A stretch of DNA of 64,000 nt from Marinagarivorans sp. (GTDB lineage: Bacteria; Pseudomonadota; Gammaproteobacteria; Pseudomonadales; Cellvibrionaceae): contig JANQJB010000166.1 of the NCBI GenBank assembly GCA_028281865.1, forward strand, positions 1 to 64,000, written 5' to 3'. Shown here one piece after another: positions 1 through 64,000 of this stretch (positions are counted from its first letter, which is position 1; each line of letters opens with the position of its first letter). The notes below the pieces were generated by a model. It saw nothing but the letters and a program-made list of their open reading frames with translations. It had not been told where the DNA came from and did not search any database. The translations under genes were made by a program, and so were the position numbers.

Positions 1-96
1 CTCCGTACTCTTGAACCAAGAGTATTCACGATATTTTGCGTTGTCAGGAACGAAAACTACCCGACATTTACCCGACAGCGCAGTATTGGGGCATTT
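1..96 (-). CDS. Partial cassette gene at left edge (uncertain)
   Basis: One minus-strand frame is open from base 96 to base 1 (32 codons) and reads on past the window edge. The peptide includes VVFVPDNAKYREYSWFK, which looks like real protein rather than noise. It sits exactly where the next cassette gene of the array would start, directly after an attC site on this strand. No in-frame ATG is visible, so a CTG or other start, or a broken gene, would be needed. Function unknown. Confidence 0.3.
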
Positions 97-185
97 AACG
101 CTCGCATATGGGGCCGAAGTGGAGTGGTGAAGCCACGCAGCGAAGGTCCCAGCAGCCACAGGCTGCGAACATAATGCGTTTGTTA
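96..185 (-). repeat. attC site 1 (integron cassette recombination site)
   Basis: On the minus strand this 90-bp segment begins TAACAAACGC and ends GAGCGTTA, the same end pattern as Vibrio VCR-type attC sites. An inner inverted repeat (GCAGCC/GGCTGC) supports the folded single-strand structure. It belongs to the cassette whose gene ends at 183; the stop codon TAA lies inside the site. Confidence 0.8.
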
Positions 186-491
186 TGCATTTTTATTACT
201 TAACATCGTCAACCATTCGGCATATTCTTTTGGTGGATCTTCACCGGCACGAGGATATATTCTGTGTTCATATACTATACAGTTGTCTTTACTGTTAATT
301 TTTTCGGTTGCCAACCAAACTTCAGTATTTATGGTGCGTAATTTTTCGGGAAAACAGTCTATTTCTATAGCTTGGGTTTGCTCTGAAGGCTTTCCATCGG
401 GCGAAACATTATCGTATCTTCCCGGCCAGAGCGCTAATGATATATAGCCCGTTTTTAGTTCACCAATGACTTTTGCTGGAATTATTGCCAT
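183..491 (-). CDS. Integron cassette protein of unknown function (102 aa)
   Basis: I do not recognise this family. The protein is soluble in appearance, with no signal peptide or membrane segment. It has an acidic central part and a short aromatic-rich C-terminal stretch (PPKEYAEWLTML). It lies between attC sites 1 and 2 in the cassette orientation, and its stop codon is part of attC 1, the usual geometry of a cassette gene. The start at 491 is the first ATG after attC 2; no strong ribosome binding site is seen. Expression probably depends on a promoter in the array or upstream of it. That it is a real cassette gene is well supported by the flanking recombination sites; its role is not known. 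Confidence 0.75.
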   Translation of the reverse strand: MAIIPAKVIGELKTGYISLALWPGRYDNVSPDGKPSEQTQAIEIDCFPEKLRTINTEVWLATEKINSKDNCIVYEHRIYPRAGEDPPKEYAEWLTMLSNKNA

Positions 492-506
492 GTTTATTTC
501 GATGCA

Positions 507-581
507 TAACGCCCGCCTAAAATGCGAGCAACGTAGTTGCGAGTCAAGCGCACTTGTGCGCGTTTTTTGAGGCGTTTGTTA
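507..581 (-). repeat. attC site 2
   Basis: A 75-bp site with minus-strand ends TAACAAACGCC and GGCGTTA. The central arms GCGCAC/GTGCGC form an obvious inverted repeat. It closes the cassette carrying the gene at 588-962. Confidence 0.8.
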
Positions 582-587
582 AGTGCT

Positions 588-962
588 TTACTCGTTTCGC
601 CATTGATCTAGATCTTCAACCGGATTTGGTAAACGGCCTTTAAGCCACTCCGCACATGTGCCCGGTTTAAATTCTGGATTGCTACACTCAATTACCCAAG
701 ACAAAAATTCTTCCGGACCACCATTCATATACGGAGGTGGAGACACTGGATGAAAGGATGTCGGTAAACGTTCTTCTAGTGACATGTAATTTAAAACATA
801 CCCTAACTCTTGAATTGTATGCCATGCAAATTGATGGTTGATATCTATTTCGAATTTTACCCACCAAAACCCATCATCATCTGCTCCTTTACCAATTGCA
901 CCACATATTGCTGGAATTTTTTCCAGAAACTCAATTAATTTATTAAAAGCTCGTTCATCCAT
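588..962 (-). CDS. Integron cassette protein of unknown function (124 aa)
   Basis: The frame is open up to 1034, but that would place 24 codons inside attC 3. The ATG at 962 (MDERAFNKLIEFLEKIP) directly follows the site and is the more likely start. The protein has a helical N-terminus, then an aromatic-rich region (DDDGFWWVKFEIDI, FAWHTIQELG) and a C-terminal CAEWLKGRLPNPVEDLDQW motif. There is no signal peptide or membrane helix, so it is probably cytoplasmic. I have the impression that similar hypothetical proteins occur in other cassette arrays, but I cannot name a domain or a function. The flanking attC sites support it as a genuine cassette gene. Confidence 0.75.
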   Translation of the reverse strand: MDERAFNKLIEFLEKIPAICGAIGKGADDDGFWWVKFEIDINHQFAWHTIQELGYVLNYMSLEERLPTSFHPVSPPPYMNGGPEEFLSWVIECSNPEFKPGTCAEWLKGRLPNPVEDLDQWRNE

Positions 963-971
963 AGTGACACT

Positions 972-1058
972 TAACGCAGCCTTGATGGGCGAACAAAGCG
1001 CAGCTTTGTGAGTCCTTGGAGGTGCTGCAAGCACCGGAAACCATCGAAGGCCTTGTTA
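972..1058 (-). repeat. attC site 3
   Basis: An 87-bp site with minus-strand ends TAACAAGGCC and GCGTTAAG. The inner arms ACAAAGC/GCTTTGT and GGTGCT/AGCACC pair, giving the bulged hairpin expected of attC. It closes the cassette carrying the gene at 1067-1477. Confidence 0.8.
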
Positions 1059-1066
1059 TACATTTT

Positions 1067-1477
1067 TTATTTCATCTTTTTCTGAAAATTAGTTTCTTTT
1101 TTTGCGTTTATAACTTCAACATTTGATATGCTGGCTTTAAGCACAGTTTTTATCTCGGGATAACCTTCACGTAAAGTTATTACTCCGCAAATTGCGAGTA
1201 TTTGCTGATTAAACTTTTGAAATATTTCATGATAATTCTTGTCAAAAATCCGTATTCCGTTTTGATTTAACGTATTTATGGCGGAAAAATCATCCATATA
1301 TAACATTGTTATTACTCTTGGAATGTAAATAAATTTACCTTCCAAATATATCTTTTTGCCTTCGAAGTCTTCGGGGTTTGCGATAACTTTAACCATAGGC
1401 TCATATCTGCAATTGTCCCATTCATCACTTAAGGCTTGATTTGTTAAAAATAAAAAAGCAGTAATTATGTATTTCAT
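1067..1477 (-). CDS. Exported cassette protein of unknown function (136 aa)
   Basis: The open frame extends to 1552, but the first 25 codons would read through attC 4. The ATG at 1477 starts a convincing signal peptide (MKYIITAFLFLTNQALSDEW), so this start is preferred. The mature protein is about 118 residues. It contains a segment (VIANPEDFEGKKIYLEGKFIYIP) that resembles the start of small OB-fold or YgiW-type periplasmic domains, followed by QQILAICGVITLREGYPEIKTV. The pattern of a covered binding surface plus 'G-K-F' strand is only suggestive, so the function is left open. It is a cassette gene between attC 3 and attC 4, and one of the few in the array with a signal peptide. Confidence 0.75.
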   Translation of the reverse strand: MKYIITAFLFLTNQALSDEWDNCRYEPMVKVIANPEDFEGKKIYLEGKFIYIPRVITMLYMDDFSAINTLNQNGIRIFDKNYHEIFQKFNQQILAICGVITLREGYPEIKTVLKASISNVEVINAKKETNFQKKMK

Positions 1478-1488
1478 TATTCCTCGTA

Positions 1489-1573
1489 TAACGTTGCGGT
1501 ATGGGCGAGTAAAGCGAAGCTTTACGAGTCCTTGGCCCGCATCGCGGGACAACTTGCATACACCGCCTTGTTA
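1489..1573 (-). repeat. attC site 4
   Basis: An 85-bp site with minus-strand ends TAACAAGGCGG and AACGTTA. The inner arms TAAAGC/GCTTTA flank a short loop. Its core (GGGCGAGTAAAGCGAAGC on plus) is shared with attC 5 and attC 7. Confidence 0.8.
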
Positions 1574-1962
1574 GAACGGCGACATATTTTACTTGCTATG
1601 GCTCGTTTGCGACGCCCTCGGGCGGAGCATTTACTTTAAACGAACCGACCAATTTACCATTTTGTTTACATTTAGCTATCATTTAACCCTAAATAGACAT
1701 AGGTAGTTGCTATTGAGTAATTCTCTTTTTTAATCTTCTAAATTCATAAGGATGTTACTCAACATGCTTCTGTTCTCTTTCGGTTTACCTAGATCTTTGT
1801 TTGACGATGGCGTTAAACCCTTCAAAGTAAGATGTCTAGGTTAGCTTCGCACCTGCTTAAGAGCCGTTTCGTTTTAAATAACTTTATTCCGTTTTTTTTC
1901 TGCCTCTCGCTGCTGGCAAAACTTTACTTCGCTTTAGTGATAGCTAAATTGAGCCCGCCGTC
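1574..1962 (-). other. Cassette without an evident protein gene
   Basis: This 389-bp segment is bounded by attC 4 and attC 5 and so is a cassette in its own right. No minus-strand frame longer than about 28 codons is present (one ATG frame at about 1685-1599, MIAKCKQNGKLVGSFKVNAPP). The plus strand offers only a 26-codon frame starting near 1764. It may carry a very small protein, a noncoding RNA or a promoter, or it may be decayed. Gene-free cassettes are known from large chromosomal arrays. Confidence 0.55.
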
Positions 1963-2048
1963 TAACGCTTGGGTAATGGGCGAGTAAAAGCGAAGCTTTT
2001 ACGAGTCCTTGGCGCCAAAGGCGACAACTTGCATTGACCCACTTGTTA
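1963..2048 (-). repeat. attC site 5
   Basis: An 86-bp site with minus-strand ends TAACAAGTGGG and GCGTTA. The inner arms GTAAAAGC/GCTTTTAC are perfect. It differs from attC 7 by only a few bases over its whole length. Confidence 0.85.
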
Positions 2049-2549
2049 TGCATTTTTCTTAGATTTGGCTCGATTACCTTTTGCTTCATAGATTGACATT
2101 TCACCTATTTGGTAGGCACTATTTTCAACCCCGTAAGCTTCAGCAAGAGATCTCACTGGATAGACTCTATCAACTGATTTGTCGTTTGATTTAGATTCGC
2201 TTAATTCAACATTGGCTTTTGCCAGTAACTCGATCGCTTCCTTTATGGATTTCGGGAACAATCCTGAGAGTTCACGTTTTATATTACTTTCTGTATTAGA
2301 GCTTACTTCTTCTATTGTCTTGTGAATTTTATTTTCAAACAATCTACTCAGCTCACTCAATAGGATTTCATAAGCTTCTTCTTGATTCTTTTCCTTAATG
2401 TGTCGTCGAATGTAATCTGTAATCGTGACACCTAGCAGTAGCGAAATAAAGGATAAAGCTTCGAACGCCCCCTCTGGATTTAAATACCACAGAAACCCAA
2501 AGACAAGAGCTAAGACTAAAGCTAACCCCTCAACAATCTTTAATATCAT
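2046..2549 (-). CDS. Membrane-anchored cassette protein of unknown function (167 aa)
   Basis: The chosen ATG at 2549 lies 8 bases after an AGGAG ribosome binding site; a TTG two codons upstream is less likely. Two hydrophobic segments near the N-terminus (about residues 5-22 and 31-45) suggest two membrane helices. A charged, helical, probably coiled-coil region follows (about 50-125, IRRHIKEKNQEEAYEILL). The C-terminal tail is basic (GNRAKSKKNA). The architecture of short membrane anchor plus cytoplasmic coiled coil does not match a family I know. It lies between attC 5 and attC 6 in cassette orientation, and its stop codon overlaps attC 5. Confidence 0.75.
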   Translation of the reverse strand: MILKIVEGLALVLALVFGFLWYLNPEGAFEALSFISLLLGVTITDYIRRHIKEKNQEEAYEILLSELSRLFENKIHKTIEEVSSNTESNIKRELSGLFPKSIKEAIELLAKANVELSESKSNDKSVDRVYPVRSLAEAYGVENSAYQIGEMSIYEAKGNRAKSKKNA

Positions 2550-2572
2550 TCTCAATGCTCCTTCCTAATGCA

Positions 2573-2639
2573 TAACGTCGCAATCACCGGAAAAACTGGC
2601 GCTCAGCGACTGATTTTTTCCGAGTGGATTGCCTTGTTA
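2573..2639 (-). repeat. attC site 6
   Basis: A short 67-bp site, the smallest in the array. Minus-strand ends are TAACAAGGCAATCC and GACGTTA, with arms GGCAATCC and its partner near 2576-2590 (GCAATCACC). It is unlike attC 4, 5 and 7 in its centre, so this cassette likely has another source. Confidence 0.75.
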
Positions 2640-2649
2640 GGCATATGTT

Positions 2650-3687
2650 TTACCGAAGTTTGAGAAGTTCATCAACAGAATCTGGCAACCTAACCGTATA
2701 GGTAGCAGAGCTTCCTGGTAACTTTTCTAAACTACTAGTAACGTTAATGGATCGACCTTTACCAAAATCCAAATAAAACCTTCCAGGATAAATCCCTTCA
2801 TTTATTGATTCTGGAACTGAACTCCAAGTCTCTATTGATAGTACCATTTGTGTGCTAACCAAGTCGGACAAAGATACAATATCACCGTTGTAATTGAAAA
2901 GATGGTGAGGCTGAATACTTTTCCCTTCTATTCCAAACTCCTTTTCATCTATATCGAGTTCAGCTGTGTGATCTGGCAAGTCACAATCATTACCAGAATG
3001 ACCTATTGCAGAACATGAACCAGAGACAAACCAAATTTGTAGAAGCGGATCAGGCCAATCGCGTTTAGCGAGGGTGACGTCTATATTACCAGGATAAAAC
3101 TCTACGATGACCCTTGCCCAGCCTATTGATTTGAGATCATTACTAAGACTAAGCTCTTTAAATATTTTTGACTTTGTAGACAAGCTAATACTACTCGGGC
3201 TGTCTGGTATATCACGTTTTAATATGATCTCCATATCATCGCCACGGTAAATTGGATTTATTCGAGGATCATGCTTGCTTTTGTGAATGGCATTTGGAGG
3301 AGCATTATCTAATGTTTGAACTGCTTTCAGGCTTATTAAATCTGAAAGTTCATCCAATGTGGAGTGTTGTGGAAAATTTAAGTTATAAGTTGCTTCTACC
3401 AACTCGAAGCTATGAACCGCGCGATTAACTTCAGTTAAGATACCTTCCATTCTTTGGATTGACTCTTGTGAACGTTGAGTCGCAGCAATAGCGGCACGCT
3501 CTTTTTCACTCATTTCGAGTATTTGCATCACTGCCGTGAGGCATGTTGAAAGCACAATCAGGGTAAGCGCAATTTTGCCGGATTTTTTTACCTTTCCATT
3601 CTCATCTTTATAGTCATGTAATAAACTCCAAATGCCAATAAAGCCTGTGAGAGCTATTGAAGCAAATTTTATTATCGAAAAAAGCAT
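2650..3687 (-). CDS. Membrane-anchored cassette protein of unknown function (345 aa)
   Basis: The frame is open to 3786 but the first 33 codons fall inside attC 7; the ATG at 3687 is the likely start. Two membrane helices are visible (about residues 3-22, SIIKFASIALTGFIGIW, and 40-58, IALTLIVLSTCLTAVM). A helical linker (SEKERAAIAATQRSQESIQ) leads into a large soluble domain of about 240 residues with beta-rich character. Two Cys residues in GSCSAIGHSGNDCDL may form a disulfide, which would place this part outside the cytoplasm. At over 1 kb this is a large cassette gene. Function not recognised; its position between attC 6 and attC 7 supports it as a true cassette gene. Confidence 0.75.
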   Translation of the reverse strand: MLFSIIKFASIALTGFIGIWSLLHDYKDENGKVKKSGKIALTLIVLSTCLTAVMQILEMSEKERAAIAATQRSQESIQRMEGILTEVNRAVHSFELVEATYNLNFPQHSTLDELSDLISLKAVQTLDNAPPNAIHKSKHDPRINPIYRGDDMEIILKRDIPDSPSSISLSTKSKIFKELSLSNDLKSIGWARVIVEFYPGNIDVTLAKRDWPDPLLQIWFVSGSCSAIGHSGNDCDLPDHTAELDIDEKEFGIEGKSIQPHHLFNYNGDIVSLSDLVSTQMVLSIETWSSVPESINEGIYPGRFYLDFGKGRSINVTSSLEKLPGSSATYTVRLPDSVDELLKLR

Positions 3688-3714
3688 TGCACTAATCCAT
3701 TCGCTGTTTATGCC

Positions 3715-3800
3715 TAACGCTTGGGTAATGGGCGAGTAAAAGCGCAGCTTTTGCGAGTCCTTGGCGCCGCAGGCGACAACTTGCATTGACCCACTTGTTA
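3715..3800 (-). repeat. attC site 7
   Basis: An 86-bp site with minus-strand ends TAACAAGTGGG and GCGTTAGG. It is almost identical to attC 5 (changes are confined to the arms, for example GCGAAGC versus GCGCAGC). It closes the acetyltransferase cassette. Confidence 0.85.
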
Positions 3801-4253
3801 TGAAACACGACGCTCCATTTCTATATTAGCCCTAGAATATACCGGATGCTGACCGATTGATACGGTGGTAAAACCAAACTTCTTATATAAATGAATTGCG
3901 GATTCTAGCTTCGTATTGGAGATAAGATATACCGTTGAAGCTCCGATTTCTTCAAGTCTGTCTAATACAGATTGCAATAAATACCTGCCAATACCAGAAC
4001 CTTGATATTTAGGGTTTACAGCCATTCTTGCTAGTTGATATTTTCCTGCCCCTTCTTTAAATAAAGCACATACGCCTAGAACTTCATTTTCTTCTACTGC
4101 AGCAAAGATATAGCCACCTCCCCGAACTATCTTTCCTGGGTCTTTGGCTAAATCAATATCAGCTTGTTCCAACTCGAAATACTTAGTAATCCATTGTTCA
4201 TTTAAACGAACAAAATCATTTAAGTATTTTTCTTCGTTAACTTCAATCTTCAT
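3798..4253 (-). CDS. GNAT-family N-acetyltransferase (cassette gene)
   Basis: The protein of about 151 residues has the GNAT fold signature. A VLGVCALFKEG strand is followed by YQLARMAVNPKYQGSGIGRYLL, where the QGSGIG loop is the acetyl-CoA pyrophosphate-binding motif (R/QxxGxG/A). The C-terminal IHLYKKFGFTTV stretch is also typical. Substrate cannot be told; GNAT cassettes range from antibiotic to small-molecule or protein acetylation. The frame is open to 4307, but that start lies in the inserted IS; ATG 4265 (MKHCMKIEV) or ATG 4253 (MKIEVNEEKY) is more likely, and 4253 is chosen because the recognisable domain starts there. It is the first cassette of the array, and the IS just upstream may have cut it off from its old promoter. 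Confidence 0.85.
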   Translation of the reverse strand: MKIEVNEEKYLNDFVRLNEQWITKYFELEQADIDLAKDPGKIVRGGGYIFAAVEENEVLGVCALFKEGAGKYQLARMAVNPKYQGSGIGRYLLQSVLDRLEEIGASTVYLISNTKLESAIHLYKKFGFTTVSIGQHPVYSRANIEMERRVS

Positions 4254-4283
4254 ACAGTGTTTCATAACATCTATGGACGCTCC

Positions 4284-4509
4284 GTTTTGTGCAAGCAAAA
4301 TTTTCAAAGATTAAAGGTATGCAGCCATCTATTCGGATTCTTTGTAAGGCATTTAGCCTAGATCCCTGATGATACCCGCTAATTCAGAGCTAATCATTTG
4401 GACGTACATAGCGTACGATGTTAGGAGCAGCTTTACTGAATTACGGTTTTACCTTTCGGTCTTCAAAATAGTATTGCCTACGCAAACCTTGAAACGTATA
4501 TACTCTCAA
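4284..4509 (-). ncRNA. Candidate bridge/seeker RNA region of the IS
   Basis: IS110-family elements carry a guide RNA (bridge or seeker RNA) that specifies target and donor DNA. In the IS1111 group it is encoded in the noncoding segment 3' of the transposase. This segment, between the transposase stop and the left repeat, has the right place and size and no convincing protein frame. I did not fold it, and the guide loops are not identified, so this is position-based inference. Confidence 0.4.
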
Positions 4510-5534
4510 CTAGATTGCTCCAGTCGCCTCATCATATTCAATATTTTTTGACAGCAGTGCCCACGCTATTCTTGCGAGTTTGTTCGCCAGAGCAACAATA
4601 ACAACATTTTTATGCGCTCGGCATGACAACCCCTGCAACCACTGGGTATTGTTTCTTTTCGGGTTCATATGCCTGATTACGGCTCTTGCACCATGGATAA
4701 ATAATCGGCGCAAATAGCCATCACCACGCTTACTAATACCTAGCAATCTCTGCTTGCCTCCGCTCGAACTTTGTTTTGGTACCAAACCTAACCAAGCCGA
4801 AAACTGTCTTGCAGATGAAAAACTTTCACCCCTGCCTATACTCGCAACAACAGCAGAAGCTGTTAATCGGCCAATGCCGGGTACCGCCTCCAAGCGGCGA
4901 CAAAGCTCATTACTCTTACCTTCTTGATCAACCGTTTTTTCAAGTGTCTCTAGGTCGATCTCCAATTGATTCAAGCGGGATTTCATTCGCTTTACATGTT
5001 CAACGAGTAACTTTGGCATACGATTTTCCGCCTCTGTAAACTCTTCTTTAAACCAAGCATGTAAGTGACGAGGACCTACAGGAATTACCAAGCCAAATTC
5101 AGCTAGCGTAGCTCGAATACGATTGATCAAGGCTGTTTTTTCTTTAACGATGCCGTCACGCTCTCGATGAATAAGTAATAATGCCTGCTGGTTTTCACTT
5201 TTAGGTGTAACAAAAGCATACTCGGCCTTGTAACAGCTTCACAAATAGCTTCCGCATCGTTAGCATCATTTTTATTTGTTTTCACATAAGGCTTAACATA
5301 CTGTGGAGCCATTAGTTTTACCGTATGACCCTGCTTCTGCAAAAGTCTCGCCCAATAATGTGCACTAGAGCAAGCTTCCATCCCAATTAAACAACGTGGC
5401 AAATTGGAGAAAAAAGTCAGCAGCTTTGCCCGCCGAATGGCTTTTTTAACAACAATACAGCCTTGTTCATCAATGCCATGAATCTGAAAAACAGATTTCG
5501 CTAGATCTATTCCAACAACACGTATATTTTTCAT
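4510..5534 (-). pseudogene. IS110-family transposase, frameshifted
   Basis: Two overlapping frames make up one transposase. 5534-5127 encodes the N-terminal RuvC-like DEDD domain: GIDLAKSVF with Asp9, GMEAC with Glu, KNDANDAEAI with two Asp. 5130-4510 encodes the C-terminal domain: helix-hairpin-helix LEAVPGIGRLTASAV, then ARQFSAWLGLVPKQSSSGGK, the region of the catalytic Ser. The homologous frames switch at about 5212-5219: upstream the codons run to AGT ATG, and downstream FVTPKSENQQALLLIHRERDG resumes in the -1 frame. One missing base explains it. No good slippery heptamer is visible, and IS110 elements normally have a single-frame gene of about 340 codons, so this is read as an inactivating mutation rather than programmed frameshifting. 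Confidence 0.85.
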
Positions 5535-5588
5535 GATAGGTCTCCACTCGTTTGTATGTTAACTGGCAGTATAAGTGGAGCGTCCATA

Positions 5589-5994
5589 TCATTATTTGTA
5601 TATACGCCTTAACGACGCACTATTCCAAATAGTATGTCAGCGCGACGCATGATTTAATTTCAACAATACAGGAAACCCTAAGTACCCTCTATGTTTCAAG
5701 GAGTTTTGCACAAATCTTATCCCGGAATAGTAGTCTTTAGGCCGATATGTACTCGAGTCCAAGCACTGGCAAATGACAGTAAGCAGCTGGTTTTAAAGGA
5801 ATATATAGTCAGTATAAAACGCTAGTCAAGATAAGTGTCTCGGAGAGTTTAACTAAGCAGCACGCGGCTTGTTTACCCAAACAACATATCAGTGAATATT
5901 TAAGTTACTTGTCAACCAAAGCCGCTCCCATGCGTTATTACCTCTAGACGCGTCGAAAACCCAGCAAACAGCAACCTCTAACCGGGAGACGAAC
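5589..5994. other. Gene-free segment between IS and lipoprotein gene
   Basis: About 400 bp without a credible gene. GCCTTAACGACGC at 5606-5618 resembles an attC end and may be the displaced half of the site hit by the IS. No intI reading frame is found here, although an integrase would be expected on this side of the array. The promoter of the gene at 5995 is presumably in its right part. Confidence 0.5.
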
Positions 5995-7848
5995 ATGCTT
6001 TCGACAAAACTTCGCTGTGCCGTGGCGCAGCCCAATACCTATTTGATTTTGTTATGTTTTTTATTAGCTACAGCTTTTGCAAGCCTCAGCGGTTGTGGCG
6101 CTTCATCATCTTCCAGTGCAACGGAAGACCCCATCAATGAGGGCACAGAAGCACAAAAAAGCGAACTTTACGTCAGCCTTACAGACGCCGAAGGTGATTT
6201 TCTGACTTATGAAGTTGCCGTTACTAATATTTCAATGGAGAGTGAAAACGGAGCGCAAGTGAATATTCTGCCTCGCACTACCGAGGTCGATTTTGCACAA
6301 TACGTAGAGGTGAGTGAGCTACTTACGGTACTCGAAGCGCCGGTTGGGCGCTACCAAAGTTTATCGCTGTCGCTTGATTTCAGCGACTCGTTTATTACCG
6401 TTCAAGGAGAAAATGGCGAAGCGATTGAAGCACAGGTGCAAGATCTCGATGGCGATCCGTTAACACAAACGCAAATTGAAATTGAATTTAGCGAGCGCGA
6501 CGGATTTGTAATCGCTCCGGGAGTTCCCGCGCATATCACATTAGATTTTGACCTCGATGCGTCCAATACAATTGTTATTGATGGCGAAAGTGCAACGGTT
6601 ACTGTTGCTCCGGTGTTGGTTGCCGATACCATTTTTGAAGAGTCAAAGCCTATCGAACTGAAAGGTTTATTACGTCAGGTTGACGAACTAACAAATAGCT
6701 TTTCGATGGCGATACGGCCTTTTCGTGTGCGATCGGAACAAGGTTATGGTTTTGCTAAAGTTTTTACCGACGAAAATACGCATTTTGAAATTGATGGCGC
6801 CGCTGTCGATAATGAAGAAGGTATTTCCGCTTTGGCAGGTTTAACTGCAGGTTCGGCCGTTATGACCGAAGGACAATGGAACCGCGAAGACCGTCGCTAT
6901 ATTGCCACCCATGTTTTCGCCGGTACTAGCGTGCCTTGGAGTCAAGCTGATATTGTTCGGGGCATTGTTGTTAGCCGGGAAAATAATCTGCTCAATTTAA
7001 AAGGTGCCGTACTTCAACTCGAAGAAGGCGAATTCAGCTACCGCCAGTCTTTTTCAGTTAGTATTTCCGAGTTGACCCAAGTATTAACTTACGAAGGAAG
7101 AGAATTGACAATAGCAGATCTATCGGTAGGTAGCGCACTTTTCGCCACTGGTGAGATCGGTGAAGATGGTGTCCTCGATGCAGGAGAAGGTTTAATTCGT
7201 GTATTGCCAAGCCGTTTTTCCGGCACTGTTGTGAGTACAAGCCCTTTGGTAGTCGATTTGCAGACTTTGAATGCGCGTCGTCCCAAAGCATACGATTTTT
7301 CCGGCACCGGCACATCGGCCGAAACAGACGCGGATCCTGATGCTTATGAAGTATTTTCTGCAACCATCGACACAAGCGATCTGCTAATAAATGACCCAAT
7401 TCGTGCACGCGGTTATGTCAACGCTTTTGGCGCAGCTCCGGAAGATTTTAATGCAACAACATTAATCAACGTTGCTGATATTCGCGGCCATCTAGTTGTA
7501 AACTTTGAACCGGAAAGTGAGATGCGGGTATTATCGGCCAACGCCGAGGGTCTTGTACTCAACCTCGAAGCCGCTGCCGGTAGGCATCATATTGTACGAG
7601 CTGGAACTGCCGTTGACCTTAAAGCTAATAGCGCTTCGGTAGCCGTAGTGCCAAATGGTGAGCGTGGGCTTTATACTATCTGGTCACAACACCGTATTGA
7701 AGTTCACCACAGCTTTGAGTCTTTTACAGCGCGAATTTCGACTGCGTTGGAAAGCAATAGAGAAATTGTTCGCTTTGATGCGCACGGTTATTATGACGGC
7801 GAAGAAAATTCCTTTGCGAGCAAGCAAATGCGGATCATGATTAAATAA
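5995..7848 (+). CDS. DUF4382/DUF5666-type lipoprotein
   Basis: The 617-residue protein has a type II signal peptide with lipobox LSGC (Cys34), so it is probably an outer-membrane-anchored lipoprotein. A serine-rich spacer (GASSSSSATED) follows. Residues about 50-210 match the DUF4382 pattern: LYVSLTDAEGDFLTYEVAVTNISM and an AHITLDFDLDAS segment before a cleavable-looking linker. Several beta-rich repeats of the DUF5666 type follow (about 220-600; for example IELKGLLRQVDELTNSF and DIVRGIVVSRENNLLNLKG). The role of these families is not established. A GGGAG ribosome binding site precedes ATG 5995. A perfect 36-nt palindrome separates it from the next gene, so it may be the first gene of a longer unit or be transcribed alone. 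Confidence 0.8.
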   Translation: MLSTKLRCAVAQPNTYLILLCFLLATAFASLSGCGASSSSSATEDPINEGTEAQKSELYVSLTDAEGDFLTYEVAVTNISMESENGAQVNILPRTTEVDFAQYVEVSELLTVLEAPVGRYQSLSLSLDFSDSFITVQGENGEAIEAQVQDLDGDPLTQTQIEIEFSERDGFVIAPGVPAHITLDFDLDASNTIVIDGESATVTVAPVLVADTIFEESKPIELKGLLRQVDELTNSFSMAIRPFRVRSEQGYGFAKVFTDENTHFEIDGAAVDNEEGISALAGLTAGSAVMTEGQWNREDRRYIATHVFAGTSVPWSQADIVRGIVVSRENNLLNLKGAVLQLEEGEFSYRQSFSVSISELTQVLTYEGRELTIADLSVGSALFATGEIGEDGVLDAGEGLIRVLPSRFSGTVVSTSPLVVDLQTLNARRPKAYDFSGTGTSAETDADPDAYEVFSATIDTSDLLINDPIRARGYVNAFGAAPEDFNATTLINVADIRGHLVVNFEPESEMRVLSANAEGLVLNLEAAAGRHHIVRAGTAVDLKANSASVAVVPNGERGLYTIWSQHRIEVHHSFESFTARISTALESNREIVRFDAHGYYDGEENSFASKQMRIMIK

Positions 7849-7865
7849 ATCTAAAACTTAGGGGT

Positions 7866-7901
7866 CTACTAACCTGGCGATAATTATCGCCAGGTTAGTA
7901 G
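7866..7901. promoter_or_regulatory. Perfect 36-nt palindrome ending 3 nt before a start codon
   Basis: Both 18-base halves (left half begins CTACTAACCTGGCG) are exactly complementary, and the right half ends three bases before ATG 7905. As RNA it would form a stem covering the only purine-rich stretch (CAGG) upstream of that ATG. There is no T tract after it, so a simple terminator is less likely. It could be a protein operator, a translational block or an attenuation/processing hairpin. Confidence 0.6.
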
Positions 7902-7904
7902 CCT

Positions 7905-8207
7905 ATGAACACTAACAAAAATTCGATGAAATCAATATTTACACCGTTTTTCTTGATAACTTTATTTTCCGCAGGGCTTAAATCCTGGGCCGAAAACAAA
8001 GTAGCGGAAGAACCGCTAAGTAAAGAATTCCTAGAATTTCTTGCTGAATTTGGTGAAGTGGAAGACGAAACCTTCGACGTTATTCTTCACCACGGGCTTG
8101 AAGACGCTGAAAAACAAAAGCTGAGCGATCAAGCATCGACAACTACTCAGGAATCTGCAAACCAAGAAAGTTCTGTTGCGACTGACAAACACGAGGTGCA
8201 ACCATGA
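7905..8207 (+). CDS. Small exported acidic protein (100 aa), function unknown
   Basis: An N-terminal signal peptide (MKSIFTPFFLITLFSAGLKSWA after seven leading residues) is followed by a short acidic protein, PLSKEFLEFLAEFGEVEDETFDVI, and a low-complexity Ser/Thr/Gln tail. An internal ATG at 7926 is an alternative start, since neither start has a clear ribosome binding site. Its stop codon overlaps the start of the DUF3106 gene (ATGA), so the two are translationally coupled. The FLEFLAEFGEVED stretch recalls the C-terminal FYLWLEEE of the protein at 10386. I infer that it belongs to the sigma factor/DUF3106 gene set but cannot assign a function. Confidence 0.75.
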   Translation: MNTNKNSMKSIFTPFFLITLFSAGLKSWAENKVAEEPLSKEFLEFLAEFGEVEDETFDVILHHGLEDAEKQKLSDQASTTTQESANQESSVATDKHEVQP

Positions 8208-8668
8208 TTAAACTGGCCGACACAATGCTGTATATAAGCGGCTTTCTCATTCTAAATCTTGTTCTCGTGACAACGGCGATAGCAGAAAGCTGGGAAAATT
8301 TGGGCGAAAACGATAAGAAACTCCTTGCCCCCATGCAGAGCGAATGGAATTCATTACCCGCAGCTAAACAAAAAAACCTACTCGCCGCCGCTAAACGTTG
8401 GCAGGCAATGAATACGAGCGAACGCCAGCAAGCACAGGCGAGGTTCAAACGCTGGAGTGCACTAAGCCCAACACAAAAGCGCTCAGTGTTAAAGCGTTTT
8501 AATTCATTTCGAAATCTGCCTAAACGCGATCAAGCACGTATTCAGCGCAATTACAAAAAATATAAAAAATTACCCGACCACAAAAAACAGCAACTAAAAG
8601 AACGCTGGAAAAAACTCACACCTAAACAAAAGCGTGAGCTACAAAAACGCCTACAAAAAGCGAGATAA
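8204..8668 (+). CDS. DUF3106 domain protein (exported, basic)
   Basis: The 154-residue protein has an N-terminal signal peptide or anchor (about residues 7-25) and a strongly basic, repetitive body. The phrases LPAAKQKNLLAAAKRW, MNTSERQQAQARFKRW, LSPTQKRSVLKRFNSF and LTPKQKRELQKRLQ recur every 17-18 residues, the hallmark of DUF3106. Each unit has a W or F followed by a short loop and a helix. The family's biochemical role is unknown; in many proteobacteria it sits next to a sigma factor and a DUF3619-like protein, as here (9829 and 10386). It is translationally coupled to the gene at 7905 by an ATGA overlap and followed after 8 bp by the barrel-like gene. Confidence 0.85.
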   Translation: MIKLADTMLYISGFLILNLVLVTTAIAESWENLGENDKKLLAPMQSEWNSLPAAKQKNLLAAAKRWQAMNTSERQQAQARFKRWSALSPTQKRSVLKRFNSFRNLPKRDQARIQRNYKKYKKLPDHKKQQLKERWKKLTPKQKRELQKRLQKAR

Positions 8669-8676
8669 ATAACGCA

Positions 8677-9819
8677 ATGTTTAGGAATTTCCGCTTAAGT
8701 AAGATGCCAAAAACAGATTTTATTTTTACAACAGCTATGCTGACTACTCTCGTAATGATAGCGATAGTCAGCACGAATCAGTCCATTGCAGACGAACAAG
8801 AATGGATTGGTACTGGTTCTAGCGGTGGCAACGCATTTATCGCCTACGGCAGGTTTGACAATGACGCCGATAACTTATCAGCTGGCCTGTCATTGCCAAC
8901 ATTCAAATTCAGTGAATTACAATTCTATTATTCTCAATTTGATTACCAAGATTCCGGTTACGATCTCGGTAGCTCGAACTGGAGTATCGGCTGGAATTCA
9001 GACCCCGTGTCCAAGCCCTCATTTAATATTGCTTACAGCGTCTCCGGAATCGACAGTCAAGTTGAAACACACGACCTAAACGTACAAGTCAATTTCGATC
9101 TGATTAAACAATGGGGTGTAGGGCTAAAATTAATTTACGGCTCCGTTGATCTTCATGCGGATGATATTACACAGTTATTTGAAGACGAATTTGAAAAACT
9201 CGAATTGTTACAACGCGATCGCAATGGTATTGGTGCTTCCCTACGCTACTCGGAAATAGACTGGGAATTTAATTTTGCTTTTAATTATCACCACTACGAA
9301 TCGCTTGCACTACCCACGACGGAAACTATTCTGATTGCCAGCGGTGTTACTCAACAAGAACTCGAACAGTCCTCCCGTTTACTCATTGCCGGTGCTTATT
9401 TAAAGCGCATCGAGCAGTATCAAGAGCGCGGCTTTACGCGACAAGAAGCTCGACAATTAACTAACACTTTGTTTCGAGAAAACAGAGACGCAATTTTACG
9501 CTGGGCAGAACGACAACTTGACCAACGCATCTTGCGCTATCAATCGTCTTTTTCTTACTATTATCGTTCTATTTACAATCAGCAAGCTTTGTTATCGAAC
9601 TATGATTTTCGGCTCGATGCCTCATTTATTGTAGGCAATTTTTCTTACAACATTGGCGCCTTGAGTTACGAAGCACATTTGGAAGAGAATATTTATTCGC
9701 AATTGTTTGCCGGTCTTGAATACAGTTTTACATCTGGTGTAAACGTCGGTACAAATATTAATTATTCAGTAGACGAACCCGTATTCTACGGCGAGCTTTC
9801 GCTGGGTTATTCTTGGTAA
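8677..9819 (+). CDS. Putative outer-membrane beta-barrel protein (380 aa)
   Basis: A signal peptide (about residues 14-38, ending STNQSIADEQ) leads a protein rich in alternating polar and aromatic residues, such as SELQFYYSQFDYQDSGYDLGSS and FSYYYRSIYNQQALLSNYDF. It ends with aromatic GELSLGYSW, as outer-membrane barrels do. A helical insertion is seen in the middle (about residues 225-285, EQYQERGFTRQEARQLTNTLFRENRD). No named family is recognised. It follows the DUF3106 gene by 8 bp and precedes the sigma factor by 9 bp, so all are likely co-transcribed. A surface or porin-like target or sensor for the sigma pathway is possible but is inference. Confidence 0.7.
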   Translation: MFRNFRLSKMPKTDFIFTTAMLTTLVMIAIVSTNQSIADEQEWIGTGSSGGNAFIAYGRFDNDADNLSAGLSLPTFKFSELQFYYSQFDYQDSGYDLGSSNWSIGWNSDPVSKPSFNIAYSVSGIDSQVETHDLNVQVNFDLIKQWGVGLKLIYGSVDLHADDITQLFEDEFEKLELLQRDRNGIGASLRYSEIDWEFNFAFNYHHYESLALPTTETILIASGVTQQELEQSSRLLIAGAYLKRIEQYQERGFTRQEARQLTNTLFRENRDAILRWAERQLDQRILRYQSSFSYYYRSIYNQQALLSNYDFRLDASFIVGNFSYNIGALSYEAHLEENIYSQLFAGLEYSFTSGVNVGTNINYSVDEPVFYGELSLGYSW

Positions 9820-9828
9820 GGATACAAC

Positions 9829-10389
9829 ATGACGCATACGCGCGTAGAACTGAATAATTTTTTCGCAGAGGTCCAATACAAGGCATTGCGACAGGCCGAA
9901 ATTTCGCTTGGTAACCGTGACGAGGCATTTGACATTTTGCAAGATGCGATGATTCGGCTCGCGGAGAAATATACCGACCAACCCGAAGATTGGCCGAAAT
10001 TATTTCAGAGAATACTGCAAAATTTAATTCGCGACTGGCATAGACGGAAAAAAGTGCGCAGCATTTTAGTTTGGTGGAACCAGGTTAGCGATGAAAAAAA
10101 TTCAGTTGAAGAAACGCTTGCAGAGGAAACAATAGAAAAAAACGATAAAGGTCTTAATGTACTCGAACCCGAATCAAGACACAGTTTGCATCAGATTTCT
10201 GATCGAATAAAAGAAGCTGTGCAACAATTACCGCTGCGCCAACAGGAAGCATTTTGGTTGCGCGCTTGGTGGGGACATGACGTCGCTGAAACTGCATTTG
10301 CAATGGGCTGTACCGAAGGCAGTGTTAAAACTCATTACTCGCGTGCCGTTGGACGCTTGCGCAAATTACTTGGTGAATTTGAATTATGA
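9829..10389 (+). CDS. ECF-like RNA polymerase sigma factor
   Basis: The 186-residue protein has sigma region 2 at about residues 10-75 (EVQYKALRQAEISLGNRDEAFDILQDAMIRLAEKY... LQNLIRDWHRRKKVR). A long acidic linker follows, then region 4 at about 125-180 (QQLPLRQQEAFWLRAWWGHDVAETAFAMGCTEGSVKTHYSRAVGRL), which carries the -35 binding helix-turn-helix. An AAGGA ribosome binding site precedes ATG 9829. Its stop overlaps the start of the next gene (ATGA), typical of a sigma/anti-sigma pair. Sigma factors of this group often lie with DUF3619 and DUF3106 genes. The linker between regions 2 and 4 (about 50 residues) is longer than in most ECF sigma factors. Confidence 0.85.
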   Translation: MTHTRVELNNFFAEVQYKALRQAEISLGNRDEAFDILQDAMIRLAEKYTDQPEDWPKLFQRILQNLIRDWHRRKKVRSILVWWNQVSDEKNSVEETLAEETIEKNDKGLNVLEPESRHSLHQISDRIKEAVQQLPLRQQEAFWLRAWWGHDVAETAFAMGCTEGSVKTHYSRAVGRLRKLLGEFEL

Positions 10390-10772
10390 ATGATCAAACC
10401 TCAAATGAAGACGAATACAGTGCTAAAGTGAGTAAACAATTACACGAAACAATGGATGATTACGATGATCAGGTAAAAGATAAATTGGCTCAAATGCGCC
10501 AAATAGCGCTTGACCATATCCCTGATCAGGCTGTTGCCAAACGCCGAAAAACAGCGCGTTACTTAGCTTTCGCCGGCGCTGCAAGCCTGCTGGTTATATT
10601 TTTTATTGCATGGCCGCAATTTAATTTGCATAATGCTGGAGACGAGTTTCCGCAGTTTGCTGAGCTCAATAAATTGGAAATTTTAACGCAAGGCGAAAAC
10701 CTCGAAATGCTTGAAAATGATATCGAATTCTATCTCTGGCTCGAAGAGGAATTAGCTAACAGTGCAGGCTAG
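10386..10772 (+). CDS. DUF3619-like putative anti-sigma factor
   Basis: The 128-residue protein has a cytoplasmic helical N-terminus (YSAKVSKQLHETMDDYDDQVKDKLAQMRQIALD), a basic turn, one membrane helix (about residues 59-78, YLAFAGAASLLVIFFIAWP) and a short outer part ending IEFYLWLEEELAN. This pattern matches small DUF3619-type proteins that accompany sigma factors. The topology (helical N-terminus in, one span, short periplasmic tail) is that of membrane anti-sigma factors. It is coupled by an ATGA overlap to the sigma gene and is 3 bp from the phosphopantetheinyl transferase gene. No zinc-binding anti-sigma motif (HxxxCxxC) is present, so the anti-sigma role is inferred from context. Confidence 0.7.
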   Translation: MNDQTSNEDEYSAKVSKQLHETMDDYDDQVKDKLAQMRQIALDHIPDQAVAKRRKTARYLAFAGAASLLVIFFIAWPQFNLHNAGDEFPQFAELNKLEILTQGENLEMLENDIEFYLWLEEELANSAG

Positions 10773-10775
10773 CTG

Positions 10776-11504
10776 ATGCAACGTTCTGACAATGTTAACA
10801 ATATTCAAAACGCTCAAAACCCTATTACCAATGTTTATTTTGCTTCGCTCGAAGAACTAGAACCCCATATAAGCGCATCTACTGAAGTACTCGATGATTT
10901 TGAGCAATCTCGTGCAGCGCGTTATAAAGCTGAAAAAGCGCGCCACACTTTTACCCTGGCACGGTTTATTGCCAAAATCCAGTTAGCCAAGATTTTTCAA
11001 TGCGAACCACAGGATATTGTTTTTCAATACAGTGAAAATAAAAAGCCTTACATCAATCGAACACCAAAAATTCACTTTAGTATTTCTCATAATGCCAGCC
11101 ATATCTGTGTAGGCATTTCGCCTTATAACATAGGTATTGATATCGAAAGTTTACGCCGCAATACACCATGGGAAAAAGCTGCGACTATGTTAAATGAGGA
11201 TGCATTGATTTTTATTAAAGAGGGAGAATCCGATGCGGAAAAACATCGGCGTTTTTGCATGATTTGGTGCGCTACAGAGGCCCGAGTAAAAGTAAAAGAT
11301 TCGTCGCTATTCATGGAGCTTCACGCCCCATTAGCCAAAAAATTAATTGGCCCGGGAGACCAGCAATTTTCCTTTGAAGATATTCATTATCAAATTTGTA
11401 GCATTAACGATGAACTGTTACTCGCCATGGCCTGCCATGTTAACCATGAAGTTAAAATCTGGCACTGGTCGCTGGACGAGAATATGAAAGAGCTAAGTGT
11501 TTAA
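10776..11504 (+). CDS. 4'-phosphopantetheinyl transferase, Sfp/Gsp type
   Basis: The enzyme transfers the phosphopantetheine arm of CoA to a Ser on a carrier protein (242 aa, a usual length for Sfp-type enzymes). The three motifs are present: FSISHNASHICVGIS with the family His, then GIDIESL with the Mg-binding Asp and Glu, then MIWCATEARVK. The last replaces the common W-x-x-KEA-x-x-K; the Glu and final Lys are kept but the first Lys is Thr. No polyketide, peptide-synthetase or carrier-protein gene is seen in this window, so the partner is elsewhere. It starts 3 bp after the anti-sigma-like gene and is probably the last gene of that transcript. Confidence 0.88.
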   Translation: MQRSDNVNNIQNAQNPITNVYFASLEELEPHISASTEVLDDFEQSRAARYKAEKARHTFTLARFIAKIQLAKIFQCEPQDIVFQYSENKKPYINRTPKIHFSISHNASHICVGISPYNIGIDIESLRRNTPWEKAATMLNEDALIFIKEGESDAEKHRRFCMIWCATEARVKVKDSSLFMELHAPLAKKLIGPGDQQFSFEDIHYQICSINDELLLAMACHVNHEVKIWHWSLDENMKELSV

Positions 11505-11513
11505 GGGCTTAAG

Positions 11514-11820
11514 TAGTCGAACGTGAAAAACTTATATAAACATGATTTTATTGATAATAATCAATAAAATCATCATTCGAAATCGCAAGTTTTTTGCATT
11601 CGACATTAATTTTCTTGCACGAGAAAATTAATGTATGGTTCGTGAAAATGGCATTTTGTTTCCAGAACAAGGCGATTTTGTAAGCTGGAGCGCAGTTAAC
11701 TCACGTTAATGAGCACCACGACTACAGGAAGTGGGAGGTAGGGCGAAGCCAGGAGCCAGAGCCGAGGAGTCCAAAATCAACGCAGTTATGGGAGCAAAAG
11801 GACTTTTTCACGGGCGACTA
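11514..11820. repeat. MITE-like region with 89-bp palindromic repeat
   Basis: The core at 11516-11604 has outer arms GTCGAACGTGAAAAACTT and AAGTTTTTTGCATTCGAC, which pair imperfectly, around an inner palindrome at 11544-11571 (GATTTTATTGAT and its complement). A second copy lies at 32387-32475. A weaker inverted copy of the outer arm (GACTTTTTCACGGGCGACTA) ends at 11820, so the whole 307-bp segment may be a small non-coding element with inverted ends. That end supplies the stop codon (TAG, 11818-11820) of the neighbouring gene. No reading frame inside. Confidence 0.65.
11604..11633. repeat. 12-bp stem hairpin
   Basis: CATTAATTTTCT and its exact complement AGAAAATTAATG are separated by the loop TGCACG. 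It adjoins the palindromic repeat, between two convergent genes. There is no run of T after it on either strand, so it is a weak terminator candidate. Confidence 0.5.
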
Positions 11821-12822
11821 TGGCTTGAGCTTGCCAATCATCGCTAAAAATACCACCGAGACATCTCTTACACGATGAAAAAGCCAGCGTCTAAAGCTAC
11901 TGTTGGCATATTTGGGATATTCAATTTCGCGTAGCTTTCGAAATGCCTCCACCCACTCGTCAGTAATACGTTGATTGGTATATTCCTGACTTTTCACTAT
12001 TGCCGCCTCTATCCGCTTTGCGAATTCTTCCGGATTTTGTTTTAAGTGCTTCACAGAAGCTTTTAAACTCTCAAAATCGTCTACATATACGGTCTCTAAA
12101 TCATCGCGACCGCTTTCGTCCAAATACGCGGGTTCCGGCGTACAAACGGGCAAGCATTTGGCCAACCATGCATTATAGAGTTTGGTTGAAGGCTTGTTAT
12201 AGTGTGGGTTTCCGTCAAAATCACGAACGAATAATACTGCATCGATCTGAGAGAAATTTCCCCAGTCTGACATTTCGCCAACAAGACGCCACTCCACACC
12301 GATGTCAGCTAAAAAGTTTTTCCATTCGTCAGAGCGAAGCTCCGGCGCAAGGTTATAGTCGATACCAAAATAGGCCAAGCAGTTTAGTTCGGCGGGGCGA
12401 CTTTGGTCGCGAGCAATTAAATCGGGCTGCGGCCAATGCCGAACAAAATAGGTATTGGCTGGCCAAAATAAACTGTAAAAAAAATGGGAGCCTTCTGGCC
12501 TAGTTTGCGCGAGATTTTGACAAATGTGCACTTGCGCGTATGGATGACGCCCCCAGTCAGCCTGCATGCAAACAAGTAATTGACCAGGCTTTGCTTTGAA
12601 CCCTTCTGTTAACGAAGCGCGATGCGCGATAATAATGCAAGGTTTGTCGCCAACATCGCAGGACAATTCGCACTCCACGCCATGATCACGTAATAGCAAA
12701 TACGACTGTAAGGACCAATTATAATGGCCATCGCCAAAACCGGGCCAACTGAGGTCGTAACGTTCGGGAATGGGATCAGGCCACTGCTCAGGAGAAAGAT
12801 AAAAATATATTGGTACACTCAT
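11818..12822 (-). CDS. Putative GT-B glycosyltransferase (334 aa)
   Basis: The protein is soluble and shows the layout of GT-B glycosyltransferases. The N-terminal half contains PGQLLVCMQADWGRHPYA. The C-terminal half has IDAVLFVRDFDGNPHYNKPSTKLYNAWLAKCLPVCTPEPAYLDE, which resembles the nucleotide-sugar donor-binding region (KPSTKLYNAWLAxxLPV, like K-x-x-x-K-L-x-E-A-x-A-x-G-x-P). A helical C-terminal tail follows. Sugar and acceptor cannot be told. It lies 211 bp downstream of the UDP-glucuronate decarboxylase gene on the same strand and next to a flippase and another glycosyltransferase, so a role in cell-surface glycan synthesis is inferred. Its stop codon is formed by the end of a palindromic repeat element, so the natural C-terminus may have been altered. 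Confidence 0.7.
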   Translation of the reverse strand: MSVPIYFYLSPEQWPDPIPERYDLSWPGFGDGHYNWSLQSYLLLRDHGVECELSCDVGDKPCIIIAHRASLTEGFKAKPGQLLVCMQADWGRHPYAQVHICQNLAQTRPEGSHFFYSLFWPANTYFVRHWPQPDLIARDQSRPAELNCLAYFGIDYNLAPELRSDEWKNFLADIGVEWRLVGEMSDWGNFSQIDAVLFVRDFDGNPHYNKPSTKLYNAWLAKCLPVCTPEPAYLDESGRDDLETVYVDDFESLKASVKHLKQNPEEFAKRIEAAIVKSQEYTNQRITDEWVEAFRKLREIEYPKYANSSFRRWLFHRVRDVSVVFLAMIGKLKP

Positions 12823-13033
12823 AATTTTTATTTCGAGAAAATAGTGTTCGGCTAAAAAATAATATTTGGGCTAGTGAGTTGAGCGAATTTATTCGTATTT
12901 TCGATCAACTTGAACAATTGAGATCACCCCCATAATTCGCATCAAAAATTTAAAGCTATTTAAAAATTTTAGTGTTGCAATAGCTTATCTATCAATAGGG
13001 AGATATTCGATCTAGTCTAGGTCAATAAAAATA

Positions 13034-13972
13034 TTAACTAATAACTTTTTTCATATATTCAATCGTTTTGACTAAACCATCCTGTAATTGTACTTTTGGC
13101 TCCCAACCTAACTCTTGTTTCGCCAAATCGATAACAGGTTGACGTTGCAAAGGATCATCTTGAGGTAGAGGCTGGAACACCAATTGACTTTTAGAGCCGG
13201 TCAAATCGATAACCTGTTCCGCTAGCTGTTTAATCGTAAATTCATTGGGGTTACCAATATTGACCGGGCCGGTAAAATCATCGCGCGATGCCATTAAACG
13301 GCACATGCCATCAATTAAATCATCAACGTAACAAAAACTACGCGTCTGCGACCCATCGCCGTAAATTGTAATCGGCTCATTTTTTAAGGCTTGTACAATA
13401 AAATTGCTCACCACACGACCGTCATTGGGGTTCATACGAGGGCCATACGTATTGAATATTCGTATAACTTTAATATCGACCTCATGTTGTCGGTGATAAT
13501 CAAAAAACAGTGTTTCGGCACAGCGCTTACCCTCGTCGTAACAAGCGCGAATACCAATTGGGTTTACCGCACCGCGATAAGACTCTGGCTGAGGGTGAAT
13601 CTCGGGGTCGCCGTATACTTCAGATGTTGAAGCTTGCAATACTTTAATTTTTAAACGCTTTGCCAATCCAAGTACGTTAATCGCACCCATCACAGAGGTT
13701 TTTGTCGTTTGTACAGGATCGAATTGATAATGAACAGGAGATGCTGGGCAAGCAAGATTATAAATTTCGTCAACTTCTATAAAAAGAGGAAAAGTAATAT
13801 CGTGACGCATAAACTCAAAATAGGGATTTGCGAGTAAATGCTCAATATTCGCCTTGTTACCGGTAAACATATTATCGACGCAAATTACATCATTACCCTC
13901 TGCTAAAAGACGCTCACACAAATGACTGCCTAAAAACCCTGAACCACCGGTGACCGCAACTCTCTTTTTCAT
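13034..13972 (-). CDS. UDP-glucuronate decarboxylase (UDP-xylose synthase), SDR family
   Basis: This cytosolic NAD-dependent enzyme converts UDP-glucuronate to UDP-xylose and CO2. The 312-residue protein has the Rossmann motif GGSGFLGSH (residues 9-17), an acidic NAD-binding loop ([11 protein letters not shown]), [10 protein letters not shown] with the catalytic Thr/Ser, and YDEGKR with the Tyr-x-x-x-Lys pair. NTYGPRM and [16 protein letters not shown] are hallmarks of UXS enzymes and separate them from GalE and RmlB. A GAGTAGG ribosome binding site precedes ATG 13972. Divergent from the flippase gene at 14332, it likely feeds UDP-xylose to the neighbouring glycosyltransferases. Confidence 0.92.
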
Positions 13973-14331
13973 TCGAACCTACTCTTTAAATTTGTTTGGA
14001 ATTTACAGCGCTTCAATTGATTGCTCTACTTTTGAAGAGTATGCGTTTTTGACAACAATGCAATATTTTGACATTTTTGATGTTCCGGGAAAGCGCTAAC
14101 ATCATGGCCCTATCGAACGCCGATTTTATCCTTCATCTACAATAAAACGCAAGCAATCGGCAGCAATACGCTCACTGCCGTTTCAGCTCAGAATGCCGCA
14201 TTTAAGGCCGCTCTATTCACCACCATCTCAATATCAGAGCGTTAGCTAGATAAAAAACATACAGATACCTCGACTGCCTGTATAATGCACGCTCGCTTCG
14301 GCATGAACGTAAATATCCGCTGAGTAAATAT
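13973..14331. other. Divergent intergenic region
   Basis: About 360 bp between the divergent UDP-glucuronate decarboxylase and flippase genes. It must hold both promoters, but no box or operator is clear enough to mark. No gene seen. Confidence 0.5.
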
Positions 14332-15822
14332 ATGGCAACTTTAGCCCAAAAAGTCCTGGAAAGCTCAGCGATTATGCTGGCAGTCCGTTTGGTACAGCGG
14401 GGTATTGGGCTAATCAGCATCTTGATATTGGCTAGACTTTTGCTACCTGCTGACTTTGGCATCGTCGCGCTCTGCTCCACCGTTGTTTTTTTCTTTGATG
14501 TACTCGCTACCGCAGGAAGCTCCCAATACCTTATACAAAAAGCCGATCTGGATGACGATGACATCAACACCGCATGGTCTATCGATATCGTACTAAAATC
14601 GTCATTGTGGCTGATATTAATGCTGTCCGCACCGTTCATTGCGCAGTTCCTCGACGAAGAGGCGTTAACCGCGCCGCTGCGAACTATCTCGTTTATTCTG
14701 ATTATAAATGCTTTTCTCAGCCCTGGAATTGCGCTTTATTACAAAGATCTCAATTACCGACGAATATTGAAGCTTTCCATCATACAAAAACTACTGACAT
14801 TTGTGGTTGTGATATCTGTCGCAATCGTCACGCGCTCTTATTGGGCGCAAATAATTGGCGATTTGGTATCGGCAACCGCCTATGTCATTGGTTCGTATGT
14901 AATTCACCCCTATCGACCTAAATTCAGCCTCAAAAAAGTACGTGAGCAATTTAAATTTTCGCAGTGGGTGTTGTTAAAAAGCATCTTCGGTTATATGCGA
15001 GCGCACATCGATACATTTATCGTAAAAAAATTATTCACTTTGGATGACGTCGGAAAATTTAACACTATAAAATATTTAACCTCGATTCCCGCAACCGATA
15101 TTATCTCGCCCGCAGTTGAACCCTTACTTTCAGCATTTTCAAAATCCAAACACGATCTCGATGATTTGGCCTATAAAGTTCGATTTAGCCTATGCGCGAT
15201 AGTCGTTATGGTTATGCCTTTGTGTACCTATATCGCTCTGTTCCCCGAGCCCATTGTCGACGTATTTCTTGGCCCCAATTGGGTTGAAACGTATGGCATT
15301 TTATCGGCACTGTCATTACTATTGTTCACAATATCGATGTCATTTGTTTTTGAGAATTGCTTTATTGCACTGGCACGTGTAAAACAGCTTTTTATTTATG
15401 ATGTCATGTCATTTGTGATAATCGTGACAACCATGGTGCTATATTGGGGGGACTCTTTAGAAGGTTTCGCTTGGCTTCGCAGTACTGTCGCGCTTGCTTT
15501 AAGCTTGCTATTTTTTGGTTACACTTCAGTAGTGCTAAAAATATCTGCAATAAAAACTTTGCTATTATGTTCACCACCAGCAATAGCTGCAGCACTAGCA
15601 GGTTTTGTCACGCTACAGGTTTATAATATAGATATAGAAATTGCTTTTTTCGAGCTTATAATAACCTCAGCTGTATTCTTCTTGATATACCCGACTTGTT
15701 TAGTCCTATTTTATTTGGCCGGCATGCACAAATTGGATGAATATCAACACGCAAAAAATATTTTGTTCGACGTGGTTTTAAGTCGAATTCCTATTCTTCG
15801 TAGATACGTAGGCGCAGCCTAG
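14332..15822 (+). CDS. Polysaccharide flippase, Wzx/MOP superfamily
   Basis: The 496-residue integral membrane protein has about 12-14 hydrophobic helices from end to end. Its N-terminus (LAQKVLESSAIMLAVRLVQRGIGLISILILARLLLPADFGIVAL) is typical of WzxC/lipopolysaccharide exporters of the multidrug/oligosaccharidyl-lipid/polysaccharide family. Such proteins flip undecaprenyl-linked oligosaccharides across the inner membrane. The charged loops (KKLFTLDDVGKFN, SKSKHDLDDLAYKVRF) also fit this group. It is followed after 29 bp by a glycosyltransferase gene on the same strand, and the UDP-xylose and glycosyltransferase genes lie on the other side. Together they suggest a small capsule, exopolysaccharide or O-antigen block. 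Confidence 0.88.
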   Translation: MATLAQKVLESSAIMLAVRLVQRGIGLISILILARLLLPADFGIVALCSTVVFFFDVLATAGSSQYLIQKADLDDDDINTAWSIDIVLKSSLWLILMLSAPFIAQFLDEEALTAPLRTISFILIINAFLSPGIALYYKDLNYRRILKLSIIQKLLTFVVVISVAIVTRSYWAQIIGDLVSATAYVIGSYVIHPYRPKFSLKKVREQFKFSQWVLLKSIFGYMRAHIDTFIVKKLFTLDDVGKFNTIKYLTSIPATDIISPAVEPLLSAFSKSKHDLDDLAYKVRFSLCAIVVMVMPLCTYIALFPEPIVDVFLGPNWVETYGILSALSLLLFTISMSFVFENCFIALARVKQLFIYDVMSFVIIVTTMVLYWGDSLEGFAWLRSTVALALSLLFFGYTSVVLKISAIKTLLLCSPPAIAAALAGFVTLQVYNIDIEIAFFELIITSAVFFLIYPTCLVLFYLAGMHKLDEYQHAKNILFDVVLSRIPILRRYVGAA

Positions 15823-15851
15823 ATTTACATTGTCGAGATAATGGTAATAGT

Positions 15852-17189
15852 ATGTTAAAGCAAACAATTAAGAACAAAATAATAGAAATTGTTAAATTTG
15901 ATTATCAGCAGCTCAAATTTCCCTTGGTATGGCTAATGCGATTGCGGGCAGCCTGGCTAAATGCGCAGGGCAAACACGTTCAGGCCTTTGATGTTCTATC
16001 CTCAACTTTTGCCACCGGTTGGGCGGGAAGTTTTGCGCCTATCTGCAATCACGCCAAAGCGCTTTATTCTGATAATGAAGACAAAAAACAGTTACGCGAA
16101 AAAATTCATCGTGAATTCATCGACAGTGTCGAACCTCTTTCAATATCGGAGAAATTTTTTACCGACCCCTCATTACTGCTCGAAGCGATATTCATTGTTA
16201 TAAAACCGTACAAAGAAAATGAAAAAGGTGTTTTGTTACTGAACTACAGCTACTATTTCGCATTGTTACCCAAATTTTTCGATTTAAAGGCAGTAACTGA
16301 AAGATATTTTATCGTGCTTGAACCCAGCTGGGCCGGTTTTTTCGACAAGGGTATTTTGCTTTATAGTGATATAGAAGATGAAGTCTTTGTTATGACTTAT
16401 GAAGATCGTGACCGGAAATTATTGGATACAATCAACAATAATATTACACCCGTTGATATTGGCCCTAGTTGGTGGGTAGATCACCGTATGTTTCAGCCAG
16501 AAGAAGGTGTGGAACGCGATATCGATATCATTATGGTTGCGGCTTGGGAAGCCTACAAGCGCCACCGTGAATTTTTTCTAGCACTGGCTAAATTACGCAA
16601 ACAAGGGCACAAGTATAAGGTTGTTCTCTGTGGTTACGGCGGCGAACTCGATTACATAAAAGGACAAGCGGAAAAAATCGGCGTCGCAGACCAAATTACT
16701 TATCACACTAAAATTCCTCCTCAAGAGGTGGCCAAACTGCTAAATCGCTCTAAAGTCAATGTGCTATGGTCACGCTTTGAGGGAAACAATCGCGCTATTA
16801 TTGAAGGAATGTTTTGCGATACCCCTTGTATTTTGCGTAAAGGTCACAACTACGGCCAACAATACGACTATATAAATCCTAAGACAGGCGTATTTGCAGC
16901 AGAGCACGAATTGGCATCAACACTGAAACACATTATCGAAAATTATGACACATTCAGCCCTAGAGAATATGTAATGGAAAATCGTTGCTGTATAAAAGCA
17001 ACCGAAATTTTAAATAACGATATTAAGCAAGTCGCCCTAAAAAGAGGAATGCCATGGACAGAGGATTTGCGTATTAAAGTTAACGCACTAGATGGAATGA
17101 CATACTTCGATGAAGGAGATTCAGAATATTTCAAAGATGACTATGCCTATTTGACAAGTTGTATAAAGGAAGAATACCGCAATAGCTAA
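15852..17189 (+). CDS. Glycosyltransferase group 1 (GT4-like)
   Basis: The 445-residue protein has its recognisable C-terminal GT-B donor domain at about residues 215-400. RDIDIIMVAAWEAYKRHREFFLALAKL opens it, then YKVVLCGYGGELDYIKGQAEKIG, then VNVLWSRFEGNNRAIIEGMFCDTPCILRKGHN. In the last, the EGNNRAIIEGMFCDTP stretch corresponds to the conserved E-x7-E nucleotide-sugar motif. The N-terminal part is less conserved and probably binds the acceptor. It sits 29 bp after the flippase gene and is probably co-transcribed. A stem-loop follows at 17198-17231. Sugar specificity cannot be read from sequence. Confidence 0.85.
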   Translation: MLKQTIKNKIIEIVKFDYQQLKFPLVWLMRLRAAWLNAQGKHVQAFDVLSSTFATGWAGSFAPICNHAKALYSDNEDKKQLREKIHREFIDSVEPLSISEKFFTDPSLLLEAIFIVIKPYKENEKGVLLLNYSYYFALLPKFFDLKAVTERYFIVLEPSWAGFFDKGILLYSDIEDEVFVMTYEDRDRKLLDTINNNITPVDIGPSWWVDHRMFQPEEGVERDIDIIMVAAWEAYKRHREFFLALAKLRKQGHKYKVVLCGYGGELDYIKGQAEKIGVADQITYHTKIPPQEVAKLLNRSKVNVLWSRFEGNNRAIIEGMFCDTPCILRKGHNYGQQYDYINPKTGVFAAEHELASTLKHIIENYDTFSPREYVMENRCCIKATEILNNDIKQVALKRGMPWTEDLRIKVNALDGMTYFDEGDSEYFKDDYAYLTSCIKEEYRNS

Positions 17190-17197
17190 TTAACCTA

Positions 17198-17231
17198 GCA
17201 ATCCAATAAATCGTCCTATCTATTGGATTGC
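17198..17231. terminator. Stem-loop after glycosyltransferase gene
   Basis: GCAATCCAATA and its exact complement TATTGGATTGC form an 11-bp stem with a 12-base loop, 9 bp after the stop at 17189. There is no clear T run, so it may be a weak or factor-assisted terminator between two convergent units. Confidence 0.5.
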
Positions 17232-17353
17232 ACGCCCCTGAAATAAAAGCGAAAATGTGCGAATTTTCTTGTATTTAAGGGGCTTGCATTACCATTCTGG
17301 CAATGGCGGCTCATCCATACACCGCATACCCGGCAATAATGATTGCCGGCTTA

Positions 17354-18652
17354 CTAGTGATCCAGCGAATATAAAAATGCAGTCAAATAAGCTATTTCCC
17401 TTGGTTTCAGATCAATACCTGTCAATTCATGATTCGATTGTTTGCCAGAGTTCGGTGGAGAAATGTAATGGCGAATAACGGCGGGAACAGTCTGCGCACG
17501 CCCATCGTGAAAATACGGCGCAGTTTTTAGAAGATAACGTAGTGACGGCGTTTTGAAAGCGCCGTTCAACATGTGGTGCACATCTTTGTTCAAAAAACGC
17601 AATTGATAGCACTGCTCTTTCTTCGCATCAGAATACTGCCCCAAGCAATTAAACTCGTCCATTAACACAGCTTGAATACCCCATACGCGACCGTAATCGG
17701 CGTTTAACTCTCCGAATGTGCCCGTACCAATATTATGGAAATCATTGTTAGTCAACATCGGCCCATTGTGACATTGCAAACACTGCGTTTTCTGCATATC
17801 GGCAAAAAGTTTTGCACCGGCAATTTCAGCTGTGCTCAAAATATTGGCAGCACTTTCGTCACCATCAACAATATAACGCTTAACAAATTTATCAAATTTC
17901 GTTTCCGGTGGTAGTAGTGTCCGCTCATAGGCAGCAATAGCTTTACCTAAATTGGCATAAACATGATTGACATCAACTTGTGTGGACTCGGGAATAGCTT
18001 TCCAAGCTCTCTTCTCCAAAGGCAACCCTAAGGGACCTGCATTATCAGGCAACGAATTGACTAACTTATCGGGAAATTCGCCCCATATTTTTTGATACAA
18101 AGATTTCAATTTCGGAGTTTGGCCAACGGTCTTTAAAATAGCGGTTCTTGTTGACCCCATTTCGACACCCGCTTCAAACGGAATAAGCGCCTGTGACCAA
18201 AGCGAATCTCGTCTGCCATCCCAATAAAACCATTGTAACCAGGCGCTACCAATAACCGTGGGCGTATTGCGCCCCGTTAGCCCAATACCAAGCGCTTTAG
18301 GCAAACCATCAGTAAAAAATTTATCGGGTTGATGACAACTTGCGCACGAAATTTTCCCGTTACGACTTAAGCGCTCATCAAAAAAAAGTGCTTTTCCCAG
18401 TTCAGCCGCAGTCTTATCATCCGCAAAGCGATTTGACGGAGAGGGAGGAGGATCACCCAGAACGTGAAGACTCAATGAAAGTAGAATGCGTTTTTCTTTT
18501 TCGCTAAGAATTGGCTGTGTGGCAGCAATATGCAGTTTATTATCAGCAGCTTGCTTGTAAGTATTTTGTGCATAGCCAATTTGCGTATCGATCATTAACG
18601 CAGCAAGCAATGCGAACACGAAACTTACTAGCCGGATCGGATTCACAATCAA
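17354..18652 (-). CDS. Di-haem cytochrome c peroxidase/MauG-family protein
   Basis: A periplasmic enzyme of about 430 residues with two c-haem sites: CASCHQ (codons 18346-18332) in the N-terminal domain and CLQCHN (17782-17768) in the C-terminal domain. Family signatures include ALFFDERLSRNGKISCASCH, GLTGRNTPTVIGSAWLQWFYWDGRRDSLWSQA and KTAPYFHDGRA. Members reduce hydrogen peroxide or oxidise other substrates through a high-valent iron state. The start is uncertain: the frame is open to a TTG at 18733, overlapping the upstream gene by 62 nt, but TTG 18652 or GTG 18646 just after that gene gives a normal signal peptide (NPIRLVSFVFALLAALMIDTQIGYAQ). It follows the YtkA-like gene closely and lies downstream of the giant oxidase, which generates peroxide if active. 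Confidence 0.88.
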   Translation of the reverse strand: MIVNPIRLVSFVFALLAALMIDTQIGYAQNTYKQAADNKLHIAATQPILSEKEKRILLSLSLHVLGDPPPSPSNRFADDKTAAELGKALFFDERLSRNGKISCASCHQPDKFFTDGLPKALGIGLTGRNTPTVIGSAWLQWFYWDGRRDSLWSQALIPFEAGVEMGSTRTAILKTVGQTPKLKSLYQKIWGEFPDKLVNSLPDNAGPLGLPLEKRAWKAIPESTQVDVNHVYANLGKAIAAYERTLLPPETKFDKFVKRYIVDGDESAANILSTAEIAGAKLFADMQKTQCLQCHNGPMLTNNDFHNIGTGTFGELNADYGRVWGIQAVLMDEFNCLGQYSDAKKEQCYQLRFLNKDVHHMLNGAFKTPSLRYLLKTAPYFHDGRAQTVPAVIRHYISPPNSGKQSNHELTGIDLKPREIAYLTAFLYSLDH

Positions 18653-18671
18653 GCGCCGCGTTGCCAAATGC

Positions 18672-19091
18672 CTAATACTCAAGCTCAATATCAAACGTCG
18701 TGTTATCTTTAACGGTCGGCGTTTTAACACCAAACACTAACACCCAGCGACCGATCATATTAAATTTCATCCCTTCAATTAAATAACGACCGTTACCCAA
18801 ATTGCGTGTCACTTCCGGTTGCGACGGCATGCCATGCATATGTTCCGGCATACCACCGGTAATGGCAATTTGCGCGTCTGTGACAGGTTTACCGTCATGT
18901 GTTTCTATTGTAATAAACCAATCGTGAAAAGTAGAAATTGGAACGTGGCCTTTTTCCGGCCCGATAACAACATTAAATAATTTCTTTTCCGAAGCCTGAC
19001 TCCACATCAGTGCCTCACTCGCGCTCACAAGATTAGCGATAGCAACGGTGGATAAAAAACAGAGGATAATAAGCTGATATTTTTGTTTCAT
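18672..19091 (-). CDS. YtkA-like/FixH-type exported protein
   Basis: The 139-residue protein has a signal peptide (LIILCFLSTVAIANLVSA) and one small beta domain. That domain carries HDWFITIETHDGKPVTDAQIAITGGMPEHMHGMPSQPEV and NLGNGRYLIEGMKFNMIGRWVLVF, the pattern of YtkA-like domains (PF13115), which are related to FixH. The Met/His-rich loop GGMPEHMHGMP could bind a metal such as copper, but that is inference. The gene is followed with a 19-bp gap (or overlap, depending on the start) by the di-haem peroxidase gene, so the two are co-transcribed. Similar YtkA plus cytochrome peroxidase pairs are common next to secreted oxidases. Confidence 0.75.
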   Translation of the reverse strand: MKQKYQLIILCFLSTVAIANLVSASEALMWSQASEKKLFNVVIGPEKGHVPISTFHDWFITIETHDGKPVTDAQIAITGGMPEHMHGMPSQPEVTRNLGNGRYLIEGMKFNMIGRWVLVFGVKTPTVKDNTTFDIELEY

Positions 19092-19140
19092 TTGTTAACA
19101 GGAATTACTCAATACAAATTAACACTTCGCGATCATCTAT

Positions 19141-19167
19141 AAAAAAGGCGTGCAAAGCACGCCTTTT
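19141..19167 (-). terminator. Rho-independent terminator of the giant oxidase gene
   Basis: On the minus strand AAAAGGCGTGC, a three-base loop and GCACGCCTTTT are followed by more T. The stem is perfect and lies 23 bp after the stop codon at 19190. It separates the giant gene from the YtkA-like gene, which then needs its own promoter or read-through. Confidence 0.85.
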
Positions 19168-19189
19168 GTTAGTCGGTCAAACTATTATT

Positions 19190-22100
19190 TTAGTTCAAGT
19201 CTGCCGGTTGAGCTTCCAACAAGAACTTTTCTATCAAAGCAGCCTTAGCCGAATCAACATCATCGTGCGCCAATATGGCATCCAATATAGTCATTGCAGA
19301 ACCATCATGCAGGTATGGCGCACTATCCCACAACCCATGCAAACCAGGAGTGTCGAAACCTGTAAGTGGCCCACCTAAGCGCTGTCCACTGGCACTGTCA
19401 ATTGTTCCGACATTGTGCAGCGCATTGCTAGGCGAATCTGTCATCTGGACGCCACTGTGACACGATGCGCAGCCCTCGTCTTGGAAATGCTGCTTACCTA
19501 ACTGCGCATCAGCAGATAAACCGCCGTTGCGATCAGGAGACGCAGGCACATCTGTCAGTGAGTTAACATAAGCCGCCAGCGCATCAAGATCCGCGCTTAA
19601 ACCCGCCTTCGCGGGGCCCAGAGTAGCGGTTGTCGCGGTGAAATCAGCATTTGACATCAGCCCCGTGCCACCGGCCAAAGAACGGATTTGATTTTCAAAG
19701 TCCTGTACTTCGTCAAAATTAGCGGACCAATGCAAGCGCCCATGACCAGCGCCATGCCCTTTTAAGTTGATCGTATTGCGCACACCTTCGCCCATGCCAG
19801 TTAAATCCCAAACACGTCCGTCATCACCCCCGTCGTTATGACATGAGGCACAGCTCATATAGTTATCAAGCGCGAGCCGATCATCAGCAGCATCGTAGAA
19901 CAGCTGCTTGCCGTTCAATAGCTGTGCGCTTAGTGCCTCATTGCCAACCACCGCGATTGACTGGGATGTAAAGCCGCCAATTCCGCCGGTCAACAATAAG
20001 TCACGAATTGAGATAGCCGTGATACTGCGATCCATATAGTTGTGCACGAACAGTGTTTCACCGTTGCTTGATATCGCGAGGCCCTGCGGCGCGCGGCCAA
20101 CGGAAATTCGCGTTAAGCGGAAGCCGTTTTGCACGTCGTGAACTTCAATCTCACGCGCAGTTTCGAGTGCGACAAACAAATACTGGCCATTGCCACTGAA
20201 TACGGCTCCGGTCGCAACACTGGCGTTATCCAATTGGATACGCGCTCCAGTATTCGATGTCTCGTTGCCGAGATTGATGACCGATGCAACAGCGCGCACC
20301 GTTTGGTCGAAGGTCATACCCGGCCCGCCACGCAAGCCTCCTGACATAATGTTATCTTGTTTCGAAGGCACGTAAGCAGTTGTGCCATCGGGTGAGATAA
20401 CCGGAGCATTTAAGTAATTCGGCAACCCTGGGCCCGCCGACTCAGAGACACCACGATTAGAGTAACCCAGCGTAATCGTGTTCAAGGACGCCATAGAGCC
20501 CGCATTTACAACAAATACTTCACCACCTGCGGTCTGATATTTTGGTACAGCAGTACTTTCGTCATCGACAGGAGGTGTAACAAAGTTGCTCACATAGAGT
20601 TTACTGCCGTCAGCACTCAAAGCGAGATGGCGCGGCTTGCCACTTAACTCAGCAGTTCCTGCGACGCTCTTGTCCGATGTATTGATCTTAATTACTCGTG
20701 ACAAGGCCTCCTGAGCGACATAAACAAACTGCCCATTCGGTGCTACCACCAAACCGTGAGGCTCCGAACCAGCAGCGAGATTGATCGTATCGATTACCGT
20801 TTTGTTCACCGGGTTGATCACGCTGATAGTAGCGCTGCCCTTGTTGCTGACGTAGATCAAACCACTCGTGGGTGATACCGCTACCGACCAAGGTCTATCG
20901 CCCACCTGCACTTCCGCAGCAACATTTCCTGATGGAAACTCAACCACGCTGGCGGTGTCGTTATCGGGATTAACGTTCCAGACTCGGTCGATATTGTCGA
21001 CTGTGATAGTCGTGCTATTGAATGCCGGCGCCGCAGGGTTTACAACCAAGGCCGGGTCATTCGGGTATGCATCCGCATTGTCACCAACGCCATCGCCATC
21101 AGTATCAGCTGTTTCCGTCGCATCATTCGGGAACGCATCTTTATTGTCACCTACCCCATCGCCATCTGAGTCAACATATTCACTCGAATCGCTCGGGAAC
21201 TCATCGACACTATCTGGCACACCGTCAACATCAGTATCTGCTGGGAACGGACGAGGAACGAATTCAAGTACCTCTTGAGAATTGATCTCAACAGCATTGG
21301 TATTGTTGCCAGCAACCACAAATAAAGTATTGCCAAAGCTCGCGCCACCAGGTGCGTTGCGCGCAAAATTTAGATCGGGGAATACACGCCAAGAGTCAGT
21401 CAACACATCATACGATTCAACCTGTTCGTGCTCATCCACTTCACTCTCACCGGCAGCGACGATAAGCTCAGAACCCAAAGAAAATAGCGCAATTCCGGAA
21501 CGAGGCGTAGGCAATTTCTTATCGAGCGAGCTCCAGCTAGCACCACCAGCCGCTTCAAAATCGTACACATCAATCGTGTCTTCCGTATCGCCAAAGGGGT
21601 TATTTAGCTCCGGAACAAGCAAATTCGTGGCAGAACGTCTACCCGCAACGACATAGAGTTTATCCCCCTTTATCGCAGCGCGATGGTGATCGCGTGCGTG
21701 CGGTGCATCAGGCAATACTGTCCACTCCCCTGTCGCAGGATCGAAGGAATCGAACCAAGGAACAGCACCATCTTGGTGGCCGAGCGTATTGCCACCAATG
21801 ATATAAATTTTGCCTTTGTAGTTTACTGCAGCGGTCGAACCACGTTGACGCTCCTCTGGCACATAGCCCTCAACACGCCACTTCGCTGGGTCCGCCGGGT
21901 CAAAGCTATAAATTTCCGCAACACCTTGTTCTTTCGGGTAATAGCCAATCATTGCGCCGATGATGTAAACCCGATCACCCCAAACGACAGCTTGGAAGTG
22001 ATGAAAGTCAAGGCGAGTGTTGTCCTCTTCATCGCGTGGGGAGCCCCAGTTTTTCCATGTATTGTTCACCGGATCGTATTCGTTGACTCCACGATCACCG

Positions 22101-25100
22101 CGCCCACCCAGCAGGAACATTTTGTCACCAACGAGTATGTAATCATTCTCATGGCGCGCTTGAGGTGCACCCAGAGCGGGCTCAAGAATTTCCCAATTGC
22201 CAAGGTCATCTTGAGGCAAATCAGGGTTATTCGGGTATGGATCGGCATTGTCACCAAGACCGTCGCCGTCGCTATCAGCAGATTCCGTTGGGTCATTGGG
22301 GAACGCATCTTCGGCATTTAATACACCATCACCGTCACGATCGTTATCGGTGTTATCACCGATGCCATCGCCATCGATATCGCCCCATTCGCTGGGATCG
22401 TTAGGGAAGGCATCGTCCTGATCATCAATTCCGTCACCGTCCGTATCTTTAGTGCGCGTAGGATCATTCGGGAAATCATCCTCAGCATCGACTACACCAT
22501 CGCCGTCAGAGTCGGACTGCTGCGCATCACGTACGATTTGAATGGTAAAGCCTTCAGAAGGAACACCCTGCGCATCAACAGCAAATATCCAGTAAAAACC
22601 CGGAATCAACACGTTCGAGTTGTCATTCATATCAAGCGTGTAACTCGAACCAGACCCAGCGCTAAAACTCACTGGAATGAAACGCTGATCAGTATTGATT
22701 GAGTGTGTTGTTCCACTTAAGCGAATCATATTGAATTCGGCGATTCCAGCAGATGCATCCAAAACTACAGCCTCGCCAGCACTGGCTTGTTCTGGTCCCG
22801 AATTGATCGAAGGACGATCTGCAAGAGAGCCATCAGCGTTATAGAAATAGGATGGAGTATAAATCTGTGCATCCTTGTGGTTGGCACTACAGTTACCACA
22901 TGCACCGCCACCACCAGAGAATACACGGCCGTCTTTCATCAACAATGCCACGGAGTGATAGTTGCGCGGGATAGTATGGCTACTTAGATGTGTCCAGGTA
23001 TTCGTGTCAGGGTCCCAAAGCTCTGGCTGCAATATCGTGCCGTCATCATCGAACAGTTTTGCCGCAGTAGTACCGCCGACAACAAGCACCTTACCCGTTG
23101 GCAAGACAACCGAATTCTGGAAAGTTCTGCGCGCCAACATATTGGGCAGCTCTGTAACGACTGGGGCAGCACCATTAATATCAATGCTAAAGGCCTGATC
23201 CGAAGACGCGATTGCTTTCGACTGATCATTACCACCAGTAACAAGCACTTTGCCGATATCGTACATCACTGCAGAACCAAACATACGCGCCTGATCGCCC
23301 TCTTTACGCACGCCCGCAGCTTCAACCGAGCCCAAACCATCAGTTTCGAACCAGTGCATCGTAAATGTTGGGCCCGAATGGAATACTTTTCCGTTCGGCG
23401 CAACATGCATAAACGCGTACCACTGCATATCAGTACTGCCATTACCGTGAGGCATTGCGTTAACGTGATTTTGCTCGTCCTGCAACGGCTGCATGGTTGC
23501 ACCTGTAGTCAGTAACCAGCCGTTGTTATCAGAATAAACTTCTGAAGTGTTGCCAGCACCCAAAGCAAAGGTCGTGAATACACGATTATCCGGCAAGGTC
23601 ATCGCTGTTGGATACCAACGAGGCATATTCATATCCGGCAGAACGTGCCACATATCATCGCGGTAATTAAAGCTACCGGTTTGCGTTGTCGCTGGGTTTC
23701 CGCCAGATGTCAGCACCGTTCCATCCTCACGCATTGCAATACCGGCACAAAACTGATTGTGAATGGGGTGGTCAGTCATCACAAACGAACCGTCAATTGG
23801 ATCGTAAACGGACGATTTGGTTAAGCCACCATCAAAGGCAAGTGCCGAACCACCAAGCCAAGTTAAGATACGGCCATCAGGCAAGTTGGCTGCCGATACC
23901 GGAATATGTGGCCAATCAATAGCTCCGCCCCAGGTGCCGCCGATATGCGGCGCCAATGTTGGCGGTGGCACCAACTCTGCATTAATGCGATCAGTCAGCA
24001 ACGCATACTGCTCGGCGCCGGCATAGAAATCGTCACTATTGCCTTTAGCCGCGAGCACCTCAACCATCGCGCCACCCGTGGCCTCAAAATAATAAACTTC
24101 GACGGTGTGCAAACCTTCAGTAAGAAATAGAGAGCCACGCGTATCTGTAGGCAAGTGTTTCATTGGGTCGTTAACAACAACCACACCATTAACCTCGACG
24201 GACACACCATCATCCGAGCGCGTCAAGAAACTGTAATAGCCGTCCTCAGCCACATAAAAATCTCGCGTAAAGTACGCGGCAAAGTTGTTCTGATAAGGAA
24301 AGGTTGAATTACCCAAAGTCAAATCGTAGTAATCGTCAGCTTCCGCATAGTTGATCGCTTCAGTTGTCAACTCGACAACGTTAGGCTCGTTGTCCTTGTT
24401 AGCAATCAGGGCTTTCGCCTGGTTAAACGTGTTAAGTGCGCTGCCGGATTGTACAAATACGGCCTGGTATGGATCACTGTAATGCGACCGCGTTGGGTCG
24501 TTGGGATAAGCATCGAAGTTATCGCCCCAACCGTCGCCATCGCTATCGACCGTTTCATCGGGATTATCGGGTAAATCATCTAGTTCGTTGTTTACGCCGT
24601 CACCATCGCGATCAAGGTCAGAATTGTCACCAATCCCGTCGCCATCTATGTCACTCCATTCGCTGTCATCACCTGGAAAGACATCACTATTATCGCCAAC
24701 GCCATCGCCATCGGTATCAACGGTCTCCGTGGGGTCATTGGGGAACTCATCTTGACTGTCGAGTACACCGTCAAAATCCGAATCTGGCTCGCTGTTATAC
24801 AGGCACATACCCGATACTTTGGGCCAGTCTGTAACAAGGCCGAAATCGATGTCGATAACACCGTCCGTCACATAAGTGATGACGTTTTTCTTTATCGCCG
24901 TAAGCGTGGGAACTGCGGCCAAGATATCGAAGTCCTGAATTGCGAGCTTGTCTTCGACATATACATCAAATCGTCGAGTTCCAGGGCCACCCTGATCAGA
25001 TGCCGCTTGGAAATAGGTCTCAGCAAACAACAACTCAACGCGGTAAAAACGCTCTTCCGTAACGGGAACTTGGTAGCTAAAAATACCGAAGCGTTCTGAG

Positions 25101-27616
25101 TGATAAAGCTGATCGTCCAATGTATCTTCAATCTCAAATACGCGCGTACCTGTTTGACCACCCACATGGTAAGTGTCCGCTAAGTATTCAATACCATCAG
25201 CGCCCACCATCGCCGGGCCAGCCGAATTAATGCAGAAAAGGAGGTCGGGGTCTAAGTCCACACCCTCTGGAAACGGGTCGCTGTTATCTCCGATGCCGTC
25301 TCCGTCGGTATCGAGCCATTCGCTTGCATCGTAAGGGAAGGCGTCTACCGCATTCGCGAAACCGTCATTGTCCACGTCTGGGTCCAATTCATCCGCAATT
25401 CCATCGCCATCAGTATCAAGGGTTCGTGTGGGGTCGGTCGGGAACATATCAGCGTTGTCACCAACACCGTCGCCGTCAGTATCTTGCGATTCGTAGAAAT
25501 CGTTCGGGAACTCGTCATCGCCGTCGAGCACTCCATCAGCGTCCTGATCGCCGTCATTTCCATAGACACATAGGCCCGCAATTTTTGGCCAATCTGAAAT
25601 CACGCCAAAGGTGAGATCAAGTGTTCCATCCGTAACATTAACTGGGACCTTTTCAACCAAAGCAGTCGCGGCGGGCACTTTCGTAAGAATGTCGTAATCG
25701 TTGAAGATTTGACCGCCTTCGGCATAAATATCGAAAACACGTGAACCGGGGCCACCTTGGCTACTCGCTGCTTGGAAATAAGTTTCCGCCATAAACAGCT
25801 CGAGGCGATAGTTTCCTGTACCTGGAACCGGAATAGCATAGCTAAATTGACGGCTGCGCTCGGTTTGAAAAATAGGATCGTCAACTGTCCCAGCGATATC
25901 AAAACCCACCGAAAACGACTGACCACCAATGTAATGAGTATCGGGCAAAAATTCTACGCCATTGACATCTGTGTGGGCACCGCCACCTGAGTTTATACAC
26001 ATGACCAAATTCGGATAACTGACTGGACCAAACGGCGTAATGTCGCTATTGTCGCCGGTGCCGTCTCCATCCGAGTCTAACCACTCTGTCGGATCCAATG
26101 GGAAAGCGTCTGCACCGTTCGCGAATCCGTCATTATCGATATCGGGATCGCTATTGTTGCCGGTACCGTCGCCATCGGTATCGTAGGCCTCATTAGAGTT
26201 ATTCGGGAACGCATCGCCGTTATCGCCAACACCATCGCCATCGCTGTCGACGCTTTCGTTGGGGTCGTTCGGGAATTCATCTTCGCTGTCTGGAACACCG
26301 TCGCCGTCGATGTCACCCTCACTACTGTAGACACAAAAACCCGATATTTTCGGCCAATCACTCTCAAGGCCAAAACTAATATCAAGGTTGCCGTCTACCA
26401 CATTTACCAGGTCGGTAGTTTGAAGGGCTGTGGCGGACCCAGTTTGCGCAAGAATGTCAAAATTGTCGTATTTCAGCTCGCCTTCAAGGAAAACATCAAA
26501 TACGCGAGAGCCAGGCCCACCGGAGGAGGATAGTGCTTGGAAATAAATTTCGGCAAACAATAATTCAACACGATAAGTTCCCGGCTGCGACACAGGAACG
26601 CTATAAGATAACGGACCATAACGCTCAGTCTGATACACCTCATCGTCAAGCGTATTAGCAATTTCAGTAACATAGGAGCTGACAGAGCCAGAGCTATAAT
26701 GCTGATCAGCTTGATAGAGGACTCCGCTGGTGGACATAAAGTCTCCACCACCAGAGTTCACACACATGATCAAATCGGGATCAGGGCCATCGGGGGTAGG
26801 ATCGCTGTTATTACCCAAACCGTCACCATCATTGTCGGCCCACTCAGTCGCGTCGTCAGGGAAGGCGTCGGCAGCGTTATCCACTCCATCACCATCGCGA
26901 TCAGCGTCAGCATTGTCGCCTATTCCATCACCGTCGAGGTCAGCCCAATCGCTCGAATTGTTAGGAAAAACATCAGCGTTATCGCCAACACCATCACCAT
27001 CTGTATCAAACTGTTCGCTAGCGTCGTTGGGAAATGCATCTTCGCTGTCGTTAACTCCATCTCCATCACTATCGCCAGCACTGGAGTAGACACATATTGA
27101 AGAAATTTTCGGCCACTCAGTTTCGACTTCGAATGACAAACTGAGCGTGCCGTCTTGTACTAGAACATTTGAGGTTTCTGTTATCGCAGCCGCAGGTGCA
27201 GTATTCGCGAGGATGTCATAGTCATCCAAAATCAAACTTCCTTCGGCCCGTACATCAAAAACACGGGCGCCGACGCCAACATTAAAATTTAATACTTGGA
27301 AGTAGATTTCGGCAAAATTAAGTTCAACGGTGTAGAAACCAGCGCTAGGGACGGGAATTTCATAATCAAAATTGCCATAACGCTCACGCTGATAGACGGG
27401 ATCGTGGTCGGTATCAGCTATTGCCGTGTTCACGCGGCTCGACCTGCCGCCGCTGTAGTATTGATCAGAAGTGTAGAGGGTTCCATCAGGCGCTGTGTAG
27501 CCATTACCACCTGAATTAATGCAAATAAGAGGGCTTTCTTGTCCCAAGGTGCCGCTTGCACTCAAAGAGAGAATTAGCGTCACCGCAACAGCAAATGTAG
27601 TCCTAACTTCAAACAT
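19190..27616 (-). CDS. Giant secreted copper-radical oxidase / cytochrome chimera (2808 aa)
   Basis: ATG 27616 follows a GGAG site and starts a signal peptide (ending SASGTLGQ); the frame is open to 27703. Domains (approximate residues): malectin 26-179, 278-435, 531-690, 789-944; between and after them, six blocks of thrombospondin type-3 calcium repeats (5+5+5+5+5+3 DxDxDG units); PA14 1047-1206; galactose-oxidase-type AA5 propeller with DUF1929 end 1224-1695; Kelch propeller 1804-2121; YVTN propeller 2199-2530; C-terminal two-haem cytochrome/CCP-like part 2557-2808 (CASCH at 19853-19839 and 19471-19457, plus SAPYLHDGSA). AA5 residues are all present: Cys1290 and Tyr1335 (cross-linked cofactor), Tyr1553-His1554 and His1638 (copper). 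The Trp that stacks on the cofactor in galactose oxidase is not evident. Expected chemistry: sugar or alcohol plus oxygen to aldehyde plus hydrogen peroxide. Sugar-binding modules and calcium-stiffened linkers suggest action at polysaccharide outside the cell. Confidence 0.85.
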   Translation of the reverse strand: MFEVRTTFAVAVTLILSLSASGTLGQESPLICINSGGNGYTAPDGTLYTSDQYYSGGRSSRVNTAIADTDHDPVYQRERYGNFDYEIPVPSAGFYTVELNFAEIYFQVLNFNVGVGARVFDVRAEGSLILDDYDILANTAPAAAITETSNVLVQDGTLSLSFEVETEWPKISSICVYSSAGDSDGDGVNDSEDAFPNDASEQFDTDGDGVGDNADVFPNNSSDWADLDGDGIGDNADADRDGDGVDNAADAFPDDATEWADNDGDGLGNNSDPTPDGPDPDLIMCVNSGGGDFMSTSGVLYQADQHYSSGSVSSYVTEIANTLDDEVYQTERYGPLSYSVPVSQPGTYRVELLFAEIYFQALSSSGGPGSRVFDVFLEGELKYDNFDILAQTGSATALQTTDLVNVVDGNLDISFGLESDWPKISGFCVYSSEGDIDGDGVPDSEDEFPNDPNESVDSDGDGVGDNGDAFPNNSNEAYDTDGDGTGNNSDPDIDNDGFANGADAFPLDPTEWLDSDGDGTGDNSDITPFGPVSYPNLVMCINSGGGAHTDVNGVEFLPDTHYIGGQSFSVGFDIAGTVDDPIFQTERSRQFSYAIPVPGTGNYRLELFMAETYFQAASSQGGPGSRVFDIYAEGGQIFNDYDILTKVPAATALVEKVPVNVTDGTLDLTFGVISDWPKIAGLCVYGNDGDQDADGVLDGDDEFPNDFYESQDTDGDGVGDNADMFPTDPTRTLDTDGDGIADELDPDVDNDGFANAVDAFPYDASEWLDTDGDGIGDNSDPFPEGVDLDPDLLFCINSAGPAMVGADGIEYLADTYHVGGQTGTRVFEIEDTLDDQLYHSERFGIFSYQVPVTEERFYRVELLFAETYFQAASDQGGPGTRRFDVYVEDKLAIQDFDILAAVPTLTAIKKNVITYVTDGVIDIDFGLVTDWPKVSGMCLYNSEPDSDFDGVLDSQDEFPNDPTETVDTDGDGVGDNSDVFPGDDSEWSDIDGDGIGDNSDLDRDGDGVNNELDDLPDNPDETVDSDGDGWGDNFDAYPNDPTRSHYSDPYQAVFVQSGSALNTFNQAKALIANKDNEPNVVELTTEAINYAEADDYYDLTLGNSTFPYQNNFAAYFTRDFYVAEDGYYSFLTRSDDGVSVEVNGVVVVNDPMKHLPTDTRGSLFLTEGLHTVEVYYFEATGGAMVEVLAAKGNSDDFYAGAEQYALLTDRINAELVPPPTLAPHIGGTWGGAIDWPHIPVSAANLPDGRILTWLGGSALAFDGGLTKSSVYDPIDGSFVMTDHPIHNQFCAGIAMREDGTVLTSGGNPATTQTGSFNYRDDMWHVLPDMNMPRWYPTAMTLPDNRVFTTFALGAGNTSEVYSDNNGWLLTTGATMQPLQDEQNHVNAMPHGNGSTDMQWYAFMHVAPNGKVFHSGPTFTMHWFETDGLGSVEAAGVRKEGDQARMFGSAVMYDIGKVLVTGGNDQSKAIASSDQAFSIDINGAAPVVTELPNMLARRTFQNSVVLPTGKVLVVGGTTAAKLFDDDGTILQPELWDPDTNTWTHLSSHTIPRNYHSVALLMKDGRVFSGGGGACGNCSANHKDAQIYTPSYFYNADGSLADRPSINSGPEQASAGEAVVLDASAGIAEFNMIRLSGTTHSINTDQRFIPVSFSAGSGSSYTLDMNDNSNVLIPGFYWIFAVDAQGVPSEGFTIQIVRDAQQSDSDGDGVVDAEDDFPNDPTRTKDTDGDGIDDQDDAFPNDPSEWGDIDGDGIGDNTDNDRDGDGVLNAEDAFPNDPTESADSDGDGLGDNADPYPNNPDLPQDDLGNWEILEPALGAPQARHENDYILVGDKMFLLGGRGDRGVNEYDPVNNTWKNWGSPRDEEDNTRLDFHHFQAVVWGDRVYIIGAMIGYYPKEQGVAEIYSFDPADPAKWRVEGYVPEERQRGSTAAVNYKGKIYIIGGNTLGHQDGAVPWFDSFDPATGEWTVLPDAPHARDHHRAAIKGDKLYVVAGRRSATNLLVPELNNPFGDTEDTIDVYDFEAAGGASWSSLDKKLPTPRSGIALFSLGSELIVAAGESEVDEHEQVESYDVLTDSWRVFPDLNFARNAPGGASFGNTLFVVAGNNTNAVEINSQEVLEFVPRPFPADTDVDGVPDSVDEFPSDSSEYVDSDGDGVGDNKDAFPNDATETADTDGDGVGDNADAYPNDPALVVNPAAPAFNSTTITVDNIDRVWNVNPDNDTASVVEFPSGNVAAEVQVGDRPWSVAVSPTSGLIYVSNKGSATISVINPVNKTVIDTINLAAGSEPHGLVVAPNGQFVYVAQEALSRVIKINTSDKSVAGTAELSGKPRHLALSADGSKLYVSNFVTPPVDDESTAVPKYQTAGGEVFVVNAGSMASLNTITLGYSNRGVSESAGPGLPNYLNAPVISPDGTTAYVPSKQDNIMSGGLRGGPGMTFDQTVRAVASVINLGNETSNTGARIQLDNASVATGAVFSGNGQYLFVALETAREIEVHDVQNGFRLTRISVGRAPQGLAISSNGETLFVHNYMDRSITAISIRDLLLTGGIGGFTSQSIAVVGNEALSAQLLNGKQLFYDAADDRLALDNYMSCASCHNDGGDDGRVWDLTGMGEGVRNTINLKGHGAGHGRLHWSANFDEVQDFENQIRSLAGGTGLMSNADFTATTATLGPAKAGLSADLDALAAYVNSLTDVPASPDRNGGLSADAQLGKQHFQDEGCASCHSGVQMTDSPSNALHNVGTIDSASGQRLGGPLTGFDTPGLHGLWDSAPYLHDGSAMTILDAILAHDDVDSAKAALIEKFLLEAQPADLN

Positions 27617-27994
27617 TCCAAAGCTCCGAATTAGCGTAATTGTGAAATGACTTGCCACTAAAATATAGGGGCCGTCTGATGCAAAAAATATTCCGCCGCT
27701 CAAAAACCCTTTGAATAACAGGGAGTTTCAGAGATTACCCAAAACACGTACAGAGTAAGTGAAAAAGGATTCGACACAACGTTCGACATTTTCACATCAG
27801 AATCCCCGCATTGGCACACAAATCAACCTATTTTGCACAAAAAACAACCAGACAGTTGAGAGCGGGAATTCCCATAACAGCTAAATGACTGCGCCATCAG
27901 TGCGCGCAAACTAACAGCGGAAGCAGAGTTTTAGCTGACCTAAATCAACTAAACTCGCTTGTGCCTGACGAGCAAACTTACGCAGCTAAACAAG
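27617..27994. other. Gene-free segment upstream of the giant oxidase
   Basis: About 380 bp. It holds the ribosome binding site and presumably the promoter of the giant gene near its left end, but no convincing -35/-10 pair, repeat or further gene is seen. Confidence 0.5.
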
Positions 27995-28849
27995 CTACAG
28001 TTGCTTTATTTTTATATTGCGATAATAGATTTCTGCCCACTCAGCTTGTAACGCGATATTGCCCTCAGCGAGTGGGAGAATTTGGTCTGCCTGATTTTTA
28101 TATGCCATATCGTAAATTTGGTTAACTAATTTTCCATTTAAATAAAATAATGCGGATTTATTTTTTCTTACCACAATGTCGATATAGTTCCACTCACCGC
28201 GCTCCCTCTCCATTGCCTCTGTTGTTCTATTCGAGCGTCGATTAGGCGACCCGTCACCAAAAACTATCGGCTCAGCATCGCGCTTCCAATAGGCTCTTTT
28301 TTGCTTTGGGTCATAACCCATACTCGATGCCTTAGCGAGCGTTTTACCCAACACCCATAAATCACCTGAAACATAAGGGTCTCCGGGCACCCCTGCACCA
28401 ATTTGCATTTCTACAGAGGCTGGCCAAACGACACTTAAATCGGAGTGACAATGAAATAATACTCCGGCATCACGCACTGCTTCAGCGCGCGGCGCAAAGC
28501 GTTTTTCTCCCCATTTATATTCGAGCTGTAAATGATAATTCTCGTACTTTTTATCACTGACAATTGTTGCGTGATATTGCGGTGAGCCCTCCGTCGCACT
28601 GGCGTAGACATGAATGCTGTTATCGGTAACGGTAAAAATTTCTTCAATAGGTAAGCTTTGATTATCGCCGCCTTTTTCTCCACGATACATGCTCCAACCC
28701 GACAAATCCTTTCCATTAAACAAATACTCCCACTCGGCCTTGTGCTCTATCGCCGGCGGAGGTGCCGTGCTAACACAACTCGTCAAAACCGATACCAACA
28801 ATATATTTGTAACGGTGAGAAAACTGCGCTTGGTATTTCTTCTATTCAT
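27995..28849 (-). CDS. DUF1080 (3-keto-disaccharide hydrolase family) lipoprotein
   Basis: The 284-residue protein has a type II signal peptide with lipobox LTSC (Cys25). The rest is one concanavalin-like DUF1080 domain: EWEYLFNGKDLSGWSMYRGEKG at the start, YENYHLQLEYKWGEKRF, DAGVLFHCHSD, ASVEMQIG and the closing NIALQAEWAEIYYRNIKIKQL. Members characterised so far act on 3-keto-glucosides or 3-keto-disaccharides made by sugar oxidases, though many in the family are untested. A second DUF1080 domain ends the fusion protein at 43855. It lies directly upstream of the giant oxidase on the same strand but 378 bp away, so co-transcription is not certain. Confidence 0.85.
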   Translation of the reverse strand: MNRRNTKRSFLTVTNILLVSVLTSCVSTAPPPAIEHKAEWEYLFNGKDLSGWSMYRGEKGGDNQSLPIEEIFTVTDNSIHVYASATEGSPQYHATIVSDKKYENYHLQLEYKWGEKRFAPRAEAVRDAGVLFHCHSDLSVVWPASVEMQIGAGVPGDPYVSGDLWVLGKTLAKASSMGYDPKQKRAYWKRDAEPIVFGDGSPNRRSNRTTEAMERERGEWNYIDIVVRKNKSALFYLNGKLVNQIYDMAYKNQADQILPLAEGNIALQAEWAEIYYRNIKIKQL

Positions 28850-28895
28850 AAGCTTAATCTGGCAATCTGTTTAGGAGCAAAATAAGACAAAACCG

Positions 28896-29204
28896 CTACA
28901 CATCAGGGCTGCGAACGTAATCGAGTTCAATAAAATCCGATACTTGTTTCAGCCAATAATTTTCGACAAAGGCAATATGTTGCGGATGGTTATTATAAGC
29001 CTCGTATGCATGCTGAGTTTCAAAGTACATCGAAAGCGCATATTCAAAGGAGTTTTTTTTGCCTACCTGTTTCAGCACTTCAAACTCCTCCACTGCGGCA
29101 ATTTCTGATAGCGCGCGCGCCGCGCAAAAAAAGGCACGAATATCACCTTCTTCTAGATTTGGTTTAAACTGAAACGCAACCGTATGTTGAATCATCGCCG
29201 ACAC
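28896..29204 (-). CDS. Dabb domain (stress-responsive A/B barrel) protein
   Basis: The 102-residue protein is a single ferredoxin-like Dabb domain. It opens MIQHTVAFQFKPNLEEGD, has the FEYALSMYFETQHAYEAYNNHPQHIAFVE core and ends FIELDYV, which is the standard pattern. Dabb proteins form dimeric barrels; some are enzymes for small aromatic or polyketide substrates, but most have no known role. No signal peptide, so it is cytoplasmic. It lies 46 bp upstream of the DUF1080 lipoprotein gene on the same strand and could share a transcript with it. Dabb and DUF1080 genes are often close together in sugar-catabolic loci. Confidence 0.85.
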   Translation of the reverse strand: MSAMIQHTVAFQFKPNLEEGDIRAFFCAARALSEIAAVEEFEVLKQVGKKNSFEYALSMYFETQHAYEAYNNHPQHIAFVENYWLKQVSDFIELDYVRSPDV

Positions 29205-30081
29205 ACCTTATTTTTACAGAATCTTATTCTAACAAGACGCGGAAATATCCGTCAGCCCTTGTATTACAATTACCTAGATTGCGATCACACGGCGGTGTGT
29301 TAAATACGATTTCGGGGTGATGTGCGCCATTGCAGCCTATGATTGATTACAATTAAATGGCGTTCACGAATTTTGCACTAAAGTAGATAGCAATTACTCA
29401 AATAAGTAGCCTAGGCAACGCTAGGCTATCGCGGGATAAATATATTTAGTAGGACAACGGCACTTGGCGACTTCAACTTACGAGTTAAGAGCCTTAACAT
29501 ATCTTCACAAAGCATGTTCTAATTCCTTGCCAGCTCTAACGTTAAGCTCAATAACTTTGTTGATGGTTATAATCTTAGGGTTTACCCTAAGCTAAATAGT
29601 CCATTTTAACTATGCATTTAAATATCCATTTAGTTATCCGTTAATGCTCTCAGAAGCCAATGGGTCGGCGCTTTACATGCACCATTATATTTTTAAAATT
29701 AACTTTATTTTACTTGTATAATTTATACTTTTTATTCTTCAGTTTCTTCTCTTCCCTTATATAAAACTCTATTCCCTTATATAAAACTCGCTCTATAAAC
29801 GCGCACTCTTTAGAACTCCAATTCCCTTTATCCCGACTCTTATTACCTCCTAATTTTCTAAGCGTGTTTTCGAGTAATCGGCCGAGTTCGCATGTAATCT
29901 CACTTACTCAACAAACCGTTCCAATTATATTTAGGTCTTCACAATCAGTAAGGCCCGGTGTGCTAAGTGAGAGAAAAAAAGTGCTTAAATGCATCAATAT
30001 TTCGCCGTTACCACCCAAGCCCACCTCATTCAAATAGTTTTCGCTGTATCATGTAGCTTCACCACCGCTAGAGACTAAACA
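29205..30081. other. 877-bp gene-free region with small repeats
   Basis: No credible gene on either strand. It contains an 8-bp-stem hairpin TAGCCTAG/CTAGGCTA at 29407-29428 and a tandem pair of the 18-mer TTCCCTTATATAAAACTC at 29752-29769 and 29772-29789. The right part must hold the promoter of the sensor kinase gene. The region is AT-rich. Confidence 0.55.
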
Positions 30082-31380
30082 ATGTATAACACTTGGCTAG
30101 AACATATCATGCTGCTTTTTCAAGGCTGTAGCGTGGTCATCACGGCCGGAATTTTGTTGTTCAGCATTCCCGCTCTGCGCCAAAACTTGTTGGAGCGCAA
30201 TACGAACATCAAAATCCAATTTGCTGTTGTTGTTTTATTTAGTGTACTAGCAATTTACGGCACCCACGCAGGAAAAGTAGTGAAGCTCGACGGCGCGTTA
30301 ATCGAAGAGTCCAGCGGACAACTTTCCGGAGCGCAGGCAGTGATTAATTTTCGCGACATCGTGGTAGTCACCGCCGGGCTCGCCGCAGGACCCTGGTGCG
30401 GGCTGGCCGTGGGAACGGTTGCAGGAGTAGAACGCTACATGCTCGGAGGTTTTACTGCACTGCCGTGCGCACTAGCCAGCATTTTATGTGGTGTTTTTGC
30501 GGGCTATATGCGCCAGCGTAACAGAACGATGCTGACACCCTTTAAGGCATCTCTTGTTGGAGCAAGCTCTGTCGGGTTGCAGATGGGACTGATCTTGCTG
30601 TTAGCACGACCATTACCATGGGCTGTGGAGTTTGTACAACAGACGGGCGTTCCAGTATTGCTAACTGCGACAATAGCATGTTACGCATTTCAACAAGTGT
30701 TATACGGCCTTGGTAAAATTCACTCCGATCTAACAGCAAGGCAAATCGAAGTAAGAGCGCAACGCGCGGAAATTAGAGCTTTACACGCACAAATTGAACC
30801 TCATTTTTTAATGAATGTATTAAATGCTATTAAAGCATTAATACGCTTAGACCAGGATAAAGCTCGCCACTACGTCACGCTGCTAGCAGAATTTTTAAGG
30901 GATACACGTGCGTATGCAGTATTAGACTTAATTGAAATTAGCGATGAATTGTCGCATCTGAGAAAATACTTAGATTTTCAGCAATTGAGGTTCGAAAAAA
31001 AAGTTAACTATCGGGAAATCATTGAAAACGAAAAATTATTAAAATATAAATTACCACCCAGGACACTGCTTACGCTTGTTGAGAATTCACTCATTCATGG
31101 ATTCTCCTCCGAGCAGAACGAATATCAAATCACGATTCATATTTCTCAGGACAATGATCGGCTCGAGATCTTAATCAGTGACAATGGAGTAGGTATAGAA
31201 AAGAATAAATTGCCGCTACTGGGGAAAAAACCGGTCGACTCCAAAAAAAGCGGTGGAGGCCTCGGCATATACCACTTACAAAAAACATTAAATGAGTTTT
31301 ATAACGACGCAAATGTACTCGCCATATCAAATAATCCTACTGGAATTGGCGCCAGAGTAAAAATCTCAATACCGGCGTGA
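30082..31380 (+). CDS. LytS-like sensor histidine kinase
   Basis: The 432-residue inner-membrane kinase has an N-terminal block of about six helices (residues 5-215) with the LytS-type 5TM pattern, including VINFRDIVVVTAGLAAGPWCGLAVGTVAGVERY. A His_kinase domain follows with IEPHFLMNVLNAIKALI; His241 is the phosphorylated residue. The ATPase domain has N box LVENSLIHGF and ISDNGVGIEKNKLP. The GGGLGIYHLQKTL segment completes it. LytS kinases sense extracellular metabolites such as pyruvate or cell-envelope state; the ligand here is unknown. The LytTR regulator gene lies 206 bp downstream on the same strand, so they form a pair. Confidence 0.9.
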   Translation: MYNTWLEHIMLLFQGCSVVITAGILLFSIPALRQNLLERNTNIKIQFAVVVLFSVLAIYGTHAGKVVKLDGALIEESSGQLSGAQAVINFRDIVVVTAGLAAGPWCGLAVGTVAGVERYMLGGFTALPCALASILCGVFAGYMRQRNRTMLTPFKASLVGASSVGLQMGLILLLARPLPWAVEFVQQTGVPVLLTATIACYAFQQVLYGLGKIHSDLTARQIEVRAQRAEIRALHAQIEPHFLMNVLNAIKALIRLDQDKARHYVTLLAEFLRDTRAYAVLDLIEISDELSHLRKYLDFQQLRFEKKVNYREIIENEKLLKYKLPPRTLLTLVENSLIHGFSSEQNEYQITIHISQDNDRLEILISDNGVGIEKNKLPLLGKKPVDSKKSGGGLGIYHLQKTLNEFYNDANVLAISNNPTGIGARVKISIPA

Positions 31381-31586
31381 ATCCAACTTAAAATAAGCGA
31401 GTGCCGTCGAGATATGGAGAAAGCGAGAGATGAAATAGATTCCTGCATCGAGCAGGTATCGATGCAGATATTAGGGCAAAGCAGGAGCACGCCAAATTTA
31501 CACACGTAAATACGCAGCCTTTAACGCCGTATCAACAATACATAGTGATTTTGAGACGGATTATAATAAAAATTGAGGTACCGAAA

Positions 31587-32360
31587 ATGATAAAAGTCAT
31601 GATTACCGACGATGAACCGCTAAGCAGAAATGAGCTTAAATATTTGTTGTCGAAGTACGACGACATCAATGTCATTTCAGAAGCGCATTCGTTCTCTAGT
31701 GCGATTGATCAAATTAAGTCGCAACGACCTGATCTTGTGTTTCTCGACATTCAAATGGAGGAAGAGGATACAGGATTAAAAATTGCTCAGAGAATTTCTA
31801 CATTTGAATTTGCTCCGCTAATCATTTTCATCACATCTCACGCGCAACACGCGTTGGATGCCTATGACTTTAGCCCTTTGCATTACTTGCTCAAGCCAAT
31901 TGCCGAAGGAAAACTTGCTTTAGCATTAGACCGCGCGAGGGAGCTTGTCGGAGAAAATGTCACCAGTTCACCGGACACGCGCAAACTCAGCATCAAATAT
32001 CGCAGCATCGATCGAACTGGCGAGATTGTTCGGCCGCTGGTATACCTTACCGCGAGCGAAATTATTTACATCCACAAAGATAAAATGAGCAATACAGTTA
32101 CCGTTTACGCAACAAAAGGTCGTATATACAACGGTATTCGGCAAACTCTGCAACAGTTTGAAGACGAATTAAAAAGCGATAAATTCTTTCGTGTACACAC
32201 AAGCTATCTCGTCAATTTGGATTTCGCAAGTGGGCAAAAGAAACGTAGTCAATCAAACGAAAATTATGTGTTGCAACTCGAAGGATCGGAGAAAGAACTG
32301 CCCATAAGTAAATTAAAATATCCCGCATTAAAAACCCGCCTGGATCAGGCGCAAGTTTAG
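31587..32360 (+). CDS. LytTR-family response regulator
   Basis: The 257-residue protein has a receiver domain at about 1-120 (MIKVMITDDEPLSRNELKYLL; PDLVFLDIQM with phospho-acceptor Asp54; ITSHAQHALDAYDFSPLHYLLKPI). A LytTR DNA-binding domain follows at about 150-250 (VYLTASEIIYIHKDKMSNTVTVYATKGRIYNG; DKFFRVHTSYLVNLD; LPISKLKYPALKTRL). Such proteins bind pairs of 9-bp repeats as dimers. The frame is open from 31545, but ATG 31587 with a TGAGGT site fits the domain start. The 206 bp between it and the kinase gene hold no gene, so it may also have its own promoter. Confidence 0.9.
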   Translation: MIKVMITDDEPLSRNELKYLLSKYDDINVISEAHSFSSAIDQIKSQRPDLVFLDIQMEEEDTGLKIAQRISTFEFAPLIIFITSHAQHALDAYDFSPLHYLLKPIAEGKLALALDRARELVGENVTSSPDTRKLSIKYRSIDRTGEIVRPLVYLTASEIIYIHKDKMSNTVTVYATKGRIYNGIRQTLQQFEDELKSDKFFRVHTSYLVNLDFASGQKKRSQSNENYVLQLEGSEKELPISKLKYPALKTRLDQAQV

Positions 32361-32386
32361 CAGTACATTCTTAGGCCTTGTATTTA

Positions 32387-32475
32387 GTCGAACGTAAAAA
32401 ACTTGCAATTTGAGAGGTCAATTTTATTGATTATTATCAATAAAATCAATTGTTTACAAGTTTTTTACATTCCAC
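32387..32475. repeat. Second copy of the 89-bp palindromic repeat
   Basis: Outer arms GTCGAACGTAAAAAACTT and AAGTTTTTTACATTCCAC flank the inner palindrome ATTTTATTGAT-TATT-ATCAATAAAAT (32421-32446). It matches 11516-11604 in arms, centre and length. As there, it sits between convergent genes (regulator stop at 32360, methyltransferase stop at 32489). Confidence 0.75.
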
Positions 32476-32488
32476 TATTTATCGATAA

Positions 32489-33178
32489 TCAATCTGTTTT
32501 TTCAGCCGTGACACTGTATATCATACCGCCTAGTCGACTCTCAATGTTAATAGCACTTAAGCGAGCCGACTCACACAGTTCTAAACATTGGGTCTGATCG
32601 AAGTATGATGAATGTTTGCCCCATGAACGCAGAGCAACAGCGGAAAAGCCTCGTAATTTTTTCCTTTGCGAATACTTTTGGATGTTATCCAAGGTCATCA
32701 AATCACTGGGTAATAGAAAAGATATTTTACCACCAACATTTAATACCCGTTTCATTTCTTCGATAGCGTCTTCAGCATTCGATACAATATTTAGAACGGA
32801 GGCAGCAATGACAAAATCGAATTGACCATCCTGAAAAGGAAGCGCGTCAATCTCGGCTTTTGAAAATTTCAACTTCAGTTGCGCATTATTATTTATTAAT
32901 GCATTGGCGTTTTCTTCGGCAGTTTTGACCATCGATTTAGAGCGGTCAACAGCCTCCACAATATAGCCTGAATTTGCCAAATACTGTGCCAACAGCCCCG
33001 GCCCACATCCCACTTCTAATAAAATGTCGCCGGGGTGCCCTTGCAACCCATTTACCCAATTTTCGTGCAATCGGCGATACCAATTCAACTGATAAAGCCT
33101 TCCAAATAGCTTTGCAGGATTGCTCGCCATCAGCCAGCGGATATAAAGCCGATAAAACAAATCGCTTTTGTAACGCAT
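32489..33178 (-). CDS. SAM-dependent methyltransferase (class I)
   Basis: The 229-residue protein has the class I methyltransferase order: motif I LLEVGCGPGLLAQYL, an acidic end to strand 2 (VEAVDRSKSMV), FSKAEIDALPFQDGQFDFVIAASVLNIV and KRVLNVGGKISFLLPSD. This is the Methyltransf_11/UbiE-like subgroup, which usually acts on small molecules; the substrate is not predictable. No signal peptide. A short N-terminal helical region (FYRLYIRWLMASNPAKLFGRLYQLNWYRRLHENW) precedes the SAM fold. It is a single gene, convergent with the LytTR gene and divergent from the sigma factor at 33459. Confidence 0.85.
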   Translation of the reverse strand: MRYKSDLFYRLYIRWLMASNPAKLFGRLYQLNWYRRLHENWVNGLQGHPGDILLEVGCGPGLLAQYLANSGYIVEAVDRSKSMVKTAEENANALINNNAQLKLKFSKAEIDALPFQDGQFDFVIAASVLNIVSNAEDAIEEMKRVLNVGGKISFLLPSDLMTLDNIQKYSQRKKLRGFSAVALRSWGKHSSYFDQTQCLELCESARLSAINIESRLGGMIYSVTAEKTD

Positions 33179-33458
33179 ATCAACCCCTGGTGCAGATCGA
33201 GCGTCGCTGCGGCTTAAACGCGGGCTTCTAAGCGCGCTGTCACAGGACAGTAAGCGTGATTCAAGATCACCCTTGGCTAAAGACTATATAACCAACCTAT
33301 CTCGCCTCAAACCTTACCGCATTCGTTTTGATGTATCAATCTCGCTTTACCGCCTTACAAACGGCGTCAGCCTCTATTTAGTCTGTACAATGAGGCGAAA
33401 TGTGCGTTACATTAATTATGTCGCTCATGTTGATGACTAATTCAAGAAACAAATAAAA

Positions 33459-33956
33459 ATGAAACGTAGTAACTTTATTAAATCGATATTTCTTGAATAC
33501 CAGCTTGAATTAAAACGCTATATATCCCAAAAACTGGGTGGCCAAGTTGAAGCTGAGGAAATTGTGCAAGATACATTTCACAATGTCTTGCGCAGCGAAA
33601 ACCCTGAGTCAATTGAAAACCCCCGCGCCTACCTATATAAAACAGCTTATAATCTTGCTTTAAATCGTATCCGTAGCCAAAAGCATCACGAAAATTATCT
33701 TGCGCAACACAACTATTCTGCCGAAGAAGCCCCATCGCCGGAAAGAACCGTTAGCGCATTACGAGACTTAGAAGCGGTACAAAATGCACTGGATCACCTG
33801 CCGCAAAAATGCCGTCAGGCTTTTATTTTAAGTCGAGTACAATCAAAGACTTACAGCGAAATTGCCGAAGAGTTAAATGTTTCTACTAGTGCGGTGGAAA
33901 AATACATGATTCGCACGCTGGAATACTTACGAGAAGTTTTAGATAAGGAAAGTTAG
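33459..33956 (+). CDS. FecI-like ECF sigma factor
   Basis: The 165-residue protein has region 2 at about 10-75 (FLEYQLELKRYISQKLGGQVEAEEIVQDTFHNVLR... RAYLYKTAYNLALNRIR) and region 4 at about 105-160 (LDHLPQKCRQAFILSRVQSKTYSEIAEELNVSTSAVEKYMIRTLEYL). This matches iron-starvation type FecI sigma factors. They are activated from the outer membrane when a TonB receptor binds its ligand and signals through FecR. The FecR gene (34046) and a TonB receptor gene (35335) follow on the same strand, giving a complete cell-surface signalling set. Upstream, 280 bp separate it from the divergent methyltransferase. Confidence 0.9.
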   Translation: MKRSNFIKSIFLEYQLELKRYISQKLGGQVEAEEIVQDTFHNVLRSENPESIENPRAYLYKTAYNLALNRIRSQKHHENYLAQHNYSAEEAPSPERTVSALRDLEAVQNALDHLPQKCRQAFILSRVQSKTYSEIAEELNVSTSAVEKYMIRTLEYLREVLDKES

Positions 33957-34045
33957 TTCTGCGGTGTCTTAATCATTAACAATGAGCGGAACAAAAACAA
34001 AATGAAAATAACTTTCGAAAAAACCATCAAATAAGAGAATGCGTC

Positions 34046-35065
34046 ATGACTGTTGACTCGTCAAAGGCGAATACTGAACGAGAACCCAATATTGAGAAAA
34101 AAGCCATTGAATGGCTGGCAAGGCTCCAAGCACCCGATCTAACAGCCGAACAAGAACGTGCTTTTTTTGAATGGTTAGAGGCCGATGAGAAACATCAAAA
34201 GGCCTATATCGAAGCCGAAAGCCTTTGGCAACGCGGCGAGGTAATCGCTCAGGCTGCAAACGTTTCCGGTAATCAAGATAAAGCAACTTCTGTATTTTCT
34301 CGGGCTCAATATTTCGAAGGCTGGCGAGTTGCTGCTGCGATTTTCTTGGTTGTAGTCGTCAGTGTTAGTTACTGGCAACTTCAACCAGCCCCTAAGCAAG
34401 CACAATGGCAGAGTTTCGCTACTGCCATAGGTGAACAAAACTCGTGGTTACTGGAGGATGGGTCCGAAGTTACACTTAATACACAGTCTAAGATACGTAT
34501 TGACTTTAACTCGAATGTTCGCGCCGTCTACCTTGATCAGGGCGAAGCGTTTTTTAAAGTGACGCATAAACCTTCACATCCGTTTGATGTTGTGACTAAG
34601 GCGGGCAGAATTCGCGTTCTAGGAACACAATTTTCTGTCTATCAAGCAGACAAACAAACACTTGTTACAGTTTTAGAAGGCAAGGTCGGCCTGGATACAA
34701 AAGGCTCAAGCCCAGAGCAATACACTGCAGACGCCACGGTAGCTGCCAACCAACAACTGTCTTTTGAACGTGCACAAAAGCAACTAAGTCCCAAAAAAAT
34801 CAATGCAAATAGCGAGTTAGCCTGGCTAAAAAGCCAACTGATTTACCGTGGCGAAAGCTTGCAAACCGTTATCGATGAGTTAAATCGTTATTACCCGATG
34901 CAAATTCAATTAGATGATAGTCAGCTAGCGACTCAAAAAGTTATTGCCGTCATTCAACTCGCGGAACTCGAAACTACCTTGGCAACGCTGGAAAACTCAC
35001 TGCGTCTCAAAGCACATGTCGACGAACAAAAAGGTACGGTAATATTGAGCGCGGCGGAAAATTAA
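34046..35065 (+). CDS. FecR-like transmembrane anti-sigma factor
   Basis: The 339-residue protein shows the full FecR order. An N-terminal DUF4880 segment (about 14-60, KKAIEWLARLQAPDLTAEQERAFFEWLEADEKHQKAY) holds the cytoplasmic sigma-binding part. One membrane helix lies at about 92-112 (WRVAAAIFLVVVVSVSYW). The periplasmic FecR domain (about 125-225) contains LEDGSEVTLNTQSKIRID and GQVLGTQFSVYQ-like strands. A C-terminal DUF4974 segment (LIYRGESLQTVIDELNRYYPM) contacts the receptor's signalling domain. It lies 89 bp after the FecI gene and 269 bp before the TonB receptor gene. Confidence 0.9.
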   Translation: MTVDSSKANTEREPNIEKKAIEWLARLQAPDLTAEQERAFFEWLEADEKHQKAYIEAESLWQRGEVIAQAANVSGNQDKATSVFSRAQYFEGWRVAAAIFLVVVVSVSYWQLQPAPKQAQWQSFATAIGEQNSWLLEDGSEVTLNTQSKIRIDFNSNVRAVYLDQGEAFFKVTHKPSHPFDVVTKAGRIRVLGTQFSVYQADKQTLVTVLEGKVGLDTKGSSPEQYTADATVAANQQLSFERAQKQLSPKKINANSELAWLKSQLIYRGESLQTVIDELNRYYPMQIQLDDSQLATQKVIAVIQLAELETTLATLENSLRLKAHVDEQKGTVILSAAEN

Positions 35066-35334
35066 AAATCTTTATAAAAATCTTGAGGGGTCTCGTGAGT
35101 CACGTGTCCTAACAATAGCAGCTCTGCGAATCAGTATTTAGACAAGTATTTAAGGAGTGAATAGGACTGTTAATGACTACAGGGAAGTTAGCAGAATGGA
35201 GCAGAATGGATTCAGCCTGCTGCTAAGCTATGGTGAGCCAGCACGAGACCATAATGCGGCTGCAAACCCTAAACACTTTTACGATGGTTCGACAGTAACT
35301 GAAAAGCGAATGCCTGCGTAACAATACAGTTAAA

Positions 35335-38010
35335 GTGAGACCACTGGCACTCAATTTTCATAACGGTGAGTTTAATATAGAAAAATCAGAAGTAGATTCT
35401 AGAGCACGTCAAAACAAAACGATACCAAGCGTGATAGCTTTTAGCCAAACCAATGGAGTAATTTTACTTACCGCAGTTCTCAGAAGCTGTTTTATATTAA
35501 TTTTAGTTTTTTATACTGCTCTGTTAAATGCCCAGCCTTTTACAAAGGAACAGAGACGCCCTCAACTTAACATTATTCATTTTGATTTACCTAGACAAAG
35601 CCTGCAGGTTTGCTTAGTTGAATTTGCACTACAAGCGAACGTTAATCTAATTGTACCTAATGAAATTGTCTCCGGTTTCTTTTCCGAACCGGTCATCGGC
35701 GCGTACACCGCGGAAAATGCATTAACGAAAATTCTGGCGAATACGCCGCTGAAATATCGTTTTCTCAAACACCCTCAAGCGCTCCTAATTGAACCTGTAG
35801 CGAAAAATGATGTATCTCCCTCCTCTGCAAACAATGTCATATTGGAAGAAGTGACCGTTCGAGGAGTTCAGTATCCATTTTACTATTCAACCATAAGAGC
35901 TAGTTCACAAGTTCACAATAACCTTTCAACGTTTGACACTGCCCGATACATTAACGTTTTACCCAAGCAACTTGTGATTGATCAGCACCCCGATGACCTC
36001 AGCGATGTGCTGCGTTACAGCAGTGGTATCACACCTGCAGATGGGCTGGCAGACAGTAACGACGACTTTTTTATTCGCGGCTTTCCAAGGAATGCTTTGT
36101 ATATAGATGGCTTTCGTCTAGAGCAAAACAACGGTATCAAAATTCGTCCTGCGACTATCGAAAACATTGAGATCGTAAAAGGCCCGTCGACCTTATTTTA
36201 CGGGCAGGCCGAGCCGGGAGGAATTGTTAATATCATTCGCAAGAAGCCGCGATTAAATGGGCAAAATACAGTATCCATATCGACCGGATCGGGTAATTTG
36301 ACCGAACTCTATAGCGATTTAAATTCACCCGCATTTTTAAATAACAGGGCGCTTACTCGAGTTATTGTAGAAAAACAACGTCAGTCTGAATTCAGAGATT
36401 GGAATTCACTTGAGCACGAGTTAATTGCGCCCTCCCTAAGCTGGCAATTTAGTCAAGCTACATCGTTTAACGTCGGCGCAGAACTTCAGCGCATTTCCCA
36501 AATCCGTGAGCAAGGTGCAATTGTGCTAACGCCAGAAAGCAACAACGTCAACCTTGTTGGCATTAAACTCGCAGGGCGTCAAGCACAACCGAATTTCGAT
36601 AGCTCGTTTGCGTTGTTCAATGCGGAATTCACACATCATATAAACCGAGATTGGAATATCCGCGGAAAATTCTTTAGACAACGTGAAAATCGCCAAGGTG
36701 TTAGGGGTAGAGCAGATTTATTGCTCAGCGACGATATCCTAATTGAGTCCGATAACCTAAACCCGGATATAATTACCATTCCCATCGGCGGTATGGGCAT
36801 AGAAATCCCGGTCGGTACGGAAATTAGCTCAGGCGAAGATCAATTTATTTCGGTTGCAACGCTGCAAAGCCTATATGATGAACGAGGAAAGACTCAGGCC
36901 CAGCTCATCCGATTTTCGTTAGACGGGACAGCAGACACAGGTGCAATCACCCACCACCTTGCGGCCGGGATCGACCAACAGCAAGAGCGGCTTTACGAAA
37001 ATTTTACGCTTGAAGAACGCCACGATATACGCCAACTTAGCTTGAGCCAGCGCGAGCAAACAACAGCGCTTGATCAAATTGAAGCCGTCGTCAACAGTAA
37101 CCCAAATCTGGGTGAGCTTTCCGTTATAGAACAAAGAATTCGTAACAACGATTACGGCATATACGCCCAAGATACCGTCGAGTTCAACGAATATTGGCTC
37201 GCATCCATCGGTGCACGCTACACCGTCACAAACGCAAAGCTCGACAAATTTAACCAAACAGCCACTATCGATTTAAATCGATATGAAGCTCTCTCTTCCC
37301 AACTGGGTTTAATTTATAAGCCTAGTGCTAGCGCTTCATGGTATTTAAATTATAGTGAAGCTATGCGAGCAAACTATCAATTCGATGACATTGGGACAGC
37401 AATCGATAAACCAGAGTTATCCGAACAATTAGAGCTAGGCCTTAAATCTTTTTTACTCAATGGGAAATTTTTATCAACATTTTCACTGTTCTCGATTGAC
37501 AAGAACAATATCGTCAACATTAATTTTGAAGAGGGTAAACGTGTTGCAAGCTTAGGCGGAAAACAACAAATAAATGGGCTTGACTTAGATTTCAGCTATC
37601 AAGTTTCGCGTTCTTTAAATATTATCGCCTCGGCTTCGTATCTAGATCCAAAAATCACTACGGGAGCTAATAGAAACAATCAACCAAAACTCGTGACAAA
37701 TTATACTGGGAGTATTTTTCTAAACTATCAAATCAAGCAAGGCGAAGCACGCGAGCTATCTTTTAACTTTGGCTCTTATACGGTGGGAGATCGATTTGTC
37801 GAGAACAACAACCACACAGAGATTCCGGGTGTCACGGTATTTGATGCGGGTATAAGTTATCGTTACACAATCAACAAAACCAACGCCAAATTTCAAATCA
37901 ATGTGCGTAACTTAACGGATGAACTATATTTCTCAGCCGTCGAGGGTGCGATTAGAACCAACCGTGGATCAGGTCGAACAACGACAGCAACTTTGGCATT
38001 TTATTTTTAG
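35335..38010 (+). CDS. TonB-dependent siderophore-type receptor with STN signalling domain
   Basis: The 891-residue outer-membrane transporter probably starts at GTG 35335, after which about 42 residues precede a signal-like segment (SCFILILVFYTALLNAQ). The start is therefore uncertain. The STN domain (about 75-130, FDLPRQSLQVCLVEFALQANVNLIVP) links it to FecR. A TonB box-like ILEEVTVRG follows near residue 168. The plug (YSSGITPADGLADSNDDFFIRGFPR; IEIVKGPSTLFYGQAEPGGIVNIIRKKP) fits ferric-siderophore receptors. The 22-strand barrel ends with aromatic TTATLAFYF. Together with the FecI/FecR genes it forms a self-regulated uptake system, most likely for an iron chelate. Its stop overlaps that of the convergent HTCS gene. 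Confidence 0.9.
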   Translation: MRPLALNFHNGEFNIEKSEVDSRARQNKTIPSVIAFSQTNGVILLTAVLRSCFILILVFYTALLNAQPFTKEQRRPQLNIIHFDLPRQSLQVCLVEFALQANVNLIVPNEIVSGFFSEPVIGAYTAENALTKILANTPLKYRFLKHPQALLIEPVAKNDVSPSSANNVILEEVTVRGVQYPFYYSTIRASSQVHNNLSTFDTARYINVLPKQLVIDQHPDDLSDVLRYSSGITPADGLADSNDDFFIRGFPRNALYIDGFRLEQNNGIKIRPATIENIEIVKGPSTLFYGQAEPGGIVNIIRKKPRLNGQNTVSISTGSGNLTELYSDLNSPAFLNNRALTRVIVEKQRQSEFRDWNSLEHELIAPSLSWQFSQATSFNVGAELQRISQIREQGAIVLTPESNNVNLVGIKLAGRQAQPNFDSSFALFNAEFTHHINRDWNIRGKFFRQRENRQGVRGRADLLLSDDILIESDNLNPDIITIPIGGMGIEIPVGTEISSGEDQFISVATLQSLYDERGKTQAQLIRFSLDGTADTGAITHHLAAGIDQQQERLYENFTLEERHDIRQLSLSQREQTTALDQIEAVVNSNPNLGELSVIEQRIRNNDYGIYAQDTVEFNEYWLASIGARYTVTNAKLDKFNQTATIDLNRYEALSSQLGLIYKPSASASWYLNYSEAMRANYQFDDIGTAIDKPELSEQLELGLKSFLLNGKFLSTFSLFSIDKNNIVNINFEEGKRVASLGGKQQINGLDLDFSYQVSRSLNIIASASYLDPKITTGANRNNQPKLVTNYTGSIFLNYQIKQGEARELSFNFGSYTVGDRFVENNNHTEIPGVTVFDAGISYRYTINKTNAKFQINVRNLTDELYFSAVEGAIRTNRGSGRTTTATLAFYF

Positions 38011-41000
38011 TTTCCCGACATCGTCATATATTTGGAGGGCGAACACCCATATTTCTCCTTAAAGCTCTTGCTAAAATAACTCGAGTCTTGAAAACCTACA
38101 TTAACTAAAACTTCGGAAACGGAATAAGCACCACTTTTCAACATTTCCGCCGCTTTTCTCAAGCGATAACTACGTATTATATGTGCCGGAGTATTACCCG
38201 TTAATGCCTTAATTTTGCGATAAAAAGTCGCTCGCGAAAAACCCAGCTTTTTGGCGAGTTCGGTGATATCCAATTCGGGGTCGTCAAACTGTTCTTCCAG
38301 CAAAGCTTCCATACGTTGTAAAAAAAAGTTATCCGTTTCGTTTAAAGCGGCAGTCTCAAGAGAGGCTTTTGGATTTGCATTGAACTGCTGCTGAATACGC
38401 TTGCGATTCTCAAGCAAGTTATTTAAGCGTGCTATCAGAAATTCCACGTCAATGGGTTTGGCTATATATTCGTCCGCACCTACTTCAAGCCCCTCCAAAG
38501 CATAGTTACGCTCTCCCAAGGCTGTTAATAATATAACGGGGATGTGGCAGGTCGCTTCATGACGTTTTAAGCGCCTGCAACACTCAAATCCATCAATTTC
38601 AGGCATCATAACATCTGAGATAATAATATCAGGAATATTAGCTTGCGCCGCATCTATTCCCGTCTCACCGTTTTCTGCTTCAATAATTTGAAAATACTCA
38701 TCCAGCGAAAACTTCAAAATTTCTCGAATTTCGCGATTATCCTCTATAACAAGTAACAGAGGTTTTTCTTCGTCGGTATTTAAGATGCGAATACCTTCTC
38801 TTCCTTTATCAAGCTCAAATAATTTGTTTTCCGTCACAACTCTGCTTAATGGAACTACTACGTGAAAAGTCGTACCCCTATTTGAATCTACATCAGTAGG
38901 GCTCGTCAGATGAATTTCCCCTTCCATTAGGTCGACCAACTGTTTCACATAAGCTAGACCAATTCCAAATCCATCTTCACTAAGCATTTTGCTAGCCCGA
39001 TAAAAGTCGCTAAATATTTTTTGTTGTATTTGAGCACTGATGCCAGGTCCATTATCAGCAATCTCAATTTCTAGGCTCGACTTTTCTTCATCTACGTCCT
39101 TAATAGAGACGACCAAATTCACCTCACCGCCAGGCTGAGTATACTTAATAGCATTAGTAATCAAATTGTCGGCTATTTTCTGTATTTTGTCTTTATCATA
39201 CTTGTGAATATGAAGCGAGACATCAGCGGTAATTTGTAGTGCAACGTTTTTATTTTGAGCCAATGGTTTAAAGCTCATAAATATACCATTAACAAATTCG
39301 ATGGGATCACCGATATCAAAGTGCATTTCTTCCTGCCCCGCATCTAGACGTCGGATTTGTAAAATCTGATCGACAAGCTGTTTTAAACGCAAACTGCTGT
39401 TGTAAGCCAGGTCGATAAGTTTTACCTGCTCAGGCGTGTTTGCTATTTTTTTTAGCTTTTCCAACGGGCCGAGTATTATAGTTAACGGTGTACGGAGCTC
39501 GTGTGTGACGTGGGTATAAAATTCAAGTCTTATTTTATTGAGTATTAATAAATGTTTTTCACGCTCACGAATAATATAAGCGATTAAACCAACGATTGCT
39601 GCAAACAAGCTCGCCATTAACACCACGAACCAGGGTTGCAACCACAACGGCGCTTGCACAGTAAAGCTAACTCTAGTTGAACTTGGACTTACATTTCCCA
39701 CCGCATCACGCACAGTAAGTTCCAGCGAATGCGTACCATGCTTTAAATTATCTAGCGTAATGTTCGTATTATTTTGATAACTAGACCATTCCTGATCGTC
39801 AACACGATAACGATATAACAAATGCTCTGCTGTGGTTTGATTCCATTTATCGTAGCCCTGCCAACGAATAAATTGCTTGCCCAGCGCGGCAACTTTCTCG
39901 GAATATTCCATTATACGTAATCTTGGAGGGTCTTGATCGGGACGATATTTTACACTGCGAATCTTGGTATATTGTGTACCTTTTTTATCCTTAAAGCCCA
40001 AAGCCCTTTCGTACCAAAATGCAATCGCGTAGTTAAACCACAACGATCCATCTGAGTCTATTTTCATATTTCCGCTTTTTCGCATCATATAAAACGGCTC
40101 CGGTAAAAAGTGCCGATTCCAAACCTGGCCGTCAAAATAAACAACACCCTGAAACGTCATCGCATACAACCGACCATCTTTCGTTGGATGAATAAAGACT
40201 GCGGGGCTACTGCCAGTCGTATGTTCTTTCGGGAAAAATCGCCACTCGCTACCATCGAAACGATGCAAACCTCGGCCGAAGGACGCGATCCAAATAATAT
40301 CTTGCGCCATCGCAATATGATTAGACTCTTCAGCACGATAATTATCTGGCATCTGAACTTCTAACGCAGCATGCCCGTCAAATCGAAAAAGCTGACGCGA
40401 AACTAGCCACAACGTTTTATTCTCCGACTGCATAAAATCTGAAATGACAAAGGGCACCTGCGGTGGTTTGAAATGTTCACTCACCCATTGATCATTTTGA
40501 TCAAAGGTAAAGCGAATAAACCCGCCTTTGTAACGCGCCGAACTCCCGCGAAGGTTTTGTCCATTGCCCATATAAAAATTACCATCTACATCTTCAAAAA
40601 AAGCGCGATAAAAAATTGTTGATGCGAAATCGTGAGTCACATATTTTTTCCATTGATTTCCGTCGTAGCGCGAAAATGCGGCGTCTAAACCATCTGAGCC
40701 CACAACAAAAACGTGGCCGTTTCGCGCCACATGAATGAGGACGGGTGTGTCAATAATATTTGTCGGGTCGTGATGTACCCACCACTTTTGACTGCCCTTG
40801 TTATATGAAATGATTTCTTCTTGCGCGCTAATGAACCACTGATTTCCATTCCGATCATCATCTTGATAAACCATACCGCTAAATTCTTGAAATTGCTCAC
40901 GCGTCCGATCAAGACTGTAAACACGTCCCGATAATGTACCCACCCACAGTTTGTGGTCGCGCGACTCGTAGACGAAAATGTTTGACAAATTTTGGCGAAA

Positions 41001-41918
41001 CCGCTGGTGATCGATGTGCATCCACTGCCCATCTTTGTACTGGTAAAGACCATTGTTAGAACCAAAAACTATTGTTCCATCAAAAGTCTCTACGACCGAC
41101 GAAAGAATTTGGCGTATAGGGTGCTCTATCCAAGTATTCGTTGCAGCCCGATACTGAAAAATTCCGCTGTCCGGATATTTGTCAATCACCCAAATATCAC
41201 CCTGAGCGTCGACAAAAGGCCGGAATTTATGAGTCGAATCCGATGCAATATTTTTCGGCAGCTCAGTACTACATATCGAGAGGTCGAGAGGATCGTCGGT
41301 GACCTGTTTAAGTTTTGCAAGCGGGCAAACATAAATAGCTCCCGCGTCCTCCATCGTTACCCACAATCTATCTTGCCGATCCGCCGCTAAACCAATTGCT
41401 AAACGTTTCGAAATCTCCAAAACAAGGGTAGGTTTGTCGCCACTTATTCGCACAATACCTTGAGGTATGCGAAGCCAAACTGTGCCCGTAGCATCCTCGG
41501 CAAAGGAGTTATGAATGAGGCCTGAGAAGCGAAGCTTATACACTTGTCGCCAGCGATCGCCATCGAAACTATAAATGCCATCACGATTAATGACATACAC
41601 ATGCCCACTCTTTGAGGCGTACATTTCGTAAACCGCTTGCTGTTCAATGCCGTCTTCGGGCCCAAAGTGCGTTAACTCATAGCCATCATAGCCATAGATA
41701 CCGGTCTCAGTACCAAATAGTATTACGCCATCCGGAGCTTGCACCATCGTCCGAAAGCCTTTACCCCGCAGGGGTTCGACTTCATTCCAAAGCCAGGCTT
41801 GTGTCAGTGGCTCTACAATCTTCGGTTGATAATCATGCACAACATTTTGTGCAGAGCAGTACCCGCACGTCAAAACGTAAAATAAACAAGCGATGAACAG
41901 TGAAACTAGTTGCTTCAT
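38007..41918 (-). CDS. Hybrid two-component system (HTCS) regulator, one chain
   Basis: The 1303-residue inner-membrane protein joins sensor, kinase and transcription factor. A signal peptide leads a periplasmic two-component-regulator propeller (about 30-660, repeated GxxxYxxDGxxWxxx units) and a Y_Y_Y domain (about 690-755, HGTHSLELTVRDAVGN). A membrane helix follows at about 758-785. The kinase has His806 (THELRTPLTIILGP) and the ATPase boxes N (DNLITNAIKYT) and G (DNGPGIS, GFGIGLAYVKQL). The receiver has Asp1102 (IIISDVMMPEIDGF). The C-terminal AraC-type DNA-binding domain is at about 1210-1300. HTCS proteins usually sense oligosaccharides and switch on glycan-use genes, chiefly known from Bacteroidetes. 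The divergent AraC gene and the cytochrome-DUF1080 fusion gene downstream of it are likely targets (inference). Confidence 0.9.
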   Translation of the reverse strand: MKQLVSLFIACLFYVLTCGYCSAQNVVHDYQPKIVEPLTQAWLWNEVEPLRGKGFRTMVQAPDGVILFGTETGIYGYDGYELTHFGPEDGIEQQAVYEMYASKSGHVYVINRDGIYSFDGDRWRQVYKLRFSGLIHNSFAEDATGTVWLRIPQGIVRISGDKPTLVLEISKRLAIGLAADRQDRLWVTMEDAGAIYVCPLAKLKQVTDDPLDLSICSTELPKNIASDSTHKFRPFVDAQGDIWVIDKYPDSGIFQYRAATNTWIEHPIRQILSSVVETFDGTIVFGSNNGLYQYKDGQWMHIDHQRFRQNLSNIFVYESRDHKLWVGTLSGRVYSLDRTREQFQEFSGMVYQDDDRNGNQWFISAQEEIISYNKGSQKWWVHHDPTNIIDTPVLIHVARNGHVFVVGSDGLDAAFSRYDGNQWKKYVTHDFASTIFYRAFFEDVDGNFYMGNGQNLRGSSARYKGGFIRFTFDQNDQWVSEHFKPPQVPFVISDFMQSENKTLWLVSRQLFRFDGHAALEVQMPDNYRAEESNHIAMAQDIIWIASFGRGLHRFDGSEWRFFPKEHTTGSSPAVFIHPTKDGRLYAMTFQGVVYFDGQVWNRHFLPEPFYMMRKSGNMKIDSDGSLWFNYAIAFWYERALGFKDKKGTQYTKIRSVKYRPDQDPPRLRIMEYSEKVAALGKQFIRWQGYDKWNQTTAEHLLYRYRVDDQEWSSYQNNTNITLDNLKHGTHSLELTVRDAVGNVSPSSTRVSFTVQAPLWLQPWFVVLMASLFAAIVGLIAYIIREREKHLLILNKIRLEFYTHVTHELRTPLTIILGPLEKLKKIANTPEQVKLIDLAYNSSLRLKQLVDQILQIRRLDAGQEEMHFDIGDPIEFVNGIFMSFKPLAQNKNVALQITADVSLHIHKYDKDKIQKIADNLITNAIKYTQPGGEVNLVVSIKDVDEEKSSLEIEIADNGPGISAQIQQKIFSDFYRASKMLSEDGFGIGLAYVKQLVDLMEGEIHLTSPTDVDSNRGTTFHVVVPLSRVVTENKLFELDKGREGIRILNTDEEKPLLLVIEDNREIREILKFSLDEYFQIIEAENGETGIDAAQANIPDIIISDVMMPEIDGFECCRRLKRHEATCHIPVILLTALGERNYALEGLEVGADEYIAKPIDVEFLIARLNNLLENRKRIQQQFNANPKASLETAALNETDNFFLQRMEALLEEQFDDPELDITELAKKLGFSRATFYRKIKALTGNTPAHIIRSYRLRKAAEMLKSGAYSVSEVLVNVGFQDSSYFSKSFKEKYGCSPSKYMTMSGN

Positions 41919-42376
41919 TGAGCACTCCGTTCACGCCCATTCACAAATATAAACGTTTGAATTAAAACTGTTTCGATCATTCTAATCGACTGACAAAAAT
42001 GACTAAGAGGAGGGAGAAAGATATTACTGAATTTAAACATTTCTCCAGTGAGGCACTACAACAACTTATGTCATTGTCTCAGAAGTTGAGATTCCAGTTC
42101 AATTTTTTCAATCTGAGACGCTACAACAACTATTGAGACTTGAGTTATAACAAAAAGAGCGGCCAAAGATTTAGTCTAACTACCGAAATACAGAGCAAAT
42201 GAGCCGCTTAACCAGCAGAGTAGCGCCAAAAATTGTTGAACACGTTTGGCAATGCTGATAATCAAAGTAACTAACACCGATTAGGCTGGTTCAAAAGGTG
42301 AGCGAAAAGCTCGCCCTGCTCTTTCACACAATAAAACACACGTCGAGACAGGTGCGTGTCGTGTAAGGAGGCCACT
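41919..42376. other. Divergent regulatory region with direct repeats
   Basis: About 460 bp between the divergent HTCS and AraC genes. CTACAACAACTTATG (42056-42070) recurs as CTACAACAACTAT (42121-42133), 65 bp apart, and each is near a CTCA/TGAG pair (for example CTCAGAAGTTGAG). They are operator candidates for one of the two regulators. No gene seen. AAGGAGG (42365-42371) is the ribosome binding site of the AraC gene. Confidence 0.45.
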
Positions 42377-43513
42377 ATGGCGACTCATATGTTTAGTGGT
42401 GATAGAACAAATCTCGAAACAGGTACTTGCAGCACATTTTTTGCCGAACATCTCTACAAGTGTCTTCTCAAAGCCAGTAAACAACCGGCGAATTCAAAAG
42501 AAAATTTAGCATTCAACTTTCCATCTTTTAATGAAGAGAGCCGCAAAACCCGTGACGAGTTCTCACGCTGCTATAACAACGAAGTGCTGGCCATAGTCAA
42601 TGCTCTGCTAAGCTCAGAGGGCCCTGAAAACTCACTTCGCCTGATCGCGCCGGTAAAGCCAGAACCGCGAATGCTCGGACAAGTGGGCGTAGCGGGTCTT
42701 TTGTGCCGCAATCTGGGAGAGGCATTGAATTTAAGTATCAAATACCAATCCATTATCCAGCAACTCGCAAGCTTGAAGCTTGTGGAGCTAGGCAATTACG
42801 CTACCTTAGTTGTCACCTCCAACCTCGAGGACGAAGCGCACAACTTTGTAACCATGTTAGTTTTGACTGCCTACATTCAAATAGGTCGCAATCTAGTCAG
42901 TGATTTCGATACCTATATTCACCGTGTTGACTTCCATCAGTCAGAACCTAATTCCGTTTCTCTGTACCGTGAGTTTTTCAAACGTCCGTTGCAATTCAAC
43001 TCGGCAGCGAACGCGATTACTTTTGACAAAAGGCTATTGCATAAAGCTCTACAGCAGCACAGCCCAATTCTACTGAGTCATGTTTGTCAAACACTGGATA
43101 CTCAAATGATACACCTCAAACCTGACAACTCTGCAAAAGCAAAAGTTATTCGTTATTTGCGGACCACGCTTAGTAACAAAAAGCCAAGCCTCTCTGGCGC
43201 CGCTGTTGCGCTGAATATTGGTGAGCGCAGCCTAAAAAGGCGGCTACAGGCAGAAAACACGAGTTATACAGAGCTGCTTTCCTCCGTTCGGCGCGAATTG
43301 GCAGCACACTATGTGCAAGAATCACACATGCCAATGGCAGAAGTTTCTGACCGACTGGGTTTTATAGACCAAAGCGCTTTCACACGCGCGTTTAAATCTT
43401 GGTTCAACTGCACACCTGGCAGTTATCGCAAACAGCACCTCTCAAAAACGAAGCCGTTAGTTTCACAACAAATTCTCAGAAGCCCTAACACTGTATTTAA
43501 ACAAGCTGGCTAG
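42377..43513 (+). CDS. AraC-family transcriptional regulator (Arabinose_bd type)
   Basis: The 378-residue cytoplasmic regulator has a ligand-binding-type N-terminal domain of about 230 residues. Its pattern (LSSEGPENSLRLIAPVKPEPRMLGQVGVAGLLCRNLGEALNLSIKY) fits the Arabinose_bd/OruR group, in which GxxG and LxxAL motifs recur. The C-terminal AraC domain (about 265-365) has both helix-turn-helix elements: LSGAAVALNIGERSLKRRLQAENTSY and MAEVSDRLGFIDQSAFTRAFKSWFNCTPGSYR. A perfect AAGGAGG lies 5 bp before ATG 42377; a GTG seven codons upstream is less likely. It stands divergent to the HTCS gene and 340 bp before the cytochrome fusion gene, which it may control. Confidence 0.9.
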   Translation: MATHMFSGDRTNLETGTCSTFFAEHLYKCLLKASKQPANSKENLAFNFPSFNEESRKTRDEFSRCYNNEVLAIVNALLSSEGPENSLRLIAPVKPEPRMLGQVGVAGLLCRNLGEALNLSIKYQSIIQQLASLKLVELGNYATLVVTSNLEDEAHNFVTMLVLTAYIQIGRNLVSDFDTYIHRVDFHQSEPNSVSLYREFFKRPLQFNSAANAITFDKRLLHKALQQHSPILLSHVCQTLDTQMIHLKPDNSAKAKVIRYLRTTLSNKKPSLSGAAVALNIGERSLKRRLQAENTSYTELLSSVRRELAAHYVQESHMPMAEVSDRLGFIDQSAFTRAFKSWFNCTPGSYRKQHLSKTKPLVSQQILRSPNTVFKQAG

Positions 43514-43854
43514 CGGCGCTACGCTAAATTCGGTATTGAGCGTTTCACTACAACGCCTCCGAGACGTACCCGAAAACTGTATCGTGCCCCTCTCAAAGAC
43601 AAATAGTTATAGGGAAATCTACGGCTTTTATAATCCTATTGCATATCGTTAGTGCGCCAACACATAAAAAAACATCAAATCGGTTGGCATAAAAGAGCAA
43701 AATGCATAAGATTACCTCGCTAATGGTTAAAAAAGTGGCTATTTTCTTTTTCATCGCGAGGCAACATTTCTAAATGTTTGGCCGAGAAGGTGCCCTAGAA
43801 TCAAAAAAAACCAGTCACCCAACCGCTTAACCGCATTATTGCTAAACCGGATAT
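43514..43854. other. Gene-free segment before the cytochrome-DUF1080 fusion gene
   Basis: About 340 bp without a gene. It should contain the promoter of the gene at 43855. No repeat or clear promoter boxes could be marked with confidence. Confidence 0.45.
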
Positions 43855-46800
43855 ATGGCGTTCTTATCGATATCAGTGACTAAGATCAGCAGGGCTGCTC
43901 TAGTCATAATGTTTATTGCCTATTTGCTTTCCTTTTATATCAATTTCGATGTAAATAAGAACTCTAGTTACGAGCGCCCGCTCGATCCCTGGGTATTTAG
44001 ATCCGTACTCGACTCAAAGCCTAGAATCGCAACCGCGGCACTGCACGATAACCTATATGTTGCCTACGATACTCAAGCAGGCTTACTTTACAAAGCATGG
44101 AAAGGTAGAGTTAAGCTGCAGGGCCTTGTCTACGATGGAACGCACGGTCCGCAGCCGGAAAGCGAAGGTGTTACCTTTAGCCTCAACCAAAACTCACAAC
44201 ACTGGCACCTTCAATGCGACGAACGTGAGGCTCCACTAATTTATAAATATTTGGGTCACGGGTTCGACCAGGGACAGGTAGTGTTCAAATACCAGTTTCG
44301 CGCACCAAATGGCAAAGCTATTGATGTTTATGAGAAACCAGAATACACAGCGATTGACGAGAAAGACGGATTCCAACGCAATTTTAATGTTAAGCACCTT
44401 CCTAAAAATTGCGACCTCTCTCTGGACATTCATGTTGTCAATCTAAGTTCTGAGCGAGCCTGGCTAACGAACGGCCGACTTAAAATCGAAGCCAATGACG
44501 AAAATGCGTTACGCGGACAACTAAGGCTCAACCACACTAAAGAAACTTACATTACTTTCCACTTCGACGAAAATAGCAAGCCGGACGATGAGTTAAGCAC
44601 GATCGAAGAGGCTCCAAACCTGGAGGACATGGCGAATAAAATTATCGCAGCAAGCGATTGCGCAGCATGTCACGATCGGGAGCAGCAAACAATTGGACCA
44701 TCATTTAAAGAAATCGCTAAAAAATATCGTTTTCAAGAAAACGCGCGCGAATATTTAATTGAAAAAATTAAATTCGGCGGCAGTGGCGTCTGGGGTACAA
44801 CGGTTATGACGCCACACCCAAATTTGTCTGCACAGCAGTTATCGACTCTGACCGACTATATATTATCGCTGGGCCAAAAGAGTGGAACAGAATCTCTCAA
44901 AGAAAACGAATTGCAGGCACTCAGCTTGGGCTTGGATTCTGTTCCTCTATTGCTAAGTACATACGATCCAGTTTATATCACCGATAACCAAAATTATTAT
45001 CCTGGGCTTGCAGCCAATTTATATGACACTCCGCGTTACAGTTTTGACAATGTAGAGCCGAGCTTTGGACCAGTGCTTTCCGGTGTAGTACCCGCTCTGC
45101 ACATTTTCGACAAAAAAGATTTAGGCCGCTTCCAAAATAATATTTTTGTTTCTTTCAACGGCTATATAAACGTACCAGAAGCCGGTAATTACGTTTTTAA
45201 AGCCTTTGCCAACAACATCGTCGACATTTATCTCGACGAAAAACTCCTGCTACATGACACGTCGGCAACAGACGAAGAGGAAAAAAATATCTATCTTGAG
45301 GAAGGTCTCATTCCACTGAGAGTCCATTACCGCCAGCGCACGACCAACGCCACACTTTCGCTGCAATGGAAAAAACCTGGCGACCAAACGTTTACCTTGC
45401 TTACTGGCGAACATCTAAAACACCAAGGTATTCAATTTAGAGGGACTGTTCCATACGCACCGCGCGACGAACTTATTCGCAGCATTCCCGGCAATACAAT
45501 TCCGGTCGCTGGTGTCCACCCGAGCTTGCAACTAAAACAATTTCGCCCCACATCTTTCCAACCTCGTGTCGGCGGAATGGATATGCTATCTGACGGGCGA
45601 CTATTAATTGCTACCTGGGATAAAGAAGGTGCTGTGTATGTAATAGACTCACAAGAAGATAACGTCTCCGGTGGAATCAGTATCCAGCGTATAGCTGCGG
45701 GATTAGCAGAACCGCTGGGTTTGAAAGTCGTTGACAATCGCATCTTCGTTTTACAAAAGCACGAGTTGACGGAATTAATTGATCACAACGGTGACGAAAT
45801 CATCGATGAATACCGCGCAGTCAGCAATTTATGGGGCGTCAGCAGCAACTATCATGAATTTGCTTTTGGGCTGGAATATCTCGACGGCTATTTTTACGCT
45901 GCTCTGGGCATTGCCGTAACCCCAGAGGGAAAGAGTGTCAACCAACAACACACCGATAGAGGAAAATTAATACAAATTTCTCCCGAAGATGGAAACTACG
46001 ATATCGTAGCCAGCGGATTAAACTCACCTAACGGGTTAACTATTTCCAACAATAATAGACTTTTCGTAACCGACAATGAGGGCGAATGGATTCCCGGAGG
46101 CAAATTAATAGAAATTCAAGCAGGCGCATTTTACGGACAACGCAGTGCTTTAATAGACAAGCAAAACCCGCCCCTTGAAACTCAACCTTTGTTATGGATA
46201 CCCAAACAGATAATTGTTTCTCCTTCGCAGCCCATACAGTGGACAAATGGTCCGTATAAAGATCAATATCTAATAGGCGATATCGTTGATGGAGGGATTC
46301 GAAGAGCATTTATCGACGTCGTTGATGGAACCTCACAAGGCGGAATGATGCGCTTTTCTCAAGGGTTCGAATCAGGCGTAAACCGACTTGTTTGGGATAA
46401 AAGCAATAACAACCTTTACGTCGGTGGTGTAGGGATTACGGGAGACTGGCAACAAGGAGAAACCCTTCAGTATGGACTGCATAAGCTTGCAATGACGGGA
46501 AAAACCGCGTTTGAAATTTTAGAAACACGATTACAAACCAATGGAATGAAGATCATTATGACAAGCCCGATTCACCCAGGAGAAGTTTTGCAACCCTCGA
46601 GTTTTATGGCTACACAGTGGTTTTATCAGCCTGACTTACAATATGGCGGAAAAATGCTTGGTAAGACGCTACTTGAAATAAAATCTGTTTCAATTAGTGA
46701 AGATCGTCAAGAGATTTTTCTGGAAATACCGGGGATCAAGGAAAATCGGATTGTCGACATTCGAATCGTTTCTCCGTTTATCGATACAGAGGAGCGGTCG

Positions 46801-47544
46801 CTATGGTCAACCAAAGTTTGGTATACCGTCCACAAAAAACCTAGTAACCAGTTCGTTCAGGTAAATCCAATTCCAAAAGTCGCGGCCAACACTTTAAGTG
46901 ATTACGAAAAACAAATGGACTGGGAACTATTATTTGATGGAAAGTCGCTAGAAAAATGGCATTGCTACAACAAACTCAGCGACTGTAGTTCTTGGAAAAC
47001 CACACCAGAATATTTCTCGCTGGACTATCAAAATAAAATACCTGATATTGCTGATCGCGAGCACTTAATTAGCAATAAGCGCTACACCAATTTTGAATTA
47101 AAATTCGAATGGATATTAGAGCGTTCTGGGGCGAGTGGCTTAATGTACGGCATCCAAGAATCGTCTCAGTATGGATCGCCTTGGCAAAGTGGTTTGGAAA
47201 TGCAAATAATCGATAATGTGCACAGGTTAGAGGGACGAGAACCTAAGCAAAAAACAGGTGACTTGCACGATTTAATCGCGTCCAAATTTCCTGCGGCGAT
47301 TCCTTTTGGTAGCTGGAATCGAGGATTTATTCGAGTTAACAACGGCTACGTGGAACACTGGATTAACGGCTATAAAGTCGTTGAGTTTGATATTAATTCC
47401 GAGCAGTTTAAATTACTGAAAAAGAAAAGCCGATTCGCACCTTACAAAGACTTTGGTATTTTGACAGACAGAAAAATAGGTATACAAGACCAGGGAAAAG
47501 AAGTGCGATTTAGAAACTTCAAAATCCGTGAACTTGTCAATTAG
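43855..47544 (+). CDS. Secreted cytochrome c - PA14 - propeller - DUF1080 fusion (1229 aa)
   Basis: An N-terminal anchor or signal (about residues 10-29, ALVIMFIAYLLSFYINF) precedes a beta-rich domain of about 200 residues with no name I can give. Then come: a class I cytochrome c (about 255-345; CAACH at 269-273, distal Met318 in TTVMTPHP); PA14 (about 380-525, YINVPEAGNYVFKAFANNIVDIYLD); a beta-propeller resembling glucose/sorbosone dehydrogenases (about 545-960, GGMDMLSDGRLLIATWDKEGAVYV; GLNSPNGLTISNNNRLFVTDNEGEW); and a DUF1080 domain (about 1020-1229, WELLFDGKSLEKWH to FRNFKIREL). A sugar oxidised by the propeller could pass electrons to the haem, and the DUF1080 domain could cleave the keto-glycoside; this is inference. 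It likely acts outside the inner membrane. Regulators (AraC, HTCS) lie just upstream. Confidence 0.85.
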   Translation: MAFLSISVTKISRAALVIMFIAYLLSFYINFDVNKNSSYERPLDPWVFRSVLDSKPRIATAALHDNLYVAYDTQAGLLYKAWKGRVKLQGLVYDGTHGPQPESEGVTFSLNQNSQHWHLQCDEREAPLIYKYLGHGFDQGQVVFKYQFRAPNGKAIDVYEKPEYTAIDEKDGFQRNFNVKHLPKNCDLSLDIHVVNLSSERAWLTNGRLKIEANDENALRGQLRLNHTKETYITFHFDENSKPDDELSTIEEAPNLEDMANKIIAASDCAACHDREQQTIGPSFKEIAKKYRFQENAREYLIEKIKFGGSGVWGTTVMTPHPNLSAQQLSTLTDYILSLGQKSGTESLKENELQALSLGLDSVPLLLSTYDPVYITDNQNYYPGLAANLYDTPRYSFDNVEPSFGPVLSGVVPALHIFDKKDLGRFQNNIFVSFNGYINVPEAGNYVFKAFANNIVDIYLDEKLLLHDTSATDEEEKNIYLEEGLIPLRVHYRQRTTNATLSLQWKKPGDQTFTLLTGEHLKHQGIQFRGTVPYAPRDELIRSIPGNTIPVAGVHPSLQLKQFRPTSFQPRVGGMDMLSDGRLLIATWDKEGAVYVIDSQEDNVSGGISIQRIAAGLAEPLGLKVVDNRIFVLQKHELTELIDHNGDEIIDEYRAVSNLWGVSSNYHEFAFGLEYLDGYFYAALGIAVTPEGKSVNQQHTDRGKLIQISPEDGNYDIVASGLNSPNGLTISNNNRLFVTDNEGEWIPGGKLIEIQAGAFYGQRSALIDKQNPPLETQPLLWIPKQIIVSPSQPIQWTNGPYKDQYLIGDIVDGGIRRAFIDVVDGTSQGGMMRFSQGFESGVNRLVWDKSNNNLYVGGVGITGDWQQGETLQYGLHKLAMTGKTAFEILETRLQTNGMKIIMTSPIHPGEVLQPSSFMATQWFYQPDLQYGGKMLGKTLLEIKSVSISEDRQEIFLEIPGIKENRIVDIRIVSPFIDTEERSLWSTKVWYTVHKKPSNQFVQVNPIPKVAANTLSDYEKQMDWELLFDGKSLEKWHCYNKLSDCSSWKTTPEYFSLDYQNKIPDIADREHLISNKRYTNFELKFEWILERSGASGLMYGIQESSQYGSPWQSGLEMQIIDNVHRLEGREPKQKTGDLHDLIASKFPAAIPFGSWNRGFIRVNNGYVEHWINGYKVVEFDINSEQFKLLKKKSRFAPYKDFGILTDRKIGIQDQGKEVRFRNFKIRELVN

Positions 47545-47640
47545 TTCGTATCTCAACGGAAGACCCCAGACATACAAACAAAGCAGTCATTAATTAATGG
47601 CACTTCCAATACTAATAACACATTAACTAAAACGGTAAAG

Positions 47641-48264
47641 CTACTGTGCCATTTCTACTCCATTATCTCGCGCTTCAGGCTCTTTATCATTCCCCACAAA
47701 TGAAGTGAGACCCCATTTTTCATTGCATTTCTCGATATCAAGTGCACTCTTTAAAGGGCGAGATTTGTACCGCGACAACCAAAAATGTCCTCGACAGTTA
47801 TCTTCCCTATTGGCAAGGTGCGCAATATGCTGGTTTAAACATTTCATAAACCAGCCAAGCTCCGCGAGCCGCACCCGCCAAATTCCAGCGAGCCTTGCTA
47901 ATTCACTGCGTTCCTTGTCATCCAATTCTTGACCACTTTTGTACTTTTGAATGAGCTCAGGGCCTTTGTATACTTGCGTCCATTTTTCTATTACGAACTC
48001 ATCAGACCAAATGTCTACCCGATCTGAGTCAATCTCAATAATTAAATGATATTCGTGAGGGTTTACAGTAAACGCATGAATATTTAAAGCAAATATATTA
48101 GCGAGCTGCTTAAGACGATCCACAATCCATTCGCGACGATGGGAGTAATTTCTCTGTGAACTCAAGTCTGTGCCCGTTAAATAGGCGCCGCGCACGGTTC
48201 GCGATATAAGATGATAATAGGGTGTTATTTCTTTCGAAACTATATCTTTCCGCGGACGGGTCAT
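47641..48264 (-). pseudogene. Decayed REP-associated/IS200-like (Y1) transposase
   Basis: The N-terminus (TRPRKDIVSKEITPYYHLISRTVRGAYLTG... HRREWIVDRLKQLANIFALNIHAFTVNPHEYHLIIE) matches Transposase_17 / RAYT-like proteins of about 300 residues, common in gammaproteobacteria. In the HUH motif the first His is replaced (EYH rather than HYH, preceded by a shifted His), so metal binding is probably lost. RGHFWLSRYKSRPL matches the region of the catalytic Tyr, but the expected following segment (ALLDE... DLNPVRA) is missing, and the last 30 residues are unrelated. At 207 residues it is truncated. Best read as a dead or domesticated copy; no terminal hairpins were identified around it. Confidence 0.65.
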
Positions 48265-48849
48265 AAATCCAAAAACCTCTTTCTTCTATTCACCTTAATT
48301 AAGAGCAGTTAATCAGTAATTTCTATAAATATGCGGCTTAATCTTTTAGTCGTTGTAGGCATATAAACCTTATGCACGCATTATTTATCATTACTTGACA
48401 CTTGTTGTACCAGCTCAACCAAGGTGTTACCGAAGGTGCCATGTTACCATCGGTATCAAGCGCTGCAATGTTCCATTTAATCGTATGAAGAGTCAATGCA
48501 ATTAATCGTTTTTTTTAAAGTTTTTTGTGATTCTGCTAGCATTTGACAAACTAGTGGTCATTCTGACGTTTTTTATTTATTCAAATATCAATACTCACCC
48601 CACAAACAACAAGCCAGCGAAAAAAAAGCAAAAAAAGGACACACACAATTTAAAAGAATACCAATGAACCCGAGGAATCGTTTACCCGCCAAGTCAAGAC
48701 AACTTTAATTCCTGCGGAAAACTGCTTATCAGAAAAACTTAATATGGAGAAGGAAGGGGAAATAAGCTGTCTGCAAATTGGCTGTTATACATTGCGCTTA
48801 TAACACCAATAACAAACAGCTATGAAAAATTAATGCGATGAACGGTTAA
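48265..48849. other. 585-bp gene-free region
   Basis: AT-rich, with no credible gene. An imperfect palindrome (TACCGAAGGTGCCATG paired with TTACCATCGGTA) lies at about 48435-48462. It may be debris of the mobile element linked to the transposase at 47641. Confidence 0.5.
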
Positions 48850-49506
48850 TTACGATCCCGACATTTTATTCAGCTCACGACTTAATTTAAATTTTTTAGA
48901 AGTAATAGTCGCTTCCAACAGTCTTAACTTCCGTTCGACGCGATTGAAATGCCGATCAAAATCTCGAATCTCCGTGCGCATTTGGCTTGCATTAGGAGGA
49001 CCCTCTTTAGCGCGCGAATCAGAATAATCGGATTGAAACTGTCGATTATTGCCTCGCCCGCGATGCTCACGCTGATGCCTCCGACGCCCACCTCCTGGAT
49101 GAACACGCTCATACTCACCGTCAATCACTTCATCGCGGCCTTTTCGCTGGAAAGGTGTGTTATCAAGCAAAATAATGGCCGCGATATATAACCAAAATGC
49201 CACAGGAAAACTTATAATTGCGAGAACTCTAACAATTAACGAATTGACTTCAAAATAGTCTGCCAGCCCCGCACAAACACCTTTAATCTTTGCTTTTTGT
49301 GGATTTTTATAGAGCTTTTTATCCTGATCATCCATCAAAATATACAGGCCAAAGTAAACTAAAAAAGTATAATAAAAAATAAATGTCGCAACTAAAAAAG
49401 CGATACGAACGAGCGTTACATTAAAATTAAAGTACTCCGCTAACCCCGCGCAAACACCACTTAATTTCTTATTACGTCTATTAACTTTCGGAAATCTACC
49501 TGTCAT
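48850..49506 (-). CDS. pspC: Phage shock protein C with two PspC domains
   Basis: The 218-residue inner-membrane protein starts at ATG 49506 (MTGRFPKVNRRNKKLSGVCAGL), overlapping the end of pspB by 11 nt; an upstream start is possible but would overlap more. It carries two PspC domains in tandem: KKLSGVCAGLAEYFNFNVTLVRIAFLVATFIFYYTFLVYFGLYILMD (about 12-58) and AKIKGVCAGLADYFEVNSLIVRVLAIISFPVAFWLYIAAIILLD (about 70-113). A basic, Arg/His-rich stretch and a C-terminal coiled coil (EIRDFDRHFNRVERKLRLLEA) follow. E. coli PspC has one such domain in about 119 residues. PspC with PspB relays envelope stress to PspA. Confidence 0.88.
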   Translation of the reverse strand: MTGRFPKVNRRNKKLSGVCAGLAEYFNFNVTLVRIAFLVATFIFYYTFLVYFGLYILMDDQDKKLYKNPQKAKIKGVCAGLADYFEVNSLIVRVLAIISFPVAFWLYIAAIILLDNTPFQRKGRDEVIDGEYERVHPGGGRRRHQREHRGRGNNRQFQSDYSDSRAKEGPPNASQMRTEIRDFDRHFNRVERKLRLLEATITSKKFKLSRELNKMSGS

Positions 49507-49750
49507 TGTAATCGTGCTCCTCTCTCCAATCTGGCACTTCAACATCTAAAATAGCTTCTAAAGCTGCGATTCTCTCTACCAAATCGTCGGCTTTATCCTT
49601 TAAACGTTCAATATTAGCGCGGTCCTCATCTGTAAGCGACGACTGCCGCGCCTTCAAACGCTCCTTTTCTACTCCCGACCACATAGCAAAGAGTGGTAAA
49701 ACGATTACCACACCAATGATAATGAAAGGAAGAAAATCACCAAAATGCAT
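49496..49750 (-). CDS. pspB: Phage shock protein B
   Basis: The 84-residue protein has one N-terminal membrane helix (FLPFIIIGVVIVLPLFAMWSGV) and a cytoplasmic coiled coil (TDEDRANIERLKDKADDLVERIAALEAILDVEVPDWR), the full pattern of PspB. The closing VPDWREEHDY is conserved in the family. PspB and PspC sense damage to the inner membrane and release PspA's hold on PspF. The gene overlaps pspC by 11 nt and follows pspA by about 100 bp on the same strand, so pspA-pspB-pspC form an operon. Confidence 0.93.
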   Translation of the reverse strand: MHFGDFLPFIIIGVVIVLPLFAMWSGVEKERLKARQSSLTDEDRANIERLKDKADDLVERIAALEAILDVEVPDWREEHDYNDR

Positions 49751-49851
49751 GTTTATGCCTTTTCATCCAATTAAATTAATTTATGACTTTATCAAAGCCC
49801 CAACAATTCAATGCAACCTAAAAACGCTTGTTTCTAACTTTTAGATAAGCA

Positions 49852-50535
49852 CTAGTTGCCGCTTTCATCCGCCTGCGTTTTTGAAGCAACCTTTTCTTTT
49901 AGCGCTTTTAATTCTGCATCGATTTTCTCTTCCATCTCAAGCTCCGCAAACTCTTCTTGCAAACTTGCTCGACCGATTGCATCAGCTTCTATTTGACTTT
50001 CCATATGGTCAATTTTTTTCTCGAAGTAATCGAGTTTATTTATCGCCTCATCAATAGAGCCGTCGTGCAGCTTTGAATTTACCGAAGCTCGCGATTGCGT
50101 CGCCTTGGTGCGCATAAGCATTGTTTTTTGGCGCGCTTTTGCATCGTTTAGTTTTGCCTGCAACTGCTCAATTTCACTCGATAGACGCTCAAGCGACTCG
50201 TCGAGCTTTTCTAAATCCAAGTGCATAGATTCGAGCGCGGACAGCTTAGCATTTTTTTCAATCAATGCCGCTTTAGCAAGATCTTCTCGACCCTTTGCAA
50301 TTGCCAATTCCGCTTTATTTTGCCAGTCATCTGCATGCTCTTGAATACGGGCAGAACGGCGTTGCAATTCTTTTTTATCAGCTAAAATTTTTGCCGAGTT
50401 AGTCCGTACTTCAATTAATGTTTCTTCCATTTCTTGAATGACTAAGCGAATCATTTTTTCTGGATTTTCCGCTGAATCCAATATCGCGTTAATATTTGAA
50501 TTAATGATGTCACTAATTCTCGAAAAAATACCCAT
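49852..50535 (-). CDS. pspA: Phage shock protein A
   Basis: The 227-residue peripheral membrane protein is almost wholly helical. It begins MGIFSRISDIINSNINAILDSAENPEKMIRLVIQEMEETLIEVR, the amphipathic membrane-binding helix and conserved N-terminus of PspA/IM30 proteins. Long coiled coils follow (LDLEKLDESLERLSSEIEQLQAKLNDAKARQKTML), and it ends KIDAELKALKEKVAS. PspA assembles into rods or rings that mend the inner membrane, and when idle it binds and inhibits PspF. A sigma-54 promoter lies about 105-120 bp upstream (50640-50655), and pspF is divergent, as in enteric bacteria. Confidence 0.95.
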   Translation of the reverse strand: MGIFSRISDIINSNINAILDSAENPEKMIRLVIQEMEETLIEVRTNSAKILADKKELQRRSARIQEHADDWQNKAELAIAKGREDLAKAALIEKNAKLSALESMHLDLEKLDESLERLSSEIEQLQAKLNDAKARQKTMLMRTKATQSRASVNSKLHDGSIDEAINKLDYFEKKIDHMESQIEADAIGRASLQEEFAELEMEEKIDAELKALKEKVASKTQADESGN

Positions 50536-50639
50536 TGCTTTTCCTCATTGTCTATCAAATCGTGAATATTAGCCTTCCTAAATGCATTCGGTGCTGCGTC
50601 GTGCTCACCCCGATCTCTCCTTAGCTTCATCTCAGCTAT

Positions 50640-50655
50640 TGCGGGAACTGTGCCA
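50640..50655 (-). promoter_or_regulatory. Sigma-54 (-24/-12) promoter of pspABC
   Basis: On the minus strand TGGCACAGTTCCCGCA matches TGGCACG-N4-TTGCA in the -24 element and in the GC of the -12 element, with the correct spacing. It points to pspA, with a start point near 50630. PspF binding sites are expected between it and pspF. Confidence 0.75.
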
Positions 50656-50815
50656 AAATCACAAAAATGACATAAGCAATTGATTTTATTACAACTTACT
50701 CCAAATCAGTCGCTCGACAACCTTAATTATATATAGACAAAAAAACCATAAATTAGCTATATTAACCAACTTATGAACTTATTAACCACATTGTTTGTTT
50801 GGTAATCAAAAGGCT

Positions 50816-51847
50816 ATGCAGCATACTGATCGGCTAATTGGCGAATCAAGTGTATTTCTAGAAGCTTTAGAACACGTATCCTTAGTCGCACCGCTGACAA
50901 AACCTGTCCTCATAGTTGGTGAACGCGGCACAGGCAAAGAACATTTCGCAGCGCGGGTCCATTATTTGTCGGCCCGCTGGGACCAACCACTTTTAAAGCT
51001 TAATTGTGCAACGCTAAGCGACACACTGCTCGACTCTGAGTTATTTGGGCACGAGGCGGGCGCTTTTAGCGGGGCACTCAGGCAGCATCAGGGTTTTTTC
51101 GAACGCGCCAGCGGCGGATCACTCTTTCTAGACGAATTGGCGACAACGTCTTCTCAAGTACAAGAAAAAATTTTACGCGTAATCGAGTACGGCGAACTCA
51201 CCCGTGTCGGAGGTAAAAACACCATCGAGGTAGACGTACGCCTAATCGCAGCGACCAACGAACACCTGCCGTCTTTAGCCAGACAAGGGAAATTCCGCGA
51301 AGACCTTCTAGACCGCCTAAGCTTTGACGTTGTCACACTTCCGCCTTTACGCTACCGCGAGGAAGACGTCGTATTGCTGGCTGAATTCTTTGCTCTCGGC
51401 ATAATCAATGAGCTGCAACGCGATTATTTTCCCGGGTTTACAGCAAAGGCGCTGGATCAACTAAAACACTACGCCTGGCCCGGCAACGTGCGCGAACTTA
51501 AAAACGTGATTGAACGCTCGATTTATCGCAGCCAAAATCCAGCGGAAGCGATCGACGAACTCATTTTCGATCCATTTAAATCCCAATTTTTGCAAACGGC
51601 CGCTATCGCTGTGGCCCCTAAAAACAACGAAATAACAGAGAGCGCCTCAGAACCGCGAGCTGAAAATATCTGGCAAAACTTTGTTGATAGCCAATTGGAT
51701 TACAAGACATTTTTCGATCAGCAAGAGATGGAGGTACTTAATTGCGCACTCAAACATTGCCAATACAACCAAAAGCAAACCGCAGAATTTTTGGGCTTTA
51801 GCTACCACCAGCTGCGCAGCCATTTGCGCAAATATGGAATCAAGTGA
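50816..51847 (+). CDS. pspF: PspF sigma-54 activator (psp operon)
   Basis: The 343-residue AAA+ enhancer-binding protein lacks a receiver domain. It has Walker A GERGTGKE, the sigma-54 contact loop, Walker [10 protein letters not shown], the arginine-finger segment [28 protein letters not shown], and a C-terminal Fis-type helix-turn-helix ([28 protein letters not shown]). Similarity to E. coli PspF runs over the full length. The loop reads GAFSGA (residues 82-87) where nearly all activators have GAFTGA. The frame is open from a TTG at 50795, but ATG 50816 matches family starts. The gene diverges from pspA across about 280 bp that hold the sigma-54 promoter. Confidence 0.93.
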
Positions 51848-51979
51848 TACCCACGCGTCTGTTTAAATCATAGGTATTTTTCTTATATAGTACGGCCTGC
51901 ACAAATCAAAACACGTATTCAGACCAATTTCGCAGCAGTCTCTAATTACATTTTGCTATGCATCCATTCCGGGGGTTTT

Positions 51980-53557
51980 ATGAAGCTTAGATACTTATTA
52001 ATCATTGCAAGCTTGCTAAATATTATTTTTATTGTCGGCTGTAACGGCTCCAATGAAAAAGAGCAAGAGCAGACAAAAACAAACGAGCCGGAAACAGAAG
52101 TAACATCAAAACCCGCACAAGAAAAGTCTCTGCTTAAGCAAGTGGCTGAGCGCCCTCCAATGGGATGGAATAGCTTTGACGCTTACGATAGCCGTATCAA
52201 CGAGCAAGAGTTTCGTGCAACTGTAGAATTTATGGATAAACATTTAAAACAGCACGGTTGGGAATACGCGGTAATTGACTACATATGGTGGAATCCTGCC
52301 CCGGGCGGGTACAACACGAAAGACAACTTCATTCGGCGCTACGGCCATGCCAATGTGCGTTTAAATGAAGATGGCTCGTTAAAATACCCAGAAGCGGCAA
52401 CCATGGACGAATACGGCCGATTACTCCCCGCTGTCAATCGTTTCCCTTCCGCCGCAGGAGGTAAAGGCTTTAAACCCCTTGCCGACTGGGTTCACAGCAA
52501 AGGCTTAAAGTTCGGTATTCACCTGATGCGCGGCATGCACCGTCACGCTTATTTTGAAAATACTCCCATCATGGGGACCGACAAAACAGCACAGGATATC
52601 GCTAAAAAAGATGATCACGCCGCATGGTTAAACAACATGTTCGGCATTGACCACCGTAAAGAAGGTGCCCAAGCGTATTACGACTCGATTTTTAAACTCT
52701 ATGCCGAATGGGGCGTTGATTACATCAAAGCGGATGACATGATGGGCGCGTGCTGGGCACCATTTTACGGCTATTCCGGCGGTGAAATCGAAATGATGCG
52801 CAAGGCAATCGACAACTCTGGGCGCCCGATGGTATTGAGCCTATCCTGCGGCGAGGCTCCTATTTCACGCGCGCATCACCTAGAAGCCAATTCTAATATG
52901 TGGCGCGTCTCAGCCGATTTCTGGGACAAATGGGAAGCTTTACATCGCAGTTTCGAATTGCTCGATAAGTGGTCTCCGTTTATCGGCGATCACACTTGGC
53001 CCGATGCCGATATGATTCCATTCGGGAAGCTATCACTTACCGGTCGTCCCAAAGGGCCAGAGCGCCTTAGCCGTTTTACCGTGCCCGAACACTATTCACT
53101 GATGACACTCTTTTCTATTGCTCGCTCTCCATTAATGATTGGCGCTGATTTACTGTCGACACCAATGGAAACGATAGATACTTTTTTCAAAAACGATGCT
53201 GTTATTTATGTCAACCAGCACAGCATTAACAATCGTCAAGTGGTGCGACATGAAACTGATGAGGGCGGTTACGCCGTGTGGATCGCTGAAGACCCTAAAA
53301 ACGGTGATTATTTTGTTGGCCTCTTTAATATTGACAACAAACCACAAACCGTCACATTTGAATTTCATATGGAAGATATACGTGGCGAATATCGAGTCAC
53401 CGATCTTTGGTCGGGCAAAGCGATGGGAGAAGCAAAATTTTCATTTGCGCAGGAATTACCGGCTCACGGAGCAGGCTTATATCGTTTTAGTCGAGTTCCT
53501 GGGTCATCAGAAGATTGGGTTCCACCAGCAAGTCAGGGAACGCACAACAATCAATAA
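51980..53557 (+). CDS. Lipoprotein alpha-galactosidase-like glycoside hydrolase (GH27 type)
   Basis: The 525-residue protein starts at ATG 51980 after a GGGGG site and has lipobox IVGC (Cys21), so it is probably an outer-membrane lipoprotein. After an acidic linker, the GH27/GH36-type barrel opens RPPMGWNSFDAYDSRINEQEF. YIKADDM carries the nucleophile Asp252, and WRVSADFWDKWE carries the acid/base Asp313. A C-terminal beta domain (about 430-500, EYRVTDLWSGKAMGE) completes it. Insertions around 105-170 (YGHANVRLNEDGSLKYPEAATMDEYGRL) make it longer than plain GH27 enzymes. Likely substrate is an alpha-galactoside or a related sugar (alpha-N-acetylgalactosaminide, beta-arabinopyranoside). No transporter lies next to it. 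Confidence 0.85.
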   Translation: MKLRYLLIIASLLNIIFIVGCNGSNEKEQEQTKTNEPETEVTSKPAQEKSLLKQVAERPPMGWNSFDAYDSRINEQEFRATVEFMDKHLKQHGWEYAVIDYIWWNPAPGGYNTKDNFIRRYGHANVRLNEDGSLKYPEAATMDEYGRLLPAVNRFPSAAGGKGFKPLADWVHSKGLKFGIHLMRGMHRHAYFENTPIMGTDKTAQDIAKKDDHAAWLNNMFGIDHRKEGAQAYYDSIFKLYAEWGVDYIKADDMMGACWAPFYGYSGGEIEMMRKAIDNSGRPMVLSLSCGEAPISRAHHLEANSNMWRVSADFWDKWEALHRSFELLDKWSPFIGDHTWPDADMIPFGKLSLTGRPKGPERLSRFTVPEHYSLMTLFSIARSPLMIGADLLSTPMETIDTFFKNDAVIYVNQHSINNRQVVRHETDEGGYAVWIAEDPKNGDYFVGLFNIDNKPQTVTFEFHMEDIRGEYRVTDLWSGKAMGEAKFSFAQELPAHGAGLYRFSRVPGSSEDWVPPASQGTHNNQ

Positions 53558-53683
53558 TGTTGGCTTGGAAGCAATTTTTACCTCGAAAAAAGAGGTATTC
53601 CAGCCATTGCTGACCCATAAGTTAATTGCGGATTAATAGAAATATCAAAAAGAACCCTTGAATATTTCTATTTACCACCCCCG

Positions 53684-53794
53684 AGACAGGGATTGGGAGT
53701 TGTTTTCAAGACACGCCGTAAATACATCCATGTAGGCTCGATCGCGCGATTCCCGCGCGCGACGGTCTTGAAAACAACTCCCAATCCCTGTCTC
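53684..53794. repeat. 111-bp palindromic repeat with 29-30 bp arms
   Basis: The left arm (53684-53712, starting GAGACAGGGATTGGGAG) and the right arm (53765-53794) are complementary over 29 of 30 positions; one T is missing in the left arm. A 52-bp centre contains its own GC-rich inverted repeat (GCGCGCGA/TCGCGCGC type). It is too long for a simple terminator and resembles intergenic palindromic repeats of marine gammaproteobacteria. Confidence 0.7.
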
Positions 53795-53924
53795 TCAGAT
53801 TTTGTGGGGAAGAGTAATAGCCAATCAGCCTCTTTTTTTATTTAATTTTTTAGCTAGGACCAGATCATAATCTATTGATCATTTTATTAGGACGGATTAT
53901 GCGCGGAGTGAGTTTTAGGGTCGG

Positions 53925-54006
53925 TTATCAGGTTCAAAAACCGTCAATTCAAGGAAGAATTGACGGAGCTATAGGGATGTATTCATGCGTTTTTTGAACC
54001 TGATAA
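53925..54006. repeat. Nested palindrome, 16-bp outer and 10-bp inner stems
   Basis: The outer arms TTATCAGGTTCAAAAA (53925-53940) and TTTTTGAACCTGATAA (53991-54006) are perfect. Inside lies a second perfect hairpin, CCGTCAATTC/GAATTGACGG (53941-53966). Located between the GH27 gene and the convergent DUF3301 gene. Confidence 0.65.
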
Positions 54007-54044
54007 TCGGGCCGAAAACGTTTCGATGGCACCTTAAGTAATTA

Positions 54045-54368
54045 CTAAACCTCATCCAAAACTTTAAAAGGCTCCATTTCTACTTTACTCAAGTGTTCAC
54101 CAACAAACACCACACTACCTTTATAACGCCGATCACCAATAGTCGAAAATTCAAATCGATATAAACGCTCTAACGCAAACAATGACGAAGAAGAACGACG
54201 AATACGCAAACGTCGCAAGACAACCGATTGGTCTAACAGCTGCACATTATTCTTATCTGAATAATCGCGAGCAACTTCATAGGCACGCTTACTAATTGCA
54301 AGATGACGCCAAATAAACCAAGCAACAAAACCAAGACCTAAGACTAAAACAATATTACCCAAACTCAT
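54045..54368 (-). CDS. DUF3301 family membrane protein (107 aa)
   Basis: A single N-terminal membrane helix (about 4-22, NIVLVLGLGFVAWFIWRHL) is followed by a cytoplasmic or periplasmic domain. ISKRAYEVARDYSDKNNVQLLDQSVVLRRLRIRRSSSSLFALERLYRFEFST is the DUF3301 pattern found across gammaproteobacteria. Its role is unknown. In related genomes it lies next to a helicase, DUF3549 or housekeeping genes. Here it directly follows the ydjM-like gene (30 bp) on the same strand, so the two are probably co-transcribed. Confidence 0.8.
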   Translation of the reverse strand: MSLGNIVLVLGLGFVAWFIWRHLAISKRAYEVARDYSDKNNVQLLDQSVVLRRLRIRRSSSSLFALERLYRFEFSTIGDRRYKGSVVFVGEHLSKVEMEPFKVLDEV

Positions 54369-54398
54369 TGTAAAACTTCATAAAACCTTAGAGAGAAA

Positions 54399-55427
54399 TT
54401 ATTTTTCATCGAGATTATTTATCTGCCCTTTAAAAATCATCCCCATAAGCGTATTAAAAGCCTCGCTCGAACGCGAGTGATTAGCATAATACTTAACATG
54501 CTCTTCTTTTCTCGCCACTGGCGACAACTCTATTCCCCACAAGGCATTAATTTCATGAGGCAACAACGAATAACGCATATCAATAATACGATTTTTATCC
54601 TTAGGGTCCTGAGCTAAATAACCCGCAGAAAACCAGCGAAAACGCTCCACGTCTCGTGCTTGCTGCGAACTTGCATCGAGCCAAGGAAAATCACGTGTGA
54701 GATCGAGCTTTTCAATCGAGCTACCCTGCCAAATCGTACCCGCGCTAGCAAGTCCGAGCCGCACAGCATCGACATAGTAGCGATCTTCTGTTGCAGTAAT
54801 GAGTTTCCAAACAATTAAGTTAGCAAAGCTCGGTTTCGCCTCGATACTTTGTACACTCAACCCTCGCTGACCGGCAAGCACTTGCGCTTGCGCAATAGCT
54901 CTTTCATGCTGAACCAAACCAAGAGTCAAGTACACCGCTACCCAAGCCATCGCAGCGACGGCCCACTTACGCCCCCTCCAAGCTGCAATTATCGATAGCA
55001 TCAACAACGGAATGGTAAATAGTGGGTCAATGACCGAGACAATATCCCAACTCACACGTAAATTACTAAACGGCCACAGCAACTGTGTGCCGTAACTCGT
55101 GCAGCAATCTAGCAAAGCATGTGTTGCAAGACCCAAGGTCGAACACAATGCTGTTTGTTTAAAGCTCAGCCCCCAACGCTTCGCGAAAAGCCAATAGACA
55201 AAAACGGCAACAACGATCCCCCCAATCGGTATAAACACCAATGAATGAGTAAAGTGCCGATGATATTCGAGCGCTAGAAGCGGGTCCTCGGTAGAGCGAA
55301 TAAAAATATCAAGATCCGGCGCCATTCCGCCCAGCAAGCCGATTAGTCCCGCTTTGGCTAAACGCGTTTTATCGCCCTGAGTCTGAGCAAAACTCGCACC
55401 CAAAACGCCTTGTGTGACAGGGTCCAT
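54399..55427 (-). CDS. YdjM-like membrane-bound metal-dependent hydrolase
   Basis: The 342-residue protein starts at ATG 55427 (MDPVTQGVLGASFAQ), the canonical beginning of this family; a TTG five codons earlier is less likely. Metal-ligand-type motifs lie in the membrane region: GLLGGMAPDLDIFI, LEYHRHFTHSLVF and ATHALLDCCTSYGTQLLWPF. About five helices are present before a soluble C-terminal half. The family (DUF457/YdjM) is thought to be an inner-membrane metal-dependent hydrolase. In E. coli ydjM is LexA-regulated, but no CTGT-N8-ACAG box is visible upstream here. It likely forms a unit with the DUF3301 gene downstream. Confidence 0.85.
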   Translation of the reverse strand: MDPVTQGVLGASFAQTQGDKTRLAKAGLIGLLGGMAPDLDIFIRSTEDPLLALEYHRHFTHSLVFIPIGGIVVAVFVYWLFAKRWGLSFKQTALCSTLGLATHALLDCCTSYGTQLLWPFSNLRVSWDIVSVIDPLFTIPLLMLSIIAAWRGRKWAVAAMAWVAVYLTLGLVQHERAIAQAQVLAGQRGLSVQSIEAKPSFANLIVWKLITATEDRYYVDAVRLGLASAGTIWQGSSIEKLDLTRDFPWLDASSQQARDVERFRWFSAGYLAQDPKDKNRIIDMRYSLLPHEINALWGIELSPVARKEEHVKYYANHSRSSEAFNTLMGMIFKGQINNLDEK

Positions 55428-55442
55428 AAAACTACTCTGCAA

Positions 55443-56161
55443 AATTAAAGCAAAGCATTATAGAGGAACGTCTGATTAAGCTCAGCAATACCGAGGTTCC
55501 TTCAGAAGAAAGAAAGGGGTCTTGGAGCGATATTCGGTTAAAAAAAAGAAGAAATTAAAAAAGAGCGTCCCTGCCAAGTGCCGTATATCCATGGTTGTTA
55601 TTGTCCAGCAATCCCGCGATCTGTGTTAGGAGATTTGAGTCAAATTAATAGGACAGACAAACCAATCAAGAAAACACTTTATAATCAGTGACTTAAACCA
55701 AGGGCAATAGTAAAGTGAGTCAATATTTAAATTTGCATGCTAAAAATATTTGTTTTAGTTCACACCAGCGTTTTGCTATTAGTGTTTTGGGATCAGATGA
55801 GATAGCTGAGAGTATTGGAATGCACTACTTTATCGGGGCAATGTATACGCTGTGCAACAAATGAACAATCTGGATTTAATGAAAAAAAACGGCCTCCCTG
55901 CCTCGTGCCGAATGTCCTTACAATTTCAGTATGTCGCAAACCAAGCGGAACCGTTATGAACCATTAACCTAGTTGTTTCAATCATTATCCATTTGTTATT
56001 TCACTTGAACTTATGTTGCAAATCGCTTGTACAAATGGGTCAGGACCTTGAAATCGACCTTATTTCATTCAATTTGGACAATTATCGGCTCAATCGAACA
56101 ATTTGGTTCTAGACACAATTTTTATCAAACGGCGCCCACGCAGAAAACCTGAAGACTGCGA
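55443..56161. other. 720-bp gene-free region with a degenerate direct repeat
   Basis: No credible gene. A roughly 32-bp motif occurs twice in the same direction: at 55557-55590 (GCGTCCCTGCCAAGTGCCG core) and at 55882-55917 (GCCTCCCTGCCTCGTGCCG core), each preceded by a run of A. Both copies resemble hairpin-poor remains of an intergenic repeat. Confidence 0.5.
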
Positions 56162-59100
56162 CTACTGATCAAAAGACCAACTCAAGCCAAAACTGAAGTT
56201 TTTACCCGGTAAGTTATACTGCCGAATAAAACGCCGATCGGGATGTAGATAGCGTTCACGTGGCTGTGCAAGGACATCTTTTATATGAGCAAACAGAACT
56301 AAATTCTCAACCACATTTACACTGAACGAAAAATCAAGCTGCCCATAAGCTGCAATGTATTCCTCTCCTCCAATCCAGTAAGGGGCAAATTCATTAGCTT
56401 GCCCTGTTTGCGCGCTATTGTCGCGAACATAGAGTTGCCTATCGCCTTTTTGGAGGGTCGGCCCAGCTAAAAATTCATCTCGATAGTTGTACGCAAGCCG
56501 TGCCGCCCAGAGGGGCGATTCAAATGAGAGTGCCAAATTGAATGCATTATCAGACAGCCTCTCAAGCGGTTTTCGCTTACCATCGAGTTCACCAATGCCA
56601 CTGTATTGATTACTATCGGTATAGGTATAGTTAGCAAACAACGAAAGTTGATCAAAGGGTTTAGGTAAAAAAACAAGTGTCGTTTGCGTACTGAATTCAA
56701 AACCTAATATTTTACCGCCACCACCGTTGGTCGGCTGAATAATATTAATTAAACGCGCATTTTCCGATTTTTCAACAATGTTGTTTTGATCGTCAATAAA
56801 AGCCTCAAATTGACGAATTTCTTCAAAATTTGACAGGTCTTTGTAAAAAGCGGCCAAACTCACCAGTGTATCCAATCCGTAATACCACTCCCATGCGATA
56901 TCGAGTTGATTTGCTGTATTGGGCTTTAATTCAGGATTACCCAAATGTATCGTTGAGCGTTGAGCATTTATATTCGCGCGTGGAACAATGGAATACGGTG
57001 CCGGCCGCGTGATTGTCCTCGCCAAACCAAGACGAATAATCGACTCATCATTGATGTCCATACGCAAGTTAAAGCTGGGCAAATAATTCCAGTAATCATT
57101 TTCAACACTTGTATTTTCATCGCGCAACCCGTTTAAACTGGAAGAGTTCAACCGAGTTTGTATTGCGCGTATTCCAAAATTACCGTCAAAAAAATAATTG
57201 TTCCACTGAAAGTCATAATTAGCCATGGCGTACAGCGCGTAAGTCGACTCTTGCAAATCGAAAGCGTGCAATTCGTTTCTAAGCCAAGTCCATGCGGGCA
57301 CCGCTGTAATATCATCGAGACAAACAGGGTCGTTGCTATTGATAATCTCGTTATTTGTATTACGAGGACAAGCGATACCGTCTTCACCAGGACCAGCCCT
57401 TCTGCCCGGAAAATAGCGATCAAAAATCTCATCCTGCCAATATGTGCGCGAAAACACTTGCGGCCGTACAAAACGCCTGGGAATATCACCGGTTGTCGAA
57501 GTAAACAATAAATCTTTATCTGCAATGATAAAAAAGTTATCTGCCAACGAAGGATCGAGCTTTATCAAATCTGTGTAGTTGTTTTGCGAGCGTATTACAT
57601 CGTTCGATGGCTCGCCATCACCATTTATCCAAGCCTGGCTAAAAATAGAATGCTCTTCCCAATTAATGAGTCGTTTGAAATTTGGGTCACCTTCTAAATT
57701 GTAACGCCCAATATTTGACTTATCTCTTTCACTTCTGAGGCGGGCAAAACGAAAACCGTAGTCAATTTGCGTAATGATTGAATTATCTGTTTGCCAATCA
57801 AAATCAATTTTTACTTCTTGATTACTCGCGTCGCGCGTGCGAAATTCTGCTCCAATTTGATTCCAACTTAACAATTCTGGTGAATTTAAATTGAAGGGTG
57901 CCATTCCAAAACGAGCTCGATCGTAATTTAGTTCAGAGAAATCAATATTGAACGTTGGAATGTCATTCTTAGTTCGATAATCAAAATAAAGTGCGGGCTG
58001 TAACACCGTATCATAATTGCCGTCCCCATCAAGATCAGGATTATATTGCGGACGAAAAATACTAAACGTATTTTCACGGCGATTGCCAGAGGTTGTAAAA
58101 GTTGCATCAATTTTCAGGCTTAGCTGTTCATCAATAAGCCAATTTACACCAACGTTGAACAACTTGTTATTTTGTCTAACCTCATCAAAACGGCCTGCAA
58201 TTTCGGCAAGCTCCGCATTAATTTCTCGCTCGTCATCACGCGAGTCAATCGTTTCAACCCGACCTTTAACGACCACTCCGCGCCGTATTGCATCCTCATA
58301 GGGAATAAACTGCCCTTCACTGGGTTGTATATAAAAGCCTCCTGGATTTGGACGAGAATATAAGTCCAAAGTGTAGTCCGTTAAGCGTTGAATATCCTTA
58401 TCGAAAAAGACATTCACAGCAGAGACTTTATTAATATCAACATTTTGTGTGATTAAAAATTCCGAGTGAAGCTCAAGGTTATCACGAACCTTGTATTGCA
58501 CCACGGCATTTGCACTTTGGTTGTCAGACTCATAATCAGCGAGTTCAATGCTTGCCTTATTTGGGACAAGTACAGAATAGTCTGGCAGCCCTGCTACGGG
58601 TTCGGATTTATCGCGCGTTGGTTTAATATTTGCGCCTACTTGATTCGTCAAGGTGTAGCGCTTTTGAGTATTAATATTTAAGAGAATACCTAAGCGATCA
58701 TCAAGTAATTTTTGCGACCAATAACTTTTTATATTACGCCCAAGTTTGTCATTTAAATTATGGTCAATACCTAAAATCGAAACGTTAAACGTTTGATTTT
58801 TTTTAAAATCAAAGGGTTTAAAAGTTTCCATCCGAATGGTTGCCCCAATCGAACCCTCAGTTGTATCCGCAGTGGGGCTTTTAATCACTTTAATCGTTTT
58901 AAAAAGCGACGACGGTGTAACACCAAATGGATCATTGCGTTCAAATTCCGAATTGGACACGTAGTTAAACCCGTTTACCTCTACATTATTTTCGACCAAA
59001 CCGCGTACTTGAAATCGGTCGCCATCACCGAGATTATTGCGTTCAATCTGCACGCCGGAAACACGCTGAATCGTTTCTGCCACATTGAAGTCTGGTAATC

Positions 59101-59572
59101 GACTGATGTCGATAACACCTACAACTTCCATAAATTGCATTGCATTCTTTTTCAGGTGCAAGGAGCTGCGCAGAGAGCTCTGATAACCGTGCACAATTAT
59201 TTCTTCTAAGATCTGTTCCTCGTGATCCTGCTCTTTCTTTTTCTCAGATTTTTTATCCTGTTTAATTCTTGCGTGAATCGCTACCGTATTCGAATTTATT
59301 TGCGTAAATGTTAAATTCGTATCTTTCAATAAGAGCTGCAATACTTGCAGTGGAGTATATTCTCCAGTTATAGCTTTCGACTCGATAGCAGCGGTAAGCT
59401 CAGAGGGATACAAAAATTGAAGACTGGAACGGATGGAAAACTCGCGTAGAGCATCATCCAAGTTTCCTGCAGGCAAATCAAAACTGATTTTCTTATCGCC
59501 TTGAAATGGTTGCGCAAACAATCCAGAACAAATTAAAAGAGATATACCGCATAAACAAAAATATCTAACCAC
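56162..59572 (-). CDS. TonB-dependent receptor with STN domain, TonB-Xanth-Caul type
   Basis: The 1136-residue outer-membrane transporter starts at GTG 59572 with a signal peptide (FCLCGISLLICSGLFAQ). The STN domain (about 27-100, ISFDLPAGNLDDALREFSIRSSLQFLYP) links to the FecR/FecI system upstream. After a charged linker, the TonB box is EEIIVHGYQSSL (about 124-135). The plug (ISRLPDFNVAETIQRVSGVQIERN; FKTIKVIKSPTADTTEGSIGATIRMETFKPFDF) is the TonB-Xanth-Caul pattern, usually tied to uptake of oligosaccharides rather than iron. The barrel ends NFSFGLSWSFDQ. It lies 179 bp downstream of the FecR gene, behind a terminator-like hairpin, so it likely has its own promoter read by the partner sigma factor. 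Confidence 0.9.
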   Translation of the reverse strand: MVRYFCLCGISLLICSGLFAQPFQGDKKISFDLPAGNLDDALREFSIRSSLQFLYPSELTAAIESKAITGEYTPLQVLQLLLKDTNLTFTQINSNTVAIHARIKQDKKSEKKKEQDHEEQILEEIIVHGYQSSLRSSLHLKKNAMQFMEVVGVIDISRLPDFNVAETIQRVSGVQIERNNLGDGDRFQVRGLVENNVEVNGFNYVSNSEFERNDPFGVTPSSLFKTIKVIKSPTADTTEGSIGATIRMETFKPFDFKKNQTFNVSILGIDHNLNDKLGRNIKSYWSQKLLDDRLGILLNINTQKRYTLTNQVGANIKPTRDKSEPVAGLPDYSVLVPNKASIELADYESDNQSANAVVQYKVRDNLELHSEFLITQNVDINKVSAVNVFFDKDIQRLTDYTLDLYSRPNPGGFYIQPSEGQFIPYEDAIRRGVVVKGRVETIDSRDDEREINAELAEIAGRFDEVRQNNKLFNVGVNWLIDEQLSLKIDATFTTSGNRRENTFSIFRPQYNPDLDGDGNYDTVLQPALYFDYRTKNDIPTFNIDFSELNYDRARFGMAPFNLNSPELLSWNQIGAEFRTRDASNQEVKIDFDWQTDNSIITQIDYGFRFARLRSERDKSNIGRYNLEGDPNFKRLINWEEHSIFSQAWINGDGEPSNDVIRSQNNYTDLIKLDPSLADNFFIIADKDLLFTSTTGDIPRRFVRPQVFSRTYWQDEIFDRYFPGRRAGPGEDGIACPRNTNNEIINSNDPVCLDDITAVPAWTWLRNELHAFDLQESTYALYAMANYDFQWNNYFFDGNFGIRAIQTRLNSSSLNGLRDENTSVENDYWNYLPSFNLRMDINDESIIRLGLARTITRPAPYSIVPRANINAQRSTIHLGNPELKPNTANQLDIAWEWYYGLDTLVSLAAFYKDLSNFEEIRQFEAFIDDQNNIVEKSENARLINIIQPTNGGGGKILGFEFSTQTTLVFLPKPFDQLSLFANYTYTDSNQYSGIGELDGKRKPLERLSDNAFNLALSFESPLWAARLAYNYRDEFLAGPTLQKGDRQLYVRDNSAQTGQANEFAPYWIGGEEYIAAYGQLDFSFSVNVVENLVLFAHIKDVLAQPRERYLHPDRRFIRQYNLPGKNFSFGLSWSFDQ

Positions 59573-59723
59573 GGAAGCAACTGACGCGCCTTAGCGCTCA
59601 GCCCCGTAACAATTCGATAGCTTAGAATTCCAAGTAAACGCTAAATCGATTTTGTGCCCAGCTTTAATCGGGCAGTTAGTTTGAGTTAAGTAAAAGGATA
59701 AAGTAAGAAAAAAATTTTGTAGG

Positions 59724-59770
59724 AAAAAAAAAGCGCGGAGAAGCGAAAAGCTAGCGGCTTTCGCTCCGCG
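59724..59770 (-). terminator. Terminator-like hairpin at the FecR gene end
   Basis: On the minus strand GCGGAGCGAAAGCC pairs imperfectly with the GCTTTTCGCTTCTCCGC arm, followed by a run of nine T. The left arm includes the last codons of the FecR gene (stop at 59751). It would end the sigma/anti-sigma transcript before the receptor gene. Confidence 0.7.
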
Positions 59771-60812
59771 AGAGAACAATCTTAGAAGCCAGTGCATCAT
59801 AACGCCACTGAAGCGACATCGTCTGGGACAAAACGGCCAAAAAGGCATCAGTATCATCGGTGCTGAACACCCCAGTCATTTTCAATTGACCAATGGCATC
59901 GTCGTCAAACATCAGCGGAATATCAACATAACGGTTAAATTCGCTGATAATTTCTGACAAAGCATCATCTTTAAACACCATTCGATTCTCAGTCCAAGCC
60001 AACACTTGATCAATATCAATGCCTCGCTTGAGCACCACGTCTGCCTGTGTCTCGGCAAGTGGAATAACCGCCTGATCAAATGATGTTAGCGTGTAATCGC
60101 CAACCTCAGCTTCCGCGCCAGTGAAGGCTGCTCTCGAAACAGCGACACTGCCCTCTTGAACCGAAACGACCGTTTTATCAGGATAAAGCCGCACATTAAA
60201 CTTTGTACCAAGAACACGCACCAGGGTCCCCTGGGAATCAATAAAAAACGGTCGGCCAGAGTCGGGCGCTATATCGAAGAACACCTCACCTTGGAAAATC
60301 TGCGCTAAACGATAGTGCTTTTCATATTTGACTTCAACGTTTGAACGAGTGTTTAGGTGCATTTGTGAACCATCTTCCAGCACAATTTGGCGCATCTCAC
60401 CCAGTGCCGTCAGATATTCCTGCGCAGCAGGCTGGCTATCGAAGCGATAAAGAACAGCTACAGCAACCATTATCACGACCGACGCGGCAGCCGATAGCCA
60501 TGTCCGTGCACTAATACGCGGCTCTCTCGGCTCATCGCGCTGCTCTTCGTTCACAGATGCTCCCGCATCATTTTGCGGAAATTCCTTGACGGGTGGTAAC
60601 TGCGTCAGTAACGCGTCCACATCTATACCCTGCGCTGCTTGTGACACACCGAGCCAGATAGCCTGCTGCTGCAAAAACTTATCGGCGTTCTGCGGCGATG
60701 CACTCAACCAATCACGGAAAGCACGCTCGTCAAAGCCCGATTTATCGCTGTCTGACAGCGCAATCAACCATTCTTCAGCACTCTTCAATGCACTTTGCTC
60801 TTTATTACTCAT
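59751..60812 (-). CDS. FecR-like transmembrane anti-sigma factor (second system)
   Basis: The 353-residue protein has the FecR order. An N-terminal DUF4880-type segment (about 8-50, SAEEWLIALSDSDKSGFDERAFRDWLSASPQNADKFLQQ) binds sigma. A linker (PQNDAGASVNEEQRDEPREP) leads to one membrane helix at about 103-122 (TWLSAAASVVIMVAVAVLYRF). The periplasmic FecR domain (EYLTALGEMRQIVLEDGSQMHLNTRSNVEVKYEKHYRLAQIFQGEVFF) is followed by a DUF4974 region (NRMVFKDDALSEIISEFNRYVDIPLMFDDDAIGQ). Its start overlaps the sigma gene by 8 nt, so the two are translationally coupled. The TonB receptor gene follows. Confidence 0.9.
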   Translation of the reverse strand: MSNKEQSALKSAEEWLIALSDSDKSGFDERAFRDWLSASPQNADKFLQQQAIWLGVSQAAQGIDVDALLTQLPPVKEFPQNDAGASVNEEQRDEPREPRISARTWLSAAASVVIMVAVAVLYRFDSQPAAQEYLTALGEMRQIVLEDGSQMHLNTRSNVEVKYEKHYRLAQIFQGEVFFDIAPDSGRPFFIDSQGTLVRVLGTKFNVRLYPDKTVVSVQEGSVAVSRAAFTGAEAEVGDYTLTSFDQAVIPLAETQADVVLKRGIDIDQVLAWTENRMVFKDDALSEIISEFNRYVDIPLMFDDDAIGQLKMTGVFSTDDTDAFLAVLSQTMSLQWRYDALASKIVLSRSESR

Positions 60813-61344
60813 CGTTTACAACCTCTTGCACAGCCAGAGTGGACATCGCTTCTTGTAAGTAACTCACGCCTTTGCGCAGATATTTTTTGACCATGCTCTT
60901 TGATACACCCAATTTCAGCGCAATTTCGTCATACGTAAAGCCATCTCTACGATGCAAAATTAGTGCTGCCTGAACATTCGGCGGCAATTCTCGCAATAGC
61001 TCAGCAACCTTCGCCAGAGCTTGCTGGCCCGCAATTTGATCATCTAGGGAAACTGATTGGAATTCGCCTTCTTGCTCCGGCAGCTCTTCTACAACATCAA
61101 CCACTGAACGTTTCTGGCGATTGCGATGTTCGATAGCTAAATTCGCTGCCACGCGCAGAAGATAGTGTTGGGGCTCATCGATCGGTCGCTGACGTTCGAT
61201 ATGCATAACACGGGCAAATGCCTCCTGAGCAAGCTCTTTTGCGTCCTCCTCATCATAAACCCGACGCACGAGATAATTCACTAGACGCTTAGCTTGATCA
61301 GCATACAAAGAATGCATCACCTTGTCGGCAGCATTTCTACGCAT
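60805..61344 (-). CDS. FecI-like ECF sigma factor (second system)
   Basis: The 179-residue sigma factor has region 2 at about 10-75 (YADQAKRLVNYLVRRVYDEEDAKELAQEAFARVMHIERQ... HYLLRVAANLAIEHRNRQ) and region 4 at about 110-165 (LRELPPNVQAALILHRRDGFTYDEIALKLGVSKSMVKKYLRKGVSYLQ). It is coupled to its FecR partner by an 8-nt overlap. It shares the gene order sigma, FecR, STN receptor with the set at 33459-38010, but the receptor type differs. Expected role: transcription of the receptor gene when its ligand binds outside. Confidence 0.9.
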   Translation of the reverse strand: MRRNAADKVMHSLYADQAKRLVNYLVRRVYDEEDAKELAQEAFARVMHIERQRPIDEPQHYLLRVAANLAIEHRNRQKRSVVDVVEELPEQEGEFQSVSLDDQIAGQQALAKVAELLRELPPNVQAALILHRRDGFTYDEIALKLGVSKSMVKKYLRKGVSYLQEAMSTLAVQEVVNDE

Positions 61345-61526
61345 AGGGGCATCCCCGTTTTATTCTCAATTTGTGTGTAATGTCGCGTTTTGTCAGCAAT
61401 TCGTAAGGTCTCACGGGCTTTCGTAATTACTACAGTCATTTTCTGCAAAAGTGGGCACGGCCATGGCGCTTAGCACTATAGCCGAGCTCACCTTTGCGTT
61501 TTTAACAGGTGACAGCTAGCACTGGA

Positions 61527-62564
61527 TTATTGACGTGACAGATCAAGGGCAGGCTCGTCCAATAACGCCAATTGTTCCTTTAATTCCAATATATGTTCGG
61601 CCCAGTAACGTTCTGTATTAAACCAAGGAAACGCCAATGGAAATGCGGGGTCATGCCAGCGGCGGGCCAACCAGCCCGCATAGTAAATTAAACGCATGGC
61701 ACGTAAGGGCTCGATTAGCTGTAGCTCACGACGATCAAATTCGTGAAAGGACTCGTATCCCTCTACAAGCGCCGATAGTTGAAGCAACTGCTGGTTTCGA
61801 TCCCCCGAGATTAACATCCACAAATCCTGAATAGCAGGCCCAGTGCAACAATCGTCCAAATCCACAAGATAGAGAGAATCCGGCCTCGATAATATATTGC
61901 CAGGATGGCAGTCGCCATGAATGGAAATTAATTCCGGCGAAAATTGTTCGAGCGCGCGCTTTATTTTTGACAATAATTGTTCAGAAATAGCGCTGTAAGC
62001 TTCTAACAACGACGGCGGTATAAACGCATTATTTAAAATATACTCCCGACTCGTCTGCGAATATTGCTCACATGTTAATATACTGCGGTATTTAAATGGA
62101 TTAGCCGCGCCAATAGCATGAATTCGACCGATATGCTGCCCGAGCGTGTCCAGAGTATCAAGATTTTCCAGGTCGGGCGCGTGCCCACCACGGCGGCGAA
62201 ACAGTGAAAACCGAAAACCTTCAAAAGAAAATAGGCTTTTATCGATTGTATTTTCGATATTCGCAGTATGAATCGTTTGATTTCTTTTTGCATCACTCAC
62301 GCAGATAGGTGCAATAATCGGAATTTCGCTCTCAGCAAGCAAATGGCTGAAACGATGCTCCTCAATAATTTGTTCGTCGGTCCATCTTTCTGGGCGGTAA
62401 AATTTTGCGATGAGCGGTTCTTCTTCCTCAATCCCGATTTGATAGACGCGGTTTTCATAGCTATTGAGCGCCATAACACGCAAATCCGATAGATAACCAA
62501 GACTCTCAACTGCATCAATAACTTTATCGACATTTAAGCCTGCAAAGGGCGGATTCTGCTGCAT
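61527..62564 (-). CDS. srkA: Stress response kinase A (SrkA/YihE/RdoA)
   Basis: The 345-residue cytoplasmic Ser/Thr kinase of the aminoglycoside-phosphotransferase fold has IAKFYRPERWTDEQIIEEHRFSHLLAESEIPIIAPI (ATP-binding Lys and Glu), the catalytic loop ISIHGDCHPGNIL and the metal-binding LVDLDDCCTGPAIQDLWML. These match E. coli SrkA over the full length. It counters cell death programmed by MazF and other stress. In enteric bacteria it precedes dsbA; here it stands alone, with an ECF sigma gene downstream and a divergent transglutaminase-TPR gene upstream. Its ATG at 62564 is the family start (about 10 residues before VIDAVESLGY). Confidence 0.92.
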   Translation of the reverse strand: MQQNPPFAGLNVDKVIDAVESLGYLSDLRVMALNSYENRVYQIGIEEEEPLIAKFYRPERWTDEQIIEEHRFSHLLAESEIPIIAPICVSDAKRNQTIHTANIENTIDKSLFSFEGFRFSLFRRRGGHAPDLENLDTLDTLGQHIGRIHAIGAANPFKYRSILTCEQYSQTSREYILNNAFIPPSLLEAYSAISEQLLSKIKRALEQFSPELISIHGDCHPGNILSRPDSLYLVDLDDCCTGPAIQDLWMLISGDRNQQLLQLSALVEGYESFHEFDRRELQLIEPLRAMRLIYYAGWLARRWHDPAFPLAFPWFNTERYWAEHILELKEQLALLDEPALDLSRQ

Positions 62565-62846
62565 ATTGTAGTTAGCTCGACTGCGTCAAAAACCGCTATA
62601 ATAACACCACGATGGAAACAATTATCGCTTTTTGCTGTCTATTGTTAAATTGGTCGACGGCACAGCTGTGGTATTAACCAACCGTTATTAAGTGTTAACC
62701 ACTCGTTATTAGCCGTCAGTTATTTACCTGCGCCTTGCTTTAAATCACAAGTTTCACATTCTTAGTCAAGATCGACTTGAAAATCGCTTGCTGATCAACA
62801 CAATAATTATCTAAAGGACGCTTTAATAAATGCGAGATGACAGTAT

Positions 62847-64000
62847 ATGAAATACTTATTTGATATACGCTTAAAATCTAAAAGACTTAATCAGCTAAAA
62901 AAACATGAGTTTAGCAGTATATTCTTTTACATACTGCTTGGTTCTAGTATTTTTTACAGCTTTTACGCCCACTCTAACCAAACAAACCAGCACGGCGAGG
63001 AGCAAGAGCCTTCATCTACGCTAAACGAGCCTAGAATTTCCGCTAACACCAAAACCGTCTCTCAAAATAATATTCAAACAACTGAACAAAAATTAGTTGA
63101 AATAAAAAAAACTAATATCCTGACGATAAGCGACGAGATTAAAGACGCTATCGACAGGCATTTGGACGGTGTGAGAGGCTACCAGCGTCGCGCAGAGAAG
63201 TTACACGATTTATTATTTTCTCCGTACTACTTCGATATTACTTACAGCCCGCAAAAAACTAAGACCGCGCAAGAAGTATTTGATACACGCACCGGCAACT
63301 GTGTCGGTCTTGCGAGCTTATTTGTAGCTGCTGCTCGGCACGCGGGACTAAACGCTTATTTTCAATCAGTTGACGTGCCACGAGAATGGGAACCACAAGA
63401 CGCCGGCTTCTATATTGTACCGGGGCACCTCAACGTAGGTATTTATGACAAAAGATTTACACCCAAAGCTGCTCGTCGCTCACCCTGGGTTATGAACAAT
63501 ACATTTGGCACTTCGACAGACAACTCAACCGGGTCGACATCGGTAATTTTTTCTTCGCGAGCCAAAGCAAAACCGCGTTATATTGTCGAGTTTATTTCTC
63601 TCTATCGAGGAATCGATAATCGTGATTTAAAATATAAAGTGATTAGCGATGACGAGGCCCAAGCAGAATATTTTAATAATATTGGGGTAGAGGCTTTAAT
63701 CAATGATGACATTGAATATGCGTCCAAGCTGTTCCTGCACTCATTGGATATCCAACCCGATATTAGCTTTACTTGGTCTAATTTGGGTTTTTCGTTGAAA
63801 AAACTTCAGCAATTCGAGCGGGCTGAACAAGCTTATAAAAAAGCTTTGAAAATCGACAAGAAAAATATTTCTACAGTTAAAAACCTTTACGTACTTTATA
63901 AAGACACAAACCAAGTAGATAAAGCTAACACAATAAAACAAAAAGTTGATGCGTATAATAGAACCAACCCCCATTACCAAGCAAAGCGAGCGAGATTCGC
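62847..64000 (+). CDS. Transglutaminase-like/TPR protein, runs off right edge
   Basis: An open frame from ATG 62847 continues to the window end without a stop (at least 384 codons). It has an N-terminal signal anchor (about 27-42, SIFFYILLGSSIFYSFYA), a charged linker and a transglutaminase-core domain (about 115-265). That domain has AQEVFDTRTGNCVGLASLFVAAARHAG with the likely nucleophile Cys and PGHLNVGIYD with the His. TPR-type helices follow (about 275-370, NNIGVEALINDDIEYASKLFLHSLDIQPD; AEQAYKKALKIDKKN). Such proteins may be protease- or crosslinking-type enzymes of the envelope; the exact role is unknown. It is divergent from srkA, with 282 bp between. Confidence 0.85.
   Translation, partial: MKYLFDIRLKSKRLNQLKKHEFSSIFFYILLGSSIFYSFYAHSNQTNQHGEEQEPSSTLNEPRISANTKTVSQNNIQTTEQKLVEIKKTNILTISDEIKDAIDRHLDGVRGYQRRAEKLHDLLFSPYYFDITYSPQKTKTAQEVFDTRTGNCVGLASLFVAAARHAGLNAYFQSVDVPREWEPQDAGFYIVPGHLNVGIYDKRFTPKAARRSPWVMNNTFGTSTDNSTGSTSVIFSSRAKAKPRYIVEFISLYRGIDNRDLKYKVISDDEAQAEYFNNIGVEALINDDIEYASKLFLHSLDIQPDISFTWSNLGFSLKKLQQFERAEQAYKKALKIDKKNISTVKNLYVLYKDTNQVDKANTIKQKVDAYNRTNPHYQAKRARF

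What the first reader, a model, noticed from the sequence alone, without database searches (positions are those of the whole stretch)
19190..27616. Copper-radical oxidase fused to sugar-binding modules, three propellers and a two-haem cytochrome end
One 2808-residue secreted chain carries four malectin domains, PA14, a galactose-oxidase-type AA5 propeller, Kelch and YVTN propellers and a C-terminus with two CxxCH sites and the SAPYLHDGSA signature of cytochrome c peroxidases. AA5 enzymes make hydrogen peroxide, and a haem peroxidase-like part on the same chain could consume it or carry electrons away. I know of no characterised enzyme with this layout. It may be a self-contained surface-bound sugar oxidation machine.
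Basis: partly seen in the sequence, partly recalled or inferred. Interest (0 to 1): 0.88.

Follow-up and report, generated by a model that had tools for sequence, protein, structure and literature searches.

The report
Copper radical oxidase with haem tail
One giant, predicted secreted bacterial protein joins a galactose-oxidase-type copper-radical domain to a domain with two haem-binding motifs; the same order recurs in seven bacterial phyla, often beside genes for a likely copper carrier and a MauG-type enzyme, and the haem parts would keep the copper enzyme switched on and use up the peroxide it is predicted to make.

Summary
One unbroken 2808-residue frame, on the MINUS strand (27616 to 19190), carries 4 malectin domains, PA14, an AA5 copper-radical oxidase domain, Kelch and YVTN propellers and a C-terminal di-haem domain. 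The AA5 copper ligands are intact. The haem domain matches hydrazine synthase gamma and bacterial cytochrome c peroxidases about equally. The layout is no one-off: 110 of 120 listed long AA5 proteins have AA5, then YVTN, then di-haem, and fused genes occur in seven phyla. New here: next door lie a YtkA-like protein, with a fold like copper-binding CrdA, and a MauG/MbnH-type di-haem enzyme. A MauG-type gene with a YtkA- or MbnP-type partner lies near 25 of 40 well-flanked fused genes, against 3 of 21 unfused ones. I read this as a copper-radical oxidase with its own haem partner, plus a nearby copper carrier and activator. Activity, haem loading, copper transfer and substrate are untested. The fused haem domain lacks an aligned Gln/Glu pair that the neighbouring enzyme keeps, so peroxidase activity is unproven; galactose-binding residues are not conserved, so 'sugar oxidation' is open.

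The parts
19190..27616 (-). Giant gene, 2808 aa: 4 malectin, PA14, AA5, Kelch, YVTN, di-haem
27539..27616 (-). N-terminal signal-peptide-like stretch (residues 1-26)
   Evidence: read by eye; no signal-peptide program was run
27086..27529 (-). malectin domain 1 (about residues 30-177)
   Evidence: 4 malectin stretches; borders set by eye from the Cys positions
26327..26770 (-). malectin domain 2 (about residues 283-430)
   Evidence: borders by eye
25562..26005 (-). malectin domain 3 (about residues 538-685)
   Evidence: borders by eye
24797..25240 (-). malectin domain 4 (about residues 793-940)
   Evidence: borders by eye
26777..27079 (-). first of several linkers of D-x-D-G-D-G repeats (23 motif hits in the whole protein), likely calcium-binding rods
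   Evidence: motif count; role inferred
24062..24385 (-). PA14 domain (residues 1078-1185)
22535..23950 (-). AA5 copper-radical oxidase domain (residues 1223-1694)
23747..23749 (-). Cys1290, aligned with the cross-linked Cys of galactose oxidase (role recalled)
   Evidence: alignment; Cys in 116 of 120
23612..23614 (-). Tyr1335, aligned with galactose oxidase Tyr272 (radical Tyr, role recalled), preceded by Trp1334
   Evidence: counted on the alignment; 120 of 120
22955..22960 (-). Tyr1553-His1554, copper ligand positions
   Evidence: 120 of 120 each
22703..22705 (-). His1638, copper ligand position
   Evidence: 120 of 120
21251..22198 (-). Kelch propeller (residues 1807-2122)
19994..21016 (-). 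YVTN propeller (residues 2201-2541), related to hydrazine synthase beta
19217..19948 (-). Di-haem domain (residues 2557-2800), related to hydrazine synthase gamma and bCcPs
19838..19852 (-). CxxCH haem site 1 (residues 2589-2593)
   Evidence: 110 of 110
19457..19471 (-). CxxCH haem site 2 (residues 2716-2720)
   Evidence: 110 of 110
19143..19167 (-). Terminator-like hairpin between the giant gene and ytkA
   Evidence: sequence; the 71-nt stretch around it folds at -22.2 kcal/mol, z -3.6; not listed by the pattern scan
18672..19091 (-). ytkA-like gene (139 aa), predicted copper-binding protein with M81/H84/H86/M112
   Evidence: (PF13115)
17354..18733 (-). Stand-alone MauG/MbnH-type di-haem gene; true start uncertain (GTG at 18646 or TTG at 18652 judged likely by eye), close to or overlapping the end of ytkA
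27995..28849 (-). Upstream gene, 3-keto-disaccharide hydrolase family PF06439; possible neighbour, not in any neighbour cluster of 3 or more loci

Best explanation
The protein joins an AA5 copper-radical domain with a complete set of copper-ligand residues to a YVTN propeller and a domain with two haem-binding motifs, and it likely works as an alcohol or sugar oxidase whose radical would be kept oxidised, and whose peroxide would be consumed, by its own haem domain and the neighbouring MauG-type enzyme, with copper predicted to come from the neighbouring YtkA-like protein. Steps: (1) malectin and PA14 modules would hold the protein on a glycan (inferred from family). (2) AA5 would oxidise a primary alcohol to an aldehyde and reduce O2 to H2O2 (inferred from conserved residues). 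(3) AA5 enzymes have an inactive Cu(II)/non-radical state, and a haem peroxidase reactivates them by one-electron oxidation, as reported for the fungal AlcOx-Perox pair (PMC9770985). Here haems on the same chain, or the MauG-type neighbour, would do this using H2O2. (4) YtkA would deliver copper; MauG may also oxidise YtkA, as proposed for SACCP acting on MopE (PMC3621798). Shown: sequence, order, conserved residues, recurrence, neighbourhood. Inferred: all activities.
Against: In the profile alignment the fused haem domain has no counterpart of the neighbour's Gln181/Glu191, and its position matching Tyr423 is His (His in 105 of 110, Met in 4), so it may not be a peroxidase. 14 of 40 well-flanked fused genes have no partner nearby and one more (L101) only a DHOR-type enzyme. 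Of the 7 genomes with both AA5 and this YtkA, only G000, G101 and G399 have them side by side; in G082, G246, G351 and G357 they lie on different contigs, and several of those AA5 hits are unfused. YtkA-MauG pairs also occur in 12 genomes without AA5, next to a copper amine oxidase and to proteins with no known copper. A terminator-like hairpin separates the giant gene from ytkA. The model of a compact homologue has pTM 0.63, so no firm packing of oxidase against haem module. Four fused homologues have Ala in place of the cross-link Cys. PMC3621798 (2013) states that no data then linked MbnP homologues to copper. Neighbour tests are not corrected for relatedness.
Confidence: 0.38

Rival explanations
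1. The haem module is an electron outlet. The fused AA5 passes electrons through the low-spin haem to periplasmic cytochromes and works partly as a dehydrogenase, so that little H2O2 is made.
For: [quoted passage not shown] hydrazine synthase gamma is among the two best solved matches; no aligned Gln/Glu pair.
Against: Known AA5 enzymes reduce O2 directly (established knowledge); fused proteins keep the AA5 radical-site residues; no firm packing predicted.
Confidence: 0.23
2. The haem module is a second catalyst on a different substrate, for example using H2O2 from AA5 to oxidise phenols, polymers or a partner protein, so that the chain is a two-step extracellular oxidation enzyme.
For: Weak family hits of the chain include MauG (protein modification), RoxC (putative rubber dioxygenase) and hydrazine synthase; strong conservation with H2629, W2630, E2636, D2639 in 110 of 110.
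Against: No candidate substrate; accessory modules vary between homologues while AA5-YVTN-haem stays, which fits coupling of the two catalytic parts.
Confidence: 0.2
3. The chain is a modular surface protein whose domains were joined without functional coupling; propellers and sugar-binding parts serve adhesion.
For: Interchangeable accessory domains among the 120 listed proteins (Pfam accessions; names such as malectin, NPCBM, F5/8, PA14 and Ricin partly recalled).
Against: Order AA5-YVTN-haem in 110 of 120, 3 changes on the tree, conserved catalytic residues, recurrent MauG-type neighbour.
Confidence: 0.12

Closest known systems
Galactose oxidase / AA5 copper-radical oxidases (PDB 1gof, 9g43, GlxA 4unm)
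   Same: Cys-Tyr and copper-ligand residues; fold of a homologue model
   Different: Galactose oxidase Trp290 and Arg330 positions are not conserved; fused to malectin, PA14, Kelch, YVTN and di-haem parts
Fungal AlcOx-Perox tandem (PMC9770985)
   Same: A copper-radical oxidase paired with a haem protein that could activate it
   Different: There a separate class II haem peroxidase; here a c-type di-haem domain on the same chain plus a separate MauG-type enzyme
Hydrazine synthase beta and gamma subunits (5c2v)
   Same: YVTN propeller plus di-haem domain in this order as in the beta-gamma fusion model NF052342; gamma 80.9 bits, E 1e-21
   Different: bCcP 3o5c scores nearly the same (79.0 bits); no third Cys for haem gamma-I; attached to AA5
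MbnP/MbnH, MopE/SACCP and CorA/CorB pairs (PMC3621798)
   Same: MauG-like di-haem enzyme with a partner protein (copper site reported there for MopE; for MbnP recalled); MbnP-CCP_MauG fusions sit beside AA5 fusions in many Verrucomicrobiota loci
   Different: In the window the partner is YtkA-like, not MbnP, and the enzyme is far below the MbnH cut-off
YtkA/CtaK and CrdA copper proteins (PMC13344008, PMC9182242)
   Same: PF13115 match; predicted fold closest to CrdA
   Different: Motif M-x2-H-x-H-G plus a later M, while H. pylori CrdA has no His (PMC9182242)

Membership tests
AA5 copper-radical oxidase | Copper-ligand residues Tyr, Tyr, His, His | tested here: met
   Y1335, Y1553, H1554, H1638 align with galactose oxidase; 120 of 120
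AA5 copper-radical oxidase | Cys for the Tyr-Cys cross-link | tested here: met
   C1290; 116 of 120, Ala in 4
AA5 copper-radical oxidase | Oxidase activity with radical | not testable with these tools
   needs protein and EPR
Galactose oxidase proper (galactose specificity) | Trp290 and Arg330 (roles recalled) | tested here: not met
   aligned residues, counted on the printed alignment, are G1353 and S1394; both columns vary in 120
Bacterial di-haem cytochrome c peroxidase / MauG (fused domain) | Two CxxCH sites and a PYxHDG-like motif | tested here: met
   both CxxCH 110 of 110; P2767 and H2770 109 of 110, Y2768 98, D2771 88
Bacterial di-haem cytochrome c peroxidase / MauG (fused domain) | Distal Gln and Glu of the WDGR...Q...E segment (role recalled) | tested here: not met
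   Gln181 and Glu191 of the neighbour stand against gaps in the profile alignment; that stretch is poorly aligned
MauG/MbnH-type enzyme (stand-alone neighbour) | WDG, Gln, Glu and axial-position Tyr (roles recalled) | tested here: met
   W171 D172 G173 Q181 E191 Y423 invariant in 23; bCcP alignments
MauG (TTQ) or MbnH equivalogs (stand-alone neighbour) | NCBIfam cut-offs TIGR03791, TIGR04039 | tested here: not met
   152.6 of 443.85 bits; 127.9 of 362.85 bits
MbnP/MbnH pair | MbnP partner PF20243 | tested here: not met
   window partner is PF13115 YtkA; PF20243 shown in two Verrucomicrobiota loci, derived profile in 17
Hydrazine synthase beta-gamma | Haem gamma-I bound by three Cys | tested here: not met
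   only four Cys in the domain, all in CxxCH; three-Cys statement from PMC12607021
Hydrazine synthase beta-gamma | Alpha subunit present | not tested
   not searched
YtkA-like copper protein | PF13115 over cut-off and copper-protein fold | tested here: met
YtkA-like copper protein | Copper binding | not testable with these tools
   needs protein
Fungal AlcOx-Perox tandem | Class II haem peroxidase partner | tested here: not met
   partner is a c-type di-haem enzyme

The most novel reading that the evidence does not exclude
A widespread, undescribed class of extracellular metalloenzyme: a copper-radical oxidase with a covalently built-in haem activator that feeds on the oxidase's own H2O2, made with the help of an assembly pair in which a YtkA (or MbnP) copper carrier and a MauG/MbnH di-haem enzyme load copper and set the radical cofactor. 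It would be the first copper-radical enzyme with its own on-board switch, and a first assembly system for bacterial AA5 enzymes of this type.
Probability: 0.28. Interest if true: 0.88.

Novelty: new variant of a known kind. Interest (0 to 1): 0.72.

Why it matters
How copper-radical oxidases are activated in nature is open outside a fungal tandem system, and bacterial AA5 enzymes are little studied. A chain that carries both parts, with a recurrent copper-carrier-like protein and MauG-type enzyme nearby, makes activation, peroxide handling and copper loading directly testable. It also gives a possible client for MbnP/MbnH-like pairs, and a self-coupled oxidase of possible practical use.

Tried and rejected
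Single-operon reading: weakened. A terminator-like hairpin lies between the giant gene and ytkA. The scan did not list it, and found fewer promoter-like (8, shuffles 17.4) and terminator-like sites (9, shuffles 13.5) than chance.

Closest to hydrazine synthase gamma alone: dropped on checking; gamma (80.9 bits) and bCcP 3o5c (79.0 bits) are nearly tied, as in the single-sequence search.

Packing of oxidase and haem module: one model of a compact homologue (L080, 1194 aa) gave pTM 0.63; inconclusive. Its fold search returned galactose oxidases and other AA5 enzymes, then the propeller 1l0q (rank 28) and hydrazine synthase beta (rank 29); no match to the haem part alone is among the 50 rows shown.

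3-keto-disaccharide hydrolase and Dabb genes as part of the system: not supported. In the clustering of 857 neighbour frames (window frames included) the only cluster of 3 or more loci that is plainly linked is MauG/YtkA/MbnP (40 loci); the next (15 loci) was not scanned and looks by eye like an ABC transporter.

A pair dedicated to AA5: rejected, since YtkA-MauG also occurs without AA5. Only 10 neighbour frames, one from each of 10 of the 26 fetched YtkA loci, were scanned with Pfam, and 8 with NCBIfam: 1 copper amine oxidase, 3 phosphoesterase-like, 4 choice-of-anchor-B proteins, 1 weak propeller match (L186) and 1 without a match (L171); two further frames (L179, L170) had no match.

DHOR-type di-haem genes beside AA5 (L032, L101) were not counted as MauG partners; the script did count L101, so I took it off (26 to 25).

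Literature: PMC6405878 held none of my six terms. The searches listed no paper on the fusion; I saw titles and abstract starts, some lists were capped (15 of 33, 10 of 44), and preprints and most subscription papers are not held. The MbnH/MbnP biochemistry papers were not read (one title seen in a reference list).

Full report
OBSERVATION. The region holds one unbroken frame on the minus strand, 27616 to 19190, 2808 aa from an ATG. The CCP_MauG hit is only just over its Pfam cut-off and the RoxA-like hit is under it, but a profile of 34 sequences of this domain finds hydrazine synthase gamma (80.9 bits, E 1e-21), bCcP 3o5c (79.0 bits, nearly tied), other bCcPs, 6e1c (listed as 'Di-heme enzyme'; that this is MbnH is recalled) and MauG. 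The YVTN part matches hydrazine synthase beta and an archaeal surface-layer propeller.

ACTIVE SITES. In the alignment with galactose oxidase, C1290, Y1335, Y1553, H1554 and H1638 fall on the cross-link Cys and the copper ligands (roles recalled). Among 120 aligned proteins, the window's own included, the four ligand residues are in 120 of 120 and the Cys in 116; the other four have Ala and still carry two CxxCH. The positions of Trp290 and Arg330 of galactose oxidase (counted on the printed alignment; roles recalled) are G1353 and S1394 and vary in the family. So the oxidase chemistry is likely, but galactose as substrate is not supported. In the haem domain both CxxCH, W2603, D2604, E2610, R2613, H2629, W2630, E2636, D2639, F2640 and R2645 are in 110 of 110; H2784 is His in 105 and Met in 4. 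Profile comparison with the neighbouring MauG-type enzyme puts H2784 on its Tyr423 and sets gaps against its Gln181 and Glu191. The fused domain is therefore a variant with a predicted His/His second haem, and its peroxidase activity is unproven.

RECURRENCE. A search among long proteins gave 906 with E <= 1e-20 among 7983 scored; 120 were listed. This search admits only proteins of 0.55 to 1.75 times the query length, so it favours fusions. Of the 120 listed, 110 have AA5, then YVTN, then the haem domain, with two CxxCH; 10 have no CxxCH. The genome scan kept 80 loci of 98 relatives. With loci from the held genomes and the window there were 96 AA5 rows for a tree, after dropping three duplicates (L031, L057, L116). 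Fused genes come from Pseudomonadota, Myxococcota, Verrucomicrobiota, Chloroflexota, Acidobacteriota, Deinococcota and Rhodothermota. Within the main clade of 86 rows, 53 are fused, 17 unfused with an uncut 3' end, and 16 were set aside (3' end cut off, or L088 and L106 where AA5 and haem parts lie on neighbouring frames); the label needs 3 changes. The tree is a quick one and long-branched rows are unsure. AA5 genes are rare in the class: PF09118 is found in 13 of 369 genomes and in 6 of 58 near relatives, the window's own genome counted in both.

NEIGHBOURS. Downstream on the same strand lie a YtkA-like gene (PF13115, 46.4 bits against 25.9) and a MauG/MbnH-type di-haem gene (PF03150, E 1.6e-44). 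Of 97 loci with AA5 (window included), 61 had a complete AA5 frame and at least 2 kb on both sides. The script found a partner within 3 kb for 26 of 40 fused and 3 of 21 unfused genes. Of the 26, 15 have YtkA plus MauG, 10 have an MbnP-type part fused to the MauG part, and 1 (L101) has only a DHOR-type enzyme, so I count 25 of 40 (p 4e-4; 25 of 40 against 1 of 19 if L088 and L106 are set aside, p 2e-5). None of this is corrected for relatedness. Of the 3 unfused, L088 and L106 have the haem part on a neighbouring frame; L067 is truly unfused. YtkA and MauG are one protein in L050, L051, L064, L070, L078 and L089. In many Verrucomicrobiota the partner frame is MbnP plus CCP_MauG: shown with Pfam for the two loci tested and found with a derived profile in 17 loci; five well-flanked fused Verrucomicrobiota loci (L093, L114, L120, L122, L123) have no partner. 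The catalytic part of L091 matches 6e1c best, E 3.5e-55.

IS THE PAIR SPECIFIC? In the class sample 19 of 369 genomes hold this type of YtkA at E < 1e-20, a cut-off chosen after seeing the gap between 1.7e-25 and 5.4e-12. AA5 genomes: 7 of 13; others: 12 of 356 (p 4e-7). Two of the seven (G000, G101) supplied query rows; without them 5 of 11 (p 4e-5). Only in G000, G101 and G399 do the two lie side by side; in G082, G246, G351 and G357 they are on different contigs. Of 26 fetched YtkA loci, 25 have MauG next to or fused with it; L169 has an AA5 piece instead. Outside AA5, the neighbours scanned include a copper amine oxidase (L168), 5'-nucleotidase/SoxB-like proteins (L174, L176, L182) and choice-of-anchor-B proteins (L183, L187, L188, L189). 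So the pair is a wider module that lies near many of these copper-radical oxidases.

MECHANISM. Copper-radical oxidases need one-electron oxidation to become active, and a fungal haem peroxidase does this for its partner oxidase without substrate (PMC9770985, passages and section 7). The bacterial locus puts an oxidase domain and haem motifs on one chain, plus a MauG-type enzyme with W171, D172, G173, Q181, E191 and Y423 (all 23 aligned). The simplest reading is mutual service: AA5 makes H2O2; haem parts use it and keep the Tyr-Cys radical oxidised; YtkA brings copper. Which haem part activates is open; the residues favour the neighbour as activator and the fused domain as peroxide or electron handler. 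MbnP/MbnH, MopE/SACCP and CorA/CorB are pairs of a MauG-like enzyme and a partner protein; for MopE a kynurenine made from Trp takes part in a copper site, while the same 2013 paper says that no data then linked MbnP homologues to copper (PMC3621798, passages; later copper work on MbnP/MbnH is recalled). MauG may act on YtkA in the same way.

LIMITS. No activity, metal or haem was measured. The model of a compact homologue gives pTM 0.63, so packing is undecided. A hairpin between the giant gene and ytkA speaks against one simple transcript. Fourteen of 40 fused genes lack a partner nearby. That no paper describes this layout rests on the listings. On checking I lowered the main confidence from 0.40 to 0.38 and the novel case from 0.30 to 0.28, because the nearest relative is a tie and most co-occurring genomes do not have the genes side by side.

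Noticed in passing
P0100, P0106, P0116, P0117 (one search list): Four AA5-YVTN-haem proteins have Ala where the Tyr-Cys cross-link Cys should be, while the other copper-ligand residues are kept; a natural test of radical chemistry without the cross-link.
   Followed up: partly
L168:7366-11448: A YtkA-MauG pair lies directly beside a copper amine oxidase gene (PF01179), another copper enzyme with a protein-derived cofactor (recalled).
   Followed up: partly
L183, L187, L188, L189: YtkA-MauG pairs lie beside choice-of-anchor-B (LVIVD propeller) proteins of unknown function; these could be unrecognised copper proteins.
   Followed up: partly
L174, L176, L182: YtkA-MauG pairs beside large 5'-nucleotidase/SoxB-like proteins.
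   Followed up: no
L088:8839-15699 and L106:2776-10985: AA5 and the haem module on neighbouring or overlapping frames; either real two-gene forms or assembly frameshifts.
   Followed up: partly
L032:535-1920 and L101:7638-8993: DHOR-type di-haem genes (PF06537) near AA5 genes, one unfused and one fused; another kind of haem neighbour.
   Followed up: no
window 28896-29204 and 27995-28849: Dabb-domain gene and 3-keto-disaccharide hydrolase gene upstream on the same strand; not in any neighbour cluster of 3 or more loci.
   Followed up: partly
window 34046-41918: FecR-type gene, TonB receptor gene and a 1303-aa hybrid sensor kinase with AraC-type domain: likely a separate uptake and sensing locus.
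   Followed up: no
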